A stretch of DNA of 64,000 nucleotides, taken from the NCBI RefSeq assembly GCF_026427355.1, contig NZ_CP102664.1, positions 992,001 through 1,056,000 on the forward strand. The letters run 5' to 3'. Position numbers and translations under genes: made by a program. The stretch is from Sphingobium sp. JS3065 (GTDB lineage: Bacteria; Pseudomonadota; Alphaproteobacteria; Sphingomonadales; Sphingomonadaceae). Of this stretch, positions 1-64,000 are shown in pieces. Numbering within the stretch: the first letter of the stretch is position 1; every line of letters starts with the position of its first letter. A model generated the notes under the pieces. The model made no database searches, was not told the origin of the DNA, and worked only from the letters and a program-made list of their open reading frames with translations.

Positions 1-29
1 CGCCGGGCCAGACAGGAAAGGACAAGGCC

Positions 30-950
30 ATGGCCGACCCGCAAATCCGTGAAGCCACCCGCATCGTCGAGGCCGCGAGCAATGCGCGGCCCGCCGTCAT
101 CCGCAGCTTCTTCGACGAGGACACGTTTACCGTGACCCACGTCATCTCAGATCCCGCCACGGCCAAGGCCGCGATCATCGATAGCGTGCTCGATTTCGAT
201 CCGGCTTCGGGGCGCACCTCCTTCGCGTCGGCCGACAAGGTGATCGACTATATCCGGAGCGAAGGGCTCGAGGTCGAATGGCTGCTGGAGACGCACGCCC
301 ATGCCGACCATCTGTCGGCCGCGCCCTATCTTCAGGAGAAGCTGGGCGGCACGCTGGCGATCGGTCGCCATATTCTCACCGTGCAGGAGGTCTTCGGCAA
401 GATCTTCAACGAGGGAACGCGCTTTGCTCGCGACGGCTCGCAGTTCGACCGGCTGTTCGATGACGGCGACCGTTTCAGGGTCGGCTCGATCGAGGCGATC
501 GCGCTGCATGTGCCGGGCCATACGCCCGCCGACATGACCTATGTGATCGGCGATGCGGCGTTCATCGGCGACACGCTGTTCATGCCCGACTACGGCACGG
601 CCCGCGCCGACTTCCCGGGCGGCGATGCGCGCACGCTTTATCGGTCGATCCGCCGCCTGCTGTCGCTCCCCGATCAGACCGGCCTTCATCTTTGCCACGA
701 CTACAAGGCCCCCGGGCGCGACACCTATGCCTGGGAAACGTCGGTCGGCGAGGAGCGAGAGCATAATGTCCATGTTCGCGACGGGGTGAGCGAGGACCAG
801 TTCGTCGCCATGCGCGAGGCGCGCGATGCGACGCTCGGGATGCCGCGCCTCATTCTGCCGTCCATCCAGGTCAACATGCGCGGCGGCCACCTGCCCGAGC
901 CGGAAGACAATGGCATGCGCTACCTCAAGCTGCCGATAAACGCGCTGTAA
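30..950 (+). CDS. MBL-fold metallo-hydrolase, persulfide (sulfur) dioxygenase-like
   Basis: The 306-residue protein has the metallo-beta-lactamase fold signature HxHxDH at residues 89-94 (THAHADH), followed by His164 in VPGHTP, Asp181 in GDTLF and His223 in LCHDY, the metal ligands of the glyoxalase II / ETHE1 branch. Proteins of this length and layout include the Blh/ETHE1-like persulfide dioxygenases, which oxidise glutathione persulfide to sulfite in the cytoplasm. The start at 30 follows a purine-rich AAAGGACAAGG. The next gene, a TauE/SafE exporter, begins 4 bases after the stop, which fits sulfite or thiosulfate being exported after oxidation. The substrate is inferred from family and neighbour; a glyoxalase-type role cannot be excluded. 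Confidence 0.85.
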   Translation: MADPQIREATRIVEAASNARPAVIRSFFDEDTFTVTHVISDPATAKAAIIDSVLDFDPASGRTSFASADKVIDYIRSEGLEVEWLLETHAHADHLSAAPYLQEKLGGTLAIGRHILTVQEVFGKIFNEGTRFARDGSQFDRLFDDGDRFRVGSIEAIALHVPGHTPADMTYVIGDAAFIGDTLFMPDYGTARADFPGGDARTLYRSIRRLLSLPDQTGLHLCHDYKAPGRDTYAWETSVGEEREHNVHVRDGVSEDQFVAMREARDATLGMPRLILPSIQVNMRGGHLPEPEDNGMRYLKLPINAL

Positions 951-954
951 GGCC

Positions 955-1743
955 ATGGCACTCGAATCCATCCAATATCTGCTTGGTGCCGGATCGGGCT
1001 CGCTCGTCGGATTCACGCTGGGGCTGGTGGGCGGTGGGGGCTCAATCCTCGCCGTCCCGCTCATGGTCTATCTGGTCGGCGTCGCCTCGCCGCATGTCGC
1101 GATCGGCACCAGCGCGCTGGCGGTCGCCGCCAATGCCGGGGCCAATCTCGTTCCCCACGCGCGCCAGCGGACGATCAAATGGCGTTGCGCCGGCATGTTC
1201 GCCGCTGCTGGTGTCGCCGGCGCCTATGCCGGATCGACACTCGGTAAAGCGTTCGATGGACAGAAGCTGCTGTTCCTGTTCGCTCTGCTGATGGTCCTGG
1301 TTGGCGGGCTGATGCTAAAAAGCCGGGGCGATCCCGGCAATCCCGATGTCCAATGCCGGCGCGAGAATGCGCCCAAGGTGATCGGTTATGGGGCCGCCAC
1401 TGGTCTCTTTTCCGGGTTCTTCGGCATCGGCGGGGGCTTCCTGATCGTGCCGGGACTGATGGCTTCGACCGGGATGCCGATGCGCAACGCCGTCGGATCG
1501 TCGCTGGTCGCCGTCACCGCTTTTGGTCTGACGGCCGCGCTCAACTATGCCCTTTCCGGCTTGGTTGATTGGGGGCTTGCTGCGGCGTTCATCGCCGGCG
1601 GCGTCATCGGCGGCCTTGTGGGCGCGGCGCTCTCTCGGCGGCTGTCGGCGCACAAGGGGGCGCTCAATACGATATTCGCACTGCTGATCTTTGCGGTTGC
1701 CGCCTACATGCTGTGGCAAAGTACCGCCGCGATCCTGGGCTGA
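955..1743 (+). CDS. TauE/SafE family sulfite exporter-like membrane protein
   Basis: This 262-residue, very hydrophobic protein has the two internal repeats of the TauE/SafE (DUF81) family. The first carries a glycine-rich GLVGGGGSILAVP near residues 22-34 and the second GFFGIGGGFLIVPG near residues 155-168. About eight membrane segments are expected. Family members export sulfite, sulfoacetate or related organosulfur anions across the inner membrane. The start lies 4 bases after the stop of the persulfide-dioxygenase-like gene, so the two are almost certainly co-transcribed as a sulfide-detoxification pair. The substrate is inferred from this pairing. Confidence 0.85.
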   Translation: MALESIQYLLGAGSGSLVGFTLGLVGGGGSILAVPLMVYLVGVASPHVAIGTSALAVAANAGANLVPHARQRTIKWRCAGMFAAAGVAGAYAGSTLGKAFDGQKLLFLFALLMVLVGGLMLKSRGDPGNPDVQCRRENAPKVIGYGAATGLFSGFFGIGGGFLIVPGLMASTGMPMRNAVGSSLVAVTAFGLTAALNYALSGLVDWGLAAAFIAGGVIGGLVGAALSRRLSAHKGALNTIFALLIFAVAAYMLWQSTAAILG

Positions 1744-1771
1744 TTCTTGAAACGACGATGGGAGTACATCG

Positions 1772-2632
1772 ATGAACGATGCTGGCGAGAACAGGGAAGG
1801 TTTGGCCGCGCACGATTGGGCCGGCCAGGCGGGCATGCGTTGGCTCGCCCAGCTCGACCGCTTCGAAAGCATGATCGAGCCGATCGGCAGGGCGTTGCTT
1901 GCCCAGGCCGCATACAACGCCGGCGAAACGGTGGTCGATGTCGGATGCGGCGGTGGCTGGACCACGCGGCAGATCGCCACGGCCGTCGGCAACACCGGAT
2001 TTGCGCTCGGCCTCGACATCTCACCCGATCTGGTGGGGATGGCCAGGGAACGGGCACAGCGCGCGGGCCTTGCCAATATCCGCTTCGAGCAGGGCGATGC
2101 CGCGACGACGATGCTGGAGGAAGCGCCGTTCGATCGGCTGTTCTCGCGCTTCGGTTCGATGTTCTTCGCTGAGCCTTATCCCGCTTTCGCCAATCTGCGC
2201 CGGATGTTGCGCGATGGCGGGCGGCTCGACATCGCTGTCTGGGCGTCCATCGCTGACAATCCGTGGCAGCTTAGTGTCATGGGCATCATCAAGGAGCATA
2301 TGGACCTGCCGACGCCGCAGTCGCGCGCGCCGGGACCATTCGCGCTCGGCGAGCAGGACTATGTGATCGACCTTCTCCAAAGCGCGGGTTTCTGCGAGGT
2401 CAGATTCGATGCCTGGACAGGTGAGCAGCGCGTGGGCGGCCCCGGCAGTGATCCCGAGAGCGCCGCTCGCTTCGTGCTTGAGGGGATGCAGATCGGCGAT
2501 CTTGTTCGACAGAACGGGGCAGAGGTACGCAAGGCCATTCACCAGCATCTTGTCGAGCTGTTCGAGCGCCATTGCGATGAGAATGGCGTTCATGTGGGGG
2601 CGAAGGCCTGGCTGGTGAGCGCACGGGCCTGA
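1772..2632 (+). CDS. Class I SAM-dependent methyltransferase
   Basis: This 286-residue protein has methyltransferase motif I (VVDVGCGGGWTT) around residues 54-65, followed by an acidic-loop strand (FALGLDIS) and FEQGDAATTM, a standard Rossmann SAM-binding fold. It resembles UbiE/Methyltransf_11-type small-molecule methyltransferases. The ATG is preceded by GGGAG at a 7-base spacing. It follows the sulfur genes by 28 bases and could be in the same transcript. The substrate is not evident; metalloid (arsenite-type) methyltransferases would show extra conserved cysteines that I do not see. Confidence 0.8.
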   Translation: MNDAGENREGLAAHDWAGQAGMRWLAQLDRFESMIEPIGRALLAQAAYNAGETVVDVGCGGGWTTRQIATAVGNTGFALGLDISPDLVGMARERAQRAGLANIRFEQGDAATTMLEEAPFDRLFSRFGSMFFAEPYPAFANLRRMLRDGGRLDIAVWASIADNPWQLSVMGIIKEHMDLPTPQSRAPGPFALGEQDYVIDLLQSAGFCEVRFDAWTGEQRVGGPGSDPESAARFVLEGMQIGDLVRQNGAEVRKAIHQHLVELFERHCDENGVHVGAKAWLVSARA

Positions 2633-2657
2633 GAGCATTCAAGAAAAGGGTGATAAT

Positions 2658-2909
2658 ATGGCGCGCAAGAAGCTATCGCTTCGGCTTCCGGGGAAAGGTT
2701 CATCCGATGGTGACGCTGCCAATTCCGAGGAAATAGCGGCGGCGCTCGCACTGATCGAGACGCATGGGCAACGTGCCGGACAGGCTCTTGTCGATGAGGC
2801 GCAGGCTGCCATCAAGGCTCGCGACGATCACCGTGTTTTGTTTCTGGAACGTGTGCGCGTCGCCCTATTGACGATCGAGCCATCCTCGTCCGCCATGCGG
2901 CCTCAATGA
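2658..2909 (+). CDS. Small hypothetical protein
   Basis: An 83-residue frame starts 25 bases after the methyltransferase, with an AAAAGGG stretch upstream of the ATG. The product is a basic N-terminus (MARKKLSLRLPGKG) followed by a predicted helix rich in Ala, Glu and Gln. I do not recognise a family. Its stop overlaps the end of the convergent tonB-like gene by 7 bases. It could be a small accessory protein of the preceding operon or non-coding; the moderate score reflects plausible composition and ribosome site only. Confidence 0.4.
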   Translation: MARKKLSLRLPGKGSSDGDAANSEEIAAALALIETHGQRAGQALVDEAQAAIKARDDHRVLFLERVRVALLTIEPSSSAMRPQ

Positions 2910-3619
2910 AAGCTGAATGGTATCGTAAAGACCAACTGCTCGCTTTCCACGCCCATAGGCGGTGTTGGAAAAGGAGCAGCATTGCGCACCGTGCGGAGCG
3001 CCAGGCGATCGAGCGCGGCATTCCCGCTGCTGCCGGCCAGCTCGACGGCAATCAGCGCGCCGTCAGCCCCGACGATGAAGCGGACCGTTGCGACCCCGTC
3101 GAGGTGGATCCCCGCGGGCTTGCGCGCGGCTATTCGCGCCCAGAGCTGGCGCTGATAGGCCGCAAGCGCGGACTGTTTCTTATCATCCTGGGCTTGCGGC
3201 GGCGCGACCTCGGGTTCCGGCGCGGGCGGTCTGCTTACCGGCGCGACAGCGAACGGAGAGGCGATTGCTGGAGCAGCGGGTATAGGCGACGAAGCTGGTC
3301 CGCCTCTTTCTCCCGTCGTAGCCAGCTCGGGCGGGTGCGCAGGGCGCCGCTCCGGCGATAGGCGGGCCTCGTCTGTCCGCGATCGCGACAACGTTGAAGG
3401 CGGTGGTGACGGTGGCGACGGGGTAAACAACCGGAAGCGGCTCACCTGCACAGGCTGCGTCATTCGCAGCCGTCCCGATAGATTGGCATTGAGCGCCACT
3501 AGCACCAGCAGGCAGCATGACGCGGCGGCAAGGCCCGCGCCCAGGCGCTGCGACCAGGCCGAGGGCTGGCCATAGCCTGCCCTCGGCTCCTCGTTCATGT
3601 CGTGCGAGTTCGGGAGCAT
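2903..3619 (-). CDS. Energy transducer TonB-like protein
   Basis: This 238-residue protein has the classic TonB layout: a cytoplasmic N-terminus, one membrane anchor around residues 29-50 (GLAAASCCLLVLVALNA), a long Pro/Ala/Ser-rich periplasmic linker (about residues 65-145), and a C-terminal TonB domain (about 150-238, with GVATVRFIVGADG and LDRLALRTVRNAAPFPTPP). TonB passes proton-motive force from ExbB/ExbD to outer-membrane receptors. The gene starts 6 bases after the TonB-dependent receptor stop, so it is probably a dedicated partner for that receptor. No exbB/exbD is present here, so the chromosomal pair would be used. A downstream Met (position 3598) is an alternative start. Confidence 0.82.
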   Translation of the reverse strand: MLPNSHDMNEEPRAGYGQPSAWSQRLGAGLAAASCCLLVLVALNANLSGRLRMTQPVQVSRFRLFTPSPPSPPPSTLSRSRTDEARLSPERRPAHPPELATTGERGGPASSPIPAAPAIASPFAVAPVSRPPAPEPEVAPPQAQDDKKQSALAAYQRQLWARIAARKPAGIHLDGVATVRFIVGADGALIAVELAGSSGNAALDRLALRTVRNAAPFPTPPMGVESEQLVFTIPFSFH

Positions 3620-3625
3620 GGGCGC

Positions 3626-5860
3626 TCAAAACGCAATCGTGATCCCGGCGTTGACCGATCGCCCCCGGCCCGGAACCGGGCGGCGCACGCCGGTCGCCTT
3701 CAGATCGCCGAGCGACATGCCGCTAAGCGGAGCATAATAGGCCTTGTCGAACAGATTGTCGGCGCCGAGCGTCAGGCGAACCTTGTCGATGCGATAGGCG
3801 AGCTGGACATTGAGCAGCGCGTAGCTGCCCGTCCGCGGTTCGTTGCGGGTCGGATCGGCGCGATCCTTTTCCGTCACGATGTCGAGGTCAATCCGGGTTT
3901 CGAGGCCGCCGATCCGATGCTCGAGGCTCAGCGCCGCATTGAACGGCATCTGGTGATAGAGCGGTGCGTGGTCGGTCAGATTCTGGCCGTGCAGCCAGCT
4001 CGCGCGCGCGGTCAGACGCGCGGTGCCGGCCGACGACGATGACCATAGCGGCACGGCGCCCGATATGTCGATGCCGTAGATCTCTGCCTTCTGGTTGGCG
4101 AACTGCAATTGAACGAACCCGGTCGGACTGCCCATCATGTCGGTGAAGTCCGCCAGCTTAAAGGCGTCGATATATTCGTCGACATGGGTGTAATAGGGCG
4201 CGATCTTGAACGACCAGCCATCCTTGCCGCCTCCGGAAATGGCCAGGGCGGCGCTCAGCGTATCGGCCTTTTCGGGGCGAAGGTCGAGGTTGCCGACATA
4301 GCCGTTCCCGTCGCCGAACCACCCGATCATGCGGCTCGCCATGCTGCCCCGGCCCCAGCTATAGCGCTCGTAGATATTGGGCGAGCGAACCTTGCGGGCA
4401 TAGCCGATCTCGATATCCGCCCCGTCCGAAAGCGCGTAGCGGACCAGCAGGCTGCCGCTCCAATTGCTGTCGTGGCGCTTGCGGTCGGCCTTGTTGAACG
4501 CCGCTGCCGCCATGACATCGGCCATCTGCATCATGCCGGTGCCATAGGGCGCGACCTTGCCGGTGTTCATCCAGACCTGATCGTTACGGATGCCGGCGAT
4601 GAGGGAGAAACCGCTATCCCAGCGCGTTTCCCACTCGAGGAAGGTGCCGAGCCGATCGCGCTTGGCCCCGTTGACGTTGATGAACGCATTCGGCCCCATC
4701 ATCATATTGCCCACAACGGGCGGCCAATAGTCGTTGAGCCATTGATGCTGGAATTCGCTGCCCAGGCGCAGCGTGCCGCCGCCGAGCAATATATCCGCCT
4801 GGACGGTATAGCTCGCGCTGTGGACCTCCGTGTTCATCGGCATCCCGCCGGTCGCGGTCCCGCCCTTGTCGGCGAGGAAGTTCATGACGTGGTCGGTGTC
4901 GCGCCAGCTCGCCCGCACATCGAGATTGCCCCAATCGAAGACGCCGGCATAATGGCCGTTCAGGAACCACGACTTGTTGGACGTCATGTCCATATATTGG
5001 TTCGGGAAACCCTCATAGGGCGCGAAATGATAGCCGCCTTTCAGCTCGATCAGGCCGTTGCTGACTTGCGCTGCGAGATTGAGGCTGTGGTCGGTCTTGG
5101 CATATTCGCTGGATCGCACGACGCCCAGCGAGCCGCCGCCCTTGAAATTGTCGGCTTGAGTGTAGGAGCCATTGTAAGTCAGGCTGACCTTGTCGCTCGC
5201 GGCCGTCACTGACAGGGCGCCGCCGAACCCGTCGCCATTGCTGCGATAGAAGGCCGAGGTTTCGCCGGTCAGCAGCGTTTCCCCTTGCTTAGCAAAGCGG
5301 GGCGGAGCGCTCTCGACGCGAATGATCCCGCCGATGCTGTCGCCGCCATAGCTGACTGGCGAAACGCCGGTAATGACGTCGATCGCGCTCACGGTTTGCG
5401 GATCGGTGTAGGACAGGGGCGGATTCATATCGTTCGGACAGGCCGAGGCAATCGCCACGCCGTCGACCAGCACGGTCAAGCGCTGCGCTTCAAGGCCCCG
5501 GATCACCGGCAAGGTCGAGAAGCCCCCGGCCCCATAGCCGCTGACGCCGGGTACGCTTTGCAGGATCGCTGCGGTATCGCTCGAGCCGACCTGAAGGTCG
5601 CGCAGGCGCGAGGGGGAAAGCCGCTCACCCGAAACCGTCGACCCCGCCTCGCTCGCCGAGCTAACGTCGACCTCTGGCAGCGGCGTCCCGTCCTGGGCGA
5701 AGGCTCGCGAGATGGGGGCGCCCGCCAGCACAGCGACGAGTGCGGGAAAAGCGAAGCTCCCGGCGAGGCGAACCTTGAAAGTTGGTTGCTTGCTGGTGGA
5801 GCGAGCGAAGGCAGGCATGGTGGTTGCCGCGCAATGCGCGGAATCAAGCATAATCGTCAT
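3626..5860 (-). CDS. TonB-dependent copper receptor, OprC-like
   Basis: This is a large outer-membrane barrel receptor of about 744 residues. It has a plug domain (IRGLEAQRLTVLVDGVAIASACPNDMNPPLSY) and a C-terminal aromatic barrel strand ending ITIAF. The CPNDMNPP segment with its Cys and Met matches the substrate-loop motif I associate with the TonB-dependent copper receptor OprC/NosA family, and Met-rich stretches (GTGMMQMADVM, MMMGPNAF) suit copper binding. I chose the ATG at 5860 because AGGA lies 7 bases upstream; a GTG at 5878 would add six residues. The neighbours are a DUF2946 protein upstream and TonB downstream. Copper as the ligand is inferred. Confidence 0.85.
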   Translation of the reverse strand: MTIMLDSAHCAATTMPAFARSTSKQPTFKVRLAGSFAFPALVAVLAGAPISRAFAQDGTPLPEVDVSSASEAGSTVSGERLSPSRLRDLQVGSSDTAAILQSVPGVSGYGAGGFSTLPVIRGLEAQRLTVLVDGVAIASACPNDMNPPLSYTDPQTVSAIDVITGVSPVSYGGDSIGGIIRVESAPPRFAKQGETLLTGETSAFYRSNGDGFGGALSVTAASDKVSLTYNGSYTQADNFKGGGSLGVVRSSEYAKTDHSLNLAAQVSNGLIELKGGYHFAPYEGFPNQYMDMTSNKSWFLNGHYAGVFDWGNLDVRASWRDTDHVMNFLADKGGTATGGMPMNTEVHSASYTVQADILLGGGTLRLGSEFQHQWLNDYWPPVVGNMMMGPNAFINVNGAKRDRLGTFLEWETRWDSGFSLIAGIRNDQVWMNTGKVAPYGTGMMQMADVMAAAAFNKADRKRHDSNWSGSLLVRYALSDGADIEIGYARKVRSPNIYERYSWGRGSMASRMIGWFGDGNGYVGNLDLRPEKADTLSAALAISGGGKDGWSFKIAPYYTHVDEYIDAFKLADFTDMMGSPTGFVQLQFANQKAEIYGIDISGAVPLWSSSSAGTARLTARASWLHGQNLTDHAPLYHQMPFNAALSLEHRIGGLETRIDLDIVTEKDRADPTRNEPRTGSYALLNVQLAYRIDKVRLTLGADNLFDKAYYAPLSGMSLGDLKATGVRRPVPGRGRSVNAGITIAF

Positions 5861-5927
5861 GTCGGAATCCTGATTCACATGCGGCGCCCCGGCGAGGGGC
5901 GCCCATCAACGGGGAATGTCGAAGGAA

Positions 5928-6326
5928 TCAGGTGGTGGGAGGACCGATCGCCGGCGGGCGCAGATAGGTGCCGCGCCGGAGGACTAGGCGGTTTGGACGC
6001 CGAAAAACCGTTGCGAGGATGAAGGCGAGGGCGACGGCTAGGAGCAGCGCATCGACGGCCGCGAGCGATGGCGAGGACAGGCCGGTAAAGGCGCAAGGCG
6101 CTTCCGCCTTCTTGTGCTCGTCATGGTCCTGCTCGCCGCCTTTGCTCGGCAACTTGATTGCGATCTTCTGAGGCCCTTGCCCCGAGCACAGCTGGACCAG
6201 GATCACGCCATTCGAGACGACCGGCATGAAACCCGCCGGCACCAACGCCTTCACGAGCAGCGCAGCGCCTAGCAGGAGCGCGCACAGCCAATGGTGCCGG
6301 ACAAGGAATTTGCGAGCTTCGGTCAC
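5928..6326 (-). CDS. DUF2946 family protein
   Basis: This 132-residue protein has an N-terminal membrane segment (WLCALLLGAALLVKALVPAGFMP), a central Cys/His/acidic region (VQLCSGQG, EQDHDEHKKAEAPCAF) and a second membrane segment near residues 85-108. This is the DUF2946 layout; the family is often found beside copper-responsive TonB-dependent receptors, as here. The start is a GTG preceded by AGAGGA at 6 bases. The Cys/His residues could bind copper in the periplasm, but no function is established. It likely heads the transcript DUF2946, receptor, tonB. Confidence 0.75.
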   Translation of the reverse strand: MTEARKFLVRHHWLCALLLGAALLVKALVPAGFMPVVSNGVILVQLCSGQGPQKIAIKLPSKGGEQDHDEHKKAEAPCAFTGLSSPSLAAVDALLLAVALAFILATVFRRPNRLVLRRGTYLRPPAIGPPTT

Positions 6327-6386
6327 GCAGCATCCTCTAAGTGCAGGCTCGTTTCATGTCGAGAATGTTTGCTTGCCGTATGTTAG

Positions 6387-7625
6387 CTAGTCGTGCCCCG
6401 CTTCATCTGGTGCCCAGATGCTGTGGGAATCGATCTGGATCTTGAGCAGAGCACGATCGGCTTCGGAGCGCGCCTCGATTTCCATTCGGCGCGCGTCATT
6501 GGCCTGCCGGCGGGCATAGAGCATATCGGAGAGGTCGATCTGCCCGAGTTGGTAACCGCGCACCGTCCTTTCGGCGGCGTCGCCGGCGCTGCGCGCCGAA
6601 GCGTCGGCATTGCGCCAGGCATCGAGCCGGGTGTGCGCGTTGGAAAGGTCGGCATTGGCGGTCGCCTCGATGCTGCGCTGCACGGCCGCGAGTTCCATGC
6701 GCGCGGCATTGGCCTCGGCTGACGCCTGATCGGCTGCGGCTCTGCGATAGCCACCGCCGAGCGGGATTAAAGCCACCACGCCCGCGCCGGCTTCCGCGCC
6801 GCCGCGCTCGCTGAACAGGCGGACGCCGAAGCTCGGGTCTGCGATGCGATCCGCTCGCACCCGACGCGAAGTCACGTTCAGACGCTGCGCTTCCTTGTCG
6901 GCGGCGCGGATCTCGTGACTGCGCTCGATTACCAGGTCGCGCATCGCTTCCAGCCCCTGGGCGGGCAGCATGGGGTCGGCCAGTTCTGGTGGTTCGGAGG
7001 GGAGCGGGATTTCCGGAAAGGACGCTGCGAAGGTCACGCGCGCCTGTTCGCGCAGCGAGAGTGACGATGCGGCCTGCGCGCGCGCCTGAGCCAGCGCCGC
7101 CTGCGCCTGGTCGAGGTCGAGTTGGGCGGCGTCTCGCAGCGTGACCCGCCGCTTTATGGCGGCGATTGCCTCCTCCAGCCCGCGGACGCTGTCGAGATCG
7201 TTGCGATAATGGCTTCCCGCAGTGAGCCAGTCGTGCCAATAGCCGGCCAGCAGCAGCGCGGTTTGATGGCGGACATCCTCCATCTGGTTTTCCGCGACCT
7301 CAATGCCGAGCGCACCGGCTTCGCGGTCGAGCGCGGCCTTGCCCGGCAGGCGGAATGGGCGGCTGATTGTCGTATCGAATTCGTCGAACCCGCCTTCGCG
7401 ATCGACGGTTCGGCGAATGTAGCTGCCGCTCACCGTCACTTCGTGGGGGCCTTTGCGCAGCATATCGCCGCGTGCCCGTGCGGCTTCGACGCGCGCAATT
7501 GCGGCGGCGACGCTGGGGTGATTGTCGAGCGCTTCGTTGACCTTGTCGGCAGGCGGCAGATCGGTATGCTGGGCCAGGGCAGGCGCGGCCGTCAGAAGGC
7601 CGAGAGCGGCGAGTACGATCCGCAT
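6387..7625 (-). CDS. TolC-family outer membrane efflux protein (CusC/CzcC-like)
   Basis: The 412-residue protein starts with a clear signal peptide (MRIVLAALGLLTAAPALA, cleaved near residue 18). It then shows the TolC-family pattern of long amphipathic helices rich in Ala, Gln, Arg and Glu (AAAIARVEAARARGD, ARAQAASSLSLREQARV). It would form the outer-membrane channel of the tripartite metal efflux pump encoded upstream. The ATG at 7625 overlaps the stop of the DUF3240 gene (TGATG), which supports this start over longer in-frame options. It is the last gene of the adaptor-pump-DUF3240-channel operon. Confidence 0.88.
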   Translation of the reverse strand: MRIVLAALGLLTAAPALAQHTDLPPADKVNEALDNHPSVAAAIARVEAARARGDMLRKGPHEVTVSGSYIRRTVDREGGFDEFDTTISRPFRLPGKAALDREAGALGIEVAENQMEDVRHQTALLLAGYWHDWLTAGSHYRNDLDSVRGLEEAIAAIKRRVTLRDAAQLDLDQAQAALAQARAQAASSLSLREQARVTFAASFPEIPLPSEPPELADPMLPAQGLEAMRDLVIERSHEIRAADKEAQRLNVTSRRVRADRIADPSFGVRLFSERGGAEAGAGVVALIPLGGGYRRAAADQASAEANAARMELAAVQRSIEATANADLSNAHTRLDAWRNADASARSAGDAAERTVRGYQLGQIDLSDMLYARRQANDARRMEIEARSEADRALLKIQIDSHSIWAPDEAGHD

Positions 7626-7924
7626 CAGGCGATCCTTCCATGATCGAGCAGGGGCGTCGTGCGCCACCGGACCGGCAGATCGCGCCGCGCGTCTTTTACG
7701 GTGCGGAGCAGGTCGGGCACCGCGTCCGCGCTCACGATCAGTTCGAGCGTCGAACGCTTCAATTCGCCCGACACGCGCTCGGCGGTTCCCGCATCGCCAA
7801 AATCGCGACCTCGCACAGCTTCCCCGCGGACATGGATTGGCGTGGGGGAGACGGCGCGGATCGCGTCCACGAGAAGCTCGGTATCGCGGGTGGCGCAATG
7901 GAGGGTGAACAGCAGGTCAGGCAT
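7625..7924 (-). CDS. DUF3240 family protein, PII-like accessory of metal RND pump
   Basis: This 99-residue cytoplasmic protein (MPDLLFTLHCATRDTELLVDAIRAV...) matches the DUF3240 pattern, a small ferredoxin-like/PII-like fold found almost only beside CusA/CzcA-type pumps. Its ATG overlaps the last 8 bases of the pump gene and its stop overlaps the ATG of the outer-membrane channel gene, so all three are translationally coupled. Two Cys/His positions near the N-terminus (LHCATRD) could be metal ligands. The role is unknown; regulation of the pump by metal or nucleotide is inferred only from position and fold. Confidence 0.72.
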   Translation of the reverse strand: MPDLLFTLHCATRDTELLVDAIRAVSPTPIHVRGEAVRGRDFGDAGTAERVSGELKRSTLELIVSADAVPDLLRTVKDARRDLPVRWRTTPLLDHGRIA

Positions 7925-10900
7925 TAGCGGCCTCCCCGGCGCTTTCCCCGAAGCGCTCGAACAGGATCGGCAGCAGGACCAGCGTCAGCAAAGTGGAGGT
8001 AATGAGGCCGCCGATCACCACGATCGCGAGCGGCCGCTGGATCTCGGACCCCGGCCCGCTGGCGAACAGCAGGGGGACGAGGCCGAAGGCCGTGATGCCG
8101 GCAGTCATCAGCACCGGTCGCAGCCGACGCTGCGCGCCCAGGCGCACGGTCTCGGCCATACCCACCCCGTCGGCGCGCAACTGGCGGAAATAGGCCACCA
8201 GCACCAACCCATTGAGCACGGCGATGCCGAGCAGGGCGATGAACCCCACCGACGCCGGGACCGAGAGATACTCGCCCGACAGCCACAGCGAGATCAGCCC
8301 GCCGACCATCGCGAAGGGGATGTTGGAGAGGATCAGCAGCGCGGCGCGCAATGAGCGCAGCGCCGCCAGCAGGACGAGGAAGATCAACACCAGCGCTACG
8401 GGCACCACCATCATCAGCCGGGCCGATGCGCGCTGCTGGTTCTCGAACTGACCGCCCCAGACGATGCTGTAGCCTGCCGGTAGCCGTACCTTGGCGGTGA
8501 CCTGCGCCTTCGCCTCATCGACATAGCCGACCAGATCGCGGCCGGAGACGAAGGCCTGCACCAGCGCGAAGCGCGAGCCGTTCTCGTGATCGAGCTTCAC
8601 CGGTCCCTGCGTGCGCTCCACCCGCGCCATGTCGCTGACACGCGCCAGCGTGCCATCGGGCGTGCGCAATTGCAGGTCGGCGAAACGGGCCGGATCGCTC
8701 CGGATGCCGTCGTCACCGCGAATGACGATCGGAATGCGTTTCTGACCTTCGGCCACGACCCCGGACCGCACGCCCTCGACCTGTCCGCGCAGCGCGTCCT
8801 GGAGCTGGTCGACCGGCATCCCGAACCGCCCCGCTGCCGCGCGGTCGATGTCGAGTTGGAGATAGTCCACATTGTCGTTGGCGACCGTCAGGACCTCCGA
8901 TGAGCCGTGGATGCCGGACAGGATATGCTGGATCCGACCCGCGAGCTCGGCGAGCGTTGCGGTGTCAGGCCCGAAAATCTTGACCGCTAGATCGCCGCGC
9001 GCGCCGGTGAGCATCTCCGAGACGCGCATCTCGATCGGCTGGGTGAAACTCGATTGGATACCGGGCAGGCCGTCCAGCGCCTTGCGCATTTCCCGGACGA
9101 CGAAATCCTTGTCCCCGCGCCATTGCGAGCGCGGCTTCAACTGGACGAAGCTGTCGGTCTCGTTCGGTCCCATCGGATCGAGACCGATCTCGTCGGAGCC
9201 GACGCGGGCGATCACGTCCTCCACCTCCGGCACGGTGCGGAGCGCGCGCTGCACCGCCATGTCGCCGGCCACCGATTGGTCCAGGCTGATCGAGGGCAGC
9301 TTGGTAAGCTGCACGATCACCGAGCCTTCGTCCATCGTCGGCATGAAGGTCTTCCCGGCCGCGCCATAAGCGAGGCCCGCCAGCACCAGCCCGGTGGCGG
9401 AGAGACCATAGACCAGCTTCTTGTGCGCGAACGCCGCGTCGAGCAGCGCCTGGTAGCGTGGGCCGATCTGCCGCATGATCCATGGCTCACCATGATGGCC
9501 GCTCCTGAGGCTGAAGGAGGCAAGGACCGGCACCAGCGTCAGGGCGAGCAGCAGGGAGCCCGCGAGCGCGAAGACGATGGTGAGCGCGACGGGCGCGAAC
9601 AGCTTGCCCTCCAGCCCCTGCAGCGAAAGCAGGGGCAGGAACACGAGCGCGATGATGACGATGCCCGCCGACACCGGCACGATCACCTCGCTGGTTGCGC
9701 GGAATACGTGGTTGAGTCGGGGCGTGTCCTCGCCCTGGGCATGGCTCAGGCGCTCGACGACATTCTCGACCACCACCACCGCGCCGTCGACCAGCATCCC
9801 GATCGCGATGGCGAGCCCGCCGAGGCTCATGAGGTTCGCGGACAGCCCCATGCCGCGCATGAACAGGAAGGTGATGAGCGCGGCCATCGGCAGGGTCGCC
9901 GCGACGATCGTGGCCGCACGCCAGTCGCCGAGGAACAGGATCAGCAGCACGACGACCAGCACGGTCGCTTCCAGCAGCGCCTCCTCGACCGTGCCGACCG
10001 CGCGCCCGATCAGATCGGAGCGATCGTAGAAGACATGGATCTGCGTGCCTGCGGGCAAGCTGTGCTGAAGCCCGGCAAGCCGCGTCCGCACGCCATCGAC
10101 CACCGCCCGCGCATCCGCGCCGCGCAGCGCGATCACCAGGCCCTCCACCGCCTCGGCCTTGCCGCCGCGCGTCACCGCCCCATAGCGGGTGAGGCTGCCG
10201 GTGCCGACTGTGGCGACGTCGCCCAGGCGGACGATGCGGCCGTCCCGGCTGGCGATGACCAGCGTTTGCAGATCCTCCACGCTGCGGATCGCGCCCACGG
10301 CTCGGACGATCAGCGATTCCTCGCCATCGGTCAGGCGCCCCGCGCCGTCATTGCGATTGCCGCTTTCGATCGCGGTGCGCAGATCGGAGATCGAGAGCTT
10401 CGCGCTCGCCAGCGCCACCGGATCAGGCCGGACCTCGAAGGTACGAACATAGCCGCCCAGCGCGTTCACGTCCGCGACGCCGGGCACTGTGCGCAGCGCC
10501 GGGCGGATCGTCCAGTCGAGCAGTTCGCGTTTCTGCTGGAGAGACAGCGGCCCTTCGATCGTGAACATGTAGACGTCGGACAGGGGCGTCGAGATCGGCG
10601 CGAGACCGCCGGTCACGGCAGCAGGCAGATCGCCCGTCACGCCCGCCAGCCGTTCGGCGACCTGTTGGCGCGCCCAGTAGATGTCGGTGCCGTCGGTAAA
10701 GTCGATGGTTATGTCGGCGATGGCATATTTGGCGCTCGAGCGCAGGATCGCCTGGTTGGGAATGCCGAGCATCTCCGTCTCGATCGGCGTGATGACGCGG
10801 CTCTCGACCTCCTCCGGCGTCATGCCGGGGGCTTTGAGGATCAGCTTCACCTGGGTCTGCGCGATGTTGGGATAGGCATCGACCGGCAAGTTGACAAAAG

Positions 10901-10988
10901 CCCAGACCCCGAGCCCGGCCGTGGCGGCGGCAAGGATCAGGACGAGCAGACGATAGGACAGCGCGGTGGCGACAAGCGAACGCAGCAT
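7917..10988 (-). CDS. Heavy-metal efflux RND transporter, CusA/CzcA family
   Basis: The protein is 1023 residues, the full length of an HME-RND pump: inner-membrane helix 1, a periplasmic porter domain (VNLPVDAYPNIAQTQVKL), the central helices with GGLAIAIGMLVDGAVVVVEN in TM4 (the Asp/Glu proton-relay region typical of heavy-metal RND pumps), a second porter domain (VIVQLTKLPSISLDQS) and helices 8-12. It exports metal cations by proton antiport with the neighbouring adaptor and channel. Copper/silver (Cus) and cobalt/zinc/cadmium (Czc) types are hard to separate by eye; the copper-type receptor genes nearby favour copper. It starts 9 bases after the adaptor stop. Confidence 0.9.
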   Translation of the reverse strand: MLRSLVATALSYRLLVLILAAATAGLGVWAFVNLPVDAYPNIAQTQVKLILKAPGMTPEEVESRVITPIETEMLGIPNQAILRSSAKYAIADITIDFTDGTDIYWARQQVAERLAGVTGDLPAAVTGGLAPISTPLSDVYMFTIEGPLSLQQKRELLDWTIRPALRTVPGVADVNALGGYVRTFEVRPDPVALASAKLSISDLRTAIESGNRNDGAGRLTDGEESLIVRAVGAIRSVEDLQTLVIASRDGRIVRLGDVATVGTGSLTRYGAVTRGGKAEAVEGLVIALRGADARAVVDGVRTRLAGLQHSLPAGTQIHVFYDRSDLIGRAVGTVEEALLEATVLVVVLLILFLGDWRAATIVAATLPMAALITFLFMRGMGLSANLMSLGGLAIAIGMLVDGAVVVVENVVERLSHAQGEDTPRLNHVFRATSEVIVPVSAGIVIIALVFLPLLSLQGLEGKLFAPVALTIVFALAGSLLLALTLVPVLASFSLRSGHHGEPWIMRQIGPRYQALLDAAFAHKKLVYGLSATGLVLAGLAYGAAGKTFMPTMDEGSVIVQLTKLPSISLDQSVAGDMAVQRALRTVPEVEDVIARVGSDEIGLDPMGPNETDSFVQLKPRSQWRGDKDFVVREMRKALDGLPGIQSSFTQPIEMRVSEMLTGARGDLAVKIFGPDTATLAELAGRIQHILSGIHGSSEVLTVANDNVDYLQLDIDRAAAGRFGMPVDQLQDALRGQVEGVRSGVVAEGQKRIPIVIRGDDGIRSDPARFADLQLRTPDGTLARVSDMARVERTQGPVKLDHENGSRFALVQAFVSGRDLVGYVDEAKAQVTAKVRLPAGYSIVWGGQFENQQRASARLMMVVPVALVLIFLVLLAALRSLRAALLILSNIPFAMVGGLISLWLSGEYLSVPASVGFIALLGIAVLNGLVLVAYFRQLRADGVGMAETVRLGAQRRLRPVLMTAGITAFGLVPLLFASGPGSEIQRPLAIVVIGGLITSTLLTLVLLPILFERFGESAGEAANA

Positions 10989-10997
10989 CGGGAGAGC

Positions 10998-12110
10998 CTA
11001 TTGCGCGGTGGCGAGCGCCTTGAGCGCGCTCGTACCGGAAACCACCACCTGTTCACCGGGCCTGATCCCGGAGAGCAGCACCGTGCGGCCATCACTGCCG
11101 CTGCCGCCGGTCACGGCGCGCACGGCAAAGCCGCCGCGCGCGGTCACGAACACAACCGGCTTGCCGTCGATCATGGTGACCGCCGTATCGGGCACGCTGA
11201 CCGCGCCCGCCGGCGCCGGGCCGACGATGACGATGCTGGTTGCGCGCCCCGCGACAACACCGGGTCCGGCCGGAATCTCCGCCTTGAGGCCGGCCGAACG
11301 GGTCGCGGGATCGATGGCCGTTCCCACCGCGACGATCCGGCCGGTGAGGTTGGGAAGTAGCCGCACGCTCATGCCGGGGCGCACTTGCCCGATCAGCCGT
11401 TCGGGCAATTGGCCGACCACTTCATAGCGATCCGTCGCGTCGATCACATAGGGCGCGGTGGTGCCGTCCACCGGATTGCCGGTCTGGATGGAGGCGCTGG
11501 TGACGCGACCCGCGATAGGAGCCGTCAGCGTATAGGAGCCGCTGGCGCCATGACCGCCCACCATCGCCAGGATGCGCGACTTTTCCGAAACGTCGGCGCG
11601 AGCCTCGGCTGCGATGGCATTGGCTTCGTCAGCGCGCGCGCCTGCGATGATGCCTTCGCGGCTGAGCAGGGAGAGCCGCGCGGCATTGGCCTCGGCTACG
11701 CCACGCCGCGCGTTCGCGCGGCTGAGGTCCGCGCCGATCGTCAGCACGTCGCGGCTGGCGATGATCGCCAGCGGCTGGCCCCGCCGCACGCTGTCGCCCT
11801 CGACCACGAGAGTCCGCAACACGGTGCCGGGAAAGGTCGCGGCCACCGCCACCCGGGCGTTGGCGGGAGGCTCGATCATCGCGGGGATGGTGGCGAGCGC
11901 CGCATCCGCGGCTGCCGTCGCGGGCATAAGGCGGATACCCATCTGCGCGGCGCGGCGCGCATCCACCGCCAGGATCCCATCTGTCGGTTGGGCGTTGCTT
12001 GCCGGCGCGGAGTTGCCCGTCTCGACCGGTCGACTGGCGAACCACCACAGGCCTGATAGAATCAAGGCGATCGTCGCGGCGCCCGCAATGAGGGTGTATC
12101 GTCTGGACAT
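10998..12110 (-). CDS. RND efflux periplasmic adaptor subunit (CusB/CzcB-like)
   Basis: This 370-residue membrane-fusion protein has an N-terminal anchor (TLIAGAATIALILSGLWWFA), lipoyl/biotinyl-type halves around a helical hairpin (TVLRTLVVEGDSVRRGQPLAIIAS ... YTLTAPIAGRVTSASIQTGNPV), and a C-terminal beta-barrel and membrane-proximal domain (KPVVFVTARGGFAVRAVTGGSGSDG). It links the pump and the TolC-like channel. It is the first gene of the efflux operon. Just upstream lies a pho-box-like direct repeat with a candidate -10 box whose predicted transcript start falls almost on the ATG, so the mRNA may be leaderless. Confidence 0.88.
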   Translation of the reverse strand: MSRRYTLIAGAATIALILSGLWWFASRPVETGNSAPASNAQPTDGILAVDARRAAQMGIRLMPATAAADAALATIPAMIEPPANARVAVAATFPGTVLRTLVVEGDSVRRGQPLAIIASRDVLTIGADLSRANARRGVAEANAARLSLLSREGIIAGARADEANAIAAEARADVSEKSRILAMVGGHGASGSYTLTAPIAGRVTSASIQTGNPVDGTTAPYVIDATDRYEVVGQLPERLIGQVRPGMSVRLLPNLTGRIVAVGTAIDPATRSAGLKAEIPAGPGVVAGRATSIVIVGPAPAGAVSVPDTAVTMIDGKPVVFVTARGGFAVRAVTGGSGSDGRTVLLSGIRPGEQVVVSGTSALKALATAQ

Positions 12111-12115
12111 GCGCT

Positions 12116-12149
12116 CGGGCTAGGGAGCGTTCCTGACCGAACCCTGACG
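12116..12149 (-). promoter_or_regulatory. Response-regulator box and -10 upstream of the metal efflux operon (site A)
   Basis: On the minus strand, CGTCAGGGTTCGGTCAG (12133-12149) contains two GTCAG units 11 bases apart. Ten bases further downstream is TAGCCC, a plausible -10 element. This is the geometry of PhoB/OmpR-type class II activation. The same box with the same spacing to TAGCCC occurs upstream of the cytochrome gene, and a third copy precedes the VIT1/CCC1 gene. The -10 ends only 6 bases before the adaptor ATG. Confidence 0.62.
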
Positions 12150-12167
12150 GGATATGAGGATTGAAGA

Positions 12168-13184
12168 TCAGGTCGCGGGAAAACGCAGCACCAGTTCACG
12201 GTCGGCCGGATCGGTCTCAAGCGTGCCGCCATGGGCCGCCATGATCCGGTCGACGATAGCGAGGCCGAGGCCGGCGCCATCCTTGCTCGCATGGTCGGCG
12301 CGGCGGTGGCGTTGCACAAGGTCGCGCAACCTTTCGAGCGCCAGCCCAGGGCCCTCGTCCCGCACGCCCAATAGCGCGTGGGGGCCGGCGAAGACCTGGA
12401 TCGTGCCACCAGCCGGCGTCACGCGCGCGGCATTCTCGATCAGATTGCGCAGCGCTGCCGCAATCGCTTCGCGCCTGCCGTTCACGACCGCAGCCTGACC
12501 GCGGGTATCGAACGCGATCAGCTTGCCTTGTGCGATGATCCCCGGCGCCACGGCGCTGACGACCTCGCTCGCCACATCCGCGAGTGACACCTGTTCGGGA
12601 GCGGTCTGGGCGGCCTCCGCCGCGTCGATCTGCGCGAGCAGCATGAGTTGGTCGATCAGCCGGCGCATGGCCGCCACGTCTTCCTTGAGGCGCGCGGCGT
12701 CGTCATAGTCAAGCCGGTCGAGTTCGAGAGACAGGAGGGCGAGCGGCGTGCGCAACTCGTGCGCGACGTCGGCGGCGAACGCTTCCTGCCGCCGCGCGGC
12801 CTGATCGAGCCGCGCCAACAGATCGTTGACCGCATAGACGAAGGGTAGCGCCTCGGCGGGCATTTGCGACGCATCGATGCGGAACCCTCGTTCGTGGCCC
12901 TGTGCAGCCTCGATCCGGGCGGCGGCATCTTCCAGCGGTGCGAAGGCCTGGCGGATCACTCGGAGCACCATGATCGCGACGGGAACGAGCAGGACGACAA
13001 GCGGCAGAGCGACATGCTCAAGCATTTCCTTGATCGCGCGGATCATCGCCGCGCGTGCATCGAGATGTGTGAAGGTGACACTGTAGAAGAAGGCGACCGC
13101 CGCCAGCAGCAGAACGGTGCCCGCCACACCAATCAGGCCCAAACCGCGTTTGAGGCGCCGTGAGATGGAGCGCTGCACGGTCAT
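12168..13184 (-). CDS. Sensor histidine kinase
   Basis: This 338-residue kinase has two membrane segments (about 15-36 and 58-75) flanking a periplasmic part of only about 20 residues. A HAMP-like linker, a dimerisation/phosphoacceptor helix with AHELRTPL (His142) and an ATPase domain with an N-box (RNLIENAARVTP), G1 (VRDEGPGLA) and G2 (GAGLGLAIV) follow. The start overlaps the response-regulator stop by 4 bases. The short periplasmic loop leaves little room for a classic metal-binding sensor domain, so it may sense within the membrane. Likely the partner of the adjacent regulator, controlling metal efflux. Confidence 0.87.
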   Translation of the reverse strand: MTVQRSISRRLKRGLGLIGVAGTVLLLAAVAFFYSVTFTHLDARAAMIRAIKEMLEHVALPLVVLLVPVAIMVLRVIRQAFAPLEDAAARIEAAQGHERGFRIDASQMPAEALPFVYAVNDLLARLDQAARRQEAFAADVAHELRTPLALLSLELDRLDYDDAARLKEDVAAMRRLIDQLMLLAQIDAAEAAQTAPEQVSLADVASEVVSAVAPGIIAQGKLIAFDTRGQAAVVNGRREAIAAALRNLIENAARVTPAGGTIQVFAGPHALLGVRDEGPGLALERLRDLVQRHRRADHASKDGAGLGLAIVDRIMAAHGGTLETDPADRELVLRFPAT

Positions 13185-13858
13185 GCCTTCCCGTCCTTCA
13201 GCATATAGCCGACACCCCGAACGGTATGGAGCGCGCCGGCCACGCCCGTGTCTTCGAGCTTGCGGCGCAGACGCGAAATGGCGGCTTCGACCGCATTGGG
13301 GGTCACCGGATCGTTGAAGCTGTAGAGCGCGTTCTCGATCACTTCGCGATGGACCACCGTGCCGGCTCGCCGCATCAGCAGTTCCAGAAGGTCCGCCTCG
13401 CGGCGCGAAAGGTCGATCTCGCGATCGCCAATGCTGGCAGAGCGGCTTGCCGTGTCGAAACGCAGCATGCCGACTTCGATGACGGGCTGGGTTCGAACGC
13501 CAGGCCGGCGCAGCAGGGCGCGGATGCGCGCGGCGAGCTCGTCGATCTCGAAGGGTTTGACGATATAATCGTCTGCGCCGGAATCGAGACCGGTGACGCG
13601 ATCCTCCAGCGCCCCACGCGCGGTCTGGATGATGGCAGGCGGCATCTGCTGATATTTTCGGCGGCTCGCGAGCCAGTCGATCCCGTCGCCGTCGGGCAGG
13701 CCGAGGTCGAGTATGATGGCATCATAGCTCGCGCTGCCCATCGCAGCGTCGGCTTGTGCGAGATCATGGGCAACATCGCACACGAAGCCCCGGCGCTGAA
13801 GACCGTCGGCGATCAGTGCCGCCATTCGCTCATTATCTTCGACGATGAGAAGGCGCAT
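13181..13858 (-). CDS. OmpR/PhoB-family response regulator
   Basis: The 225-residue regulator has a receiver domain with acidic pocket (VEDNE), phosphoacceptor Asp51 (IILDLGLPDGDG) and Lys101 (DDYIVKPFE), followed by a winged-helix DNA-binding domain (about residues 125-225, VIENALYSFNDPVTPNAVEAAISRLRRKLE). This is the CusR/CzcR/QseB type. It precedes and overlaps its kinase. OmpR-family regulators bind direct repeats with an 11-base period; three such sites lie at 12133-12149, 14666-14682 and 15444-15460, so it is the obvious candidate to bind them. That link is inferred. Confidence 0.9.
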   Translation of the reverse strand: MRLLIVEDNERMAALIADGLQRRGFVCDVAHDLAQADAAMGSASYDAIILDLGLPDGDGIDWLASRRKYQQMPPAIIQTARGALEDRVTGLDSGADDYIVKPFEIDELAARIRALLRRPGVRTQPVIEVGMLRFDTASRSASIGDREIDLSRREADLLELLMRRAGTVVHREVIENALYSFNDPVTPNAVEAAISRLRRKLEDTGVAGALHTVRGVGYMLKDGKA

Positions 13859-13936
13859 GGGTTTAATGTAGACTTTCCACCAGGAACGAAAGGCAAGAAG
13901 GATTGAAGCTTTCTACCAGACCATCAACCGATGTTT

Positions 13937-14626
13937 TCAATCCCTTTCCTCGTGCGAACCGTGATGGGAATGGCGTTGCTGCGGCGCGAAGGCGGTCGGA
14001 TCCACCATGACAATGGCGATGATTGCCAGAACGATCGCTGCGGCACCAAGTAGAGCCGCAAACAAGCCTGGTCCCCGAGCCTCACGCACATTCGGATAGA
14101 GGCTGTTCTTCTTGCGGCCGCTGATCATCGCGCGAACAAGGTTTTCGCCGGTGAGCAGCGACATCAACAGCACGGCGCCGACATGAAGCCCGATCAAAGC
14201 AAGCAGGCTGTAGGCGAGGGTTTCATGAAGGTCTTTGTCCATGCCGCCTGCCGCAACGCTGCTGCCGCTCCAGATGACGATTCCGGTCAATCCGATCAGC
14301 GCCACGACTGCGATCGCGCCCAGTGGATTATGACCCACGGAACGTCGAGGATGGCCAGCTAGAAGGTCGCGTGCATGGGTGGCGATTGCTGTTGGCCGAA
14401 TGAAATTCACGAACCGGGCATGCTCGCCTCCGACGAAGCCCCAGATCAGACGGAACGCAAGCAAGGCAGCAGCAGACCATCCTGCGACCATATGCCACGA
14501 TGCGATCGGACTATCGTCGTCGGAAGAGAGAAACGCGATCGAGATCGCTAGGACCAGCAGCCAATGGAATAGCCGTAGCGGCGTGTCCCAAACCTTGAAT
14601 GTCCTTGTATATTCAGAATTTGTCAT
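13937..14626 (-). CDS. Cytochrome b/b561-type membrane protein
   Basis: This protein of about 229 residues has four to five membrane helices and histidines placed as in b-type cytochromes of the CybB/Ni-Fe hydrogenase family: LFHWLLV in helix 1, SWHMVAGW in helix 2, and DLHETLAYSLLALIGLHVG in the later helices. It would carry electrons within the inner membrane. I prefer the ATG at 14626 (AAGG 8 bases upstream); a GTG sits directly before it. The C-terminus is His-rich (QQRHSHHGSHEE), which could bind metal. Its promoter has the same regulator box as the metal efflux operon. Confidence 0.83.
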   Translation of the reverse strand: MTNSEYTRTFKVWDTPLRLFHWLLVLAISIAFLSSDDDSPIASWHMVAGWSAAALLAFRLIWGFVGGEHARFVNFIRPTAIATHARDLLAGHPRRSVGHNPLGAIAVVALIGLTGIVIWSGSSVAAGGMDKDLHETLAYSLLALIGLHVGAVLLMSLLTGENLVRAMISGRKKNSLYPNVREARGPGLFAALLGAAAIVLAIIAIVMVDPTAFAPQQRHSHHGSHEERD

Positions 14627-14637
14627 CACGTTCGCCT

Positions 14638-14682
14638 TTCCAGCTGGAAGGGCTACGGGTGTTCACTGACCGAATCCTGACG
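14638..14682 (-). promoter_or_regulatory. Response-regulator box upstream of cytochrome b gene (site B), plus 12-base palindrome
   Basis: On the minus strand CGTCAGGATTCGGTCAG (14666-14682) differs from site A at one base. It is followed after exactly 10 bases by the same TAGCCC -10-like hexamer (14650-14655). Between the hexamer and the start codon is a perfect palindrome, TTCCAGCTGGAA (14638-14649), which could be a second operator or part of the leader. The repeated spacing makes this a strong candidate regulated promoter. Confidence 0.62.
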
Positions 14683-14698
14683 ATGTGAGCAGCGTGGT

Positions 14699-15400
14699 TC
14701 AAACCACTGTTCCGAACAGCCTCCCGATGCCCGCGGTCGCAGCCAGGGCCAGCGCGCCCCAGAATGTGACCCGTAGGATTGATTTCATGGGGCGGGCGCC
14801 CCCGGCCCAGGCGCCAAGCGCGCCCAGCAGTGCGAGAAACAACAGGGTTGCCGCGACCTCGATTGCGACGAGGCTATCATGCGGAACGACGGCGACCAAC
14901 AACAGGGGCATGAGGGCGCCTGTGCTGAAAGTTGCGGCGGATGTGAGCGCGGCCTGGATAGGGCGGGCGGTCACGACTTCGGAAATGCCGAGTTCGTCGC
15001 GGGCATGCGCGGCCAGCGCATCCTTTGCCATTAGTTCGTCGGCTACCTGCCGGGCCAGTTCCTCATTCAGACCGCGTTTGACATAGATGTCCGCCAGTTC
15101 CTGATGCTCGAGCACCGGTTGAACGGCGAGTTCACCTCTTTCCCGGGCGAGGTCGGCATTCTCCGTGTCCGCCTGAGAGCTGACCGAGACATATTCGCCG
15201 GCGGCCATCGACATGGCGCCTGCCACCAGCGCCGCCATCCCTGCGACCAGGATATTGGCCTTGCCCGCGCCGGAGGCTGCGACGCCGACGATGAGGCTCG
15301 CGGTCGAAACGATCCCATCATTGGCTCCCAGCACTGCCGCGCGTAGCCAGCCGATGCGTGACACCGCATGGCGTTCGGGATGGGATCTTAGTCGGCTCAT
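14699..15400 (-). CDS. VIT1/CCC1-family iron/manganese transporter
   Basis: The 233-residue protein opens with the family signature GWLRAAVLGANDGIVSTASLIVGVAASG. It has AGAMSMAAGEYVSVSSQADTE, a cytoplasmic metal-binding helical region rich in Glu (about residues 85-135), and three further membrane helices. VIT1/CCC1 proteins export or store Fe2+ or Mn2+. Placement between a regulator box and the other metal genes suggests induction under metal stress. The ATG is followed by MSRLRSHPERH. Whether iron or manganese is moved cannot be read from the sequence. Confidence 0.87.
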   Translation of the reverse strand: MSRLRSHPERHAVSRIGWLRAAVLGANDGIVSTASLIVGVAASGAGKANILVAGMAALVAGAMSMAAGEYVSVSSQADTENADLARERGELAVQPVLEHQELADIYVKRGLNEELARQVADELMAKDALAAHARDELGISEVVTARPIQAALTSAATFSTGALMPLLLVAVVPHDSLVAIEVAATLLFLALLGALGAWAGGARPMKSILRVTFWGALALAATAGIGRLFGTVV

Positions 15401-15427
15401 GGTGTCCTTCGTAAAATGCCGTGAAAA

Positions 15428-15460
15428 AGTTCAACAGTCTTTCCTGACGAAACCCTGACG
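15428..15460 (-). promoter_or_regulatory. Response-regulator box upstream of VIT1/CCC1 gene (site C)
   Basis: On the minus strand CGTCAGGGTTTCGTCAG (15444-15460) again has two GTCAG units 11 bases apart. At the 10-base spacing used in sites A and B the hexamer is TGAACT (15428-15433), a poorer -10 match, so promoter strength or exact position may differ. About 43 bases separate the box from the ATG. Confidence 0.55.
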
Positions 15461-15593
15461 ATGATTGGTAGCCGGCATAGCTCAGCAATCCCTACTTGAA
15501 TCGGTCTACATTTGTCGCACCACGCTGAAATCGGCACTCGGTGAAGGGGCCGTCACGCTTGAATCCATAGAGATTGGAGAGACCCGGCCTAGT

Positions 15594-15845
15594 TCATGTG
15601 ATCATGGCCTCCTGCAGGCGGCTCATGAGAGGCAGCGCCAATTCCAGATCATCCGGTTCGACGGCTGCCTCCAATATGGTTTCGACGTGCATGACGGCTA
15701 TGTTCACAGCTTTGGCCTTCGCATGACCGCGGGGATCGATTTCGGAATCCGTCTTCTTGCGAAACTTCGGGGTGAAGAGACTGCAAAAATTACGTAACTC
15801 GCGATCGAATATGATCCAGCCCCCCGTTCGATACGGGTCGTCCAC
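15594..15845 (-). CDS. Small hypothetical protein
   Basis: An 83-residue frame starts at a GTG with AGGA about 10 bases upstream. The product (MDDPYRTGGWIIFDRELRNFCSL...) has the mixed composition of a soluble protein, with a helical C-terminal half (VNIAVMHVETILEAAVEPDDLELALPLMSRLQEAMIT). I do not recognise a family. An overlapping plus-strand frame (15465-15797) is less protein-like. It stands alone between the metal cluster and a gene-poor stretch. Confidence 0.42.
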   Translation of the reverse strand: MDDPYRTGGWIIFDRELRNFCSLFTPKFRKKTDSEIDPRGHAKAKAVNIAVMHVETILEAAVEPDDLELALPLMSRLQEAMIT

Positions 15846-16339
15846 GTAATGCGAGTCCTGAACTAATCGCGACAGCGCGTGCGATTATGGGTGAGGATGC
15901 GGCCTATCAGGCCGCTTTGATCGCTGCGGAACGTCGCGTATGAGTGAGAGGCGCGTTAGAGGGGCTTACAAGCCGCATCAGCTTCCAGCCCAGGAAATAG
16001 CGGAACGGGAGCCGAACTGGGCAAGGATAACTTGCACTGCGTCGCTCAATAACTGCGGCAATCCCCATTCGGATAACGGAAACCGAGCGTATATTGCGAG
16101 ATGAAGTGATACGGCCTTCCGCTCGAACATGATCGCCGTCGCTGGACAATGGAAGCCGTGGACCGAAAGGGAGGTCCACGAAATCGTAGCCCGATCACGG
16201 GAAAGGAATTATCTTTCCCGATTGCTGACCCACATGCTTGCCGTTTTTCGCTGGCGGATGATCGAACAAGATTGGCGGCGCCTCCTCTCGCTGCTTGCTC
16301 CGTCAAAGTGAGCGGTTTCGCGCGGGCATCGTCCCCAGT
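15846..16339. other. Gene-poor stretch, no supported gene
   Basis: About 490 bases with only short overlapping frames on both strands (60 to 90 codons) and no convincing ribosome site, domain or promoter. It may be decayed sequence separating the metal cluster from the envelope-stress genes. I see no terminal repeats that would define a mobile element. Confidence 0.5.
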
Positions 16340-16990
16340 CTACCGTTTCGGCGCCTTTGGGCGCTGCGCGCGGATTTCCGCCAGCAGCACGCCAAGATAT
16401 TTCTCAGCTTCGGCAGCTTCGCTTTCGGGATAGGCGGCCGTCATGCGTCCGCTCCAATAGCCATAGTCGACTGTCGTCAGGCTGGAACGCCATGGTTTGC
16501 CGTCGCGATAGCCGGTGAAAGTTCCGCGATAGGCCTTGAGGCGGCGATTGGTTGGGATCGTCGCCGGTCCTTCCGACACGATGGTCGGCGCGGCAAAATG
16601 GGACATCGTAGCCTGACGCATGATCATATAGTGGTCGCGTGGCGACATCTGGTCGATATGGACCACCGCCATCCGCACCACGATGCGATCGTCGCCGGTG
16701 CCGAGTGGCCGGTCGTAGCCGATGGCGATATACTCGCCGCCCGGATCGAATGCCCGTTCCCTGAGGCGGGTAAAGCCCTCGAATTCCTCCGGGAAGCGCA
16801 GGCCGCTGGCCACGTGGACAAGAGTTGTGCCGTCCGGCGCCAACTCAAATCCGTCGGGTACCGCGATTGCCGTGGCGTCGGCCGAAGGCGGCGCAGCGGG
16901 CGCGGTTTCAGCCAGTGACGGAGCCGCCGAGGACAGCCCCAGCAGGATGGCGGCGGCAAGGGAAACTGGAACGCGCAATGATCGGGACAT
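16340..16990 (-). CDS. Exported protein of unknown function
   Basis: The 216-residue product starts with a signal peptide (MSRSLRVPVSLAAAILLGLSSAAPSLA, cleavage near residue 27). A mature domain follows with the pattern VPDGFELAPDGTTLVHVASGLRFPEEFEGFTRLRERAFDPGGEYIAIGYDRP, a beta-rich periplasmic fold. I cannot assign a family with certainty. The ATG at 16990 is preceded by AGAGGA and fits the signal peptide; a longer frame reaching 17140 is unlikely. It lies 121 bases downstream of the L,D-transpeptidase gene on the same strand, so they may share a transcript and an envelope role. Confidence 0.7.
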   Translation of the reverse strand: MSRSLRVPVSLAAAILLGLSSAAPSLAETAPAAPPSADATAIAVPDGFELAPDGTTLVHVASGLRFPEEFEGFTRLRERAFDPGGEYIAIGYDRPLGTGDDRIVVRMAVVHIDQMSPRDHYMIMRQATMSHFAAPTIVSEGPATIPTNRRLKAYRGTFTGYRDGKPWRSSLTTVDYGYWSGRMTAAYPESEAAEAEKYLGVLLAEIRAQRPKAPKR

Positions 16991-17111
16991 CGAAGTCAAA
17001 TCCTCTGGTGAGTATGTCGTAATTAGGCCGGTCTTCGCAATTATGGCAGGGGGCTGTTTGGAATCAGGCGGTAAGACGCTGCGATGGACGCGAAGTCGGG
17101 ATTGCGCAACG

Positions 17112-18194
17112 TCATCGTTCGTTTGTATCCGCTTGGGCATCCTCGCCCGTGAGCACGGTCAGGGATGTGCCTGTACTCCCGCTTTCGAGGGTATCGGCCG
17201 TGACGATCAGCGTGCTTCCCGGTTTGAGCACCGACAGCAGGCCCCGTCTGAAGTCCTCGGGAAGGATTAGCCGCTCCCGGTCCTGCCGCGAGACTTCCCC
17301 CGTCTGTGCACCGCCAAATACAGGGAGGAACATCCAATGCGTCCCGTGTTCGTCGATGGAGGCGAGGTTGAAGGCCTGAAGGCCGGAGATCTTGCCGCGG
17401 ATGGCGACAGGCGCCGAACCGATTTCGATGCCGTTTCGCAACACCACGGCGCGCTGGTCCGCCGCGCTGACGATTATGGAGATCGGCCCTGTGAGTGCTT
17501 TCTCTGGCTGCCAGACCGTCAAAAAGGCATTCCCGAACGACGAGCGCCGGGCCGTATCCTGCAGGATACGGGGAGCTGGGGCAAAGCGCGGAATCTCGCT
17601 TGCCTGCGTGATGATGACCGTCAGGCCAAGCTGCGTGACATCATAGAGGTGCTCGGCGAACGTCAGGGGAAACCGGATGCATCCGTGCGAGGCGGGATAG
17701 CCCGGAAGATTGCCGGCGTGCATGGCAATCCCGTCCCAGGTGAGGCGCTGCATGTAGGGCATCGGCGCGTCATTGTAGAGGTTCGATCTGTGCGCGACTT
17801 TCTTTTGGAGGATGGTGAAAACCCCGGTCGGCGTTTCGTGGCCGGCTGCGCCGGTGGAAACGGTCGAGATGCCGATCAGGACGCCGTTGCGATAGACATA
17901 GGCCCGCTGCCTGGCGAGGCTGACGATGATGACCACCGGACCATCGGGAGCCGCTTCGGGCGCCCACAGGAACTCTCCTGGCCGTAACGCTTCCACGCTC
18001 GCCGCGATCGATCCTGGATCAAGCGCCATAGCGCGGATCGGAGCGGCGGTCAGGCAGAGCGCGGCAGTCATGGTGCCGGCAAGAAGCGTTCGGCGCGAGA
18101 AGCGTGTCGATGGTGCGTGGGATGCGCCGGCCGTTGCCACGGCAGTGAGCGTCGGGGTTCGCAATATGATGTCTGGTGTTGTGATTTTATCCAT
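17112..18194 (-). CDS. L,D-transpeptidase (YkuD domain), Tat-exported
   Basis: The 360-residue protein has a twin-arginine signal (RFSRRTLLAGT, residues 31-41) and a YkuD domain with the catalytic motif: His159 (IAMHAGNLPGYP) and SHGC with Cys172. A second YkuD-like half (PISIIVSAADQRAVVLRNGIEIG) follows without the catalytic Cys. It would cross-link peptidoglycan stem peptides in the periplasm through 3-3 bonds or attach proteins. The Tat motif sets the start upstream of residue 31; the ATG at 18194 touches AAGAGG with almost no spacing, so the exact start is uncertain. Confidence 0.85.
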   Translation of the reverse strand: MDKITTPDIILRTPTLTAVATAGASHAPSTRFSRRTLLAGTMTAALCLTAAPIRAMALDPGSIAASVEALRPGEFLWAPEAAPDGPVVIIVSLARQRAYVYRNGVLIGISTVSTGAAGHETPTGVFTILQKKVAHRSNLYNDAPMPYMQRLTWDGIAMHAGNLPGYPASHGCIRFPLTFAEHLYDVTQLGLTVIITQASEIPRFAPAPRILQDTARRSSFGNAFLTVWQPEKALTGPISIIVSAADQRAVVLRNGIEIGSAPVAIRGKISGLQAFNLASIDEHGTHWMFLPVFGGAQTGEVSRQDRERLILPEDFRRGLLSVLKPGSTLIVTADTLESGSTGTSLTVLTGEDAQADTNER

Positions 18195-18333
18195 CCTCTT
18201 CTGATCAGGCCATAATATCGGTCTGCTTCGCGACGGCCAGCGAATCCTTGCCGAAGAACATTTCTGTCCGTCCTGCAAATACACGGCGACACGTTCCTTG
18301 GTTGGCGGACCACTGCTGATATGTTGCGTCGAT

Positions 18334-19191
18334 ATGACCCCGCGAACGATTCTGTTTCCAACCGATTTTAGCGGTCGCTGCGACCGAGCCCGCGACCGCG
18401 CGATACAGCTGGCGAGCGAGTGGCGCGCACATCTGGTTCTTCTCCACGTTCAGAGGGATCCCGATCCCGCAGACATGCTCGACGGACTGCAGGCCGCCGA
18501 GAGTCGCCTTCATGCCCGCTTGCGGGCGGAGGTGGCGGACCCGGATATTCCGGTCGAGACACGCCTCGCCACCGGCGCCGTCTCGCAGGCGGTGCTGGAA
18601 GCGTCAACCGCATGCGGGGCGGATCTCATCGTGACCGGCATCTCGCGCCATGACGATATCGGGGATTTCCTGATCGGCACGACCGTGGAGCGCATGATAC
18701 GCCATGCTCATGCGCCGGTGCTTATCGTGAAGGAAAAGACCCAGCACCACTATCGCCGGGTCTTGGTCGCAACCGATTTCTCCGGCTGCTCGGCCCAGGC
18801 GCTTCGCACGGCCATGGCCGCATTCCCCGCTGCCGAGATCACTCTCGTTCACGCCTATCACGTGCCGCTGGAGGCACTTCGGGGCCGGGAAGGGCCGGCA
18901 GCTGCGCTGCAGGCCAGGATAGCCTATGATCTGGATGCCTTTCTGGACAGGACCGATCTGCCCGCCGACGCACGCGACAGGCTGGATATCAATGTCGACT
19001 ATGGCGAGGTTTGCGAGGTTGTCCGCAATCATGTGAAGCTGAGCGAAACCGACCTGGCCGTGATCGGAACGCACGGTCGATCGGCCCTGACGGTGGCGGT
19101 GCTCGGCAGCACGGCGCGGGCGCTGCTCAGCCGTCTCGATTGCGATGTCCTGCTCGTGCGCCAGCAGCCGCAGGCGGATGCTGCCGTCTGA
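18334..19191 (+). CDS. Tandem universal stress protein (UspA family)
   Basis: The 285-residue protein consists of two UspA domains (about 1-135 and 140-285). The first begins TPRTILFPTDFSGRCDRARDRAIQ and the second YRRVLVATDFSGCSAQALRTAM. Each has the ATP-binding loop: GISRHDDIGDFLIGTTVERMI and GTHGRSALTVAVLGSTARALL. Such tandem Usps act in hypoxia, energy limitation and envelope stress. The ATG at 18334 is chosen because the Usp fold starts there; a TTG at 18298 is possible. The stop overlaps the next gene. Confidence 0.86.
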   Translation: MTPRTILFPTDFSGRCDRARDRAIQLASEWRAHLVLLHVQRDPDPADMLDGLQAAESRLHARLRAEVADPDIPVETRLATGAVSQAVLEASTACGADLIVTGISRHDDIGDFLIGTTVERMIRHAHAPVLIVKEKTQHHYRRVLVATDFSGCSAQALRTAMAAFPAAEITLVHAYHVPLEALRGREGPAAALQARIAYDLDAFLDRTDLPADARDRLDINVDYGEVCEVVRNHVKLSETDLAVIGTHGRSALTVAVLGSTARALLSRLDCDVLLVRQQPQADAAV

Positions 19192-20738
19192 TCCGGATCG
19201 TCATCCTTGCCTGCCTGGGCTTCGTCGCGGCGTCGATGCTCGCGACTTGGGTCTACGGCCTGTTCGCCAGTCGCGCGCAGGGGGAGCCTTCCTACGCACT
19301 GTCGATCGAACGCGGCCGGACGCCGCTCGATCAGCGTATCGGCGCCACGACGGATGCGCACCCCGGTGAGAGCGGCCTGCTTTTGCTGGACGAGAATCTC
19401 GACGCCTTCGCGGCACGTGGATTGTCGGCGCGCAAGGTCGAGCGCTCGCTCGATCTGATGTATTACATCTGGCACGACGATCTGACCGGCCGCCTTCTTC
19501 TGGCCGAGGCCCTGTCCGCGGCCGATCGCGGCGTCAGGGTGCGGATCCTGATCGACGACATCGGCACCAGCCATACATCTGATGCGATGATCGCCATGGC
19601 GCATCATCCGCATATCGAGATCCGTATCTTCAACCCGACCCGGGCGCGGCAGGGCGGCTTGCGGCGCGGCATCGAAATGATGCTGCGCGCCTTCAGCGTG
19701 ACCCGGCGCATGCACAACAAGGCCTGGATCGCTGATGGCCGCGTTGCCATCCTTGGCGGGCGCAATATCGGCGACGCCTATTTCGATGCCGCGACGCAAA
19801 CCAATTTCCGCGACATGGACGTGCTGGTGATGGGGCCAGCCGTCGCCCAGACGGAGAAGATCTTCGACGATTACTGGAACAGCGGCCTGGCGTTGCCGGT
19901 CGATAGGCTTTCGCCCTTGAAAGATCCTGGCGCGGCGCTGACGCGGATCGCCGCCGAATTGAGCAACGCTGCCAATGAGGCTGCCGCGCGCCCCTATCTG
20001 GAGCGCATCGCCAAACGGCTCTCGCTTCTCGATCCCGAGACCACGCGGCCCGACTGGACTCGCGCCGCCCGCGTGATCGCCGATCCGCCGCGCAAGGTGC
20101 TGGGCAAGGAGGGCAAGAACTGGCTGATGCACGACCTGCTGCCGGTCTTCGATGCGGCGCGGGAAAGGCTTGAAATCACTTCGCCCTATTTCATCCCCGG
20201 CGAGGAAGGCACGGCGGCGCTCGCCGCGATTGCGGCAAAGGGGGTTTCGGTCTCGGTCCTGACCAATTCTCTTGCGGCAACCGATGTCGCCGCGGTCCAT
20301 GGCGGTTATGCGCGCTACCGTGTTCCGCTGCTCGAGGCAGGGATCAAGCTCTGGGAATTGCGCCCCGAGCATCAGGAGCGGGACTTTTCCCTGCGAGGAT
20401 CGAGCCGGGCAAGCCTGCACACCAAGGCTTTCACTGCCGACGGGCATATGGGGTTCATCGGCTCGATGAACCTGGATCCTCGTTCGGCTTCCCTCAACAC
20501 GGAAATGGGCGTCCTCTTCGAGTCCGAGGCCCTGGCCCGGAAGATGGCTGCCATCTGGCAGCGCGATACCGCGCCCTCCCGCAGCTATGAGGTCTGTCTG
20601 ACGTCGGATGGCGACGTGGCATGGGCCGGGAGCCGGAACGGCGTGCCCGTCCGATACGACCGGGAACCGGAAGCCTCGTTCTGGCGCAGACTAACCGCAC
20701 AGGCCATTGGCCTTCTGCCGCTGGAATCGCAGCTTTGA
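19188..20738 (+). CDS. Phospholipase D family protein (cardiolipin-synthase-like)
   Basis: This protein of about 500 residues has two HxKxxxxD catalytic motifs, MHNKAWIADGRVAILGG in the first half and LHTKAFTADGHMGFIGSMNLD in the second, the arrangement of cardiolipin synthases and related transphosphatidylases. It begins with a membrane segment (LIRIVILACLGFVAASMLATWVYG). The start is odd: no ATG, GTG or TTG lies before this segment near the upstream stop. A CTG at 19188 overlaps the Usp stop (CTGA); the first conventional start is the ATG at 19236, which would cut the segment. Translational coupling to the Usp gene is likely. Confidence 0.8.
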   Translation: MIRIVILACLGFVAASMLATWVYGLFASRAQGEPSYALSIERGRTPLDQRIGATTDAHPGESGLLLLDENLDAFAARGLSARKVERSLDLMYYIWHDDLTGRLLLAEALSAADRGVRVRILIDDIGTSHTSDAMIAMAHHPHIEIRIFNPTRARQGGLRRGIEMMLRAFSVTRRMHNKAWIADGRVAILGGRNIGDAYFDAATQTNFRDMDVLVMGPAVAQTEKIFDDYWNSGLALPVDRLSPLKDPGAALTRIAAELSNAANEAAARPYLERIAKRLSLLDPETTRPDWTRAARVIADPPRKVLGKEGKNWLMHDLLPVFDAARERLEITSPYFIPGEEGTAALAAIAAKGVSVSVLTNSLAATDVAAVHGGYARYRVPLLEAGIKLWELRPEHQERDFSLRGSSRASLHTKAFTADGHMGFIGSMNLDPRSASLNTEMGVLFESEALARKMAAIWQRDTAPSRSYEVCLTSDGDVAWAGSRNGVPVRYDREPEASFWRRLTAQAIGLLPLESQL

Positions 20739-20822
20739 CCCAAGCAGGCTTTCGGCGCCGTCTTCAATTTTGCGTGTTGCCGACGAATGGACCGTCTGCG
20801 ACGGGGACCTGTTTCCTTGAGA

Positions 20823-21407
20823 TCATGCGCTTGAGCGCGGATCGTTGTCGGAGCGCAGAAATCTGCTCCAGTCGATCTGGGCGAGCGCAGCAAGCAGGAT
20901 GATCATGCCGATCTGCATCGCGATGCCCCACGGACTGGTGAGGCGCTCGGTAAAGACGTCACCCAGGCTCGATTTGCGGATCACGCCTGCTGTCGCGGCA
21001 TAGATCGAATAGGAGACGAGACGCCCGACGAAAAACGCTGCTGTGAACTTCCCCAGCCTGATACCCGCAAGGCCGGCCGCTTCGAACAGTTGCGCCGAGG
21101 GAAGCGGAGAGAGCGCGAACAACGCGAGCCCGAAAATCGCGCTTTTCGGTCGGTCCTCGACGACTTTTTTCGCTGCTTCGAGGTTGCGCTTTTGTTTCGC
21201 GGGCAAATAGTCCTTGAGAAATCGAAAGCCCCAGGCAAGCAGCAAACGTCCAAGAGCGGCCGCGAGCGCGCCAATGAACACGATCAAGGCGACAGGCAGA
21301 TCGGTCGTCAGGCCATAGAGAACGATGATCGACCATGTCGGGGGACCGAACGCGGGCAACAGGTTGATACCAAGGACGATCAGGAAGAGAATCAGGCACG
21401 CGGTCAT
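20823..21407 (-). CDS. VTT/SNARE-associated-like membrane protein
   Basis: The 194-residue protein has about five membrane segments and a central charged loop (LKDYLPAKQKRNLEAAKKVVEDRPKSAIFGLALFALSPLPSAQLFEAAGLAGI) that resembles the re-entrant region of the VTT (DedA/YdjX/YqaA) superfamily. Such proteins are implicated in lipid or undecaprenyl-phosphate flipping. It is convergent with the phospholipase-D-like gene, 84 bases away. The family call is by pattern and moderately sure. Confidence 0.62.
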   Translation of the reverse strand: MTACLILFLIVLGINLLPAFGPPTWSIIVLYGLTTDLPVALIVFIGALAAALGRLLLAWGFRFLKDYLPAKQKRNLEAAKKVVEDRPKSAIFGLALFALSPLPSAQLFEAAGLAGIRLGKFTAAFFVGRLVSYSIYAATAGVIRKSSLGDVFTERLTSPWGIAMQIGMIILLAALAQIDWSRFLRSDNDPRSSA

Positions 21408-21488
21408 TTCGCCTTCGGCGTTATCGCATTTGCGCAGGGTCAGCGAGCCGGATGGGAGAGGTGTCTTTCAGCCTGTCAATCCATGCGT

Positions 21489-21899
21489 CTACTTCTCGAC
21501 GCGCGTCCAGATCTGCGACCGGCACCCGATGCGCCCGACGAGGCAGCCGTTCGCCTCGAGCCTGTTGCTGTCGAGTACCGTGACGCGCCCGGTGAAGGTC
21601 CGGCCGATATCGGGCACGAAAACGCGGCCGCGCCACACGCCGGGCTGCTCCTGCTCGAAATCACGAAACAGCTGTGCGCCCACCAGAGGATCCGGGCTGC
21701 CCTTGCGCGCATCGGCTTTCGCCTTGTCGTTAGCCCAGACGACGACACCGCACATCCTGTCGTCGCACGGTTGCGCGCGGATATGCACACTGTTTGCAGG
21801 GTTGCGCCAGATAGTCCCGGAAATGCTCGATGCCGGAGCATTTCCGACCGTTGCCGCCAGGATGAGCAAGACCGAAAGCGGTTTGTATCCTCCGATCAT
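21489..21899 (-). CDS. DUF2147 family exported protein
   Basis: The 136-residue product has a signal peptide (MIGGYKPLSVLLILAATVGNAPA) and a small beta-barrel-like mature domain: SGTIWRNPANSVHIRAQPCDDRMCGVVVWAND ... LVGAQLFRDFE ... GRVFVPDIGRTFTGRVTVLDSNRLEANGCLVGRIGCRSQIWTRV. This is the DUF2147 pattern, with two pairs of Cys likely forming disulfides. The ATG at 21899 has AAAGGA upstream. Function is unknown; it is probably periplasmic. It follows the HdeD-like gene on the same strand, 50 bases away. Confidence 0.76.
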   Translation of the reverse strand: MIGGYKPLSVLLILAATVGNAPASSISGTIWRNPANSVHIRAQPCDDRMCGVVVWANDKAKADARKGSPDPLVGAQLFRDFEQEQPGVWRGRVFVPDIGRTFTGRVTVLDSNRLEANGCLVGRIGCRSQIWTRVEK

Positions 21900-21949
21900 C
21901 CTGGCGTTTCCTTTGTTGTTCGGGGCAGGGCACCCTTGCCGCACTAAGT

Positions 21950-22522
21950 CTATAGCTTACCGATGCGGCGCAGACCCATGGCGAGGATGATGAGGAAGGT
22001 TCCTCGCAGCAGGAAGCTCAGGCCGACCGCCAATGCCAGGAAGGCAAGTCCGGTCGCGGGATCGCTGAACAGGAGGAGACCGCCCAGAACAGTGTCGAGA
22101 ACGCCGAGTAGCAGGCGCCAGCCCCGGTCATGCGCAGACTGGAATGCGCCGACGATTTCGAAAACGCCGATGATGAGCAACCAGGCGCCGATCAGCGCGA
22201 CGAGCGTCAAGGCCCCGGCGAAGGGATTGAAGAAAGTGATGGCGGCCGCGACGAGGCTCAGCACGCCGAGGAGGATCTCGATCCAGCGTGCGCGCCGGGA
22301 GAGCGAGGACAACCCGGCCGCGATAGCCAGTATTCCGTATATGAGGAGCGCCACGGCAAGGAAAACACCTGTCGCGAAGCCCGTCGCGATTGGGTTGAGG
22401 AGCGCAAAAACGCCGATCAGGATCACGAGCAGCCCATAAGCCAGGACCCAGCCCCAACTGGTCTCCAATGCCGGGTCGGCCATACCATAGGGGCTGGAAT
22501 AGCGCCTCGATTGTGACGGCAT
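21950..22522 (-). CDS. HdeD-family (DUF308) membrane protein
   Basis: The 190-residue protein has six short membrane helices in three repeated pairs (WGWVLAYGLLVILIGVFALLNPIATG; ARWIEILLGVLSLVAAAITFFNPFAG; GWRLLLGVLDTVLGGLLLFSDPATG). Each repeat ends in an NP or DPxxG turn, the DUF308 signature. HdeD proteins are linked to acid resistance at high cell density and occur in mobile stress-tolerance islands. Its company here of Usp, phospholipase and transpeptidase genes fits an envelope-stress function. Confidence 0.84.
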   Translation of the reverse strand: MPSQSRRYSSPYGMADPALETSWGWVLAYGLLVILIGVFALLNPIATGFATGVFLAVALLIYGILAIAAGLSSLSRRARWIEILLGVLSLVAAAITFFNPFAGALTLVALIGAWLLIIGVFEIVGAFQSAHDRGWRLLLGVLDTVLGGLLLFSDPATGLAFLALAVGLSFLLRGTFLIILAMGLRRIGKL

Positions 22523-22662
22523 GTGAAGGGCTCCTTCTTGGTGACTCGGAACTTTTGCTGTGAGCGTGTCGACTATTGCCAGAGTGCAACCTCAAGTCGA
22601 GCAGGAAGCGCTGATGTCGCAGGAGGCGTCGCTCAAGTGCGTGATGTGCATGAAGGCGGGTT

Positions 22663-23886
22663 TCAACGCACCAGTGCCACGCCCAGACGAAAACGGGTCG
22701 TATGGCGATCATAGTCGAGCAGATTCTCGCCATAGCCGATGAAGCTCTGGCCGAAGAGATAGAAGTCGGGTCCCCCGCCCAATAGCCGCGAGAGCGGATA
22801 GGAAAAATCGGCGGCGAGTGCGCCTTTGCCGCTGGAGACGCTGAACCGCGTGGATGTCGTAAGGCGTAGGCCGTCATCTTTCCCGACTTCCAGGAAGAGC
22901 GAGCTATTGCCTCTGTAGCGGCGGATATCGGGATTGTCGGATTTGTCGCCGACAAGGAGGGAGAAGCGCGGAGCTACCGACAGGCGATAGCCGCCGCCGA
23001 GCGGGAAGGCGGCCATCGGCGCCACATAGAGCGTGTTGAGGCTGCGGGAATCGAGACCGGAGCGACCGTTGGATTCATGGCGAAAGCCGCCCTGTGCGCT
23101 CAGCGAGATGCCGCGTGTCAACGTAGCTGAAGGGGTCAGGTAGAAGAGTTCCGGCTGATAGTCGATGTTACGAAACGGCGAGGAATCCGCGCCAAGATCC
23201 CAGAACATGCGCTGGGTATAGGCAAAATGCAGTCCGTCGCGCCAGGAAAGTGGCAAGCCCTGGGCGCGTCTCGTTCCGAAAATCTGATATTTGAAGCTGA
23301 TCTGGATGCGTGCGGCGCTGTCGGTGCCCGGACCATAGACAGCATAGATCGGTTCATAGGCCGACAGGTTGGCGAAAAAGGCGTTGCCCGCCGACCGGTC
23401 CGAGGGAGGCGGCACAGCCTTGTTTTCCAACCCCGGCGCGTTGGGAGGCCCGGATTGCGCGGAGGTGTTCGTGGCTATTTGCGCCCCTCGGTCCGCGGGC
23501 CGCAATGCCAGCGTGATCTGCCGCGTGCCCCATGCGGGAACGGAGATCGCGGCGCCTTCCAGCGACAGATTGGTCCTCCGCGCAAGCCGGTAGGTCGCGC
23601 GCGTGAAACCGCCAGGTGGAATGATCGGGTTTGGAGGCGTCGTCGCCATGCGCTCCAGCCAGGCGGTGCGAGAGACGCCGCTCTGCTCCACCTGCGCTTC
23701 GATGCGGTCCGGAAGGGCCATGCCCTGCGGATCGCCGCTGTCATTGAGCAGGCGCAGATCGACTAGGACAGCGCCGGTTTCGTCCTCCTGCCCGGCATCG
23801 CTGATCAGGATTTCGACGGGCGATGCGGCATGAGCCGCGGCAGGGACGGCAAGCGCGATGGTGGCAAGGCTTATCGCGCGCCTCAT
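22663..23886 (-). CDS. pldA: Outer membrane phospholipase A (OMPLA)
   Basis: The 407-residue protein has a signal peptide (MRRAISLATIALAVPAAAHA), an extra N-terminal periplasmic domain of about 140 residues, and a C-terminal barrel with the OMPLA active-site motif GGFRHESNGRSG (His270, Ser272, Asn273). Typical OMPLA is under 300 residues; the longer N-terminal part is characteristic of many alphaproteobacterial members. It hydrolyses phospholipids in the outer leaflet. The ATG overlaps the acetate-kinase stop by 4 bases (ATGA), an unexpected partner, so it is the last gene of the phaC-like/pta/ackA operon. Confidence 0.86.
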   Translation of the reverse strand: MRRAISLATIALAVPAAAHAASPVEILISDAGQEDETGAVLVDLRLLNDSGDPQGMALPDRIEAQVEQSGVSRTAWLERMATTPPNPIIPPGGFTRATYRLARRTNLSLEGAAISVPAWGTRQITLALRPADRGAQIATNTSAQSGPPNAPGLENKAVPPPSDRSAGNAFFANLSAYEPIYAVYGPGTDSAARIQISFKYQIFGTRRAQGLPLSWRDGLHFAYTQRMFWDLGADSSPFRNIDYQPELFYLTPSATLTRGISLSAQGGFRHESNGRSGLDSRSLNTLYVAPMAAFPLGGGYRLSVAPRFSLLVGDKSDNPDIRRYRGNSSLFLEVGKDDGLRLTTSTRFSVSSGKGALAADFSYPLSRLLGGGPDFYLFGQSFIGYGENLLDYDRHTTRFRLGVALVR

Positions 23887-25076
23887 GATGGATTCTCCCC
23901 CAGCACGTGCAAGGTGTGGAGCGCGATCATCCGTTCCTCGTCGGTGGGAATGACGCGCACCGCGACATGGCTGCCGGGCGTGCTGACAAGCGGGGCGCCG
24001 GCAGCGTTCGCCTGTTCGTCGAGTTCCACGCCCAGCCATGCGAGGCGTGCGCAGATACGCTGGCGCATCGCGGCGTCGTTCTCTCCGATCCCGGCGGTGA
24101 AGACGATGCCGTCCAGCCCGCCCATCGACGAGGCGAGCGCGGCCGTCTCGCGCGCGGCGCGCCAGGCGAACAGCGCCATGGCTTCTTCCGCTTCCGGCGC
24201 ATCGCTGGCCGCGAGCGCCCGCATGTCGCTCGACAGGCCGGACACGCCGAGCAGGCCGGACTGCCGGTAAAGCATGTCCTCCACATCGGCCGCGCTCATG
24301 CCCATGCGGAGCTGAAAGTGCAGGATCACGCCGGGATCGATAGTGCCGCAGCGCGTGCCCATCACCAGGCCGTCGAGCGCAGTGAAGCCCATGGTCGTAT
24401 CGACGCTCCTGCAGTCCCGCATGGCGCAGAGGCTGGCCCCGTTGCCCAGGTGCGCCGCGACCACGCGGCCCGCGGCCAGCGCCGGGTCGATCTCCGCGAG
24501 ACGCATTGCGACATATTCATAGGACAGGCCGTGAAAGCCGTAGCGGCGGATGCCCTGATCGTGGAACTTGCGCGGGATGGCCAGGCGCGAGGCGACGTCC
24601 GGCTTGTCGTGGTGGAAGGCCGTATCGAAGCAGGCGACCTGCGGCAGGTCGGGTTTCAGCTTCGCGATCGCGCGGATCGCCGCGAGGTTGTGCGGCTGAT
24701 GCAGCGGGGCGAGGGGGCACAGCGTTTCCAGCCTGTCCAGCAGGTCGGCATCGACCAGGCGGGGCGTGACGAAGTCCAGGCCGCCATGCACCACGCGATG
24801 GCCGATGGCGATCACGTCCCGCCCTTCCAGCGGATGGTCTCCTGCCCAGGCGAAGAGGTCCATAAGCAGGTCGGCATGGCTGAGCGCGGCGCCGTCCGGC
24901 CAGTCCCGCTCGATGAGCGTTTCCCCCGTCGCGGAGCGGGCCCGCAGGCTGGGCGCGATGCCGATCTTCTCGATCTTGCCGCCTGCCGAGAGCGTCAGCC
25001 CGTCCCGGCCATCGAGCGTGAACAGCGAGAACTTGATGCTGGACGAACCGGAGTTGATGGCGACGACGGCTTTCAT
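23883..25076 (-). CDS. ackA: Acetate/propionate kinase
   Basis: The 397-residue kinase opens with the AckA signature MKAVVAINSGSSSIKFSLF. It continues with HRVVHGG, the catalytic region RRYGFHGLSYEYV and the motif HLGNGASLCAMRDCRSVDTTMGFTALDGLVMGTRCG. It interconverts acetyl (or propionyl) phosphate plus ADP with the acid plus ATP, giving ATP without respiration. The ATG overlaps the upstream MaoC-phosphotransacetylase stop by 4 bases, so the two enzymes act in series. Confidence 0.93.
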   Translation of the reverse strand: MKAVVAINSGSSSIKFSLFTLDGRDGLTLSAGGKIEKIGIAPSLRARSATGETLIERDWPDGAALSHADLLMDLFAWAGDHPLEGRDVIAIGHRVVHGGLDFVTPRLVDADLLDRLETLCPLAPLHQPHNLAAIRAIAKLKPDLPQVACFDTAFHHDKPDVASRLAIPRKFHDQGIRRYGFHGLSYEYVAMRLAEIDPALAAGRVVAAHLGNGASLCAMRDCRSVDTTMGFTALDGLVMGTRCGTIDPGVILHFQLRMGMSAADVEDMLYRQSGLLGVSGLSSDMRALAASDAPEAEEAMALFAWRAARETAALASSMGGLDGIVFTAGIGENDAAMRQRICARLAWLGVELDEQANAAGAPLVSTPGSHVAVRVIPTDEERMIALHTLHVLGENPS

Positions 25077-26494
25077 GCGCTCGCCGCTCCCGGCAGGCCG
25101 GGCGCGGCCTTGGTGGCGGCGCGCGCCATCAGCACCGCGACCGCGCAGGAGGCGAGGCGGGTGCGCAGGCTGTCGGCCCGGCTGGTGAGGATGATCGGCA
25201 CGCGCGCGCCCATCACGATGCCCGCCGCGTCCGCGCCGCCCAGGAACGTCAACTGCTTGGCCAGCATATTGCCCGCTTCCAGGTTGGGCACGACGAGGAT
25301 TTCGGCCTTGCCCGCCACCAGCGAGACGATGCCTTTCTCCTTGGCGGCGGCTTCGCTGATCGCGTTGTCGAAAGCCAGGGGCCCGTCCAGAATGCCGCCC
25401 GTGATCTGCCCGCGATCCGCCATCTTGCACAGGGCGGCAGCGTCCAGCGTGGATTGCATCGCGGGATTGACCGTCTCCACGGCGGAAAGGATCGCCACTT
25501 TCGGCTTCTCGATGCCGATGACATGGGCAAGGTCGATGGCGTTGCGGATGATGTCCGCCTTTTCATCGAGCGTCGGGGCGATGTTGATCGCGGCATCCGT
25601 GATGATGAGCGGCGTCGGATGGCCCGGCACGTCCATGATATAGGCATGGCTGATCCGCCGTTCGGTCCGCAGGCCCGTGGCGGAGCGCACGATGGCGCCC
25701 ATCAGTTCGTCGGTATGGAGCGAGCCTTTCATCAACAGCTTCGCTTCGCCGCCGCGCACCAGGTCCACGGCCTTTGCCGCCGCTTCGTGGCTATGGGCGG
25801 CGGATACGATGCGGAAAGGCGAAATGTCCTTGCCGGCGTCTTCGGCCGCCTTGCGGATCTTCGCTTCCGGCCCGACCAGGATCGGCATGATGAGATTGGC
25901 TTCGGCGGCTTCAATCGCGGCCAGCATGGCGGCCGCGCTGCAGGGATGAGCCACCGCCGTCGGTTCCGGCACGCCATTGGCGGTCATCTCGATCAGCTTG
26001 CGGTAGCCGTCATGGTCGCGCAGGCTGACCTCCGGCAGCGCCGCACGGGGGCGGCGGACCTTCTCGGCCGGCGCCTTGACTTCGGCCTGGCCGCTGATGA
26101 CTTCCTCGCCGTCCTGGTTGACGCAGCGGCAATCGAACAGGATATCATGGTGCGCGCGTTTTTCCGCCACCGTCACCGACGCCGTGATCGTGTCGCCAAG
26201 GCCTACCGGCCGCGTGAACTGCAGCGACTGGCTGAGATAGATCGCGCCGGGGCCGGGCAGTTCGGTGCCCAGCACGGCGGAGATGAGACCGCCGCCCCAT
26301 AGTCCGTGCGCGATGACGCGGCGGAACATGTCGGTCGCGGCATAGTCGGCGTCCATATGCGCCGGGTTCACGTCGCCGGACACGAGCGCGAAAAGCTGGA
26401 TGTCCTCTTCGGTCAGCGTGCGCGAGATACTGGCGGTATCGCCCACTTTTATCTCGTCGAAGGTGCGGTTCTCGATCATGGTTCCGTCAGTCAT
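25073..26494 (-). CDS. Bifunctional enoyl-CoA hydratase / phosphate acetyltransferase
   Basis: The 473-residue fusion has an N-terminal MaoC-like hot-dog domain (about 10-150) with the R-hydratase motif DVNPAHMDADYA and a C-terminal phosphate acetyl/butyryltransferase domain (about 165-470, with ILVGPEAKIRKAAEDAG and GIVMGARVPIILTSRADS). The first half would hydrate enoyl-CoA to (R)-3-hydroxyacyl-CoA; the second converts acyl-CoA to acyl phosphate for the adjacent kinase. This fusion is commonly found beside ackA and a PHA-synthase-like gene in stress or low-oxygen clusters. It starts 3 bases after the phaC-like stop. Confidence 0.88.
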   Translation of the reverse strand: MTDGTMIENRTFDEIKVGDTASISRTLTEEDIQLFALVSGDVNPAHMDADYAATDMFRRVIAHGLWGGGLISAVLGTELPGPGAIYLSQSLQFTRPVGLGDTITASVTVAEKRAHHDILFDCRCVNQDGEEVISGQAEVKAPAEKVRRPRAALPEVSLRDHDGYRKLIEMTANGVPEPTAVAHPCSAAAMLAAIEAAEANLIMPILVGPEAKIRKAAEDAGKDISPFRIVSAAHSHEAAAKAVDLVRGGEAKLLMKGSLHTDELMGAIVRSATGLRTERRISHAYIMDVPGHPTPLIITDAAINIAPTLDEKADIIRNAIDLAHVIGIEKPKVAILSAVETVNPAMQSTLDAAALCKMADRGQITGGILDGPLAFDNAISEAAAKEKGIVSLVAGKAEILVVPNLEAGNMLAKQLTFLGGADAAGIVMGARVPIILTSRADSLRTRLASCAVAVLMARAATKAAPGLPGAASA

Positions 26495-26497
26495 TGC

Positions 26498-28252
26498 TCA
26501 ATGCTCCAGCACATAATGGCCGGGAGCATCGGCGATCGCCGCATAGCCCTTGTCCGCTGCGCCCATGGGCGGCGGCGCACCAGGTTCTCCCGAACGCGCG
26601 GCCAGCCATTCTCCCCACGCCGTCCACCATGAGCCTTGCTTTTGCTCGGCGCGGCTTGCCCATTCTTCGGGATCGTAGGAGGTGCCGTCGACCTCGCGGG
26701 TCAACACGCGGTAGCGGCGGCCCTTGTGGCCCGGTTCCGAAACGATGCCGGCATTGTGCCCGCCGCTGGTCAGGACGAAAGTGATCTCGGCCCCGGTCAG
26801 CAGGTGGATCTTGTGGACGGAATGCCACGGCGCGACATGATCGCGCTCGGTTCCGACCACGAACAGCGGTTTGCGGATGGAGGCAAGGTTGATGGTTCGC
26901 CCATCCACCCGGTATTTTCCTTCGGCCAGGTCGTCGTCGAGGAACAGGCGGCGCAGATACTGGCTGTGCATGGCATAGGGCATCCGTGTGCCGTCGGCGT
27001 TCCAGGCCATGAGGTCGTTCATCGGTTCGCGCTCGCCCATCAGGTAGGTGGCGAGCACACGCGACCAGACCAGGTCGTTGGAACGCAAGACCTGGAAGGC
27101 GCCGCCCATCTGGCTGCTGTCCAGATAGCCCCGGCTCCACATCATGTTCTCCAGCAGGTTGAGCTGGCCTTCGTCGATAAACAGGCCCAATTCCCCCGGC
27201 TCGCTGAATTCCGTCTGTGCGGCCAGCAGTGTGACGCTGGCGAGCCTGTCATCTCCGTCGCGCGCCATGGCCGCGGCCGCGATGGAAAGCAGCGTGCCGC
27301 CAAGGCAATAGCCCATGGCATGGATGCCCGTCGCGCCGGTGATCGCCGTCACCGCATCGAGCGCCGCCATCGGTCCGAGGTGCCGGTAGGCGTCCATGTC
27401 GAGGTCACGGTCGGCACTGCCGGGATTGTGCCACGAAATCATGAACACGGTGAAGCCTTGCGCCGTCAGCCAGCGGACCAGCGAGTTCTCGGGCGACAGG
27501 TCGAGAATATAGTATTTCATGATCCACGCGGGCACGATCAGGATTGGCTCGGGCCGCACGGTGTCCGTGGTCGGTTCATACTGGATCAGTTCGATCAGCT
27601 TGTTGCGGTAGACGACCTTGCCTTTGGCAGTGGCGACGTTTTCGCCCACGCGAAAGGCTTCGGCGCCGACCGGCGGCAGGCCGCGCGCCATGTGCTGCAT
27701 GTCCTCGACCAGGTGCCGGAAGCCGTCGACCAGGCATTGGCCACCTGTTTCCGCGATCTTGTGTTGGAGAACGGGATTGGTGGCGAGAAAGTTGGTCGGC
27801 GCGAGCATGTCCAGCATCTGCCGTGCGGCGAATTCCACCATGTCTTCATGATGTTTCGAGACACCGCCAATGCCTGTCGTCGCGGCGTGCCACCATTGCT
27901 GGTTGAGCAGGAAGGCCTGAGCGACGAGATTGAAAGGTAATTCTTTCCAGGCGGGATCGGCGAAGCGCCGGTCCTGCGGCAATGGTTCGATGGCCGGTTC
28001 GGCCTCGCTGTCTTCCATGCGGCGCTGCAGATAGTCGAAAAGCCGGGCATGCTTGCGGATGGCCTTGGCGCCAAGCTGCATTTGTTTGCCCGGCGACGTG
28101 GCGAGATGAATCCCCCAATCGGCCATGGCAAGCAGGAGCGTGGCCGGCGAAAGGCCGAAAGTCGTCTGCGCGATGGCCGCCGATGCCGTGCGGTCGAGCG
28201 TTTCGCTGATTCCGTCCAGCGGATCGTCGGAAGGCGGAGGGGACGTGGCCAT
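26498..28252 (-). CDS. PHA synthase-like alpha/beta hydrolase (class I PhaC-type)
   Basis: The 584-residue protein has an N-terminal PhaC_N region (about 95-260, FADPAWKELPFNLVAQAFLLNQQWW) and an alpha/beta-hydrolase core with a Cys nucleophile in the modified lipase box GYCLGG (Cys316), a DHVAPWHS segment and a C-terminal GGHNAGI with the catalytic His. It would polymerise (R)-3-hydroxyacyl-CoA. The next gene's MaoC domain makes exactly this substrate. No phaA, phaB or phasin gene is nearby. The ATG at 28252 has GGAG about 10 bases upstream. It heads a four-gene operon. Confidence 0.87.
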   Translation of the reverse strand: MATSPPPSDDPLDGISETLDRTASAAIAQTTFGLSPATLLLAMADWGIHLATSPGKQMQLGAKAIRKHARLFDYLQRRMEDSEAEPAIEPLPQDRRFADPAWKELPFNLVAQAFLLNQQWWHAATTGIGGVSKHHEDMVEFAARQMLDMLAPTNFLATNPVLQHKIAETGGQCLVDGFRHLVEDMQHMARGLPPVGAEAFRVGENVATAKGKVVYRNKLIELIQYEPTTDTVRPEPILIVPAWIMKYYILDLSPENSLVRWLTAQGFTVFMISWHNPGSADRDLDMDAYRHLGPMAALDAVTAITGATGIHAMGYCLGGTLLSIAAAAMARDGDDRLASVTLLAAQTEFSEPGELGLFIDEGQLNLLENMMWSRGYLDSSQMGGAFQVLRSNDLVWSRVLATYLMGEREPMNDLMAWNADGTRMPYAMHSQYLRRLFLDDDLAEGKYRVDGRTINLASIRKPLFVVGTERDHVAPWHSVHKIHLLTGAEITFVLTSGGHNAGIVSEPGHKGRRYRVLTREVDGTSYDPEEWASRAEQKQGSWWTAWGEWLAARSGEPGAPPPMGAADKGYAAIADAPGHYVLEH

Positions 28253-28593
28253 GACTATATACTCCGAGTTCCGCTGGAAGGTGCCTCGTCTCTCCGACAG
28301 GATTCCACAGCAGATGTTTGGGCCGCCCCTCCCGGTTCTTCTTATGCCGAACGGTACTGCATAGGTAAGATAGAATGCAAGCCGCACGGAGCTTGGTTGC
28401 GACCGGACGGCTGTCTGACGGCCAGTCGCAACCGCGGGCGCGGGGATATTCGGCCATGGCCTGCTGGAGAAAAAGGAGCCTCAATCATTGAGCGTAAAGC
28501 CACTAGGTATAGTTCACGATGGCGATGCATTGCCTGGAGATACAGTGTACGGCGGTCGTCATCCCGGGCAATTTTGCGGGAAATTGAAGGAGA
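28253..28593. promoter_or_regulatory. Divergent intergenic region with a long inverted repeat
   Basis: This 340-base region separates the phaC-like operon (leftward) from the LptB-like gene (rightward). It contains a perfect 9-base inverted repeat, GGTTGCGAC (28395-28403) and GTCGCAACC (28425-28433). Within its loop is a direct repeat GACGGC at 28406 and 28417, 11 bases apart. A 13-base palindrome CTCAATCATTGAG lies at 28480-28492. I see no FNR/FixK box. These are candidate operators for the two divergent units. Confidence 0.4.
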
Positions 28594-29517
28594 ATGGATG
28601 ATCCGCGAGATCGCCATGATGGCAGCGGTTGCGCTGGTGCTGGCCGGCCGGGATGGAGACGCGTACTGACCCGGCTTTTGAGGGACCTTGGCGGAAATCT
28701 CGGGCATGATGCCCAACTCGTATCGCCGGCCGCGCGTTCGGAGAGCGAGCCGCTTGCGCCCGCGTCAATCGGACCGGTCGCAGTCGAGCGCGCGCCGACG
28801 GTTCTTTCGATCGCCGGGATCGAGAAGTCCTTTGGCAAGCGGAAGGTGCTTGACGATGTCGCGCTCGAAGTGCGGGCAGGCGAAATCGTGGGGCTTCTGG
28901 GGCCAAACGGGGCCGGCAAGACGCTCTGCTTCTATGCGATTGCCGGCCTGATGAGCGTGGATGCCGGCAGGATCGAGATTGGCGGTCAGGATGTCACCGC
29001 GCTTCCCATGGATCGAAGAGCGAAGCTGGGCCTCGGCTATCTTCCCCAGGAAGGATCGATCTTCCGCGGCATGACGGCTGCGGAGAATATCGCGGCCGTG
29101 CTCGAACTGCATATCGCCGATCGCGATGTAGCTGCCGCGCGGCTCGATGAACTTCTTGCCGAGTTCAATATCGCCCACATTCGCGACGTTCCCGCACAGC
29201 GGTTGTCCGGCGGGGAACGCAGGCGCTGCGAGATCGCCAGGGCCATGGCGGCAGCGCCCTCGGTCATCCTGCTCGATGAACCGTTCGCGGGCATCGATCC
29301 CATGTCGATCGCCGACGTCAAGGCGATGGTGCGAAAGCTCAAGCGAGAAGGCGTGGCGATCCTTCTGACCGACCACAATGTGCATGAGATGCTCGAACTG
29401 GTCGAGCGGGCCTATATCATCGATCAGGGCAGGATGCTGTTCGAGGGCGGCCCAGAAGCGGTACTCGACAACCCCGAAGTCCGGCATCGCTATCTTGGCG
29501 AGGGCTTCAGGATGTGA
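28594..29517 (+). CDS. ABC transporter ATP-binding protein, LptB-like
   Basis: The ABC ATPase domain (about residues 70-307) has Walker A LLGPNGAGKT, Q-loop YLPQEGSIF, signature LSGGERRR, Walker B SVILLDEPFAGID and switch His in LLTDHNVHEM, closest in pattern to LptB of the lipopolysaccharide exporter. No permease (LptF/LptG) or other partner is nearby. The first 65 residues from the 28594 ATG look unlike the family, and the true start may be further in; a CTG at 28666 overlaps the stop of a 23-codon frame. The stop overlaps the convergent tetR-type gene by 11 bases. Confidence 0.75.
   Translation: MDDPRDRHDGSGCAGAGRPGWRRVLTRLLRDLGGNLGHDAQLVSPAARSESEPLAPASIGPVAVERAPTVLSIAGIEKSFGKRKVLDDVALEVRAGEIVGLLGPNGAGKTLCFYAIAGLMSVDAGRIEIGGQDVTALPMDRRAKLGLGYLPQEGSIFRGMTAAENIAAVLELHIADRDVAAARLDELLAEFNIAHIRDVPAQRLSGGERRRCEIARAMAAAPSVILLDEPFAGIDPMSIADVKAMVRKLKREGVAILLTDHNVHEMLELVERAYIIDQGRMLFEGGPEAVLDNPEVRHRYLGEGFRM
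28598..28669 (+). CDS. Possible 23-residue hydrophobic leader peptide
   Basis: An ATG at 28598 sits 5 bases after a strong AAGGAG and opens a 23-codon frame (MIREIAMMAAVALVLAGRDGDAY) with a hydrophobic core, ending at 28669. The same ribosome site is too close to the ATG at 28594 that opens the ABC ATPase frame. Either this is a real small membrane peptide or leader whose translation feeds the ATPase gene, or it is what remains of a truncated membrane-protein gene. It is too short to assign. Confidence 0.35.
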   Translation: MIREIAMMAAVALVLAGRDGDAY

Positions 29518-30229
29518 GGCGGTTACCGCGCCCTTCGTTCAGGAACGGAATGGCCTTTGCCATGAGGTCGAGCGCTCGCTCGATATAGGCAGCCTTTGTC
29601 CGGGTGGTGTTGTGCAGATCATGGCGCTGCAGGATGCGCTGGCGCGGCACGGTGACCAGCGCGTCGAAGAGAAAAGCAGCGAGGAACGGAAGATCGCCTG
29701 CTTCCTCGCTGTTCGGTTCGCTCGCCTCGGCAAGGATCGTCTGCATCAGATCGATGCCGAACTGGGTGCCGATCGCGGGCTGTGCCCGCATCATGCCCGG
29801 ATTGTGGTTTGCCAGCCAGATGATGAGCGCTTCGATGCCCACGACATCGCCTTGAAGCGACAGGTCGAGCATCCTGCGAGCGATATAGGCGATTTTTTTG
29901 CGGGTGCTTCCTCGAGGGACCGATGCCGCGATCGGATCGAGATAGCGGGCAAGGCCGTGTTCCATGGCGGCGACGAGCAGGGCGAGCTTTGAGCCGAAGC
30001 GGGAATAGAGCGTTCGCTTCGATGTCTGTGCGGCGGCGGCGATAGCTTCCATACTCGTACCCTCGACGCCGCCGGCGATGAATTGGGCAAGCGCCGTCTC
30101 GAGGATATGATGTCCAAGCCGGGCTGCGACCTCCTGTGGCGGCCTTCCTCCCCTGGGATCGCGGGCAGGCAGACGCGAGCCGGTTCCCGATGCGGCGCCG
30201 TCATCTTTCATGAATCGCTCGCGGCCCAT
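29507..30229 (-). CDS. TetR-family transcriptional regulator
   Basis: This regulator of about 240 residues has an N-terminal helix-turn-helix (about 45-92: ILETALAQFIAGGVEGTSMEAIAAAAQTSKRTLYSRFGSKLALL) and a helical ligand-binding C-terminus of the TetR_C AefR-like type. It is divergent from the four-gene exporter operon at 30372-36781, and a 22-base imperfect palindrome lies between them. It most likely represses the exporter and itself until a toxic compound binds. The start is uncertain: ATGs at 30229 and 30211 are both possible. Confidence 0.84.
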   Translation of the reverse strand: MGRERFMKDDGAASGTGSRLPARDPRGGRPPQEVAARLGHHILETALAQFIAGGVEGTSMEAIAAAAQTSKRTLYSRFGSKLALLVAAMEHGLARYLDPIAASVPRGSTRKKIAYIARRMLDLSLQGDVVGIEALIIWLANHNPGMMRAQPAIGTQFGIDLMQTILAEASEPNSEEAGDLPFLAAFLFDALVTVPRQRILQRHDLHNTTRTKAAYIERALDLMAKAIPFLNEGRGNRLTS

Positions 30230-30290
30230 CGCTGCTTCATTCCAGCTTTCGCGCTTGATCGGCAAGTGATACCGGGCAATATCAAAACCA

Positions 30291-30312
30291 CTAAGTGTAG
30301 ATACTAATAGTC
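30291..30312. promoter_or_regulatory. Candidate TetR operator
   Basis: The 22-base imperfect palindrome has the form ACTAnnnGTAnnTACnnnTAGT, with 14 symmetrical positions. It is centred 73 bases upstream of the divergent regulator start and about 70 bases upstream of the exporter operon. Length and symmetry suit a TetR dimer site, and the AT-rich core overlaps a likely promoter. Confidence 0.55.
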
Positions 30313-30371
30313 CGGAGAGGTGCTTGCCCATAGGCGTACCGCCTGTTTGAACCAGAATGGAACCGGACTAG

Positions 30372-31835
30372 ATGGCTCGCCGCGCTCATATTACTGGCCG
30401 TTTATGCGGGTTCCGGGCCGTCATGGCGGCGATGATCGTGCCATCTTTCCTGTCCGGCTGTTCCTTCGCGCCGCCCAATGTCCGGCCGGCCCAGCCGGTG
30501 CCGCAGGACTATCCCGCGCCAGCCGCGCTGGGCGCGTCCATCGCGCGGATCGGTTGGCATGATTTCTTCCGGGAAGAGCATCTGCGTGCGCTGATCGCGG
30601 CCGCGCTGGAGAACAACCGCGATATCCGTATCGCCGCGGCCCGCGTCGATCAGGCGCGCGCGGCCTGGCGTATCGAGGGATCGGCGCTCTATCCCGAACT
30701 CAACGCCGTCGGCACCGGCACGCGGGGTCGTTCCATCATCAGCCTGCCGGGCGCAGGCACGCAGAGCTATGACATCAAGCAGGTCACCGCGCAGGTGAGC
30801 GCGAGCTGGGAAATCGATTTCTGGGGCCGTCTGCGCAACCTGAACGACGCCGCGCGCAATCGTTATCTGGCGACGGAAGAGGCGAAGCGCGCCGTTGCCA
30901 CCGGCCTGATCGCGCAGGTCGCCAATGGCTATCTGCTGGAGCGCGAATATGAGGAACGCCTCGCGCTTGCCCGGCGGACGATCGTCACGCGCGAGGACTC
31001 GCTGCGGATCATGCGTCGCCGCTATGAAGTTGGTTCAGGTTCCAAACTGGAAATGACCCAGGCGCAGTTGCTGCTGGCGCAGGCGCAGGATGCGCTGCAA
31101 GCGCTTGAGCAGGACCGCGACGTGAACCGCAACGCGCTGGCGCTGCTGGTCGGGCGGCCCGTGGAGATCGTGCCTGGGCCCCTCGGTCTTGCCGAAACCG
31201 GACCGGATATCGCCCTTCCGCCGGGCTTGCCCTCCGACCTTCTGGTCAACCGGCCTGATATCGTGGCGGCGGAATATCAATTGCGGGCGGCCAACGCCGA
31301 TATCGGCGCGGCGCGGGCGGCGTTCTTTCCCAATATCAGCCTGACGGGTGCCTTCGGCACGGCGAGTTCCGATCTCGACGGGCTGTTCGGCGACGGGAGC
31401 CGCGCGTGGAGCTTCACCCCGACGATCGCCCTGCCGCTGTTCAATGCGGGCCGCCTTTCCGGCAACCTCGATCTGGCGAAAGCGCGGCAGGTCGAAGCCG
31501 TGGCCAGCTATGAAAAGACCGTGCAGGGCGCGTTTCGTGATGTTTCCGACGCGCTGGTCCGGCGCCGGCAACTGGCGTTGCGGATCGACACCGCGCGCAG
31601 CTCGCTGGACGCCTTGCGCGAACGGGCTCGGCTGGCCGGGTTGCGGTTCGACAACGGGCGTTCGGCCTATCTGGAAGTGCTGGACGCGCAACGCGACCTT
31701 TTCGACACCGAACAGGCGCTGATCCAGTTGCGCCGCGCTCATCTGGCGAGCGGCATAGCCCTCTACGCGGCGCTTGGCGGGGGTCCCGCCGAAGTCGTCC
31801 ACGACAGCAACGATCAAGGCGGAGAACACAGGTGA
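30372..31835 (+). CDS. Outer membrane factor lipoprotein (OprM/NodT family)
   Basis: The 487-residue protein has a lipoprotein signal with lipobox LSGC (Cys30), then two TolC-type repeats with the family's LPxDLLxxRPDIxxAEYQLRAANADIGAARAAFFPNISL segment near residues 275-325. It would be the outer-membrane channel of the exporter encoded by the next three genes. It starts 60 bases after a palindrome likely bound by the divergent TetR regulator. Its stop overlaps the ATG of the adaptor gene (TGATG). Confidence 0.9.
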   Translation: MARRAHITGRLCGFRAVMAAMIVPSFLSGCSFAPPNVRPAQPVPQDYPAPAALGASIARIGWHDFFREEHLRALIAAALENNRDIRIAAARVDQARAAWRIEGSALYPELNAVGTGTRGRSIISLPGAGTQSYDIKQVTAQVSASWEIDFWGRLRNLNDAARNRYLATEEAKRAVATGLIAQVANGYLLEREYEERLALARRTIVTREDSLRIMRRRYEVGSGSKLEMTQAQLLLAQAQDALQALEQDRDVNRNALALLVGRPVEIVPGPLGLAETGPDIALPPGLPSDLLVNRPDIVAAEYQLRAANADIGAARAAFFPNISLTGAFGTASSDLDGLFGDGSRAWSFTPTIALPLFNAGRLSGNLDLAKARQVEAVASYEKTVQGAFRDVSDALVRRRQLALRIDTARSSLDALRERARLAGLRFDNGRSAYLEVLDAQRDLFDTEQALIQLRRAHLASGIALYAALGGGPAEVVHDSNDQGGEHR

Positions 31836-32908
31836 TGACGGCGTCCCGGAAGACATGGCTCATCAGGGGCGGCATCGCGGCGGCGCTCGTCGTTGTAGCT
31901 CTGCTCCTTTGGCAGGTGCTCAAGCCCGGCGATTTGCCCGAAGGCATCGTCGGCGGTAACGGCCGGATCGAAGCGGTTGAAATCGACGTTTCCGCCAAAT
32001 CGCCCGGCCGCATCCGCGAAATCCTGGTCGACGAAGGCGCGTTCGTGCAGGCGGGGCAAGTCGTCGCCCATATGGATACGGACGTGCTGAGTGCCCAGAG
32101 GGCCGAAGCCGAAGCGCAACTGGCGCAGGCGCTGAACGGCATCCAGATCGCGACCAGCCAGGTCGCGCAGCAGCAGAGCAACCGGGCGGCGGCTCTCGCC
32201 GGCGTCCGCCAGCGTGAGGCGGAGCTGAACGCGGCGCGCAAGCGGCTGGCGCGATCGGAAACGCTGGCGCGAGAAGGTGCGACCGCCGTGCAGGAACGGG
32301 ATGACGATCAGGCCCGCGTCGAAGGCGCGGCGGCGGCAGTGGAGGCCGCTCGCGCCCAACTCGCGGCCGTCGACGCGGCGATCACGACGGCGCGCAACCA
32401 GGTGATCGGCGCGCGTTCGCAGGTCGATGCCGTGCGCGCCACCATCCAGCGGATCGAGGCCGATATCCGCGACAGCGACCTCAAGGCGCCGACGGCCGGC
32501 CGCGTGCAATATCGCGTCGCCCAGCCGGGCGAAGTCGTGGGTGGCGGCGGGCGCGTGCTCAACCTGGTCAATCTGGGCGACGTCTACATGACCTTCTTCC
32601 TGCCGGAAACGGTCGCGGGCAAGGTGGCGCTGGGCAGCGATGTACGCATCGTGCTCGATGCGCTTCCGGATCGTGCGATCCCTGCGAAAGTCAGCTTCGT
32701 TGCCGATGTGGCCCAGTTCACGCCCAAGACGGTGGAGACGCAAAGCGAGCGCCAGAAACTGATGTTCCGCGTGAAGGCGCAGATCGATCGCAAGTTGCTC
32801 GATCGCTATATCACCCAGGTCAAGACCGGCCTTCCGGGCATGGCCTATGTGCGGATCGATCCGAAATCCGAATGGCCCGCGAAACTGACCGTCAACGTGC
32901 CGCAATGA
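31835..32908 (+). CDS. HlyD-family periplasmic adaptor (YbhG/YhiI-like)
   Basis: This protein of about 357 residues has an N-terminal membrane anchor ([21 protein letters not shown]), a biotinyl-lipoyl domain ([33 protein letters not shown]), a long coiled-coil hairpin rich in Ala/Gln/Arg (about 85-205) and a C-terminal beta domain. It would connect the ABC-2 transporter to the outer-membrane factor. A GTG one codon upstream (31832) is an alternative start. The stop overlaps the next ATG by 4 bases (ATGA). Confidence 0.88.
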
Positions 32909-35655
32909 CGGAAGCTGTCGCCCGCGTTTCGGGCGTGAGCCTGCATTACGGCAAGGTGCTGGCGCTCGATGATGTGAATCTTGAAATCCCCGCCGGGCGC
33001 ATGGTGGCGATGATCGGCCCGGACGGCGTCGGCAAGTCCAGCCTGTTTTCCCTGATCGCGGGCGCGCGAGCCATCCAGGAGGGCCGGGTCGAGGTGCTGG
33101 GCGGCGACATGGCCGAGGCCCGCCACCGCAACGCCGTGTGTCCGCGCATCGCCTATATGCCGCAGGGGCTGGGCAAGAACCTCTATCCTACGCTCTCCAT
33201 CGACGAAAATCTCGAATTCTTCGGGCGGTTGTTCGGGCAGGACGCGGCCGAACGCGAGCGCCGCATTGCCGACCTCACCGAAAGCACGGGCCTCGCGCCG
33301 TTCCGCAAGCGCCCGGCGGGCAAGCTTTCGGGCGGCATGAAGCAGAAGCTCGGCTTGTGCTGCGCGCTCATCCACGATCCCGATTTCCTGCTGCTGGATG
33401 AGCCGACAACCGGCGTCGATCCCATGTCGCGCGCGCAATTCTGGGATCTGATCGACCGCATCCGCGCGAACCGCCCGCACATGAGCGTGCTGGTCGCCAC
33501 GGCCTATATGGAAGAGGCCGAACGCTTCGACTGGCTGATCGCGATGGACGCGGGAAAGGTGCTGGCCACCGGCACCGCAGCCGACTTCTATGCACGCACC
33601 GGCGAACAGTCGCTGGAACAGGCGTTTATCTCGATGCTTCCCGAGGAGCGCCGCCGCGGGCACAAGCCGGTGGAAATTCCGCCGCGCAGCGACGGCGGCG
33701 AGGCCGAGATCGCCATCGAGGCGCAGGGGCTCACCATGCGTTTCGGCGATTTCACGGCAGTCGATCATGTCGATTTTCGCATCGAGCGCGGCGAGATCTT
33801 TGGATTCCTCGGCTCCAACGGCTGCGGCAAGTCAACCACCATGAAGATGCTGACCGGCCTGCTGAAAGCCAGCGAAGGCCAGGCCTGGCTGTTCGGCCGC
33901 GAGGTCGAGAATGACGACATGGCGACGCGCCGGCGCGTCGGCTATATGAGCCAGGCCTTCTCGCTCTACTCGGAACTGACGGTCCGGCAGAACCTCGAGC
34001 TGCATGCCCAGCTCTTCCATGTTCCCGCCGAAGACGTGCCGGCCCGCGTGAGGGAAATGGCGCAGCGGTTCGGCCTGGATGGCATCATGGATGCGTTGCC
34101 CGGCGCCTTGCCGCTGGGCCAGCGCCAGCGGCTCAGCCTAGCCGTCGCCATGATCCACAAGCCGGAAATGCTGATCCTCGATGAACCGACGTCCGGCGTC
34201 GATCCGATCGCGCGGGACCAGTTCTGGCAGATGATGATCGACCTGTCCCGGCGCGACAAGGTGACGATCTTCATTTCCACGCACTTCATGAACGAAGCGG
34301 AGCGGTGCGACCGCATATCGCTGATGCATGCGGGCAAGGTGCTGGTCAGCGACACTCCCGCCGCCATTGTCGAGAACCGCGGCGCGGCGGACCTGGAAGA
34401 AGCGTTCATCGCCTATCTTCAGGATGCGAGCGGCGAGACGCCGACAGAAAAGAGGGACGATCCGGTTCCTGCGGGCGCGCCTGCCGCGGCCGATCAGGAC
34501 ATTTCGGCTGCACCGGCCCGCTCCCCATGGTTCATGCGGCGCCGGATGATGAGCTATGCCCGGCGCGAAGGGCTGGAATTGCGCCGTGATCCCATCCGCG
34601 CCACTCTGGCTCTGCTCGGCAGCGTCATCCTGATGTTCATCATGGGCTATGGCATCAGCATGGACGTGGAGGACTTGCCGTTCGCCGTGCTGGACCGCGA
34701 CGGCACGACCACCAGCGAGAACTACGTCCTCAACCTGGCCGGATCGCGCTATTTCATCGAACGGCCGCCGATCACCGACTATAGCCAGTTGGACCGGCGG
34801 ATGCGCTCGGGCGAACTGAGCGTGGCCCTGGAGATTCCGCCCAATTTCGCGCGCGACCTGCGCCGGGGCGTGCCGGTGCAGATCGGTGTATGGGTCGATG
34901 GCGCCATGCCGCAGCGGGCTGAGACCGTGCAAGGCTATGTCCAGGCCCTGCATGCCCACTGGCTCAGTGAAATGGCCGTGCAGGAAACAGGTGCGCGGCC
35001 ATCGATGGGTCTCGTCAATATCGAGCTGCGCTATCGTTACAATCCGGACGTGAAAAGCCTTGTGGCCATCGCGCCGGCCGTGATTCCGATGATGCTGCTC
35101 TTGTTCCCGGCGATGCTGACGGCTTTGAGCGTGGTGCGGGAAAAGGAGCTGGGATCCATCGTCAATTTCTACGTGACGCCGATCAGCAAGGTGGAATTCC
35201 TGCTGGGCAAGCAGCTTCCCTATGTCGCGCTCGCCATGCTGAACTATGTCCTGCTGGTGTTCCTCGCCGTCACGATGTTCGGCGTGCCGTTGACGGGCAG
35301 TTTCCTCGCGATGACGCTGGGCGCTCTCTTCTATACGCTGTCGGCGACGGCCATCGGCCTGCTGTTCTCCATCTTCATGCGCAGCCAGATTGCCGCGATG
35401 TTCGCCACCGCCATCGGCACGATCCTGCCCGCCGTGCAGTTTTCCGGCCTGATCAACCCGGTGTCCTCGCTCGAGGGGGCGGGCGCGGTGATCGGATCGA
35501 TATATCCCGCGACCTGGTTCGTCACCATCTGCCGCGGCGTCTTTTCCAAGGGGCTGGGGTTCGCCGACCTCTGGCCCGACCTTCTCGTGCTGTTCGCGAC
35601 GTTTCCCGTCATCCTGGCGCTGTGTGTCGCGTTGCTGCGCAAGCAGGAGAGCTGA
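32905..35655 (+). CDS. rbbA: RbbA-like ABC transporter: two ATPase domains fused to an ABC-2 permease
   Basis: The 916-residue protein has ATPase domain 1 (Walker [10 protein letters not shown] at 38-46, signature [11 protein letters not shown]), ATPase domain 2 (Walker [10 protein letters not shown] near 302, degenerate signature [11 protein letters not shown]) and a C-terminal ABC-2 permease with six membrane helices (from about 550, [14 protein letters not shown]). This is the RbbA/YhiH architecture. In Escherichia coli RbbA was described as a ribosome-associated ATPase, but the operon here points to export of hydrophobic drugs or solvents. The start at 32905 overlaps the adaptor stop (ATGA). 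Confidence 0.88.
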
Positions 35656-35656
35656 T

Positions 35657-36781
35657 ATGCGCCACGCGGCCAACATCTACCGGCTCGGCATCAAGGAACT
35701 GCGCAGCCTGTGGCGCGATCCGATGATGCTGTTCCTGATCCTCTATTCGTTCTCGGTGGGGATCTACGTCGCGGCAACCGCCATGCCGGAAACGCTGCAC
35801 AAGGCGCCTATCGCGATCGTCGATGAAGACCAGTCGCAGCTTTCCAGCCGGATAACCGGCGCCTTTTATCCGCCGCACTTCACGCCCCCTTCGATCGTGG
35901 GACTGAACGAAGTGGACAAGGGGCTGGATGCCGGGCGCTATACGTTCGCTCTCGACATCCCGCCCGATTTTCAGCGAGACGTACTTGCGGGACGCCAACC
36001 CGGCTTGCAGCTCAACGTTGACGCTACGCGGATGAGCCAGGCTTTCACGGGCGGCGGCTACATCCAGCAGATCGTGCAGGGCGAAGTTGCCGAATTCATG
36101 AAAGGCACGCGTGCGAGCACGCCGGTCCCGGTCGAGCTGGCGCTGCGCGTGCGGTTCAATCCTACGCTGGCGCAAAGCTGGTTCGGCGCGGTCATGGAAA
36201 TCATCAACAGCGTCACCATGCTGTCGATCGTGCTGACGGGCGCGGCCCTGATCCGCGAGCGCGAGCACGGCACGATCGAACATTTGCTGGTGATGCCGGT
36301 GACGCCATTCGAGATCATGGCCAGCAAGGTCTGGGCCATGGGGCTCGTTGTCCTGGTCGCCTGCGCTTTCGCGCTTTTCGCGATGGTGGAAGGGGTACTG
36401 TCCGTTCCCGTCGAAGGGTCGATCGCGCTGTTCCTCGCCGGAGCGGGGCTGCACCTGTTCGCCACGACCTCCATCGGCATCTTCATGGGGACGATCGCGC
36501 GCTCCATGCCGCAGTTCGGCTTGTTGCTGATGCTGGTGCTGCTGCCGTTGCAGATGTTGTCCGGCGGTTCGACGCCGCGCGAAAGCATGCCTGAGTTCGT
36601 CCAGACGGTCATGTTGGCCGCGCCCACCACCCATTTCGTGAAGATGGCGCAGGCCATCCTTTACCGGGGCGCGGGCTTTGACGTGGTCTGGCCCCAGTTC
36701 CTGGCTATCATTGCTATCGGCGCGATCTTCTTCGCCATTGCGTTGGCGAGGTTCCGGCGAACCATCGGCACGATGGCGTGA
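35657..36781 (+). CDS. ABC-2 type permease (YhhJ-like)
   Basis: The 374-residue protein has an N-terminal membrane helix (MMLFLILYSFSVGIYVAA), a large periplasmic domain (about 45-165) and five C-terminal helices with the ABC2_membrane_3 pattern (REREHGTIEHLLVMPVTPFEIMASKVW). It pairs with the permease half of the RbbA-like protein as the second transmembrane subunit. It starts 1 base after that stop and is the last gene of the exporter operon. Confidence 0.88.
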   Translation: MRHAANIYRLGIKELRSLWRDPMMLFLILYSFSVGIYVAATAMPETLHKAPIAIVDEDQSQLSSRITGAFYPPHFTPPSIVGLNEVDKGLDAGRYTFALDIPPDFQRDVLAGRQPGLQLNVDATRMSQAFTGGGYIQQIVQGEVAEFMKGTRASTPVPVELALRVRFNPTLAQSWFGAVMEIINSVTMLSIVLTGAALIREREHGTIEHLLVMPVTPFEIMASKVWAMGLVVLVACAFALFAMVEGVLSVPVEGSIALFLAGAGLHLFATTSIGIFMGTIARSMPQFGLLLMLVLLPLQMLSGGSTPRESMPEFVQTVMLAAPTTHFVKMAQAILYRGAGFDVVWPQFLAIIAIGAIFFAIALARFRRTIGTMA

Positions 36782-37075
36782 GGAGGCAGTCGAATGTCAG
36801 AACACCAAATTGCGTGGGGCATCGTAACGATGCTTCAGACTAACGATTGCCGAACGGTTCCGCGCAGGTTTCGCAGGAGAATAATACCGGCGGCGGTGTC
36901 ACGGATCCTGAGCCAGGTTTTCGAAACAGCGAATCCACGATTGCCCTAGCAGCCTCACGCGTCAGCCATAGCGCTGGCTGACGGCTGTGAATGCCCCCTA
37001 TCTCCCATAGGTATCACAACGGCTTCTTCTGGCACGTTTGCCGGTGCACGGCCAACACAACCCAAGGAGGATGCC
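36782..37075. promoter_or_regulatory. Intergenic region with stem-loop and candidate operator before the luxR-type gene
   Basis: No gene is seen in these 294 bases. A perfect 8-base inverted repeat, GTCAGCCA/TGGCTGAC with a 6-base loop (36961-36982), could end the exporter transcript, although no T-run follows. A second inverted repeat, CCTAT/ATAGG with a 5-base spacer (36997-37011), lies 65 bases before the regulator start and is a candidate site for it. AAGGAGG at 37064-37070 is a strong ribosome site for the next gene. Confidence 0.45.
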
Positions 37076-37867
37076 ATGTATGTCAATGCCAGACTGCGTG
37101 AGACACTCTCACGCTTCAATGTCGCTTCTTCAATGGAAGCGCTGCTCGCCGCCTTAGCTGATGCCGCCACGAAAATGGGCTTCCCCTATGTCGCGATGAT
37201 CCAACATGGCGGCCTCCCACGCTTGGTCGAACGGGCGCTGGTTATTACCAACTATCCGGCGGAGTTCGTGCGTTTCTACACCGAGAGCCACGCGTACGTC
37301 ATCGATCCAGTCTATGAGGTGAGCCAGTTGCTGGACCGCCCGTTCAGCTGGGACGAGATTCCCGGTTATGTCGATCTCACAGGCACACAATCAGCCCTGT
37401 TCGAAGAAGCGCGGCTGCATGGTCTCGTCCACGGTGTCACCGTGCCGCTCCACATACCGAGCGAATCCCATGCGTCTTGCACTTTCGCACGCGCGGAGCC
37501 GATCATGGCTTCGCCATCGCTACTGACGACGCTCCACATCGTCGCTGCCTTCGGGTTCAAGGCGGGCCTCAGACTACATCATGCCTCGCGCGGACATGAC
37601 GTACCCAGGCTCACGCGCCGCGAAGCTCAATGCACGGCATTGGTCGCCGTCGGCAAGAGCGATTGGGAGATCAGCCAGATACTCGGTCTGAGCGAGACCT
37701 CGGTGCGCTATTTCGTCTCCCACGCAAAGCAGCGTTACGGCGTCTACAAGCGCTCAGAGCTTGTCGCCAGGGCGCTCATCGACGCGCAGATCCTTCGAAA
37801 CGACCAAGGGATCATTGAGGCTGGACCCCGCCGCCCGCGCCACAGGGCGAAACGGCGCAGTCCTTGA
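37076..37867 (+). CDS. LuxR-family regulator with autoinducer-binding domain
   Basis: The 263-residue protein has an N-terminal autoinducer-binding domain (about 15-170) and a C-terminal GerE-type helix-turn-helix (about 182-240, LTRREAQCTALVAVGKSDWEISQILGLSETSVRYFVSHAKQRY). Aligned to TraR, the pocket keeps Tyr60 (TraR Y53), Tyr68 (Y61), Asp77-Pro78 (D70-P71) and Trp92 (W85) but has Phe64 where TraR has Trp57, which normally holds the lactone carbonyl. No luxI-type synthase is in the window, so it is a LuxR solo here. Close to the transfer operon, it may control conjugation. Confidence 0.85.
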   Translation: MYVNARLRETLSRFNVASSMEALLAALADAATKMGFPYVAMIQHGGLPRLVERALVITNYPAEFVRFYTESHAYVIDPVYEVSQLLDRPFSWDEIPGYVDLTGTQSALFEEARLHGLVHGVTVPLHIPSESHASCTFARAEPIMASPSLLTTLHIVAAFGFKAGLRLHHASRGHDVPRLTRREAQCTALVAVGKSDWEISQILGLSETSVRYFVSHAKQRYGVYKRSELVARALIDAQILRNDQGIIEAGPRRPRHRAKRRSP

Positions 37868-38004
37868 CAGTCCTGTCGGTGTCGCCGTGTTGCGCATCCC
37901 GTCAATTGGCCCGCGAACCGCCATGCCTAGGGCGGATAAGTGTATTGACCTACGGTCGCACGATCCAGTTTGCCGAGCTCTGATAATGCCAAGCAAGGCT
38001 TAGC

Positions 38005-38037
38005 TAATTTCGAAATTAATAAACTCGACAGTAGTTT
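38005..38037. promoter_or_regulatory. Candidate operator of the AbiE toxin-antitoxin operon
   Basis: A perfect 14-base palindrome TAATTTCGAAATTA (38005-38018) is followed by a second inverted repeat, AAACT/AGTTT with a 7-base spacer (38021-38037). It ends 14 bases before the antitoxin ATG. AbiEi antitoxins are known to repress their own operon by binding inverted repeats in this position. The local base composition is AT-rich compared with the surroundings. Confidence 0.6.
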
Positions 38038-38051
38038 CCCAATCTGTCAAA

Positions 38052-38846
38052 ATGCATAGCATGGCTTCGCAAACATTAGGAAAATTAAACCGGCTGCAAC
38101 GGGATCTCCCAGAGAGCCTGCTGGTCGACGCGGCATGGATGGAAGCCCATGGTTACTCATCATCGCTGCGGAGCCAATATGTTCGCGCGGGATGGCTCGA
38201 TAGCCCGACCCGGCGCGTCTATCGCCGCTCGCGTGGACCGCTCACCTGGGAACAGGCCGTTATCTCACTGCAATCCCTGTTGGACCTGCCTTTGACAGTT
38301 GGCGGGCGCACAGCGCTCGAACAGCAGGGCTACGCTCATTATCTCTCCATAACGGTGCGCGAAGTCCATCTCTATGGGCCAAGCCGGCCGCCGACATGGC
38401 TCGACAGCCTGCCACTCGATGTCTCGTTCCGCTGGCATAACAGCCTCCGGCTGTTTCCAGTCGACGGCGAGATTCCTCCCGAGCCTGCGCCCCGGATGTC
38501 CAGCACCGCCGGCACGACCTTGCCGATCCGCTGTTCGAGCAAGGAACGCGCCGTTCTCGAACTGCTCGATGAGCTTCCCCATGAGAGCTTCCATCAGGTC
38601 GACATGCTGATGGAAGGAATGAGCGACCTCAGCCCACGTCGCCTTCAGACACTTCTTGAGGCGTGCGCGAGCGTAAAAGTGAAGCGTCTCTTCCTCTTCT
38701 TCGCGGATCGCCATGGCCATGCCTGGCGTTCGAAGCTCGATGTTTCCCGCCTGGATCTCGGATCGGGCAAACGCGTCCTGGTCAAAGGAGGGAAGCTCGA
38801 CCGGCGCTACAACATCACCGTGCCCTCCGACCTGGCGGGAGAATAG
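38052..38846 (+). CDS. Type IV antitoxin, AbiEi family
   Basis: The 264-residue protein has an N-terminal winged-helix region (VDAAWMEAHGYSSSLRSQYVRAGWLDSPTRRVYRR) and the AbiEi C-terminal antitoxin domain (ELLDELPHESFHQVDMLMEGMSDLSPRRLQTLLEACASVKVKRLFLFFADRHGHAWRSKLDVSRLDLGSGKRVLVKGGKLDRRYNITVP). It represses its operon and antagonises the nucleotidyltransferase toxin, whose gene starts 4 bases after the stop. A second ATG at 38061 is an alternative start. Likely a stabilisation or anti-phage module of the element. Confidence 0.88.
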   Translation: MHSMASQTLGKLNRLQRDLPESLLVDAAWMEAHGYSSSLRSQYVRAGWLDSPTRRVYRRSRGPLTWEQAVISLQSLLDLPLTVGGRTALEQQGYAHYLSITVREVHLYGPSRPPTWLDSLPLDVSFRWHNSLRLFPVDGEIPPEPAPRMSSTAGTTLPIRCSSKERAVLELLDELPHESFHQVDMLMEGMSDLSPRRLQTLLEACASVKVKRLFLFFADRHGHAWRSKLDVSRLDLGSGKRVLVKGGKLDRRYNITVPSDLAGE

Positions 38847-38850
38847 CTGT

Positions 38851-39771
38851 ATGGCGTTTCTCGACGGCTACCGGAGACAGGTCGCTCTTCTTCTGCGTGT
38901 TATGCCTCACGTCGCGAAGGAGGATATCTTCGCGCTGAAAGGCGGAACAGCGATCAATCTGTTCGTGCGTGACCTGCCGCGACTTTCGGTGGACATCGAC
39001 CTCACCTATCTGCCGATCGAGGACCGCGCGACCTCGCTCGCCACGATCGATGCGGCGATGCTGCGGATCAAGGAACGCATCGAGGAAGGACTGGTCGGAG
39101 CCAGGATTCATGCGTCGCGTTCCGCTGACGAAAAAATCGTCACCAAGCTCATCGTTCGTGCGGATGATGTGCAGATCAAGATCGAGGTCACGCCAGTGTT
39201 GCGCGGGACGGTCTATGATCCCGTCGTTATGGGTGTCGTTCCCGCAGTCGAGGACGCCTTTGGTTTTGCTGAGATTCAGGTGGTGTCCTTCGCCGATCTC
39301 TATGCGGGAAAAATCGTGGCGGCGCTCGACCGGCAGCACCCTCGCGACCTCTTCGACGTCCGCGACTTGCTGGCGAACGAAGGCGTCACAGACGATTTGC
39401 GACGTGCATTTCTCGTCTACCTCGCCAGCCATAATCGCCCGATGGCCGAGGTTCTCGCTCCCGCCCGTAAACCGCTCGCCGAGGAGTTCGAGCGCGGTTT
39501 CGTCGGAATGACTCACCAGCCGATCACTCTGGCGGAACTGGAATCAGCGCGTGAAGACATCATCGCGTGCATGGTTGCCGGGATGCCTGACACTCATCGG
39601 CAATTCCTTGTCGGCTTCAAGCGTGGTGAACCGGACTGGGCGCTTGCGGGCATTGATGAGGCGAGGCGACTGCCCGCGGTTTTGTGGAAGCAACGTAACC
39701 TGGACCGGTTGGACCCTGGCAAGAGGCAGGAGCTTGTTGCCGCGTTGGAGAAGCAATTGCTGCCGGGATAG
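38851..39771 (+). CDS. Nucleotidyltransferase toxin, AbiEii/AbiGii family
   Basis: The 306-residue protein has the AbiEii motifs: motif I LKGGTAINLF (Gly31-Thr33) with DIDLTY (Asp48, Asp50), then IKIEV and the family block ADLYAGKIVAALDRQHPRDLFDVRDLL. AbiEii-type (MenT-like) toxins transfer nucleotides to cellular targets, in some cases tRNA ends. It is preceded by GGGAG and lies 4 bases after the antitoxin. All the key residues are present, so the toxin looks active. Confidence 0.9.
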   Translation: MAFLDGYRRQVALLLRVMPHVAKEDIFALKGGTAINLFVRDLPRLSVDIDLTYLPIEDRATSLATIDAAMLRIKERIEEGLVGARIHASRSADEKIVTKLIVRADDVQIKIEVTPVLRGTVYDPVVMGVVPAVEDAFGFAEIQVVSFADLYAGKIVAALDRQHPRDLFDVRDLLANEGVTDDLRRAFLVYLASHNRPMAEVLAPARKPLAEEFERGFVGMTHQPITLAELESAREDIIACMVAGMPDTHRQFLVGFKRGEPDWALAGIDEARRLPAVLWKQRNLDRLDPGKRQELVAALEKQLLPG

Positions 39772-39984
39772 GTCAGGCGCCCCTCCGACGCCTGCAGGTC
39801 AGCCTGTTTGCGGCGAGCAGCGCGGAAGGGTGGTGGTTAGGTGAAGTGCGGGAGCAGCGAGGAAAGGGTGGAGGTGATGGGAGAGGGAGCCGCTCGCGTT
39901 TGGGACCAGCAGGTACATTGAAGGCTTACGGTTCGACATGGATTTTGGCGGAATGGCCGGGCAATGTCTTTCCGCCAGCGCTGG

Positions 39985-40155
39985 CTATATTCTTGGTGAT
40001 GCAGGCGCGCGAACATAGCGCACAGCGTGGTCGAGGCGCTCCGCCGCGTCGGCCTCGCTGATGCGGAGGCGGCGTGCGATCTGGCCAACGGTAAAGCCGT
40101 CATTGCGATGAAGGAACAAGGCCCGCATGGTCAGGTGCGGTAGATCGGTAAAAAC
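39985..40155 (-). pseudogene. C-terminal part of an IS-disrupted sigma-region-4-like protein
   Basis: This fragment encodes TDLPHLTMRALFLHRNDGFTVGQIARRLRISEADAAERLDHAVRYVRAPASPRI, a helix-turn-helix like region 4 of sigma factors. The upstream part of the gene lies at 41478-41668 across an IS256-family insertion. Removing the element and one target copy restores a single frame of 117 codons without any change. The remaining product may be lost because it has no start signal of its own. Confidence 0.7.
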
Positions 40156-40187
40156 GGGACTGTCAGGAATTCCGTGTGTGGGCGGGC
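40148..40187. repeat. Left target duplication and terminal inverted repeat of the IS256-family element
   Basis: The 8-base target copy GTAAAAAC (40148-40155) is followed by a 32-base terminal inverted repeat (40156-40187) that begins GGGACTGTCAGG and matches the right end perfectly. Confidence 0.92.
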
Positions 40188-41477
40188 GGTTGAACATTAC
40201 GCCGCCATGGCTTTGATGAAGCGCTCACCGAAAATTACGGCGAACTGGGCCTTTGCCATGGTCCACTCACGCGGCGGCATTTTCCACTCTTTCTCCGATC
40301 GGTTCAAGATCAGATAGAGCAGTTTCGTGGCGGCCTCGTCGCTCGGGAAGTGCCCCCTGGCCCTGACGGCTCTGCGGAGCTTCGAGTTGAGGGCTTCTAT
40401 GGAATTCGTGGTGTAAACGATCCTGCGAACCTCATCAGGAAACGCAAAAAACGGAATGACCTCGGCCCAGGCCCGCCGCCAGCTCTGACCGATGGCGGGA
40501 TAACGCTGGCCCCAGGGACCAGTCTCGAACGCGGTGAGCGCCTGTTCGGCGGCCTCGGCGCTGGGGGCGCGGTAAATTTCCTTGAGCGCCGTCGCCAGCC
40601 CCTTGCGGTCCTTCCAGGACACGAAGTCCATGGAATTGCGCAGCAAATGGACGATGCACGTCTGAACCACGGCTTCTGGAAATACGGCGGTGATTGCCTC
40701 GGGAAAGCCCTTGAGCCCATCGACCACGGCAAGCAGGATATCCTCCGTGCCGCGGTTCTTGAGCTCGTTCATGACCCGCAGCCAGAACTTAGCGCCTTCG
40801 TTCTGCTCGAGCCACAGACCGAGCACTTCCTTGGCGCCATCGGCGCGGACCCCCAGCGCGATATGAATCGCCTTGTTGCGGACCATGCCTTCATCGCGGA
40901 TCTTGACCCGGATCGCATCGAAAAAGACGAGCGGGTAAACCGGATCGAGCGGCCGCTGCTGCCAGCTGGCGACTTCGTCGAGTACGGCGTCAGTCACGGT
41001 GCTGATCAGGTCCGGCGACACGTCAATGCCATACAGATCGTGCAGATGCCCGGTGATCTCCCGGGTGCTCATGCCGCGCGCGTACATCGAAATGATCTTG
41101 TCATCGAAGCCGGGGAAACGGCGCTGGTACTTCGCGATCAGTTGCGGCTCGAAGCTAGACTGACGATCGCGCGGGACATCGATCTCCAGCTTGCCGGCAT
41201 CTGTGGTCACGCTCTTGCGGCCATAGCCGTTGCGCGTGTTCCCGGCCTCTTCATCGCTGGTCAGATGGTGATCCATCTCCGCATTCAAGGCACGCTCGGT
41301 CAGCGCCTTCTTCAGAGAATCCAGCAAGCCGCCTTGTTCGAAAGCGGCGCTGGCAGCGCCGCCAGCCAAAAGCTGGTCAAGAAGCTCATTAGGGATCGCA
41401 GGCTCTTTGCGTCGGGACATAGTGGGACTCCTTCTTACCCATTATGCCCGCCCACACACGGAATTCCTGACAGTCCC
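40156..41477 (-). mobile_element. Complete IS256-family insertion sequence, 1,322 bp
   Basis: The element is bounded by perfect 32-base inverted repeats and flanked by an 8-base direct repeat GTAAAAAC (40148-40155 and 41478-41485), the target-duplication size of IS256 elements. It holds one intact transposase gene on the minus strand. Perfect ends and flanks suggest recent insertion. It interrupts a small gene between the AbiE toxin gene and the transfer region. Confidence 0.95.
40197..41420 (-). CDS. IS256-family (mutator-type) transposase
   Basis: The 407-residue transposase has the DDE triad of the family: Asp168 (VFFDAIRVK), Asp234 (VVDGLKGFPEAI) and Glu342 (TTNSIEALNSKLRR), plus the CIVHLLRNS C/H motif at 255-263 typical of IS256/MULE enzymes. 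Length is normal and no frameshift is seen. A GGAG lies about 9 bases upstream of the ATG. It should be active. Confidence 0.95.
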   Translation of the reverse strand: MSRRKEPAIPNELLDQLLAGGAASAAFEQGGLLDSLKKALTERALNAEMDHHLTSDEEAGNTRNGYGRKSVTTDAGKLEIDVPRDRQSSFEPQLIAKYQRRFPGFDDKIISMYARGMSTREITGHLHDLYGIDVSPDLISTVTDAVLDEVASWQQRPLDPVYPLVFFDAIRVKIRDEGMVRNKAIHIALGVRADGAKEVLGLWLEQNEGAKFWLRVMNELKNRGTEDILLAVVDGLKGFPEAITAVFPEAVVQTCIVHLLRNSMDFVSWKDRKGLATALKEIYRAPSAEAAEQALTAFETGPWGQRYPAIGQSWRRAWAEVIPFFAFPDEVRRIVYTTNSIEALNSKLRRAVRARGHFPSDEAATKLLYLILNRSEKEWKMPPREWTMAKAQFAVIFGERFIKAMAA

Positions 41478-41485
41478 GTAAAAAC
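41446..41485. repeat. Right terminal inverted repeat and target duplication of the IS256-family element
   Basis: The 32-base inverted repeat (41446-41477) is the exact reverse complement of the left end. It is followed by the 8-base target copy GTAAAAAC (41478-41485). Confidence 0.92.
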
Positions 41486-41668
41486 AGAATCCCATACCTC
41501 GCCTTCTTCCCCCATCTTGCCCGACGACCCCATGACCCTCTCAATCACATCGTGGAGATCGGCAGCAGCGGGTTCCTGCAAGGCGTATAGGATCGCCAAG
41601 GACTGCTCCATCATTTCCAGCGCTTGTTCTTTTAATTCGTCGTTGCCCGGCTCGTTACCGCTCCCCAT
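41478..41668 (-). pseudogene. N-terminal part of an IS-disrupted sigma-region-4-like protein
   Basis: The fragment encodes MGSGNEPGNDELKEQALEMMEQSLAILYALQEPAAADLHDVIERVMGSSGKMGEEGEVWDSVFT. It then runs into the insertion sequence and would stop after a further 13 codons at 41435. Its ATG is preceded by AAGGAGGTGA (41673-41682 on the minus strand), a complete match to the 16S anti-Shine-Dalgarno, so the intact gene was strongly translated. The rest is at 39985-40155. In context it may have been a regulator of the neighbouring transfer or toxin-antitoxin genes. Confidence 0.7.
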
Positions 41669-42265
41669 GCTCTCACCTCCTTCTTAGTTGCAGAGGAGCA
41701 TGACAGAAATCGCGGGATTTTCATCAACAACAACCCCCAACTTGGATATTGTTGTGCGCTGGCTCTTTGCGCGAAGGTGCCATGCGCTATTTTATGGTTT
41801 CCGAGCCGTTAGCCGGACTTCAGATTTTGAAAACATCATGACTGCCAGCCTTACAGGTCGCGCCGCCGCTCGCATCAGCGGAGGTGCCGAGAAGGGGGTT
41901 GCCCGGGGATGGAGATGCTCGAGATATGGAAAATGCACGGTCTCGTGCCGACCTTGTAAGTCATATGCCCAGCAGAAGCGGCTGAGACGCAGTCCGTGTT
42001 GGACACCGCAAAAGCTGTCCCAACCGCGACATTTACCGGAACTGGCAAGAACGACCGTCATGCATTGACATTGGTGACGGTTATTGCGGCGGCGCCAATA
42101 CCCTCTCTCTGGAATTGACGCCGCCACATCGATCCCTGTTCGCAAAGATGGGTCAATGCCGATAGATTAGAAGCGTTGTTCCCAATCGGTTTCCAGATCG
42201 AGCCGATTCACAAATGATGGAACACCGACAGAATTCTGCTATAGTCCTCCAGTGAGGATATAGCG
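41669..42265. other. Intergenic stretch, no supported gene
   Basis: About 600 bases between the disrupted gene and the hypothetical membrane protein. It must hold the leftward promoter of the disrupted gene. Short frames are present on the plus strand (41688-42068 is the longest) but none has a ribosome site and recognisable protein character. It could be decayed sequence. Confidence 0.45.
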
Positions 42266-42715
42266 ATGAACAACGCCGCCCATATTCAAGCGCCCGAACC
42301 GGCATCGCCTCGGCTGAAACCGGCCGATTGGCTTTGGCGTCCGTGGTACGCGAAGCTGTGGTGGTCGGCAATTCCGGTCTGGTGGATCGGCATGGCTGCA
42401 TCGACCAGGATCGCGCCGCTTGAGGCGTTCTACGACAGCGCGGCGGCCGGTTTTCTCAACGTCCTGTTCTTCCCGATGATGGCGCTTATGGTGCTCGGAA
42501 TCGGCTATGCACAGCATTGGCTCGCGCAGTTTCCAAAGCAGGGTGACGGAACTTCGCTGTCCGATGAAACGGTAGCTAGAATCGCCGATGTATGGGAGGA
42601 GCATGATCGGGCAATGGAGGATCTCCATGCCAGCTCCGATATTCTCGATCCGAGGTCTGGTGCATTGTGGATCGGAAATCCTTTGAGCTCTCACTGGCCT
42701 CACAAACGACTTTAA
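42266..42715 (+). CDS. Hypothetical membrane protein
   Basis: The 149-residue protein has a tryptophan-rich first half (ADWLWRPWYAKLWWSAIPVWWIGMAA) with one membrane segment, a second segment (AGFLNVLFFPMMALMVLGIGYAQHWL, about 65-90), and a charged helical tail. I do not recognise a family. GAGGATA precedes the ATG. It is convergent with traG and the two stop regions overlap by 4 bases. A conjugation-associated role is possible only by position. Confidence 0.62.
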   Translation: MNNAAHIQAPEPASPRLKPADWLWRPWYAKLWWSAIPVWWIGMAASTRIAPLEAFYDSAAAGFLNVLFFPMMALMVLGIGYAQHWLAQFPKQGDGTSLSDETVARIADVWEEHDRAMEDLHASSDILDPRSGALWIGNPLSSHWPHKRL

Positions 42716-45700
42716 CGCTTCTTGAAGCTACTGTCCCCGTCGCCGGGGCTGTTATCGAGATCGGTCGAGAACCGACCACTTTTCAGGACGGAATTCTGTT
42801 CGATTGAGGTGAGCGGACCGGTGATATCGAACGTAGCTCGCCCGGAATCCGCATCCTGCAGGTAGCGATTGCGCATCCCGTTCGGGCCAAGAATGCGTTC
42901 CGATAGTTCGCGCGAGAAGGCCGCTTCCGGGCTGCCGGAGCGGGCAGCCGCCCGTTCAGCCGCTGCTATTGCATTGCGGACGTCGTAGTTCACGATATCA
43001 ATCGCTGACTGCGCCGTCTCGCTCGTGGTGCCAACGTCACGGCTCTCAAACCCAAGACTCCCACCGACACGCCCCGATGTGGAGCGTCCCTTTTGGGTGA
43101 TCGGGCTTTGGTTCGATTGTTGCCCTTTGCCGCTAGGTTGTCCGCGACCGCCCGTCGCTTCCGACTCATTGGCACTGATAGTGCCGCCAACATGAGCGCC
43201 GATAGTGGTCCCCATCGTGGTCTGGTCCTGCGCGGATCGTGAGAGCCCGCGCTGCCATCCGGTCTGCGCGATGATCGCCTGGACGTCGCGCGTAAGCGTA
43301 TCGGCCACCTGCGGGTTAAGCCGCCAGTTGCCATGCCGATCCATCTCGAACCCGCCGCGCAGCCAGTTCTGCATCATCGCCTGGCCCTGTTCGCCGCTGC
43401 TGAGGAAGTGTTCAATGGTGTCAGGGCCTGCCTGCTTGCCCGCCTCGAACCGCGTGGAGGTGTCGTTGCGTGCCGATTGCTGGAACCCGACCGAGCTGGA
43501 GACGAGAAGATCGTTGTCGGCGAACGAGAACCTTGCCCGCCCGCCATTGGCGACCGCGCCGAGCTGGCTTTCGTTGATGAGCCCGCCACGCCACATCTGC
43601 GCCGCCGTCTCCGGGGTAAGATTGAGGCTCAGATCGCCATTCTGCGCCATGGCGATCTCGCGCTTCGACATGTCCACCCCATGATCGGCCAGCAACTTCT
43701 GCATGCGGGTCAAGCGCTCATTGTCGATGATCCGCGTCAACCGTTCGTTGCGGGCGCGATCAGCGATGCCTGCCGCGCCGCCTTCGGCCATATCGACCTG
43801 ATTGCCGGCACCCTGGCTGAGCGTGCGGATGAAGCTGTCGAGATGTGCGGCCTGTCGCACCGACATGCCCGCCGCGGCCGCGCCTTCCGCGAACCCGGCG
43901 TTGTCGGCCTGCCGCCGCTGCTCACCGATCCGGGCGGCGGACCGTGTCCCGTCGTGACCGACCTCACGCTGCGCGTCGAGCTTGCCCGACCGTTCGGCAA
44001 AATCGAAGCCCGCTGCCTCGCGGGTGCGCCCATAGACGCTGGTGCCCTCGCGCGCGGCCTCGGCGGTCGCACCGTCGGCGGTGCCGACCTGCACGGCGGC
44101 ATTGTAGGTTTCGAGCGCCCGCATGACCTGCGCTTCATTTCTGCCCGTTGCGCGCGACAGTTGGGAAATGGCGGTGGAGCGAGCCTCTCCGGATAGCGCG
44201 TTGATAAAGGCGACGCGTCGGGAGGTTTCCTGAACGGAGAGGCCGAGCATGGAGGAAGCGTTGCGCTGGCCCTCATTGCTGCCGGTCCTATGCGCCTGCT
44301 CGGTCGCGACATTGCCGCGCTCGATCCGCCTTACATTGTCGCCAGCAAAATCGCGCCTGCCTTCCATCGCGCCGACCTGGATCTGCGCGCCGGTCAGATC
44401 GTTCCTCAGCATCTGCTCCTGGTCGAAGGTATTAGCGATCAGCTTGGCGAAGGTCGGATCGGCCGACGCCTGCGCGATCACCGTCGAGGCTTTGAGCGCG
44501 GCATCCTGCTGGTCGTAGCCGCTCCTCTCGAAATGCCGCTGCGCGCCGGACAGCATCATGTCATAGGCGCGCGTATCCCCGAACGCCTTCCACTGGACCA
44601 TCTTCTGCGTGAAGGCCGCGAACGAACGCTCCCCGGACTGTCCCTCTCCAAAATAGCCGGTGCCAAGGCTGCGGAGCGCATCCTTCTCCGCGAAATTGTG
44701 GATCGCGCTGGTCGCGGCATTGTCGCGCACGGCGCGCACGGTCGCGGGATCGGTGAGGCTGCGGCCGGTGAGGGCAGGGGAGAGCCCGCCCAGTTCGCGC
44801 GCCGCATCGAGCTTGCCCATGCCGAATGCGGCCGTTCCGCTGGCGCCGCCGCCATGTTCGCCGAGCACGCTGCTCGCCGCACCGAACGCCCGGTTGGCGC
44901 CGAAGGTCGAGCGTTCGCCGAAGTCCCCGAAGTTCGAGGCCGCGCCCCGGCGCGCCATCGTGCCCGCGGCCCCCGCCTGCGCCTCGAGCGCGCCGGCATA
45001 GCCTTCGCTGGTGGCAAGCGGCGCGGCCGCCGCCGTGCCCTGACCCTGCACACCGAGCGCGCCGGATGTGAACGAGGTGAACACATTGCCGGAGAACCGG
45101 AAAACCGTGAACACGAAGGCCCCGGCGAGGCCCGCGGACGCGGTGCGGAAACTCCCGAAGATCGCAAGCGCCTTCATCGCGGACGACGGCGCCAGCATCC
45201 AGGCATTCGCCGCGACATGGTTGGCGCGCATCTCGGCCAGCACATCGGTCGCGCGGCCCAGCGTCAGCTGATAGATGCCGGCGTCGATCACGCCCCAGAG
45301 CGCCACGAAGACGAACAGGCCGAGGGCGAAGCTGGCGACGCGCAGGTTGATCGGGGTCAGGATGAAAAGCAGCGCGACGGGCATCATGAACAGCATGATC
45401 CCGAACACGGTCGCCCGGATCGTCGGCATCCACTCGTTCGCGGTCGACATGGTGGCGAGGCCAGACGAGACGACGGCGCGATTGGCCATGACGCGCGCCG
45501 CCGTCGCCGGACTATCCTCGAACAATACGTCGCCCACCGTGCTGCCGAGCATCACATTGGTCAGGAACTGCTGGAGCGAGAGCGGCGTATCCATCATCAT
45601 CTGGCCGAGTTCGCCGATGTTGGACCGGCAGCGCTGAAGCTGTGTCGCGTTGCCGATGTCGTAGCCGGTGCGGGTGCAGACCTGCGCGACATAATTGTCG

Positions 45701-46482
45701 AACAGCGCAGGTTCGGAGAGGCGTGTCGAGATATGTTCCCACGCCTCGTTGCAGCTCACCGTCGTGCCGCCCTTGTCGGTGGACGTGAACACCGTGCTGA
45801 AGGTCGCCGGCCCCGCCATCGCGGCAAAGGCGGCAGGAAGATCGGTCGCCGTGCGGAACAGCTGATCGTCGTCGACGCCATAGGCGGGCGAGACGCGCGC
45901 GACCGGATAGCATTGGCGGACATAGTCCTTGATCGTTGCGTCGAGGAAGGTGTCCGTCATCGGCCCGCGCGGGGATGCGGCATTGAGGAACAGATCGAAG
46001 CTGTGCCCGCCCGCGCCGAACTCCAGCTTCGCATGGGGATCGGTGGTGTTGTCGTCGATCACTTCGGCCAGCGCGCGTTCCATCATGTTGGTCATGCCCG
46101 CGACCAGCACGATCAGGTTCGGCACATCGCCGACCGGCTGATAGGCGTTGCGGACGCGGTCGTAGACGTGGACCGTGCCCGTCGTCGCGACCAGGCCGAC
46201 GAACAGCCCGACCCCGATCAGCATCTGGAACCCGAAGGCGACCAGCCCCATGCCTTGCCCGCGGATGCTCGCGAGCAGCACGCCGAGCGCGATGCCCACC
46301 ACCGCGACGATCAGCACCAATGTCTCGTAACGCGAATCCCCGAAGATCATCGAGACGAGGCGGAAGGCGTCCACCGTCTCCGCAAAGCCGTCATAGGTGT
46401 GGAAACTCGCATCGATCGCCAGCGCGGGACTGGCCGAGAAGAGAGCGATCAGGACCGAGATCGCGCGAACTAAGCGGTGCAT
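42712..46482 (-). CDS. traG: Conjugal transfer mating-pair stabilisation protein TraG
   Basis: The 1256-residue protein is larger than F TraG (about 940). The N-terminal TraG_N domain (about 1-480) has a signal-like first helix and several membrane segments (TLVLIVAVVGIALGVLLASI, LVAFGFQMLIGVGLFVGLV, TVFGIMLFMMPVALLFILTP, FALGLFVFVALWGVIDAGIY). The rest is a long periplasmic/cytoplasmic region rich in Ala, Gly, Gln and Arg. TraG acts in pilus assembly and mating-pair stabilisation; its C-terminal part is linked to entry exclusion in F. It lies 14 bases after traH and is the last gene of the operon. Confidence 0.9.
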   Translation of the reverse strand: MHRLVRAISVLIALFSASPALAIDASFHTYDGFAETVDAFRLVSMIFGDSRYETLVLIVAVVGIALGVLLASIRGQGMGLVAFGFQMLIGVGLFVGLVATTGTVHVYDRVRNAYQPVGDVPNLIVLVAGMTNMMERALAEVIDDNTTDPHAKLEFGAGGHSFDLFLNAASPRGPMTDTFLDATIKDYVRQCYPVARVSPAYGVDDDQLFRTATDLPAAFAAMAGPATFSTVFTSTDKGGTTVSCNEAWEHISTRLSEPALFDNYVAQVCTRTGYDIGNATQLQRCRSNIGELGQMMMDTPLSLQQFLTNVMLGSTVGDVLFEDSPATAARVMANRAVVSSGLATMSTANEWMPTIRATVFGIMLFMMPVALLFILTPINLRVASFALGLFVFVALWGVIDAGIYQLTLGRATDVLAEMRANHVAANAWMLAPSSAMKALAIFGSFRTASAGLAGAFVFTVFRFSGNVFTSFTSGALGVQGQGTAAAAPLATSEGYAGALEAQAGAAGTMARRGAASNFGDFGERSTFGANRAFGAASSVLGEHGGGASGTAAFGMGKLDAARELGGLSPALTGRSLTDPATVRAVRDNAATSAIHNFAEKDALRSLGTGYFGEGQSGERSFAAFTQKMVQWKAFGDTRAYDMMLSGAQRHFERSGYDQQDAALKASTVIAQASADPTFAKLIANTFDQEQMLRNDLTGAQIQVGAMEGRRDFAGDNVRRIERGNVATEQAHRTGSNEGQRNASSMLGLSVQETSRRVAFINALSGEARSTAISQLSRATGRNEAQVMRALETYNAAVQVGTADGATAEAAREGTSVYGRTREAAGFDFAERSGKLDAQREVGHDGTRSAARIGEQRRQADNAGFAEGAAAAGMSVRQAAHLDSFIRTLSQGAGNQVDMAEGGAAGIADRARNERLTRIIDNERLTRMQKLLADHGVDMSKREIAMAQNGDLSLNLTPETAAQMWRGGLINESQLGAVANGGRARFSFADNDLLVSSSVGFQQSARNDTSTRFEAGKQAGPDTIEHFLSSGEQGQAMMQNWLRGGFEMDRHGNWRLNPQVADTLTRDVQAIIAQTGWQRGLSRSAQDQTTMGTTIGAHVGGTISANESEATGGRGQPSGKGQQSNQSPITQKGRSTSGRVGGSLGFESRDVGTTSETAQSAIDIVNYDVRNAIAAAERAAARSGSPEAAFSRELSERILGPNGMRNRYLQDADSGRATFDITGPLTSIEQNSVLKSGRFSTDLDNSPGDGDSSFKKR

Positions 46483-46496
46483 GACGCGGCCCTCCG

Positions 46497-47921
46497 TCAG
46501 CGGTTGCGGTTGGCGGCGGCGCCGGCGGCGTCGCGCGCATCACGGTCGCGCTGGCGCACGACCCCGGCATAGTTGGCCGAGAGGTTCGCCTGGTTCAGCG
46601 CAGCCATGTAGGACTGGCGCATCTGCGCGCGCTGGCGCAGCACCTCGTCGCGCAGCCCGCTCAATTGCTCGATGCCCTTGGCGAGGATGCGGGTCTGGCA
46701 GATCCTGGCGCTGCCTGCATCGGCCGCACCGGCGGCGGTCACGCCGCGTTCGGCATTCGACACGGCAAAATCTATGCTGCGCGTGAGGTCGTTGAGCATC
46801 TGATAGGCGAGCGTCAGCGCAACCAGCTCGTCGGTATCGCCGATCACGCTCTCGACCAGCCCCTGGCGCACGCCCCATTCGAGCAGGCGATAGACCGGCA
46901 GGGTCCGCACATTGGCGACGAACTGGCGTTCCTCCGTCGTCAGAGTGGCGCGCGTGCGGATCTTGACCGCGATCGACTCCATCCGGCCGCGTGCGAGCAC
47001 CAGCGCGCCCTTACCGCTGCCGTCGGTCGAGCAGTCGGCGGCGGTCGGCGGCACCGCGATCGCGCGGGTCTGAACCTTGCCGGTCAGGAAATCGTCGACA
47101 CTCTCGGTGTCCTGCCGTGCGCAGGCGGGGATGGCCGTGAACAGCGGAACCTTGTCCGCCGGGTCCCAGCGCATATAGACGTCGCCAACGCGGGCGCGCA
47201 TGACGCCGGCCCAGTCGGACGCGCCGACACGCGCGGCGGCATGGGCTAGCAGCGAGCCCGTCTTGAAGATTTCCGTGACTTCCGCCGGGCAGTTTTCCAG
47301 CGCATCGCGCAAATCCTCGGTCGGATTGCCCTGGTTCGCCTGGATCTTCTCGCGGCTCTGCTGATAGCTCTTGGAGAAGCCCTCGCGGACGCTCTTGTAG
47401 CCGGTCATCTCCTCGATGATGCCCGACATATTGTCGTCGCCCCGGGCGATCTGGACCATGCGGTTGGCGAGCCGGCAATCGTTGACCTGGATCGAGTTCA
47501 GGAAATTGGTCGCCGCCTCCATCTTCGAGATGATGTTACCCATTTTTTCATCGAGGGTTTCCAACAGATACTGGAAAGCGACAGCCGGGGCAGCCTGAAG
47601 GATGCTTTCGAGCTTCTGGACGAGATAGTCGGGATCGAGGAACGACATGCCGCCCAAAAACATGTCGATTCCCCCGCAGCCCGCGCGGACCTTGGGCAGC
47701 GTGACCGACATGAGATAGTCGTTATGGACATCGATCCGGCCCGACATGCCGCCCGCGGTGATATAGCCGCGGGTCTGGTCCTCGAAGGAGCCGGGGCTGG
47801 TGTAGGTCACATTGTCGAACCAGCTTTCGGCCCAGCTTTGCGCGGACGCGGGCGAGGCGAAGGACAGACAAGCCAGCAGGGGAAGGGCGAGCAGGGTCAG
47901 GCGGCGGCGCGGGTTTGCCAT
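46497..47921 (-). CDS. traH: Conjugal transfer protein TraH
   Basis: The 474-residue protein has a signal peptide (RRLTLLALPLLACLSFASPASAQSWAESWFDNVTYTSPGSFEDQTRGYITAGG) followed by the TraH family core: a Cys in RAGCGGIDMFLGGMSFLDPDYLVQKLESI, a coiled-coil region (about 120-210) and paired cysteines. TraH is a periplasmic/outer-membrane protein needed for F-pilus extension, acting with TraF, TraU, TraW and TrbC. Length matches the family. Confidence 0.92.
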   Translation of the reverse strand: MANPRRRLTLLALPLLACLSFASPASAQSWAESWFDNVTYTSPGSFEDQTRGYITAGGMSGRIDVHNDYLMSVTLPKVRAGCGGIDMFLGGMSFLDPDYLVQKLESILQAAPAVAFQYLLETLDEKMGNIISKMEAATNFLNSIQVNDCRLANRMVQIARGDDNMSGIIEEMTGYKSVREGFSKSYQQSREKIQANQGNPTEDLRDALENCPAEVTEIFKTGSLLAHAAARVGASDWAGVMRARVGDVYMRWDPADKVPLFTAIPACARQDTESVDDFLTGKVQTRAIAVPPTAADCSTDGSGKGALVLARGRMESIAVKIRTRATLTTEERQFVANVRTLPVYRLLEWGVRQGLVESVIGDTDELVALTLAYQMLNDLTRSIDFAVSNAERGVTAAGAADAGSARICQTRILAKGIEQLSGLRDEVLRQRAQMRQSYMAALNQANLSANYAGVVRQRDRDARDAAGAAANRNR

Positions 47922-47966
47922 GGCGGGCAGCTTTCGTTTACGCGGGCAAGGGGCTGGCTCCCCATG

Positions 47967-48551
47967 TCAGTTCCTTGCCCTGTTGGAGGAGGGACGCGTG
48001 GGTGCGGCCACGATTCCGGTGAACTTGGCCATGCCGCGCACGCCGACAGCGGGCTTCACCCCGGTCAGCATCTTGGCGGCGAGGTAGAGATTGCGCGCGA
48101 GGTTGGGCGCATGATCGGTGCCGATCGCGACGGGAATGACGCGATTGGAGTCGGAGACGGGCCGGACCCAGGCGACAGGGTGCCCGACCCAGGGCAGGCC
48201 GAGACGCCCGGAGCGCAGCATCGCTTCCTGGCTGCCGATCGTGCGGACCTTCCAGCCATAGCGTTGCCCCAGGGTTCCAAGCCGCGCCCAGAGATCGGCG
48301 CAGGGGATGCAACCGGGCGCCGTGCTCATCTCGACGATGAACGCGGGGGCCTGGCCTTTCATGGTTTCGGCGAAGTCGGGCGGCCAGTCGCGCGTCACCG
48401 GAACGCGGGCGAGCCACTGGCGCATCTCCGGGTCGGTGGCGACAGGGTGGATCGCCGCGCGCATCGCCTGTTCGTGCGTCGGCGCCTGCGCTTGAACAGG
48501 TGCACTCGCCATGACCAGCGCCACAAGCAGGATGGGGGCGAAGCGGATCAT
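47967..48551 (-). CDS. Thioredoxin-fold periplasmic protein of the transfer operon
   Basis: The 194-residue protein has a signal peptide (MIRFAPILLVALVMASAPVQAQ) and a thioredoxin-like domain with APGCIPCADLW (Cys81-xx-Cys84) after the strand PAFIVEMST, and a cis-Pro-like region (GLPWVGHPVAWV). It may be the disulfide catalyst of the system, comparable in role to F TrbB, needed for the Cys-rich TraN, TraU and TraH. The start overlaps the traF stop by 4 bases. Confidence 0.7.
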   Translation of the reverse strand: MIRFAPILLVALVMASAPVQAQAPTHEQAMRAAIHPVATDPEMRQWLARVPVTRDWPPDFAETMKGQAPAFIVEMSTAPGCIPCADLWARLGTLGQRYGWKVRTIGSQEAMLRSGRLGLPWVGHPVAWVRPVSDSNRVIPVAIGTDHAPNLARNLYLAAKMLTGVKPAVGVRGMAKFTGIVAAPTRPSSNRARN

Positions 48552-49420
48552 GGCCGGGGCTCCATCCGAACGTCCACCAGATCGCCCCCCAGCACGCGCG
48601 GATCGGTGGCCGACACCGGGCCGTTGGCGAGCGCGTCGAAGAACCCGTCTTCCTCGCCCGCACCGGTCAGGAACTGTTCGGGCCGGATATCGCCCGCTAG
48701 CAACCGGACTGCCTGGTAGGCCATCTGGATGAGGTTGGGATAGGCCTCGACTCCGCTCGCGATCACCATGCGCTGCTGGCTGCCTCGCCGGATCACCATC
48801 GTCGTGGGCGTGACCTCGACCCCGAAGCGCTGCGCGAGTTCGGGCTTGCGATCGATGTCCTGCAGCGTGACCTGCCAGCCCATCTCGTCCTGGAAGCGCT
48901 GGACGATCGGCCACTGGACACGGCAATAGCCGCAGGTCGAACGCGAGAACATGACCAGCGCGAATTCATTGGACCGGCTGCGCAGATACTGGCGGCGGAC
49001 CTGATCCTTCTGCGCGGAAAGCTGATCGCGCGCCTCGCCGACCATAGGGTTCGCCGATTTGGCGTTGAGTTCGGGATTTTGCAGCATGGCGATCTGGGTG
49101 ACGCCGGCGAAGGCGCGGGCCTTGCGCCGGGCGAAGTCCTGCAGGCGCCAGAAATCCGCCACCGCATCGACCGTCAGCACGGTCGCCGCGTAATCCCGTT
49201 GCTCCTCGATAAGCTTCCTGATCTTGGGCGGCGTCCATGTCGCCAGCTCGACCATCGGTGGAATGCGGGGTTTGACGAGCGCGTCGGGATCGGGTTCATC
49301 GTCGGCGGGTTTGGGCGGCGCCTGATACCACCAGTAGCCGGTGCGTTGATCGACGGTCTGCGCATGGACAGGCAGGATCGGCAGGAGCACCGCCGCGATG
49401 AGGAGGGCGGCGCGGATCAC
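48548..49420 (-). CDS. traF: Conjugal transfer protein TraF (thioredoxin-like)
   Basis: The 290-residue protein has a signal peptide (MIRAALLIAAVLLPILPVHAQ) then GYWWYQAPPKP, the recognisable TraF N-terminus, a helical middle and a thioredoxin fold with CGYC (Cys163-Cys166). F TraF lacks the CxxC pair that TrbB has; here it is present, so this protein may still be redox active. The GTG at 49420 overlaps the peptidase stop. It is needed for pilus assembly with TraH. Confidence 0.87.
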   Translation of the reverse strand: MIRAALLIAAVLLPILPVHAQTVDQRTGYWWYQAPPKPADDEPDPDALVKPRIPPMVELATWTPPKIRKLIEEQRDYAATVLTVDAVADFWRLQDFARRKARAFAGVTQIAMLQNPELNAKSANPMVGEARDQLSAQKDQVRRQYLRSRSNEFALVMFSRSTCGYCRVQWPIVQRFQDEMGWQVTLQDIDRKPELAQRFGVEVTPTTMVIRRGSQQRMVIASGVEAYPNLIQMAYQAVRLLAGDIRPEQFLTGAGEEDGFFDALANGPVSATDPRVLGGDLVDVRMEPRP

Positions 49421-50028
49421 AGCAGCTTCTCCATGCGCTTCAGCCGCTCGATCTCGACCGGGCCGTAGTAGCGGCTGTCGAACCCGCTGGCGTGTGACGA
49501 GCCGACATAGATCATGCCCGCGGGGATCGTCGGATAGAACGGCCGCCAATGGTCGAGCTTCTGCCCATTGTGCCCATAGGGCTTGCTGATGCCGAGCAGC
49601 TTGCCGTTGCAATAGTACCAGCCATCCCATTCGCCGGGATGCATGGGGCCAGATGCAGACGACGGCTTCTCGATCCAGTCGATGCGGTCACCCGGCAGGC
49701 ACAGAGCCATCTTGGTGACATCGACCGGCCTGGGGCCGGCGAGCGGATGCGACAGGGTGAACGATACGAAATCGCCGCGGTGGATCGGCCCCGGCGCCTT
49801 GCGGACGAGCCAGGCGTCGATCGAGGGACTCATCACGATGGTTGCCTGGGGAATCGCCCACCAGGTCAGGAGGCCGACCGGCAGGACTATGCCGAACGCC
49901 TTCCAGAGCTGTTTGGGGCGGGGTGGCTGGCCGAGGCCGGAACTGCCGAGCGCGACCGCGGCTTTCAGCGGCAGCAGCTTCAGTTCGGCCCAGCCGGATC
50001 TAGCGGCCCTGAAGGCGAGTCTGAGCAT
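49417..50028 (-). CDS. S26 signal-peptidase-like protein (TrhF/RP4 TraF type)
   Basis: The 203-residue protein has one membrane helix (about 42-60), the Ser nucleophile region IVMSPSIDAWLVRK (Ser67/Ser69), general-base Lys106 in VTKMALCLPGDRI and a C-terminal GFDSRYYGPV box, the order of S26 peptidases. RP4 TraF of this family cyclises pilin, and TrhF occurs in some F-type systems. It may mature the pilin or other exported Tra proteins. The start at 50028 lies inside the end of trbC (29-base overlap). Confidence 0.85.
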   Translation of the reverse strand: MLRLAFRAARSGWAELKLLPLKAAVALGSSGLGQPPRPKQLWKAFGIVLPVGLLTWWAIPQATIVMSPSIDAWLVRKAPGPIHRGDFVSFTLSHPLAGPRPVDVTKMALCLPGDRIDWIEKPSSASGPMHPGEWDGWYYCNGKLLGISKPYGHNGQKLDHWRPFYPTIPAGMIYVGSSHASGFDSRYYGPVEIERLKRMEKLL

Positions 50029-50881
50029 CGCTGACCTCCTGCTTGCCGCCGAGGCGGGCATATTCTTCGAGAAGTCCGGAAAGCGCCGCGTCGCCGTAGA
50101 TGACATGGGCGGCACGCGGGGCATCATCCTCGCGCTCGCAATAGGGGAGCGCCGGATCGCCGGGCACCATGGCGAGCGCGGGGACGCGGGTGACGCCGTG
50201 CTGGCGGAAAATGAGCGGATCGACGATCAACTGCACGTCGCGCATCGCGCAGGCCGGGCCTTCGCAGCCGGGATCATGGCGCAGGATTTCCGCCGAGAGC
50301 TTCGCCATCGGCGCGACCTTCGTCAGCCCGCCGGGCATTCCCCGGAACGCCAGCACGCCGCCGACCCGTTCGAGCTGCCCGGCATAGGTGCGCAATGTCG
50401 TCAGCGGCATCGAGGACGAGACGAACAGGACCGGCACCCAGCCTTTGGCCTCGGGCGGTACGGTGGCGCCCGCGACCGCCTCCATGTCGGGCGCATCGAG
50501 ACCGAGCGCCTGGCCGAGCCGTCTGGCCATGGCGTCGCGCTCGGCGGCCATCGCTTGCCTCCCTTTGTCGAGCGCGGTGCGCGCCCGCGCGTCCATCGCT
50601 GGCGACGGGGCGCGTTTGCGCAGTCCCTCGAAGGCGCGGCGGCGGGTCTCTTCCGATGGCGCGGGCAGCGCGGTCGGACCTCGTGTTTCCGCTTCGGCCT
50701 TTCGCGCGGCGGTGGCGCGTTCGAGCCGGTCCATCGCCGCGTCGCCTTGCGCCTGCGCGCGTTCCCTGGCGTTCACCGGTGGCGCGGCATCCTGCGCGTG
50801 GGAGGGCGCGGAGGCGGCGAGGAGGAGGGTGAGCGCGGAGAGACCGCGCAGCCTATGGCGTGACCGCACGCATATACGCAT
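50000..50881 (-). CDS. trbC: Type-F pilin assembly protein TrbC
   Basis: The 293-residue protein has a signal peptide (LRGLSALTLLLAASAPSHA), a charged Ala/Arg-rich helical region (about 35-125), then the TrbC_Ftype domain: WVPVLFVSSSMPLTTLRTYAGQLERVGGVLAFRGMPGG ... LIVDPLIFRQHGVTRVPALAMV. TrbC works with TraW in pilus assembly and in some plasmids is fused to it. In F, trbC lies between traU and traN; here it is downstream of both traN-like genes. The start overlaps the preceding gene by 29 bases. Confidence 0.88.
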   Translation of the reverse strand: MRICVRSRHRLRGLSALTLLLAASAPSHAQDAAPPVNARERAQAQGDAAMDRLERATAARKAEAETRGPTALPAPSEETRRRAFEGLRKRAPSPAMDARARTALDKGRQAMAAERDAMARRLGQALGLDAPDMEAVAGATVPPEAKGWVPVLFVSSSMPLTTLRTYAGQLERVGGVLAFRGMPGGLTKVAPMAKLSAEILRHDPGCEGPACAMRDVQLIVDPLIFRQHGVTRVPALAMVPGDPALPYCEREDDAPRAAHVIYGDAALSGLLEEYARLGGKQEVSDAQTRLQGR

Positions 50882-51971
50882 CGATCTTGTCCTTCATGTC
50901 GATCTGGATGTCGGCCTGGGCGCGGGCCTCGATCTCGGAATAATATTCGGAAAGGTCCATTTTGGAGAAATCCAGCGCCTGGAATTCCTCGGGGGTGAAT
51001 CCGCGGCAGTAGGGGTTCTTCGGCGTGCCCCAGCCCAAGCCGTTGAAGCTCTTGAGCTGCGGGCGACCCTGTTCCTGGATGATGCGGCCAAGCTTGGTGT
51101 TGAAGCAGCAGTGGCCCTTGGATTTCTGCACGCAGATGCCGAGGATCTTCGAACTGCAATAGGTCCCGACTTCGTGGCACATGCCCGAGCCCCGGAGCAT
51201 GCCCACTTCCATGTCTTGGCTGTCACAGCCGGACAGGAGGAAATCCATCATGAAGTTGATGGCGAGACTGATGGCGATCGAGGTCGGATCGATCCCGGCG
51301 ATGATCGCGTTCGCGCCGGAGCTTGCGGCCTGGCCAGCGGTCGCGCCCGCCTTAAACGCACCATAGGCGGCCTTCATGCCGGTGAAGACGCCTTTCGCCA
51401 CCGCGATCTTCGTGCCGATCGACGAGATGGATGAGCCCATCCCGTCCTTGACGATCTTGCCCTTGTCCTTGCAGCAGTTCGAAAAGGTGGTCTTGAGGCC
51501 CGCCGGGCGGCAGCGCACCGCGCGTCCCGCGAATATCTCGATATTGCCAAGGCAATGCCCTTCGGCGTCGACTTCGCCATCGGCAGGCGCGCCGGGATCG
51601 TCGACGATGGGATCGTCCTCAATTCCGGTGCCGTCGCTGCCGGTGCAGGCATTGGGCGAGCACATCGGCGTGCCGCCGCCGACCGGCGTCAGGCATGAGT
51701 GCTGGCTGCCGAGCGGGCAGCTATACGCGCCCTCGGCATCGGCCACGCACATCACTTGCTGGATCGGGCAGAGCCATTCTTCATCCGCCATGATTGTGCA
51801 GTTCGCGACCTCGCCAGGATCACCGGCATCGCCGTTGCCATCGAGATCGACCGCGCAGACCGGGAGCGTTTGCGCTTGCGCTGGCGTGACATGCCCCGCG
51901 AGCAGCAAGCCGGACAGGCCGAGCGCAAGCAGCTGTGCGCGCTTCCGCCAGGGAAGGAGGCGCCCGATCAT
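50853..51971 (-). CDS. TraN-like protein, C-terminal family domain
   Basis: The 372-residue protein has a signal peptide (LLALGLSGLLLAGHVTPAQAQ), many cysteines, and the C-terminal block of F-type TraN: CCKDKGKIVKD, CSSKILGICVQKSKGHCCFNTKLGRIIQEQGRPQLKSFNGLGWG and CRGFTPEEFQALDFSKMDLSEYYSEI. In F this block is the end of one TraN protein; here it is a separate gene with its own export signal, overlapping the larger traN by 4 bases (ATGA). Both would act at the outer membrane in mating-pair stabilisation. Confidence 0.83.
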   Translation of the reverse strand: MIGRLLPWRKRAQLLALGLSGLLLAGHVTPAQAQTLPVCAVDLDGNGDAGDPGEVANCTIMADEEWLCPIQQVMCVADAEGAYSCPLGSQHSCLTPVGGGTPMCSPNACTGSDGTGIEDDPIVDDPGAPADGEVDAEGHCLGNIEIFAGRAVRCRPAGLKTTFSNCCKDKGKIVKDGMGSSISSIGTKIAVAKGVFTGMKAAYGAFKAGATAGQAASSGANAIIAGIDPTSIAISLAINFMMDFLLSGCDSQDMEVGMLRGSGMCHEVGTYCSSKILGICVQKSKGHCCFNTKLGRIIQEQGRPQLKSFNGLGWGTPKNPYCRGFTPEEFQALDFSKMDLSEYYSEIEARAQADIQIDMKDKIDAYMRAVTP

Positions 51972-53911
51972 CGCACTTCCCCCGTGCAGACCATGTCGGC
52001 CCCACCGAGGCGGACGGTCTGCATCATGACGACGGCTTCGGGAAAATCGTCGAGGCAGCCGCAGGCCGAGACGATTTCCTCGCCCGGACCCACAGGGCAG
52101 ACATCGCCGCCGCCTGCCGCCGTGCAGGCATGGTAGAAGGTGTCCCACCCGACAGGCGCATTCTGTTTCGTGCCGACCACTCCGTCGAGGGTAGCCGCCG
52201 TATTGCGCGCGGGCGCGCGGGTCTTGCAGACCGGCTCGCAGGCCGGAACCGAACCGCGATCGGGCAGCGCGAAGGGCCGTGACGCGGTGGCATAACCCCC
52301 GTCCGAGGTCCTCGTCCGGTCGGCCAGCATGGTCTCGGTCGAATGGTCGATGATATAGGCGCCGCGGCTCAGATCAGGTTCCGGCATCGATCCGGTATCG
52401 ACGGTACAACGATAACGGCGCTGACGCTCGAACCATGGCCGCGCGAGACGGAGCGAGCAGGCGCCGCTCTCGAACAGGCGTGCCTGGGGGAGGGGCGTAA
52501 GGCCGGTGCCGACGCCGTTGCGGAACGTCTCGACGCCATCGACGCTTTCGTCATGAAGCGCGCAATTGACGTCGCCGGCATAGCCCGCGCACAGGTCGAC
52601 GATCCGCTCGGTCGGGTTGCAACTGAGATCGAGCATTGCATCGAACTGCGCGAAGGCCTCTCCTTCACCGCCGACCGCGATGCGCATGGAAATGACATGC
52701 TCGCCGCGGGTCAGCCACGGCTTGAGGTCGAGATTGGGATAGGCATGCCAGGTCCGTTTCCGCTCGCACTTGCCGGGCGGCAGGCCGGTCCCGGTCCAGT
52801 TCGCCGGATTGGACAGCACGAGCTCGCCGTCGATGCGAAGCTGGAGCCAGTCGTCGAAGAAATAGTGCGAGAGCCGGAACTGCGCGAGGCGATCGGGATC
52901 ATCGATCCGCAGCCGCATGGAAAACTCGAAGATGCGGCAGCTCCCGCCTCGCAGGCTGTCGTCGCGCGGCGAGCCCATCTGCAATGTGAGCTGATCGGGT
53001 GCGGGCGCATAGATCGCATAGGCGCCGCCGAGATGCGCGATCACATCGTCCGCCTTGACGGCGTTCAACGACACCTCCCGCGTGATCGTGCAGGACCGGA
53101 TCTGCTCGGCCTTGCCGACGCCGGCGGGCGAGCCCTTGAGCGCCTGGAAGATGCTGTTCGATGCGGCGACGCTCGCGGCATCGCCCTGGATCGTGGCGGG
53201 ACTGGCGCGATAGGCCGTCTGCGGGAGCGCGGGGTTGGGCGAGCAGGCCGTGCTTTGGGCGCCAGTGTAACGGATGGCCGGGCCGTCGATCACCGCCTGC
53301 GCGACGCCGACGCGCGGATCGGCCGTGGTGAGCGCGCCGATGACGCCGCCGCCTAGGTCCTTCAGCACCGAGGCCATATTGCCCCAGACGAGGTTGCTGC
53401 CGCAGCTGTTGTTGATGCAGTAGCAACCGGCGAGATCGGTCAGGTCGACTTGCGCGAGCTTGAGATCGCCGCCTGACGCAACATCCCATTTGAAGCTCTT
53501 GCACTGGTTCCAGGTGCCCGGCTGACAGGAGACGACGCCATTGGCGCAAATGCCCGATACCGGCACCGGCAGGGTCAATGTCTGGTCGACCGTGCCGTCG
53601 AGATCCTTGTCGCGCGATATCCGCAGCGTGCCGATATCGCCGGTCGCCGCCGGCTGCGCGATCAGTTCGAGCAGCGTCGCCGTCTTCTGGCACGCTATAT
53701 TGGGGTTGAACGTCCGGCTGTTGTCGACTGTCGAGATCGGTTGTCCGGCAAGCCCCGGCGTCAGATAATTCTGCTGGATCGCATCGCTGTCCGAGGTCTT
53801 CGCGCGGGATGCTTCGGCGGCGGCGCGGGCGCGGTCCTCGACCGTCTGGGCCGAGAGCGGCGCCGGCGCCAGAGCGCTGGCCGCGAGGAGGAGGATGCCG
53901 CGCTTCACCAT
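51968..53911 (-). CDS. traN: Conjugal transfer mating-pair stabilisation protein TraN
   Basis: The 647-residue protein has a signal peptide (MVKRGILLLAASALAPAPLSAQ) and a Cys-rich extracellular domain with segments typical of the TraN family (CQKTATLLELIAQ, CYCINNSCGSNL, RSCTITREVSLN, FEFSMRLRIDDPDRLAQFRLSHYFFDDWLQLRIDGELV). TraN is an outer-membrane adhesin that contacts recipient-cell porins. It lacks the terminal TraN block, which is found in the next gene. It overlaps the upstream 109-residue gene by 7 bases. Confidence 0.85.
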   Translation of the reverse strand: MVKRGILLLAASALAPAPLSAQTVEDRARAAAEASRAKTSDSDAIQQNYLTPGLAGQPISTVDNSRTFNPNIACQKTATLLELIAQPAATGDIGTLRISRDKDLDGTVDQTLTLPVPVSGICANGVVSCQPGTWNQCKSFKWDVASGGDLKLAQVDLTDLAGCYCINNSCGSNLVWGNMASVLKDLGGGVIGALTTADPRVGVAQAVIDGPAIRYTGAQSTACSPNPALPQTAYRASPATIQGDAASVAASNSIFQALKGSPAGVGKAEQIRSCTITREVSLNAVKADDVIAHLGGAYAIYAPAPDQLTLQMGSPRDDSLRGGSCRIFEFSMRLRIDDPDRLAQFRLSHYFFDDWLQLRIDGELVLSNPANWTGTGLPPGKCERKRTWHAYPNLDLKPWLTRGEHVISMRIAVGGEGEAFAQFDAMLDLSCNPTERIVDLCAGYAGDVNCALHDESVDGVETFRNGVGTGLTPLPQARLFESGACSLRLARPWFERQRRYRCTVDTGSMPEPDLSRGAYIIDHSTETMLADRTRTSDGGYATASRPFALPDRGSVPACEPVCKTRAPARNTAATLDGVVGTKQNAPVGWDTFYHACTAAGGGDVCPVGPGEEIVSACGCLDDFPEAVVMMQTVRLGGADMVCTGEVR

Positions 53912-54234
53912 GGCGTCCTCGCGCGGGTGGTTCGCGAGCCATGGGCGAAGCGCAGCATGTCTCCCGCCCGGAACGCGCTGGATCCGGGCGAGAGTATCCT
54001 GAAGACGGCCTGTCCCTCAAAAATGGTCAGCGCGGCCGCCACCGGAGATACGGCGGGAGGGGGCATTGCCGGCCCCGGCGGGGGGCTTTCGGCCGCGCTG
54101 ACCGAGGGGGGAGCGGCGGTTGAAAGGCACACCGCCGCTCCTTCCGCGCGCCCGCTCACGGTGGGGAGCGTTCCGTGACGAGCGGGGCAGCTACCCGCGC
54201 GAGACGCACGGTTTGGGGGAAGCGATCTGCTCAT
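53905..54234 (-). CDS. Small hypothetical protein of the transfer operon
   Basis: A 109-codon frame lies exactly between traU (4-base ATGA overlap) and traN (7-base overlap), so it fits the coupled operon. The first half is rich in Pro, Ala and Ser (SVSAAESPPPGPAMPPPAVSP); the second is a more ordered segment (AALTIFEGQAVFRILSPGSSAFRAGDMLRFAHGSR). There is no clear signal peptide or membrane helix. I do not recognise a family. In F this position holds trbC. Confidence 0.52.
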   Translation of the reverse strand: MSRSLPPNRASRAGSCPARHGTLPTVSGRAEGAAVCLSTAAPPSVSAAESPPPGPAMPPPAVSPVAAALTIFEGQAVFRILSPGSSAFRAGDMLRFAHGSRTTRARTPW

Positions 54235-55247
54235 GGCGTGGAAATCCCCGCGCAGCAGATCGCCTTCTCGAACAACATGAATTGGGCATTGTCCTTGCCC
54301 GGCGCGTGCTTGCCCGATGTCCAGAGCGCGCCGGGCCGCCCGATATTGACGCACTTACCGCCCTTGACCGGCTCCATGATCTGGAGCTTGTAGCGGGACT
54401 TGGTCCAGATCGGCTGCGCCTTGAACGAGCAGCCGTCCGCCGAATGGATCGTGAGAGCGCCCAGCCTGCCCATCATGAAGGTCGAGCGCGCGGCGAGCCC
54501 GGCCCAGGCCTCGACGCTATCGCCAAAATGAATATCGCCGGCGACCGGATAGGTCGCGCCCCAGGACCCCATGCACCAGAATAGAGGGTCAATGACCTTG
54601 CCAGCGGCCGCCGCGGCGCTGTCGGCCATGCAGGCAAGACCCGCCGCCGGATTGCCGAACAATATGCCTTCGGGCTGGATGATCGCGCCGAGCGTCCCCG
54701 ACTGCCAGGTCGGCAGAACCTCGGTGATCATCGCGACGTCGAACCCGTCATCTTCGATGCACGGCAGGTCGGTGAACATGTCGAGCATCTTCCAGACCGG
54801 GCTGATGTAGTAGTGCGCCTGCGCGAACATCTTGCGGGTGTTGGTGCCGTCGGAGATCGACGACTGGCTGCCCTGGAGCTTGCCGCCGGTCGGCATGAGA
54901 TCGACGCCGAGCGCCATCATGCAGCCCGGCTCGGTCACGACATCGATCATGCGGTTCGGGCTCCAGAACGAAACCTTGACCCCGAACCAGAAGGTCGCAC
55001 CCTTGCGGCAGGCGCAGAGCGGTTTGGAGGCCGACTGGGCGTCCAGTTCCTTGTCGAGCTTATCGTAGGAGCCCACCCGCACGCCCCCGATCGTGATCGG
55101 GAAGATGCAGTTCCAGCGCACCTTGGTGATCGGATTGAACACCGTGCCCGCCTCGCATTTGGAGGCATGCGCAGGCGTGGCGGGCGCGACGAGCGCCAGA
55201 GCGAGGGCCGCCGCGCCGGTGCGCAGCATCGAGATGAGCCGACTCAT
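54231..55247 (-). CDS. traU: Conjugal transfer protein TraU
   Basis: The 338-residue protein has a signal peptide (MLRTGAAALALALVAPATPAHA) and the TraU family core: SKCEAGTVFNPITKVRWNCIFPITIGGVRVG, CACRKGATFWFGVKVSFWSPNRMIDVVTEPGCMMALG and DPLFWCMGSWGATYPVAGDIHF, with about ten conserved cysteines and many tryptophans. TraU is periplasmic and needed for DNA transfer and pilus assembly. Its length matches F TraU. It overlaps traW by 4 bases. Confidence 0.93.
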   Translation of the reverse strand: MSRLISMLRTGAAALALALVAPATPAHASKCEAGTVFNPITKVRWNCIFPITIGGVRVGSYDKLDKELDAQSASKPLCACRKGATFWFGVKVSFWSPNRMIDVVTEPGCMMALGVDLMPTGGKLQGSQSSISDGTNTRKMFAQAHYYISPVWKMLDMFTDLPCIEDDGFDVAMITEVLPTWQSGTLGAIIQPEGILFGNPAAGLACMADSAAAAAGKVIDPLFWCMGSWGATYPVAGDIHFGDSVEAWAGLAARSTFMMGRLGALTIHSADGCSFKAQPIWTKSRYKLQIMEPVKGGKCVNIGRPGALWTSGKHAPGKDNAQFMLFEKAICCAGISTP

Positions 55248-55909
55248 GGGATGGCCTTTCGTACGGGAGTGCGATCGGCGCGCACCTCTGTCAGCTCCAG
55301 CTTCTGGCCGACCTGCCGGACGATCACGGGCGCGACGGTGAGGCCCAACCGCTCCTTCACGCGCTCCTCGAGAATGAAGAGGGCGCGGCCGTGCTTCTCG
55401 CCAAGCGAGAGCGCATCGTCCTTTGCGTCCCCACCGCCGGTGAGGATGATCCAGTCGGTGAGCGCGGCGGTCTTCAGCGCCCAGCCCAGATCGCGGGGAT
55501 GCACGACCACCAGCTTCTGCGGCAGCGACACATAGGTCAGCGGGTTGAAGGTGAAGCCCGCCGGATAGAGCAGCTTGCCGTCCGGCAGCCGGATTTCCTG
55601 ATCGAGCGTGTAGAACGGCACAACGCTGCGAACCTGGGTCTGGCGCGCGACACCGAGCGTCGCGCCTTTCAATGCGCTCCAGCCCGAACGCGGTCCGAAC
55701 TTTTCCGCCATATTGGGCGGCTGCTTTGCGGCGCGCGCCTCGATCTCGGCCATCGCGTCGGGCTCGGCGATCAGCCAGGTGCGCCCGATGGTCGATGTCT
55801 CGGCGTGGGCCACCCCCGCGACGATCAGCGCGCCGGCCAGACACCCGGCGATGAGCGTGGACTGGATGGCGACGACATGCCAGCCTTGGGGGACACGTCT
55901 ATCGACCAC
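55244..55909 (-). CDS. traW: Conjugal transfer protein TraW
   Basis: The 221-residue protein has an export signal (QSTLIAGCLAGALIVAGVAHAE) and the TraW pattern: TIGRTWLIAEPDAMAEIEARA ... FYTLDQEIRLPDGKLLYPAGFTFNPL ... LVVVHPRDLGWA ... ALFILEERVKERLGLTVAPVIVRQVG. It is periplasmic and works with TrbC. The start is a GTG with GGAGG about 10 bases upstream, overlapping the upstream small gene by 11 bases. Confidence 0.9.
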   Translation of the reverse strand: MVDRRVPQGWHVVAIQSTLIAGCLAGALIVAGVAHAETSTIGRTWLIAEPDAMAEIEARAAKQPPNMAEKFGPRSGWSALKGATLGVARQTQVRSVVPFYTLDQEIRLPDGKLLYPAGFTFNPLTYVSLPQKLVVVHPRDLGWALKTAALTDWIILTGGGDAKDDALSLGEKHGRALFILEERVKERLGLTVAPVIVRQVGQKLELTEVRADRTPVRKAIP

Positions 55910-56135
55910 GGCGGCGCTCCCTCCAGGGAACGGCAGGCGTGCGACTCTCGCCGCAGACCGCGCAGATGAACGCGGTGACGCCCAGGAACAGCGTGAGCCA
56001 GATCAGCGCCTGGCTGCCGCCGAGGTCGGGGGCCGACCAGAGCACCAGCGAAGACTGGAGGATCATCAGCAGATGCGTGCCGACCAGCAGGCGAATGGAT
56101 GACGGACAAGGCGCGCCGGAGAAGATGCCGTTCAT
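55899..56135 (-). CDS. Small two-helix membrane protein of the transfer operon (78 aa)
   Basis: The 78-residue product begins MNGIFSGAPCPSSIRLLVG and has two hydrophobic segments (about 18-35 and 44-61). Its N-terminus is nearly the same as that of the next gene upstream (MNGSFSGSPDPSSIRPLVG). Four-base overlap with that gene and 11-base overlap with traW show it is part of the coupled operon. No known family. In F the traC-traW gap is filled by trbI; this protein does not resemble it clearly. Confidence 0.68.
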   Translation of the reverse strand: MNGIFSGAPCPSSIRLLVGTHLLMILQSSLVLWSAPDLGGSQALIWLTLFLGVTAFICAVCGESRTPAVPWRERRRGR

Positions 56136-56641
56136 CGGCCCCACCTTTCGGCATGTCGGGCGAGGGCATTTGCCATCCTCGACGCGCGGTGCAGGAACCA
56201 AAGTCCTCCCCGCACAAGCGCGATCGGCGTCAGGACAATAATGGCCGCCCGCATGAACAGGGGCATTTCCGGGACGAGCAGGAACAGGCCGACGATGATC
56301 GAGGCCGCCGCCGCTTCGAGGCCCACGATCTGCCGAAAGCGCAGAGCCGCGATCCTCTCGTCCCGACCGGACGTATATTCCATGGCAAGCGCGGCGCGGG
56401 CCATGATCAGGAGCACGGCTTCATTCGAGCGATGCAGGCGTTCGACATAGGCTTCCTGCGTCTCGCCCGGCAGGCGCGGCGCCATCCCTGGACGGACCAA
56501 AAGATCCTCCGGCCGTTTTCCGGGACGAGGAGGGATTTCGTCGATCCCGCCGTCGATCTGCCGGGCAAGCCAGCGGATCATGTCGCCGACCAGCGGGCGG
56601 ATCGACGACGGGTCGGGCGATCCGGAGAAGCTGCCGTTCAT
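56132..56641 (-). CDS. Membrane protein of the transfer operon (169 aa)
   Basis: The 169-residue protein shares the N-terminal motif MNGxFSGxPxPSSIRxLVG with the 78-residue neighbour. It then has a soluble segment with GETQEAYVERLHRSNEAVLL and two membrane helices (about 110-128 and 130-147). The ATG at 56641 overlaps the upstream stop by 4 bases; another in-frame ATG two codons upstream (56647) is possible. Function unknown; probably part of the inner-membrane complex. Confidence 0.68.
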   Translation of the reverse strand: MNGSFSGSPDPSSIRPLVGDMIRWLARQIDGGIDEIPPRPGKRPEDLLVRPGMAPRLPGETQEAYVERLHRSNEAVLLIMARAALAMEYTSGRDERIAALRFRQIVGLEAAAASIIVGLFLLVPEMPLFMRAAIIVLTPIALVRGGLWFLHRASRMANALARHAERWGR

Positions 56642-57048
56642 GCCCATCTGCGTGCCCTCCGCGTGACCAGCCAATTCGGGATGCTGTCGATGATGCGGGC
56701 GATGCCGATCGCCAGCGCGGCGCCGGTGAGTCCGGCACAGGCGATCAGCCCGGCCACGAGCGGCACGGGCACGCTGTCTGCGGCCCCGCACAACCCTAGG
56801 CCGGCATAGGCCAGGGCGGCGATGACCGGCCCGGTGAAGGTCAGCAGGAGAGCATGCCGCCGCCAGCGCTGGCGCTCGCTTTCCAGGATGGTCCATTGCG
56901 CATCGCGAACGGACGCGAGGAACCGGACCCGGTCGCCCAGTTCCCACTGGCAGCGGACCAGGTAGTCGTGAAGGGATTCGTCCGGCCTGCGCACGACGAG
57001 GGTCAGGCGCTCATTGCCGCCACTGGGCGGGAGTATGTCCAGCATCAT
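56638..57048 (-). CDS. Membrane protein of the transfer operon (136 aa)
   Basis: The 136-residue protein has a charged cytoplasmic N-terminal half (ESLHDYLVRCQWELGDRVRFLASVRDAQWTILESERQRWRRH) and two membrane helices (about 66-87 and 92-116). The start overlaps the upstream stop by 4 bases and the stop overlaps the next start. No known family. It may stand in for TrbI, which is of similar size and position in F, but I see no sequence support. Confidence 0.66.
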   Translation of the reverse strand: MMLDILPPSGGNERLTLVVRRPDESLHDYLVRCQWELGDRVRFLASVRDAQWTILESERQRWRRHALLLTFTGPVIAALAYAGLGLCGAADSVPVPLVAGLIACAGLTGAALAIGIARIIDSIPNWLVTRRARRWA

Positions 57049-57371
57049 CTTTTCCTCCTGAGTTTTGCGAGCAAGCGGCCCGCGGCCCCGGTCAGGCCGA
57101 TGAGGATGAGCCCGGTCAGGAAACAGCCGCCGCCAACGATCGCCGCGCCGCGAAGAACGATGCCGGCGGGCTGTTCGAGCACCAGCCCGGCCGCGAGCAC
57201 GAGCGATGCGATCATCACGGATTCGATGACCACCAGGCGGAAGCGCCAGCGCAATGCGTCGGCTTCCGCCCGTGCGGCGACGCGCGCCTCGATGATCCGC
57301 TCGATATCCTCATCCGGGCTCTCCACGAGCCGGAGTGGCAACTGGTCGGGGGAGGGGGAGCGCCGCGTCAT
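57045..57371 (-). CDS. Small two-helix membrane protein of the transfer operon (108 aa)
   Basis: The 108-residue protein has an acidic/basic N-terminal helix (DEDIERIIEARVAARAEADALRWRFR), two membrane helices (about 46-66 and 70-95) and a basic tail (LLAKLRRKR). It starts inside the traC stop (ATGA). Like the next two products it has a soluble N-terminal helix followed by a helical hairpin in the membrane. No known family. Confidence 0.66.
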   Translation of the reverse strand: MTRRSPSPDQLPLRLVESPDEDIERIIEARVAARAEADALRWRFRLVVIESVMIASLVLAAGLVLEQPAGIVLRGAAIVGGGCFLTGLILIGLTGAAGRLLAKLRRKR

Positions 57372-59884
57372 GACAGCGCACTCCGCTTCAGCGGCGCTGC
57401 GTCATCGAAGGACGTGCCGATTATCCCGGCGGGATCGACGCCGGCGAGATCGCACACCGCTTCGAGCGGCGAGCGTCCGGCGCGGACCAGCGCCTCGAAC
57501 GCGGCCACGTCTTCGGGCGCGGAGGTGTTGATCCAGTAGCTGAACGGATCGACGACGAGCCGGGCGATGCCGAGGCCAAGCGGGCTGTCGATGAAGACTT
57601 CCGAATAGTTCGGTTTGTTGTTGCGGACCGATTTCAGGAGGTCGAGGACGAAACCCGAATAGTCGAGGATCTTGTTTTCGACCGCCTTGTCATAGGTCGA
57701 TCCCTGCAGGAGGAAGCGCGTCGCGGCATTTTCCAGGATCACCTGTCCCGTGCCGCCGAACAGCAGCAGATCGTTCATGCTCTGGAGAATGATGCCGAAG
57801 CTGCCGCGATATTTTCGGGCGCGGCGATAGCCCTGGCTGATCGCCTCGGCGAGGCGCGACAGGTCCTGGCCCTCTTCGCGGGTCATGAACTGCGCGGCTT
57901 CATCGCACAGCACGAAGCGGGGGCGATCACGGGCGGACAGGTAGAGTTCCTGCGTTACCGCGTTGATCACCACCATGACGACCACGTTGAACAGGTCAGG
58001 CATGGCCTTCAGGCGCTCGAGTTCGAGCACCACGAATTCATCGTTCGAGATGTCGAACGTGCTGGGACCGTTGAAATAATGGCCGTAGGCTCCGTCCGAC
58101 CCGAAATCACGCAGGTTGAAGGCCAATTCGCGCGCCGTGGGCACGAGGTGGTCGACCCGGTCGAGATCGGAGACGGTGTTGGCCGGATAGGAGCCGAGCC
58201 ATTCGCGCACCGCATCGATCCCGGCTTCCGCGCGGCCGCTCTCGATCGCCCATTGCACGGCGGACTTGAGCAGGTTCCATTCGGACGTCGTGACGGGCTT
58301 GCGCGTCCCGGCGTTGGCCATCTCCGCGACGATCGACACCGCCATCGAGATCGCGGACTCTCGATCGTCGCCGTCGAGAGCGAGCCCCAGGTCGAACGGA
58401 TTGAGGACGAGATGCTCTTCGCCCAGATCGATGTAACGGCCCGAGCAGAGCGTGCAGAGTTTCTTGTAGCTGCCGCCGATGTCGATGATGCGGATGAGCG
58501 CGTTCTGCGCGAAATACTGCTGGCACAGGTTATTGAGCAGGAAGCTCTTGCCCGCGCCCGATTCCGCCGAGACGATGAAGTTGTAGTTGTTGATACGCGG
58601 ATCGAAGAGGTCGAGCGTGATGAGCTGCCCCTTGCGGCCCGTATAGAGCAGCGCCGGCCGCCCGCCGCCCCGGAAATCGGTTTGGATCGGCGACATCAGC
58701 ACGCCCGCGCGCACCGGCACGCGGAAATCGCGCTGCAGCATACCGATCGTGCGTCGCTCGGGGTACAGGCCGAAGGGCAGGCTTGCCGCCAGCAGGATCG
58801 GGTTGAGGTAGGATTCCTCCTGGACCATCCACGGCAGCGGTTCGCTCTCCCACAGCCGCTTGGCGCGCGCCGCCATCTCGCGGGCCTGATGGCGGTCGCG
58901 GCCAAACACCCACATGGTGGGGATTACCGAGACGAACCGGGTGTTTCCGGCCTCGTCCAGGATCCACCCGATCTCTTCGATCTGCTTGCCGACCTCGACC
59001 GCGAAGGACCCCGCCGCCTTCTGCGCCGAGAGAATCTGCGCGCGCTTGTGGATCTCGAAGGCCGAGTGATCGAAGAGGACATTGAGCGTATAGAGGAACG
59101 GCCCGCCGATCTGGTCGCTGTCCTCGGACGACCCGCGCATGCCGCCGGTGAGACGATTGGCACGTTCGGCGGTGATCCGCCGCGGCGGCGACTTGGGCGT
59201 CAGACAGCGCGCCACCTGGTTGCCCAGATATACTTCCGGCCCGTCGAAGCGGAGCGCCGGCCCGGCATCGATGATCTGGCGGCGCAGCGGCACGTCGGCG
59301 GTCTGGGTGAAGACGCCGGGCGCGGGCGCATGAACGCCGTTGAAAATGCGCCGGTAGAGCGAGATGATCTCGCTCGGCGCCATCGGGCGGATGCCGAGCT
59401 TGGCGAGCTGCTCCTCGATCTGGCGGCGCAGGTCGCTGTCCATCGGCGCGCGCGTCTTGACCGACAGGAATGCGCGGAAATCGCGGATCGGGATGCCATG
59501 CAGGGCCTTCAAGCCCATGGTGCCGGCGCGCAGATAGTCGAAGGTGCGCCGGGCCGAGGCCTGGATGAGCGGATCGGGCCGTGTCTTGAGGTCGAGAAAG
59601 GCGTCGAGCGCATCGTCGATCAGCGGGTCGGCGAAACTCTGGAGCTGGAGGATCGTGCCTTCGGGAAAATTGACGTTGAGCAGCCCCAGCAGCGCCTCAT
59701 GGACATGGGCGAACATATAGGGGGAGGGGACCAGCTCCCAGCTATATCCCCAGCCGTCGTCGATGGTGAGGAATGCCTGTTCTTCCTCGACCCAGGCAGC
59801 GAGCGGCAGGAAGTCGGAATAGCTGTCGCGCTCGACGCTGCGGCGCAGCCGCGCCAGCGTCATGCCCGATTGATAGCTGGTCAT
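57368..59884 (-). CDS. traC: Type IV secretion ATPase TraC (VirB4 family)
   Basis: The 838-residue ATPase has the TraC N-terminal domain (DFLPLAAWVEEEQAFLTIDDGWGYSWELVPSP), a Walker A motif SAESGAGKSFLLNN near residue 440, Walker B FVLCDEAAQFMTREEGQDL near 658 and the following SQGYRRARKYRGSFGIILQS segment. It powers pilus assembly at the inner membrane. Length matches the family (about 800-870). It overlaps traV and the next small gene by 4 bases each. Confidence 0.94.
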   Translation of the reverse strand: MTSYQSGMTLARLRRSVERDSYSDFLPLAAWVEEEQAFLTIDDGWGYSWELVPSPYMFAHVHEALLGLLNVNFPEGTILQLQSFADPLIDDALDAFLDLKTRPDPLIQASARRTFDYLRAGTMGLKALHGIPIRDFRAFLSVKTRAPMDSDLRRQIEEQLAKLGIRPMAPSEIISLYRRIFNGVHAPAPGVFTQTADVPLRRQIIDAGPALRFDGPEVYLGNQVARCLTPKSPPRRITAERANRLTGGMRGSSEDSDQIGGPFLYTLNVLFDHSAFEIHKRAQILSAQKAAGSFAVEVGKQIEEIGWILDEAGNTRFVSVIPTMWVFGRDRHQAREMAARAKRLWESEPLPWMVQEESYLNPILLAASLPFGLYPERRTIGMLQRDFRVPVRAGVLMSPIQTDFRGGGRPALLYTGRKGQLITLDLFDPRINNYNFIVSAESGAGKSFLLNNLCQQYFAQNALIRIIDIGGSYKKLCTLCSGRYIDLGEEHLVLNPFDLGLALDGDDRESAISMAVSIVAEMANAGTRKPVTTSEWNLLKSAVQWAIESGRAEAGIDAVREWLGSYPANTVSDLDRVDHLVPTARELAFNLRDFGSDGAYGHYFNGPSTFDISNDEFVVLELERLKAMPDLFNVVVMVVINAVTQELYLSARDRPRFVLCDEAAQFMTREEGQDLSRLAEAISQGYRRARKYRGSFGIILQSMNDLLLFGGTGQVILENAATRFLLQGSTYDKAVENKILDYSGFVLDLLKSVRNNKPNYSEVFIDSPLGLGIARLVVDPFSYWINTSAPEDVAAFEALVRAGRSPLEAVCDLAGVDPAGIIGTSFDDAAPLKRSALS

Positions 59885-60483
59885 GGCCGGGGGCCCACTT
59901 CATTCTGGCCATCGTCGAGGTGGTCCCGGACCTGTTCGAGCACGTTCACGCGGGACGCGGGCGAAACCGGGGCGACAAGATAGTCGCCGACCACCCATTG
60001 CGGGCGCTCGACCAGCGAATAGACATAGCGCGGCATGTAGAGCCGGTCGGGACGCTGCCGGTCGGCATAGGGCAGGATCAGCGTGCGGACCGAACGCGGG
60101 GGCTTGAGCATCGGCGTGACCGGCTGCTCGATCAGCCCCTGCAGCTCGCGATAGACGCTGTCGCGATAACCGGCGAAGGCGCCCGATGCCGCTTTGCCAG
60201 AGCCTGATCCGCCCGAACTGCGTGCGGACTTGCCGTCCTTGAGCAGTTTCCTGTCCCTGGTGACCGCCGGATCGGACTTCGATGCGACGCCCGCAACGGC
60301 ATCGGCATAGGCTTTCTCAGGATGGATGCATTGGCCATGATCGTCGTTCTTGCAGCTGAACTTCTCGCTATAGGGCGACATGACCGAACCCAGCGTGGCG
60401 CAGCCGCTCAGCATGAAGGCGGCGCAGACCGGAAGAAGCCGGGAGAGGGCGCGCGATCGGCGCGCGGGCGATAGAGGCCGCAT
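59881..60483 (-). CDS. traV: Conjugal transfer outer-membrane lipoprotein TraV
   Basis: The 200-residue protein has a lipoprotein signal with lipobox LSGC (Cys28). It continues with ATLGSVMSPYSEKFSCKNDDHGQCIHPEKAYADA, the two-Cys TraV motif, and a C-terminal segment (TLILPYADRQRPDRLYMPRYVYSLVERPQWVVGDYL). TraV (VirB7 role) joins TraK and TraB in the outer-membrane core complex. The ATG at 60483 has GGGAG 8 bases upstream and gives a normal signal peptide; an ATG at 60519 overlapping the traB stop is the alternative. Confidence 0.88.
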   Translation of the reverse strand: MRPLSPARRSRALSRLLPVCAAFMLSGCATLGSVMSPYSEKFSCKNDDHGQCIHPEKAYADAVAGVASKSDPAVTRDRKLLKDGKSARSSGGSGSGKAASGAFAGYRDSVYRELQGLIEQPVTPMLKPPRSVRTLILPYADRQRPDRLYMPRYVYSLVERPQWVVGDYLVAPVSPASRVNVLEQVRDHLDDGQNEVGPRP

Positions 60484-60518
60484 GGGCGATACTCCCTGTT
60501 GGATGAGGAGCCGGCGCA

Positions 60519-61832
60519 TCAGAATTTGCTCCCGGCGGTCGGCTTGATTTCGAGGGTGACGCCCTCCTGAATCACGACCACGACGTCCTTCGCCGCGCCG
60601 ACCTCGACGATCGGCCCCGCCTGACGCGCGAGATCGAGATAGAAATCCGTGAGCTTCTCGGACGATCGCGACAGGCCGCCGGCGATGCCGGCCTGTGCGG
60701 CGTCGCCCGCATCGAGCGTGCGCACCGAACCCAGCGCCGAGGTCGAGACGTCACCGACGGTGTTCTGGACCGTATCGGCGACCCCGGTGATGGTGCCGGC
60801 GATGAACGCGCGGGCGAGCGCAGCCCCGGCGCGGGTGACGACCTTGCCGGAGAGGCCCTTCTTGCCGTCGGCGTCGACGAAGAAGCCCTTGATGGGCTGG
60901 TCGACGACCGAGCGTTCGTCGAAATCGACGCAGGAGAGGCTGACCAACTGGACCTCGACCCGTTCCTTCGCGAGCGACCCGGTGGCGTTGCCGATGACGA
61001 AGCAGCCGGCGAGGTTGGCTTTGACGTCATTGGGCAGGACGGCGGGGGCTTGCACCCGCGCGATCAATGGTTCGGGATTGTTGGTCGCATCCCGGCTCGC
61101 CAGCGCATCGATCCCGGTGAGGAGCCGCGCCTTCATGAAACCAGGTGGCAAATAGATGGTCCGCGTCTTTTTTTTAGCGGCCTGTGCCCCATCGGCGGCC
61201 GCGACCGGGCTGGTCGCGGCGCCGATCGCGCCCACGGTCTTCTCGACCGGCGGGGCCGGAGGCGCGGGCGGCGCGGCAGGCGGTGAGGGCGGCTTCGCGA
61301 CGGACGGATCGATGTCACCGGTCGCGGGCGGTTCGGGAAAATCGGGAACCGAGCCGGGTATTGCCGGAGGCAGATCGCCGTCGAGCGCATGGGGCGGCGT
61401 GCCGGCGCCGGGCACGACCTTGCCTTCCTCGATGGCGGTGACGCGATCGCCGAGCAATTGCTGTCCGTCGAGGATCTTCTGGAGGTCGCCGCGCAGCTTG
61501 ACCTCGAGGCTGTCGCCGCGAAGCCCCGCGCCCATGTCGAGCTTCGAGCTGGGCGATGGCGCGGCCTGCTCGGTCTTGTTGCCGCTCGCCGTATAGAGGC
61601 CGAGCCCCAGCACGCCGATCGCGCCGGCGACGCCAAGCTGCCTTAAGCGCAGCTGCTGGCGTGCGGTCAGCGTTTGCCACCGCGTCTTGAGATCGAGCAG
61701 CGCGGGGCCGCGCGTATTCTCGCCAGAACGAGGGCGGTCCGCCTCATAGCCGTCGAGGTCGAGTTCCTCCGCGCGATCGTCAGGACCGCGCCCGCGGGGC
61801 CCGCGACCGCCGCGAGAGTCCCCGCCGCTCAT
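60519..61832 (-). CDS. traB: Conjugal transfer core-complex protein TraB (VirB10-like)
   Basis: The 437-residue protein has a charged cytoplasmic N-terminus, one membrane helix (about 68-84, GVAGAIGVLGLGLYTA), a coiled coil (VKLRGDLQKILDGQQLLGDRVTAIEEG), a Pro-rich periplasmic stretch (PSPPAAPPAPPAPP) and the TrbI/VirB10 beta-barrel domain (RTIYLPPGFMKARLLTGIDALA ... PEPLIARVQAPAVLPNDVKANLAGCFVIGNATG). It spans inner to outer membrane as the core scaffold. It overlaps traK by 4 bases. Confidence 0.93.
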   Translation of the reverse strand: MSGGDSRGGRGPRGRGPDDRAEELDLDGYEADRPRSGENTRGPALLDLKTRWQTLTARQQLRLRQLGVAGAIGVLGLGLYTASGNKTEQAAPSPSSKLDMGAGLRGDSLEVKLRGDLQKILDGQQLLGDRVTAIEEGKVVPGAGTPPHALDGDLPPAIPGSVPDFPEPPATGDIDPSVAKPPSPPAAPPAPPAPPVEKTVGAIGAATSPVAAADGAQAAKKKTRTIYLPPGFMKARLLTGIDALASRDATNNPEPLIARVQAPAVLPNDVKANLAGCFVIGNATGSLAKERVEVQLVSLSCVDFDERSVVDQPIKGFFVDADGKKGLSGKVVTRAGAALARAFIAGTITGVADTVQNTVGDVSTSALGSVRTLDAGDAAQAGIAGGLSRSSEKLTDFYLDLARQAGPIVEVGAAKDVVVVIQEGVTLEIKPTAGSKF

Positions 61833-62587
61833 TGCCCGGCTCCCCGGCGAACGACGATCAGCCGCGCGGCTTCCCCGGCCTCGATATTGCCCCGGTCGAG
61901 CGTGATCGCGAAGATGTTGGCGCCGAGCGCGCCGTCGAGAAAACCGCGTTCGTCGAGCTGCGCGCCGCCAGCGGCAGAGACCAGATATTCCGATGCCGAG
62001 AGGCCGGACCCGTCGATCTCGATCCGGCGTCGTTCCTCCAGCGTGGCGCCCGGCAGCGCCCGGAGCCGGATCGGACCTGATCGCGGCGCGACGCTGGTGA
62101 AGCTCGCCGGGATCCGGTCCTGGAGCATCGAGAGCGTGATCGAGACCGCCCGTTCTTCTTCGACCAGGGGCCCTAGCAGTTCCTCATTGGCGCGGGCGCG
62201 CTGGGGAGCACCGGGCTGGAGCAACACCGTCTGCGCCGGAATGTCCGACGGCTCGGCATAGAGCGCATAGACCGCGCCGTTGCAGGTGATGAAGAATTCG
62301 GACGGTACGGTGACGAAGCTGCGCGTCACCATCCCGGCATCGTCGATCTCGCGAACGAGGAACTTGATCCAGGCGTCCGATCCGGCACGCTCGACGGCGA
62401 TCGCCTTTTCGGCCGAAAACCTGACGTCCTCGATTTCGCCGCCCGCGCAGACGACATGGTTGATGTCGCGATTGGACAGGCGAATGGTGCTGGTTTGATC
62501 GGGCAGCGCGGTGACGGTCTGCGCCATTGAGGGCAATGGCGTGGCCAGGAGGGCGAGCGCCAACGCCCGCTTAACGGGGGTTCGCAT
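61829..62587 (-). CDS. traK: Conjugal transfer core-complex protein TraK (VirB9-like)
   Basis: The 252-residue protein has a signal peptide (MRTPVKRALALALLATPLPSMAQ) and the secretin-like TraK pattern: TSTIRLSNRDINHVVCAGGEIEDVRFSAEKAIAVERAGSDAWIKFL ... FFITCNGAVYALYAEPSDIPAQTVLL. TraK forms the outer-membrane ring with TraV and TraB. Its start lies 17 bases inside the end of traE. Confidence 0.92.
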   Translation of the reverse strand: MRTPVKRALALALLATPLPSMAQTVTALPDQTSTIRLSNRDINHVVCAGGEIEDVRFSAEKAIAVERAGSDAWIKFLVREIDDAGMVTRSFVTVPSEFFITCNGAVYALYAEPSDIPAQTVLLQPGAPQRARANEELLGPLVEEERAVSITLSMLQDRIPASFTSVAPRSGPIRLRALPGATLEERRRIEIDGSGLSASEYLVSAAGGAQLDERGFLDGALGANIFAITLDRGNIEAGEAARLIVVRRGAGQ

Positions 62588-63209
62588 CGAAATTTTCCTC
62601 GGTAAGGGCGGTCAGCCAGAAACGGCCATTGTCGATCACGTAGCGAATCCGCAGATTGCCCCGGAATTTGCGGATCACGCCGCCGATCACCCGGACCTTC
62701 TCGACCGGCACGAGTATCTCGGTCCGGGTCCAGGTCACGGGCTGATCGGGACGGATGTAGGTCGCGATCGAGAGCGTGGGGTTGTTGGCCAGTTCGTCGA
62801 GCAGCCGGTTGAGGCTGTCGCGCAGGCTGTTGTAGGTGGACGGATGCGTGATGCTCAGCAGTTCCTGGAACTGCCGGTCGGCCGAGTAGGCTGAATAGGT
62901 TCCCGAAAGCGACACGACATTGCGAGTCATCGAGCGCAGATAGGCCTCGGACGGCTCGCCGCCCGTGACATAGAGGTCGCCGCCCGCGCCGAAGGGGACG
63001 ATGACCGTCCGGGTGTTCTGGTTGGAGGTGTAGATCACCATGCCCAGCACCGCCGTGATACCGAACAGGCCGATGACGGCGAGCTTCAGCAGTCGGTTCT
63101 CCTCAAACAGGTTGCTCGCTCCCTGCAGGTAGCGGTGGATGCCATAGCTGCCGGGCTTGCCGATCAGCGGATCGCGTGGGGGTGTGTCGGGGGATTTGCG
63201 TCCGAACAT
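62571..63209 (-). CDS. traE: Conjugal transfer inner-membrane protein TraE (VirB5/8-like)
   Basis: The 212-residue protein has a membrane helix near residues 43-62 (LAVIGLFGITAVLGMVIYT) and a periplasmic domain with VIVPFGAGGDLYVTGGEPSEAYLRSMTRNVVSLSGTYSA and VRVIGGVIRKFRGNLRIRYVIDNGRFWL, the TraE family pattern. Its length matches F TraE with a short N-terminal extension. It starts 8 bases after traL. Confidence 0.91.
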   Translation of the reverse strand: MFGRKSPDTPPRDPLIGKPGSYGIHRYLQGASNLFEENRLLKLAVIGLFGITAVLGMVIYTSNQNTRTVIVPFGAGGDLYVTGGEPSEAYLRSMTRNVVSLSGTYSAYSADRQFQELLSITHPSTYNSLRDSLNRLLDELANNPTLSIATYIRPDQPVTWTRTEILVPVEKVRVIGGVIRKFRGNLRIRYVIDNGRFWLTALTEENFDANPR

Positions 63210-63217
63210 GGCCCGCC

Positions 63218-63484
63218 TCACTCGTAGAACCGGGTCTGGGTCGGACCCGGATAGTTGGACCAGCGGACAAGCCCCCAGCGCCAGGCCATGTGCGGGATGA
63301 AGCCGCGCGGCTTGGTGCGGAGCCAGGGAACGAAAAGGAGAAGACCCGCGACGAGCGCCCAACCGAGCATCCCGCCCACGATCACGGCGACGAAGATCAC
63401 CGTGATCACGAGCACGAACTCGTCCGATCCAAACCACAGGATCTGGACAGGTTTGTGCAGATATTGGGGTAGCCGCTCGTCCAC
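63218..63484 (-). CDS. traL: Conjugal transfer protein TraL
   Basis: The 88-residue protein reads MDERLPQYLHKPVQILWFGSDEFVLVITVIFVAVIVGGMLGWALVAGLLLFVPWLRTKPRGFIPHMAWRWGLVRWSNYPGPTQTRFYE. This is the TraL (VirB3-like) layout with two adjacent membrane helices and the conserved YP.P..R.F.. tail. The start is a GTG with AAGGAGGAG upstream, a strong ribosome site that may give re-initiation after the hairpin that follows traA. Confidence 0.92.
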   Translation of the reverse strand: MDERLPQYLHKPVQILWFGSDEFVLVITVIFVAVIVGGMLGWALVAGLLLFVPWLRTKPRGFIPHMAWRWGLVRWSNYPGPTQTRFYE

Positions 63485-63579
63485 GAGCCTTCTCCTCCTT
63501 GCGTCGTGACCTCCCTGCGAAGCTGGTTGAACTTCGGGGGTTGTCCCGCCAGTGCGCCTCATGCGCCCTGGCCCGTTGA

Positions 63580-63614
63580 GGTCCGCCGACCGCGCCCAGG
63601 CGCGGCGGCGGACC
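63580..63614 (-). terminator. Strong hairpin just downstream of the pilin gene
   Basis: On the minus strand GGTCCGCCG (63614-63606) pairs with CGGCGGACC (63588-63580), and inside this CGCGCC pairs with GGCGCG around a 2-base loop. That is 15 base pairs with a small asymmetric bulge. It begins 6 bases after the traA stop. No T-run follows, so it is more likely a partial terminator or an mRNA-stabilising 3' structure than a full intrinsic terminator. Confidence 0.6.
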
Positions 63615-63620
63615 AATCCG

Positions 63621-63938
63621 TCAGATGACCATTCCGAATGTCTGGAGGATCGAGTCCGCCTTGATCAGGCAGACGGCCGCCACGATGGTCGGGATGCCGA
63701 TCATGATGTTCGAGAAGAGCCTGCTCACGCCGAACAGGAAGGCCGCGACGCCGCCGACGAAGCCGAGCGGGCCTTTGACCCCTTGATTGACCACGATATC
63801 GTAGATGTCGTAGCCGAGGTCGCCGGCCGCCGGCGCCGAGAAGGCGTGAGCCCCACCGGCCCCGAGCAGCGCGAGCAGGGTTACGGGAATGCCGACATTG
63901 GCGATTGAGGCGGATTGTCTGCCGAGTGTTTTCAACAT
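63621..63938 (-). CDS. traA: Conjugative pilin precursor TraA-like
   Basis: The 105-residue protein has a long leader (cleavage after GAGGAHA, residue 32), a short acidic segment (FSAPAAGDLGYDIYDIVVNQ) and two hydrophobic helices (about 57-73 and 78-96), the layout of F-type pilin. Its place directly before traL supports the call. Mature pilin would be about 73 residues, close to F pilin's 70. GGAG lies 8 bases upstream of the ATG. A strong hairpin follows the gene. Confidence 0.82.
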   Translation of the reverse strand: MLKTLGRQSASIANVGIPVTLLALLGAGGAHAFSAPAAGDLGYDIYDIVVNQGVKGPLGFVGGVAAFLFGVSRLFSNIMIGIPTIVAAVCLIKADSILQTFGMVI

Positions 63939-64000
63939 GCACTTGCTCCAGGGAAGATGGGCCGCTCCGGGGACTGCTTGCCGGCATCGATGAGGATCGC
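63932..64000 (-). CDS. 3' end of an upstream gene, cut by the window edge
   Basis: An open frame runs in from the right edge and ends with a stop that overlaps the traA start by 7 bases. The last residues would be AILIDAGKQSPERPIFPGASAC. The overlap is like the other gene junctions of this operon, which is the only support. No family can be assigned from 22 residues. Confidence 0.28.
   Translation of the reverse strand, partial: AILIDAGKQSPERPIFPGASAC

Follow-up and report, generated by a model that had tools for sequence, protein, structure and literature searches.

The closest described relatives of the locus considered here are two-component pairs, most of them implicated in metal sensing. 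For BqsR of Pseudomonas aeruginosa the operator is TTAAG-N6-TTAAG, and in the promoter that was studied one pentamer serves both BqsR and RNA polymerase (PMC4682146); the cognate kinase BqsS has a glutamate-based periplasmic Fe2+ site, R44-E45-x-x-E48-N49 (PMC12666569). The PmrA box reads CTTAAG-N5-xTTAAT, with its half-sites head to tail and 11 bases apart (PMC3973317). In ColRS of Pseudomonas putida an ExxE motif close to the second membrane helix is described as sensing Zn and Fe3+, with Mn and Cd also activating (PMC4074579), and UzcRS of Caulobacter is described as responding to U, Zn and Cu, with the site CATTAC-N6-TTAA, termed partially palindromic (PMC8963506); passages of PMC12864828 yielded no usable UzcR consensus. 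Nickel RNA-seq in Sphingobium sp. ba1 is reported to show a CopS/OmpR-type pair, an RND system, catalases and peroxidases going up (PMC5557971). Among the open-licence PMC papers listed in searches for the motif or the gene set, none, judged by title, describes GTCAG-N6-GTCAG or a regulon of the kind discussed below in sphingomonads.

The window, a stretch of 64,000 nucleotides from Sphingobium sp. JS3065, encodes on its minus strand a VIT1/CCC1-type Fe/Mn exporter (14699..15400; PF01988, E 7e-68; EgVIT1 6iu3, E 5e-22), a cytochrome b561 (13937..14629; PF01292), an OmpR/PmrA-type response regulator (13181..13858; receiver PF00072 and winged helix PF00486), a sensor kinase in which two membrane helices, separated by a short loop, can be recognized by eye (12168..13184), an RND periplasmic adaptor (10998..12110; HlyD_D23/RND_mfp) and a CzcA/CusA-family RND metal pump (7917..10988). 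The initial annotation had described three near-identical minus-strand 17-mers among these genes, and their coordinates proved correct: box 1, CGTCAGGGTTCGGTCAG (12133..12149), stands 22 bases before the ATG of the adaptor; box 2, CGTCAGGATTCGGTCAG (14666..14682), precedes cytochrome b, whose start lies 36 or 39 bases further 3' (GTG or ATG), and by readthrough also the regulator and kinase; box 3, CGTCAGGGTTTCGTCAG (15444..15460), stands 43 bases before the start of VIT1. Each box is thus directly 5' of a same-strand gene. All three contain, on the coding strand, two GTCAG units whose starts are 11 bases apart, and the hexamer TAGCCC follows exactly 10 bases past box 1 (12117..12122, minus strand) and box 2 (14650..14655, minus strand), just as had been claimed, so that the fixed distance from box to candidate minus-10 element is borne out for these two; box 3 has TGAACT in this place. 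TAGCCC resembles TATAAT only weakly. For box 1, the predicted transcription start falls at or next to the ATG, and the position of the box relative to the candidate TAG would be compatible with one pentamer at a putative minus-35 site, as expected of a BqsR-type operator.

Comparison with the described systems places the regulator nearest to PmrA, and the boxes nearest to the operators of BqsR and PmrA. Against the curated NCBIfam models it scores 202.7 bits with PmrA (equivalog cut-off 330), 189 bits with the CzcR/CopR group, the second-best family and likewise below cut-off, and 152 bits with PhoB (equivalog cut-off 296.2); its best solved-structure match is BasR (8jo2, E 7e-50; 4s04, E 8e-50). 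PmrAB (BasRS of enterobacteria) is therefore the best curated family and the best solved structure, and its head-to-tail half-sites 11 bases apart recur in the boxes here; unlike the PmrA box, all three boxes have GTCAG and lack the TTAA core, and the putative targets are metal and redox genes. With BqsRS/CarRS the locus shares the direct repeat of pentamers separated by N6, and it differs in the pentamer itself (GTCAG, not TTAAG), in a predicted regulon that is compact and comprises VIT1, cytochrome b561 and an RND pump, and in kinase residues kept as E-x3-H and not as a strict ExxE. The candidate glutamate motif of the local kinase (EMLE, residues 53–56) is, by eye, close to the second membrane helix, where ColS has its ExxE; ColS differs in its periplasmic loop of 96 residues and in its targets. 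UzcRS is similar as an alphaproteobacterial pair with half-sites 6 bases apart, but has other half-sites and a broad regulon. CzcRS and CopRS likewise adjoin a CzcBA/CusBA-type RND pump, and the best curated family of the kinase is of this type; both regulator and kinase fall below the cut-offs of those models, and VIT1 and cytochrome b are additional putative targets.

The boxes had been called pho-box-like, and true Pho boxes bound by PhoB would link phosphate starvation to these genes. Tandem repeats with an 11-base period and a GTCA core do resemble the Pho box, but the regulator scores PmrA well above PhoB, no phosphate family was found among the box-adjacent proteins scanned, and exact sites are absent elsewhere in the JS3065 genome, where a Pho regulon should have more of them. 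We rejected the Pho box reading on regulator family scores, operator spacing and half-site, the tandem 5-N6-5 arrangement being that of BqsR and close to the PmrA box, and consider it highly improbable.

Conservation in relatives is strong evidence for the motif. A sample of 17 loci from 14 genomes, chosen by homology to the regulator alone, contains 36 exact matches to GTCAG-N6-GTCAG (mean 0.4 and maximum 2 in 100 shuffles), whereas spacers of 0–5 and 7–15 bases between the pentamers give only 0–3 matches each in the same loci; because of this excess at N6, the element is predicted to be an operator that is conserved alongside regulators of this family. At least one box is present in 15 of the 17 loci, and in the two without it (L175 and L176) the kinase histidine is also absent. 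A box precedes the adaptor in all nine loci that have an adaptor, and the other box-fronted genes in these loci encode cytochrome b, VIT or the regulator. Across regulators that are 48–72% identical, the pentamers and their spacing are kept and the inner six bases vary. VIT homologues have a box on their 5' side in L036, L173, L180 and L191, but in L160, L169 and L183 no box lies within 260 bases of the gene's start. Boxes in relatives are also found 5' of peroxidase, rubrerythrin and PepSY genes; this wider regulon, drawn from the relatives, suggests envelope defence against iron or another divalent metal and peroxide. A scan of genome contigs with the regulator yielded 80 loci, of which a single one, L036 in Sphingomonas sp. 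IBVSS2, is a close named relative (81%); the remaining 79 do not exceed 49% identity and were left out.

Counts in the genome itself are less telling. The pattern GTCAGGNTTNNGTCAG occurs exactly three times in the 5.11 Mb genome, always 5' of a gene and within a single stretch of 3.3 kb, against one match for the reversed control, which is modest evidence by count alone. The looser GTCAGN6GTCAG is not rare (10 exact copies, against 4 for the reversed control); seven of these sites are outside the cluster, and for the five examined the longest open frames are 155, 185, 443, 500 and 529 codons, so that at least three (443, 500 and 529) look like coding sequence. Copies of GTCAGGNTTNNGTCAG with one mismatch number eight, against seven control matches at up to one mismatch, and we rejected those elsewhere in the genome as chance; within the window, seven sites at up to one mismatch are not significant (shuffle mean 3.3; 7 of 100 shuffles reach seven). 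The question raised beforehand, whether the motif occurs at random density, is accordingly answered in two parts: one-mismatch copies do, while the exact copies are non-randomly placed and the motif is retained at corresponding genes in relatives. In JS3065 neither of the other two VIT paralogues nor the PF00141 peroxidase has an exact box, and the loose one-mismatch matches do not stand in front of any of these genes. An order-wide scan of 396 genomes found GTCAGGNTTNNGTCAG in 49 of them, at 58 places, compared with 11 control matches. Twenty such loci were fetched, hand-picked from the genome and order-wide matches, and 15 of them (L181, L182, L184–L189 and L193–L199) are without adjoining adaptor, VIT, cytochrome b or regulator homologues, several of the sites being inside open frames; the short pattern alone thus has chance matches, or sites of other regulators.

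A longer composite, consisting of box, TAG and ATG, is found in 31 of 94 genomes of the genus (34 places, no control match), with 28 of 30 fetched loci at the adaptor, and in 19 of 347 genomes of the family (21 places, one control match), where 13 places are at the adaptor and eight beside another regulator of the same family; a class-level sample yielded it in 2 of 385 genomes, one being JS3065 itself, against one control match. In all 14 adaptor promoters compared the ATG is 22–24 bases past the box; TAG stands 10–11 bases past it in nine of the 14, and is present in five of the nine adaptor promoters from the regulator-selected loci. The Shine-Dalgarno core is absent from 13 of the 14, and together with the spacing this predicts that the pump mRNA is leaderless.

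We consider it likely that the three boxes are operators for the phosphorylated PmrA/BqsR-type regulator encoded between them. That the local OmpR-type regulator is the predicted binder, and that the three transcription units form a local regulon, had been proposed in the initial annotation, and both ideas are supported here, the former by the boxes in loci picked through the regulator's homology. This same observation weighs against the boxes being operators of another same-family regulator encoded elsewhere, or of a number of regulators that cross-talk, with the local pair as one input only, as does the absence of the tight box GTCAGGNTTNNGTCAG from the rest of the JS3065 genome. Yet the binder is not uniquely fixed, since the eight composite places in the family adjoin different regulators (37–42% identical); in seven of them the composite fronts a small protein, and all four of those scanned are PepSY. 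In genome G008, moreover, the local regulator is truncated after its first 26 residues while boxes 2 and 3 are still there, and that genome has another such system (L223) with a regulator 82% identical over residues 69–221. We regard this explanation as improbable, though deserving far more weight than that of PhoB. Chance, or the copying of one duplicated promoter segment, is to our minds very unlikely. Another species carries the locus with 99.995% identity over 19.9 kb, so that the closest relatives do not supply independent copies, and L036 has a fourth box that precedes, by eye, an apparent VIT-start remnant; against this, the sequences flanking the three boxes appear by eye unrelated to one another, the pentamers and spacing persist while the inner bases vary among diverged regulators, and the excess over shuffled sequence contradicts chance.

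If the local regulator does bind the boxes, the kinase would sense excess metal at its short periplasmic loop and phosphorylate the regulator, a head-to-tail dimer of which would bind the box, itself replacing a minus-35 element, and activate the promoter. The putative sensing residues, E53-x3-H57, are by eye at the edge of the second helix, H57 following directly on EMLE; of 23 aligned kinases 21 keep E53 and 20 keep H57, whereas position 56 is E in 12 and D in two, so that only the first glutamate of ExxE is well kept. Box 2 would confer positive autoregulation, because regulator and kinase lie downstream of cytochrome b, and at the adaptor transcription would begin at the ATG and give a leaderless pump mRNA; the likely autoregulation and the leaderless-looking promoter were absent from the earlier reading and are added here. 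The metal-site methionines of CusA are M573, M623 and M672. The pump residues aligned to them by eye are Q, E and E, a departure from the three-methionine site, and the nearest solved pump is ZneA; copper or silver is thus less likely as its main substrate. Most likely the system guards the envelope against an excess of iron or another divalent metal, and against the peroxide chemistry which that metal feeds.

More tentatively, and at somewhat less than even odds, the locus may represent a sphingomonad class of metal- and peroxide-responsive promoters, in which box, 10 bases, TAG and ATG are locked in a unit of about 40 bases, with leaderless mRNAs for RND pumps and, in paralogous systems, PepSY proteins. 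Such promoters would be driven by kinases that read metal through an E-x3-H motif where the helix leaves the membrane, and would govern a regulon for Fenton defence of the envelope, comprising an iron exporter, cytochrome b561, peroxidases that are exported and a protein resembling rubrerythrin. Such a regulon would place an Fe/Mn exporter, a membrane cytochrome and RND pumping under the control of a single regulator, and would give the sphingomonads, a group useful in bioremediation, a defined metal- and peroxide-stress regulon with its operator; the three promoters might serve as metal biosensors, and the rule of 22–24 bases from box to start would let leaderless, activator-dependent promoters be recognized from sequence alone. 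Adaptor promoters were also examined for an inverted repeat around their TAG, which was rejected as a general feature (mean longest stem 3.9, against 3.2 shuffled; 9 of 33 sequences at p<=0.1, with shifting centres). In the single cases L191, G438 and G454 such a repeat is striking.

All three 17-mers lie where the initial annotation had placed them, at 12133-12149 (box 1), 14666-14682 (box 2) and 15444-15460 (box 3) of the minus strand, in the same orientation as the six genes found here. In transcription order box 3 comes first, followed by the VIT1/CCC1-type Fe/Mn exporter VIT1 (15400-14699; PF01988 and EgVIT1 matches), box 2, cytochrome b561 (14629-13937), the response regulator (13858-13181), the sensor kinase (13184-12168), box 1, the RND adaptor (12110-10998) and the RND pump (10988-7917). 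The previously described TAGCCC is present 10 bases past boxes 1 and 2; box 3 has TGAACT in its place. No box stands directly before the regulator, which lies 78 bases 3' of the cytochrome b gene, so that control through box 2 would be the simplest reading. Downstream on the same strand, 6387-7898 and 3626-5878 resemble, by eye, the pump's outer-membrane factor and a TonB-dependent receptor.

Counting across the genome is a modest argument for the boxes, and the case is carried by position and conservation. There are 10 exact copies of GTCAGN6GTCAG in the 5.11 Mb genome, versus 4 for the reversed control; over five of the seven matches outside the locus the longest open frames span 155, 185, 443, 500 and 529 codons, the two shortest being weak evidence of coding. 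The stricter GTCAGGNTTNNGTCAG has exactly 3 matches, all at this locus, versus 1 for the control, whereas its 8 further one-mismatch matches are close to control level (7 in total), and the one-mismatch count inside the window alone is not significant. One-mismatch copies are thus at random density, and the exact copies of the stricter pattern are not randomly placed.

A regulator search of 296 genomes of the order (E <= 1e-60) gave 18 places in 15 genomes, our own included. The 17 other places, from 14 genomes, were fetched as loci L160-L176 (about 19 kb each, one 14 kb); they were picked without regard to the box, and their regulators are 48-72% identical to that of the window. GTCAG-N6-GTCAG occurs exactly 36 times, in 15 of the 17 loci, against a mean of 0.4 and a maximum of 2 in 100 dinucleotide shuffles; each other spacer from 0 to 15 gave 0 to 3 copies, and the stricter pattern with <=1 mismatch gave 17, versus 0-2 in 12 shuffles. 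Some of the 36 have no recognisable gene after them (for example, L160 3622, L169 6304 and L171 840). A box precedes the adaptor in all nine adaptor-bearing loci, cytochrome b in L161, L162, L169, L171 and L174, and VIT in L173 and, outside this set, L036, L180 and L191; L160, L169 and L183 have no box closer than 260 bases to VIT. The regulator itself is preceded by a box at about 50 bases in L163, L164, L166, L168 and L169, at 136 in L167, and, outside the set, in L183 and L192.

The boxes had been called pho-box-like, a label we abandon. Among NCBIfam models, all under cut-off, the regulator scores best with PmrA (202.7 bits), followed by the CzcR/CopR group (189) and PhoB (152), and its best solved chain is BasR/PmrA. 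The published operators are CTTAAG-N5-xTTAAT, head to tail, for PmrA (PMC3973317) and TTAAG-N6-TTAAG for BqsR (PMC4682146); the half-site arrangement is alike, but GTCAG replaces their pentamer. Family scores and published operators together make a Pho box very unlikely and, as far as sequence can tell, make the boxes a PmrA/BqsR-like operator with a different pentamer, to which the regulator would bind, presumably as an activator.

Fourteen adaptor promoters were compared: the window, L036 (found by regulator homology), nine regulator-selected loci, and L183, L191 and L192 (fetched for having a box), with the identical copies L177 and L178 omitted. The distance from box to ATG is 22-24 bases in all 14; TAG lies 10-11 bases past the box in nine, among them five of the nine regulator-selected ones, and in 13 the stretch 5-15 bases 5' of the ATG has no Shine-Dalgarno core. 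A minus-10 element at the TAG would place the transcription start near the A of the ATG, which predicts a leaderless adaptor mRNA.

Using the pattern alone (box-N9..11-TAG-N6..10-ATG), samples of the genus, family and class were searched. In the genus, 31 of 94 genomes have it, at 34 places with 0 control matches; 28 of the 30 fetched loci have it at the adaptor (its frame broken in L222) and two have it elsewhere (L230, L231). The family gave 21 places in 19 of 347 genomes (1 control match), 13 at the adaptor and eight beside another regulator, 37-42% identical to ours; at seven of these eight the ORF at the ATG encodes a small protein of 103-117 residues, with a PepSY match in all four scanned. 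Only two of 385 genomes of the class have the pattern (1 control match), the window genome and G826, whose locus contains none of the seven query genes. The genus and family lists share 2 places, leaving 53 distinct ones; in 10 of these, our own included, a 41-base stretch agrees letter for letter, which points to recent transfer, and these places are therefore not independent.

A different species of the genus (L177) shares 19.9 kb around the locus at 99.995% identity, long stretches are near-identical in genomes G011 (L178) and G008 (L179), and 5.2 kb (window 14358-19600) are 99.9% identical to the conjugative plasmid pDC02 (CP021183.1) of Rhizorhabdus wittichii DC-6, where an IS6-family transposase lies about 0.4 kb from the edge of the shared block. 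The block moves together with its operators. In G011, an insertion of about 3.9 kb (L178:8349-12277) lies between cytochrome b and regulator, splitting box 2 from regulator and kinase; its ends are inverted (GGCGATTATGC/GCATAATCGCC), and 8 overlapping bases resemble a target duplication. In G008, regulator homology stops after 26 residues (L179:8941-9018) with boxes 2 and 3, cytochrome b and VIT1 kept; another such system is found elsewhere in that genome (L223). Adaptor homology in L191 (17298-18400) is in two pieces 3' of an intact box, so its frame looks broken.

By eye, the kinase has two membrane helices separated by a short loop; a candidate metal-sensing motif, KEMLEHVALP, starts at residue 52, at the second helix's edge. 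In ColS, an ExxE close to the second membrane helix serves to sense Zn and Fe3+ (PMC4074579), and BqsS uses RExxEN to sense Fe2+ (PMC12666569). Across 23 kinases, the window's included, E53 is found in 21 and H57 in 20, and the last residue of ExxE is E in 12 kinases and D in two. H57 is missing from L175 and L176, the only regulator-selected loci that have no box, and from L183, whose kinase is more distant (28% identical); where the kinase's periplasmic domain is long (L171-L174, L191), the motif keeps its place.

The closest solved relative of the pump is ZneA, with CusA next. At the positions of the three methionines of the CusA metal site, the pump has Q, E and E, making a divalent substrate more likely than Cu/Ag. 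In relatives, the box also precedes two PF00141 peroxidases (732 and 754 residues; probably catalase-peroxidases), with box and start 267 bases apart in L036 and 53 in L171, a di-haem cytochrome c peroxidase (L163, L180), rubrerythrin-like proteins (L171, L172, L173, L191) and PepSY_2 proteins (L171, L172, twice in L191); signal sequences were judged by eye. Together with VIT1, these genes suggest a role in envelope defence against peroxide and iron or another divalent metal. The window genome has no exact box at its PF00141 peroxidase or at its two other VIT paralogues, and so the regulon here may comprise only the three units.

Paired boxes pointing apart, at L171 13137-13215, L172 11513-11591 and L173 11074-11133, are divergent promoters with one box each, in which one box faces PepSY_2 (L171, L172) or cytochrome b (L173) and its partner faces the rubrerythrin-like protein. 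In L036 (4370-4657) a fourth exact box stands before a short ORF, similar by eye to the start of VIT, and the PF00141 peroxidase gene comes next; this may be a captured VIT promoter. In L190 (9252-9816), an ECF sigma factor gene has an exact box 24 bases 5', with VIT and regulator homologues some 8-9 kb away at the same locus.
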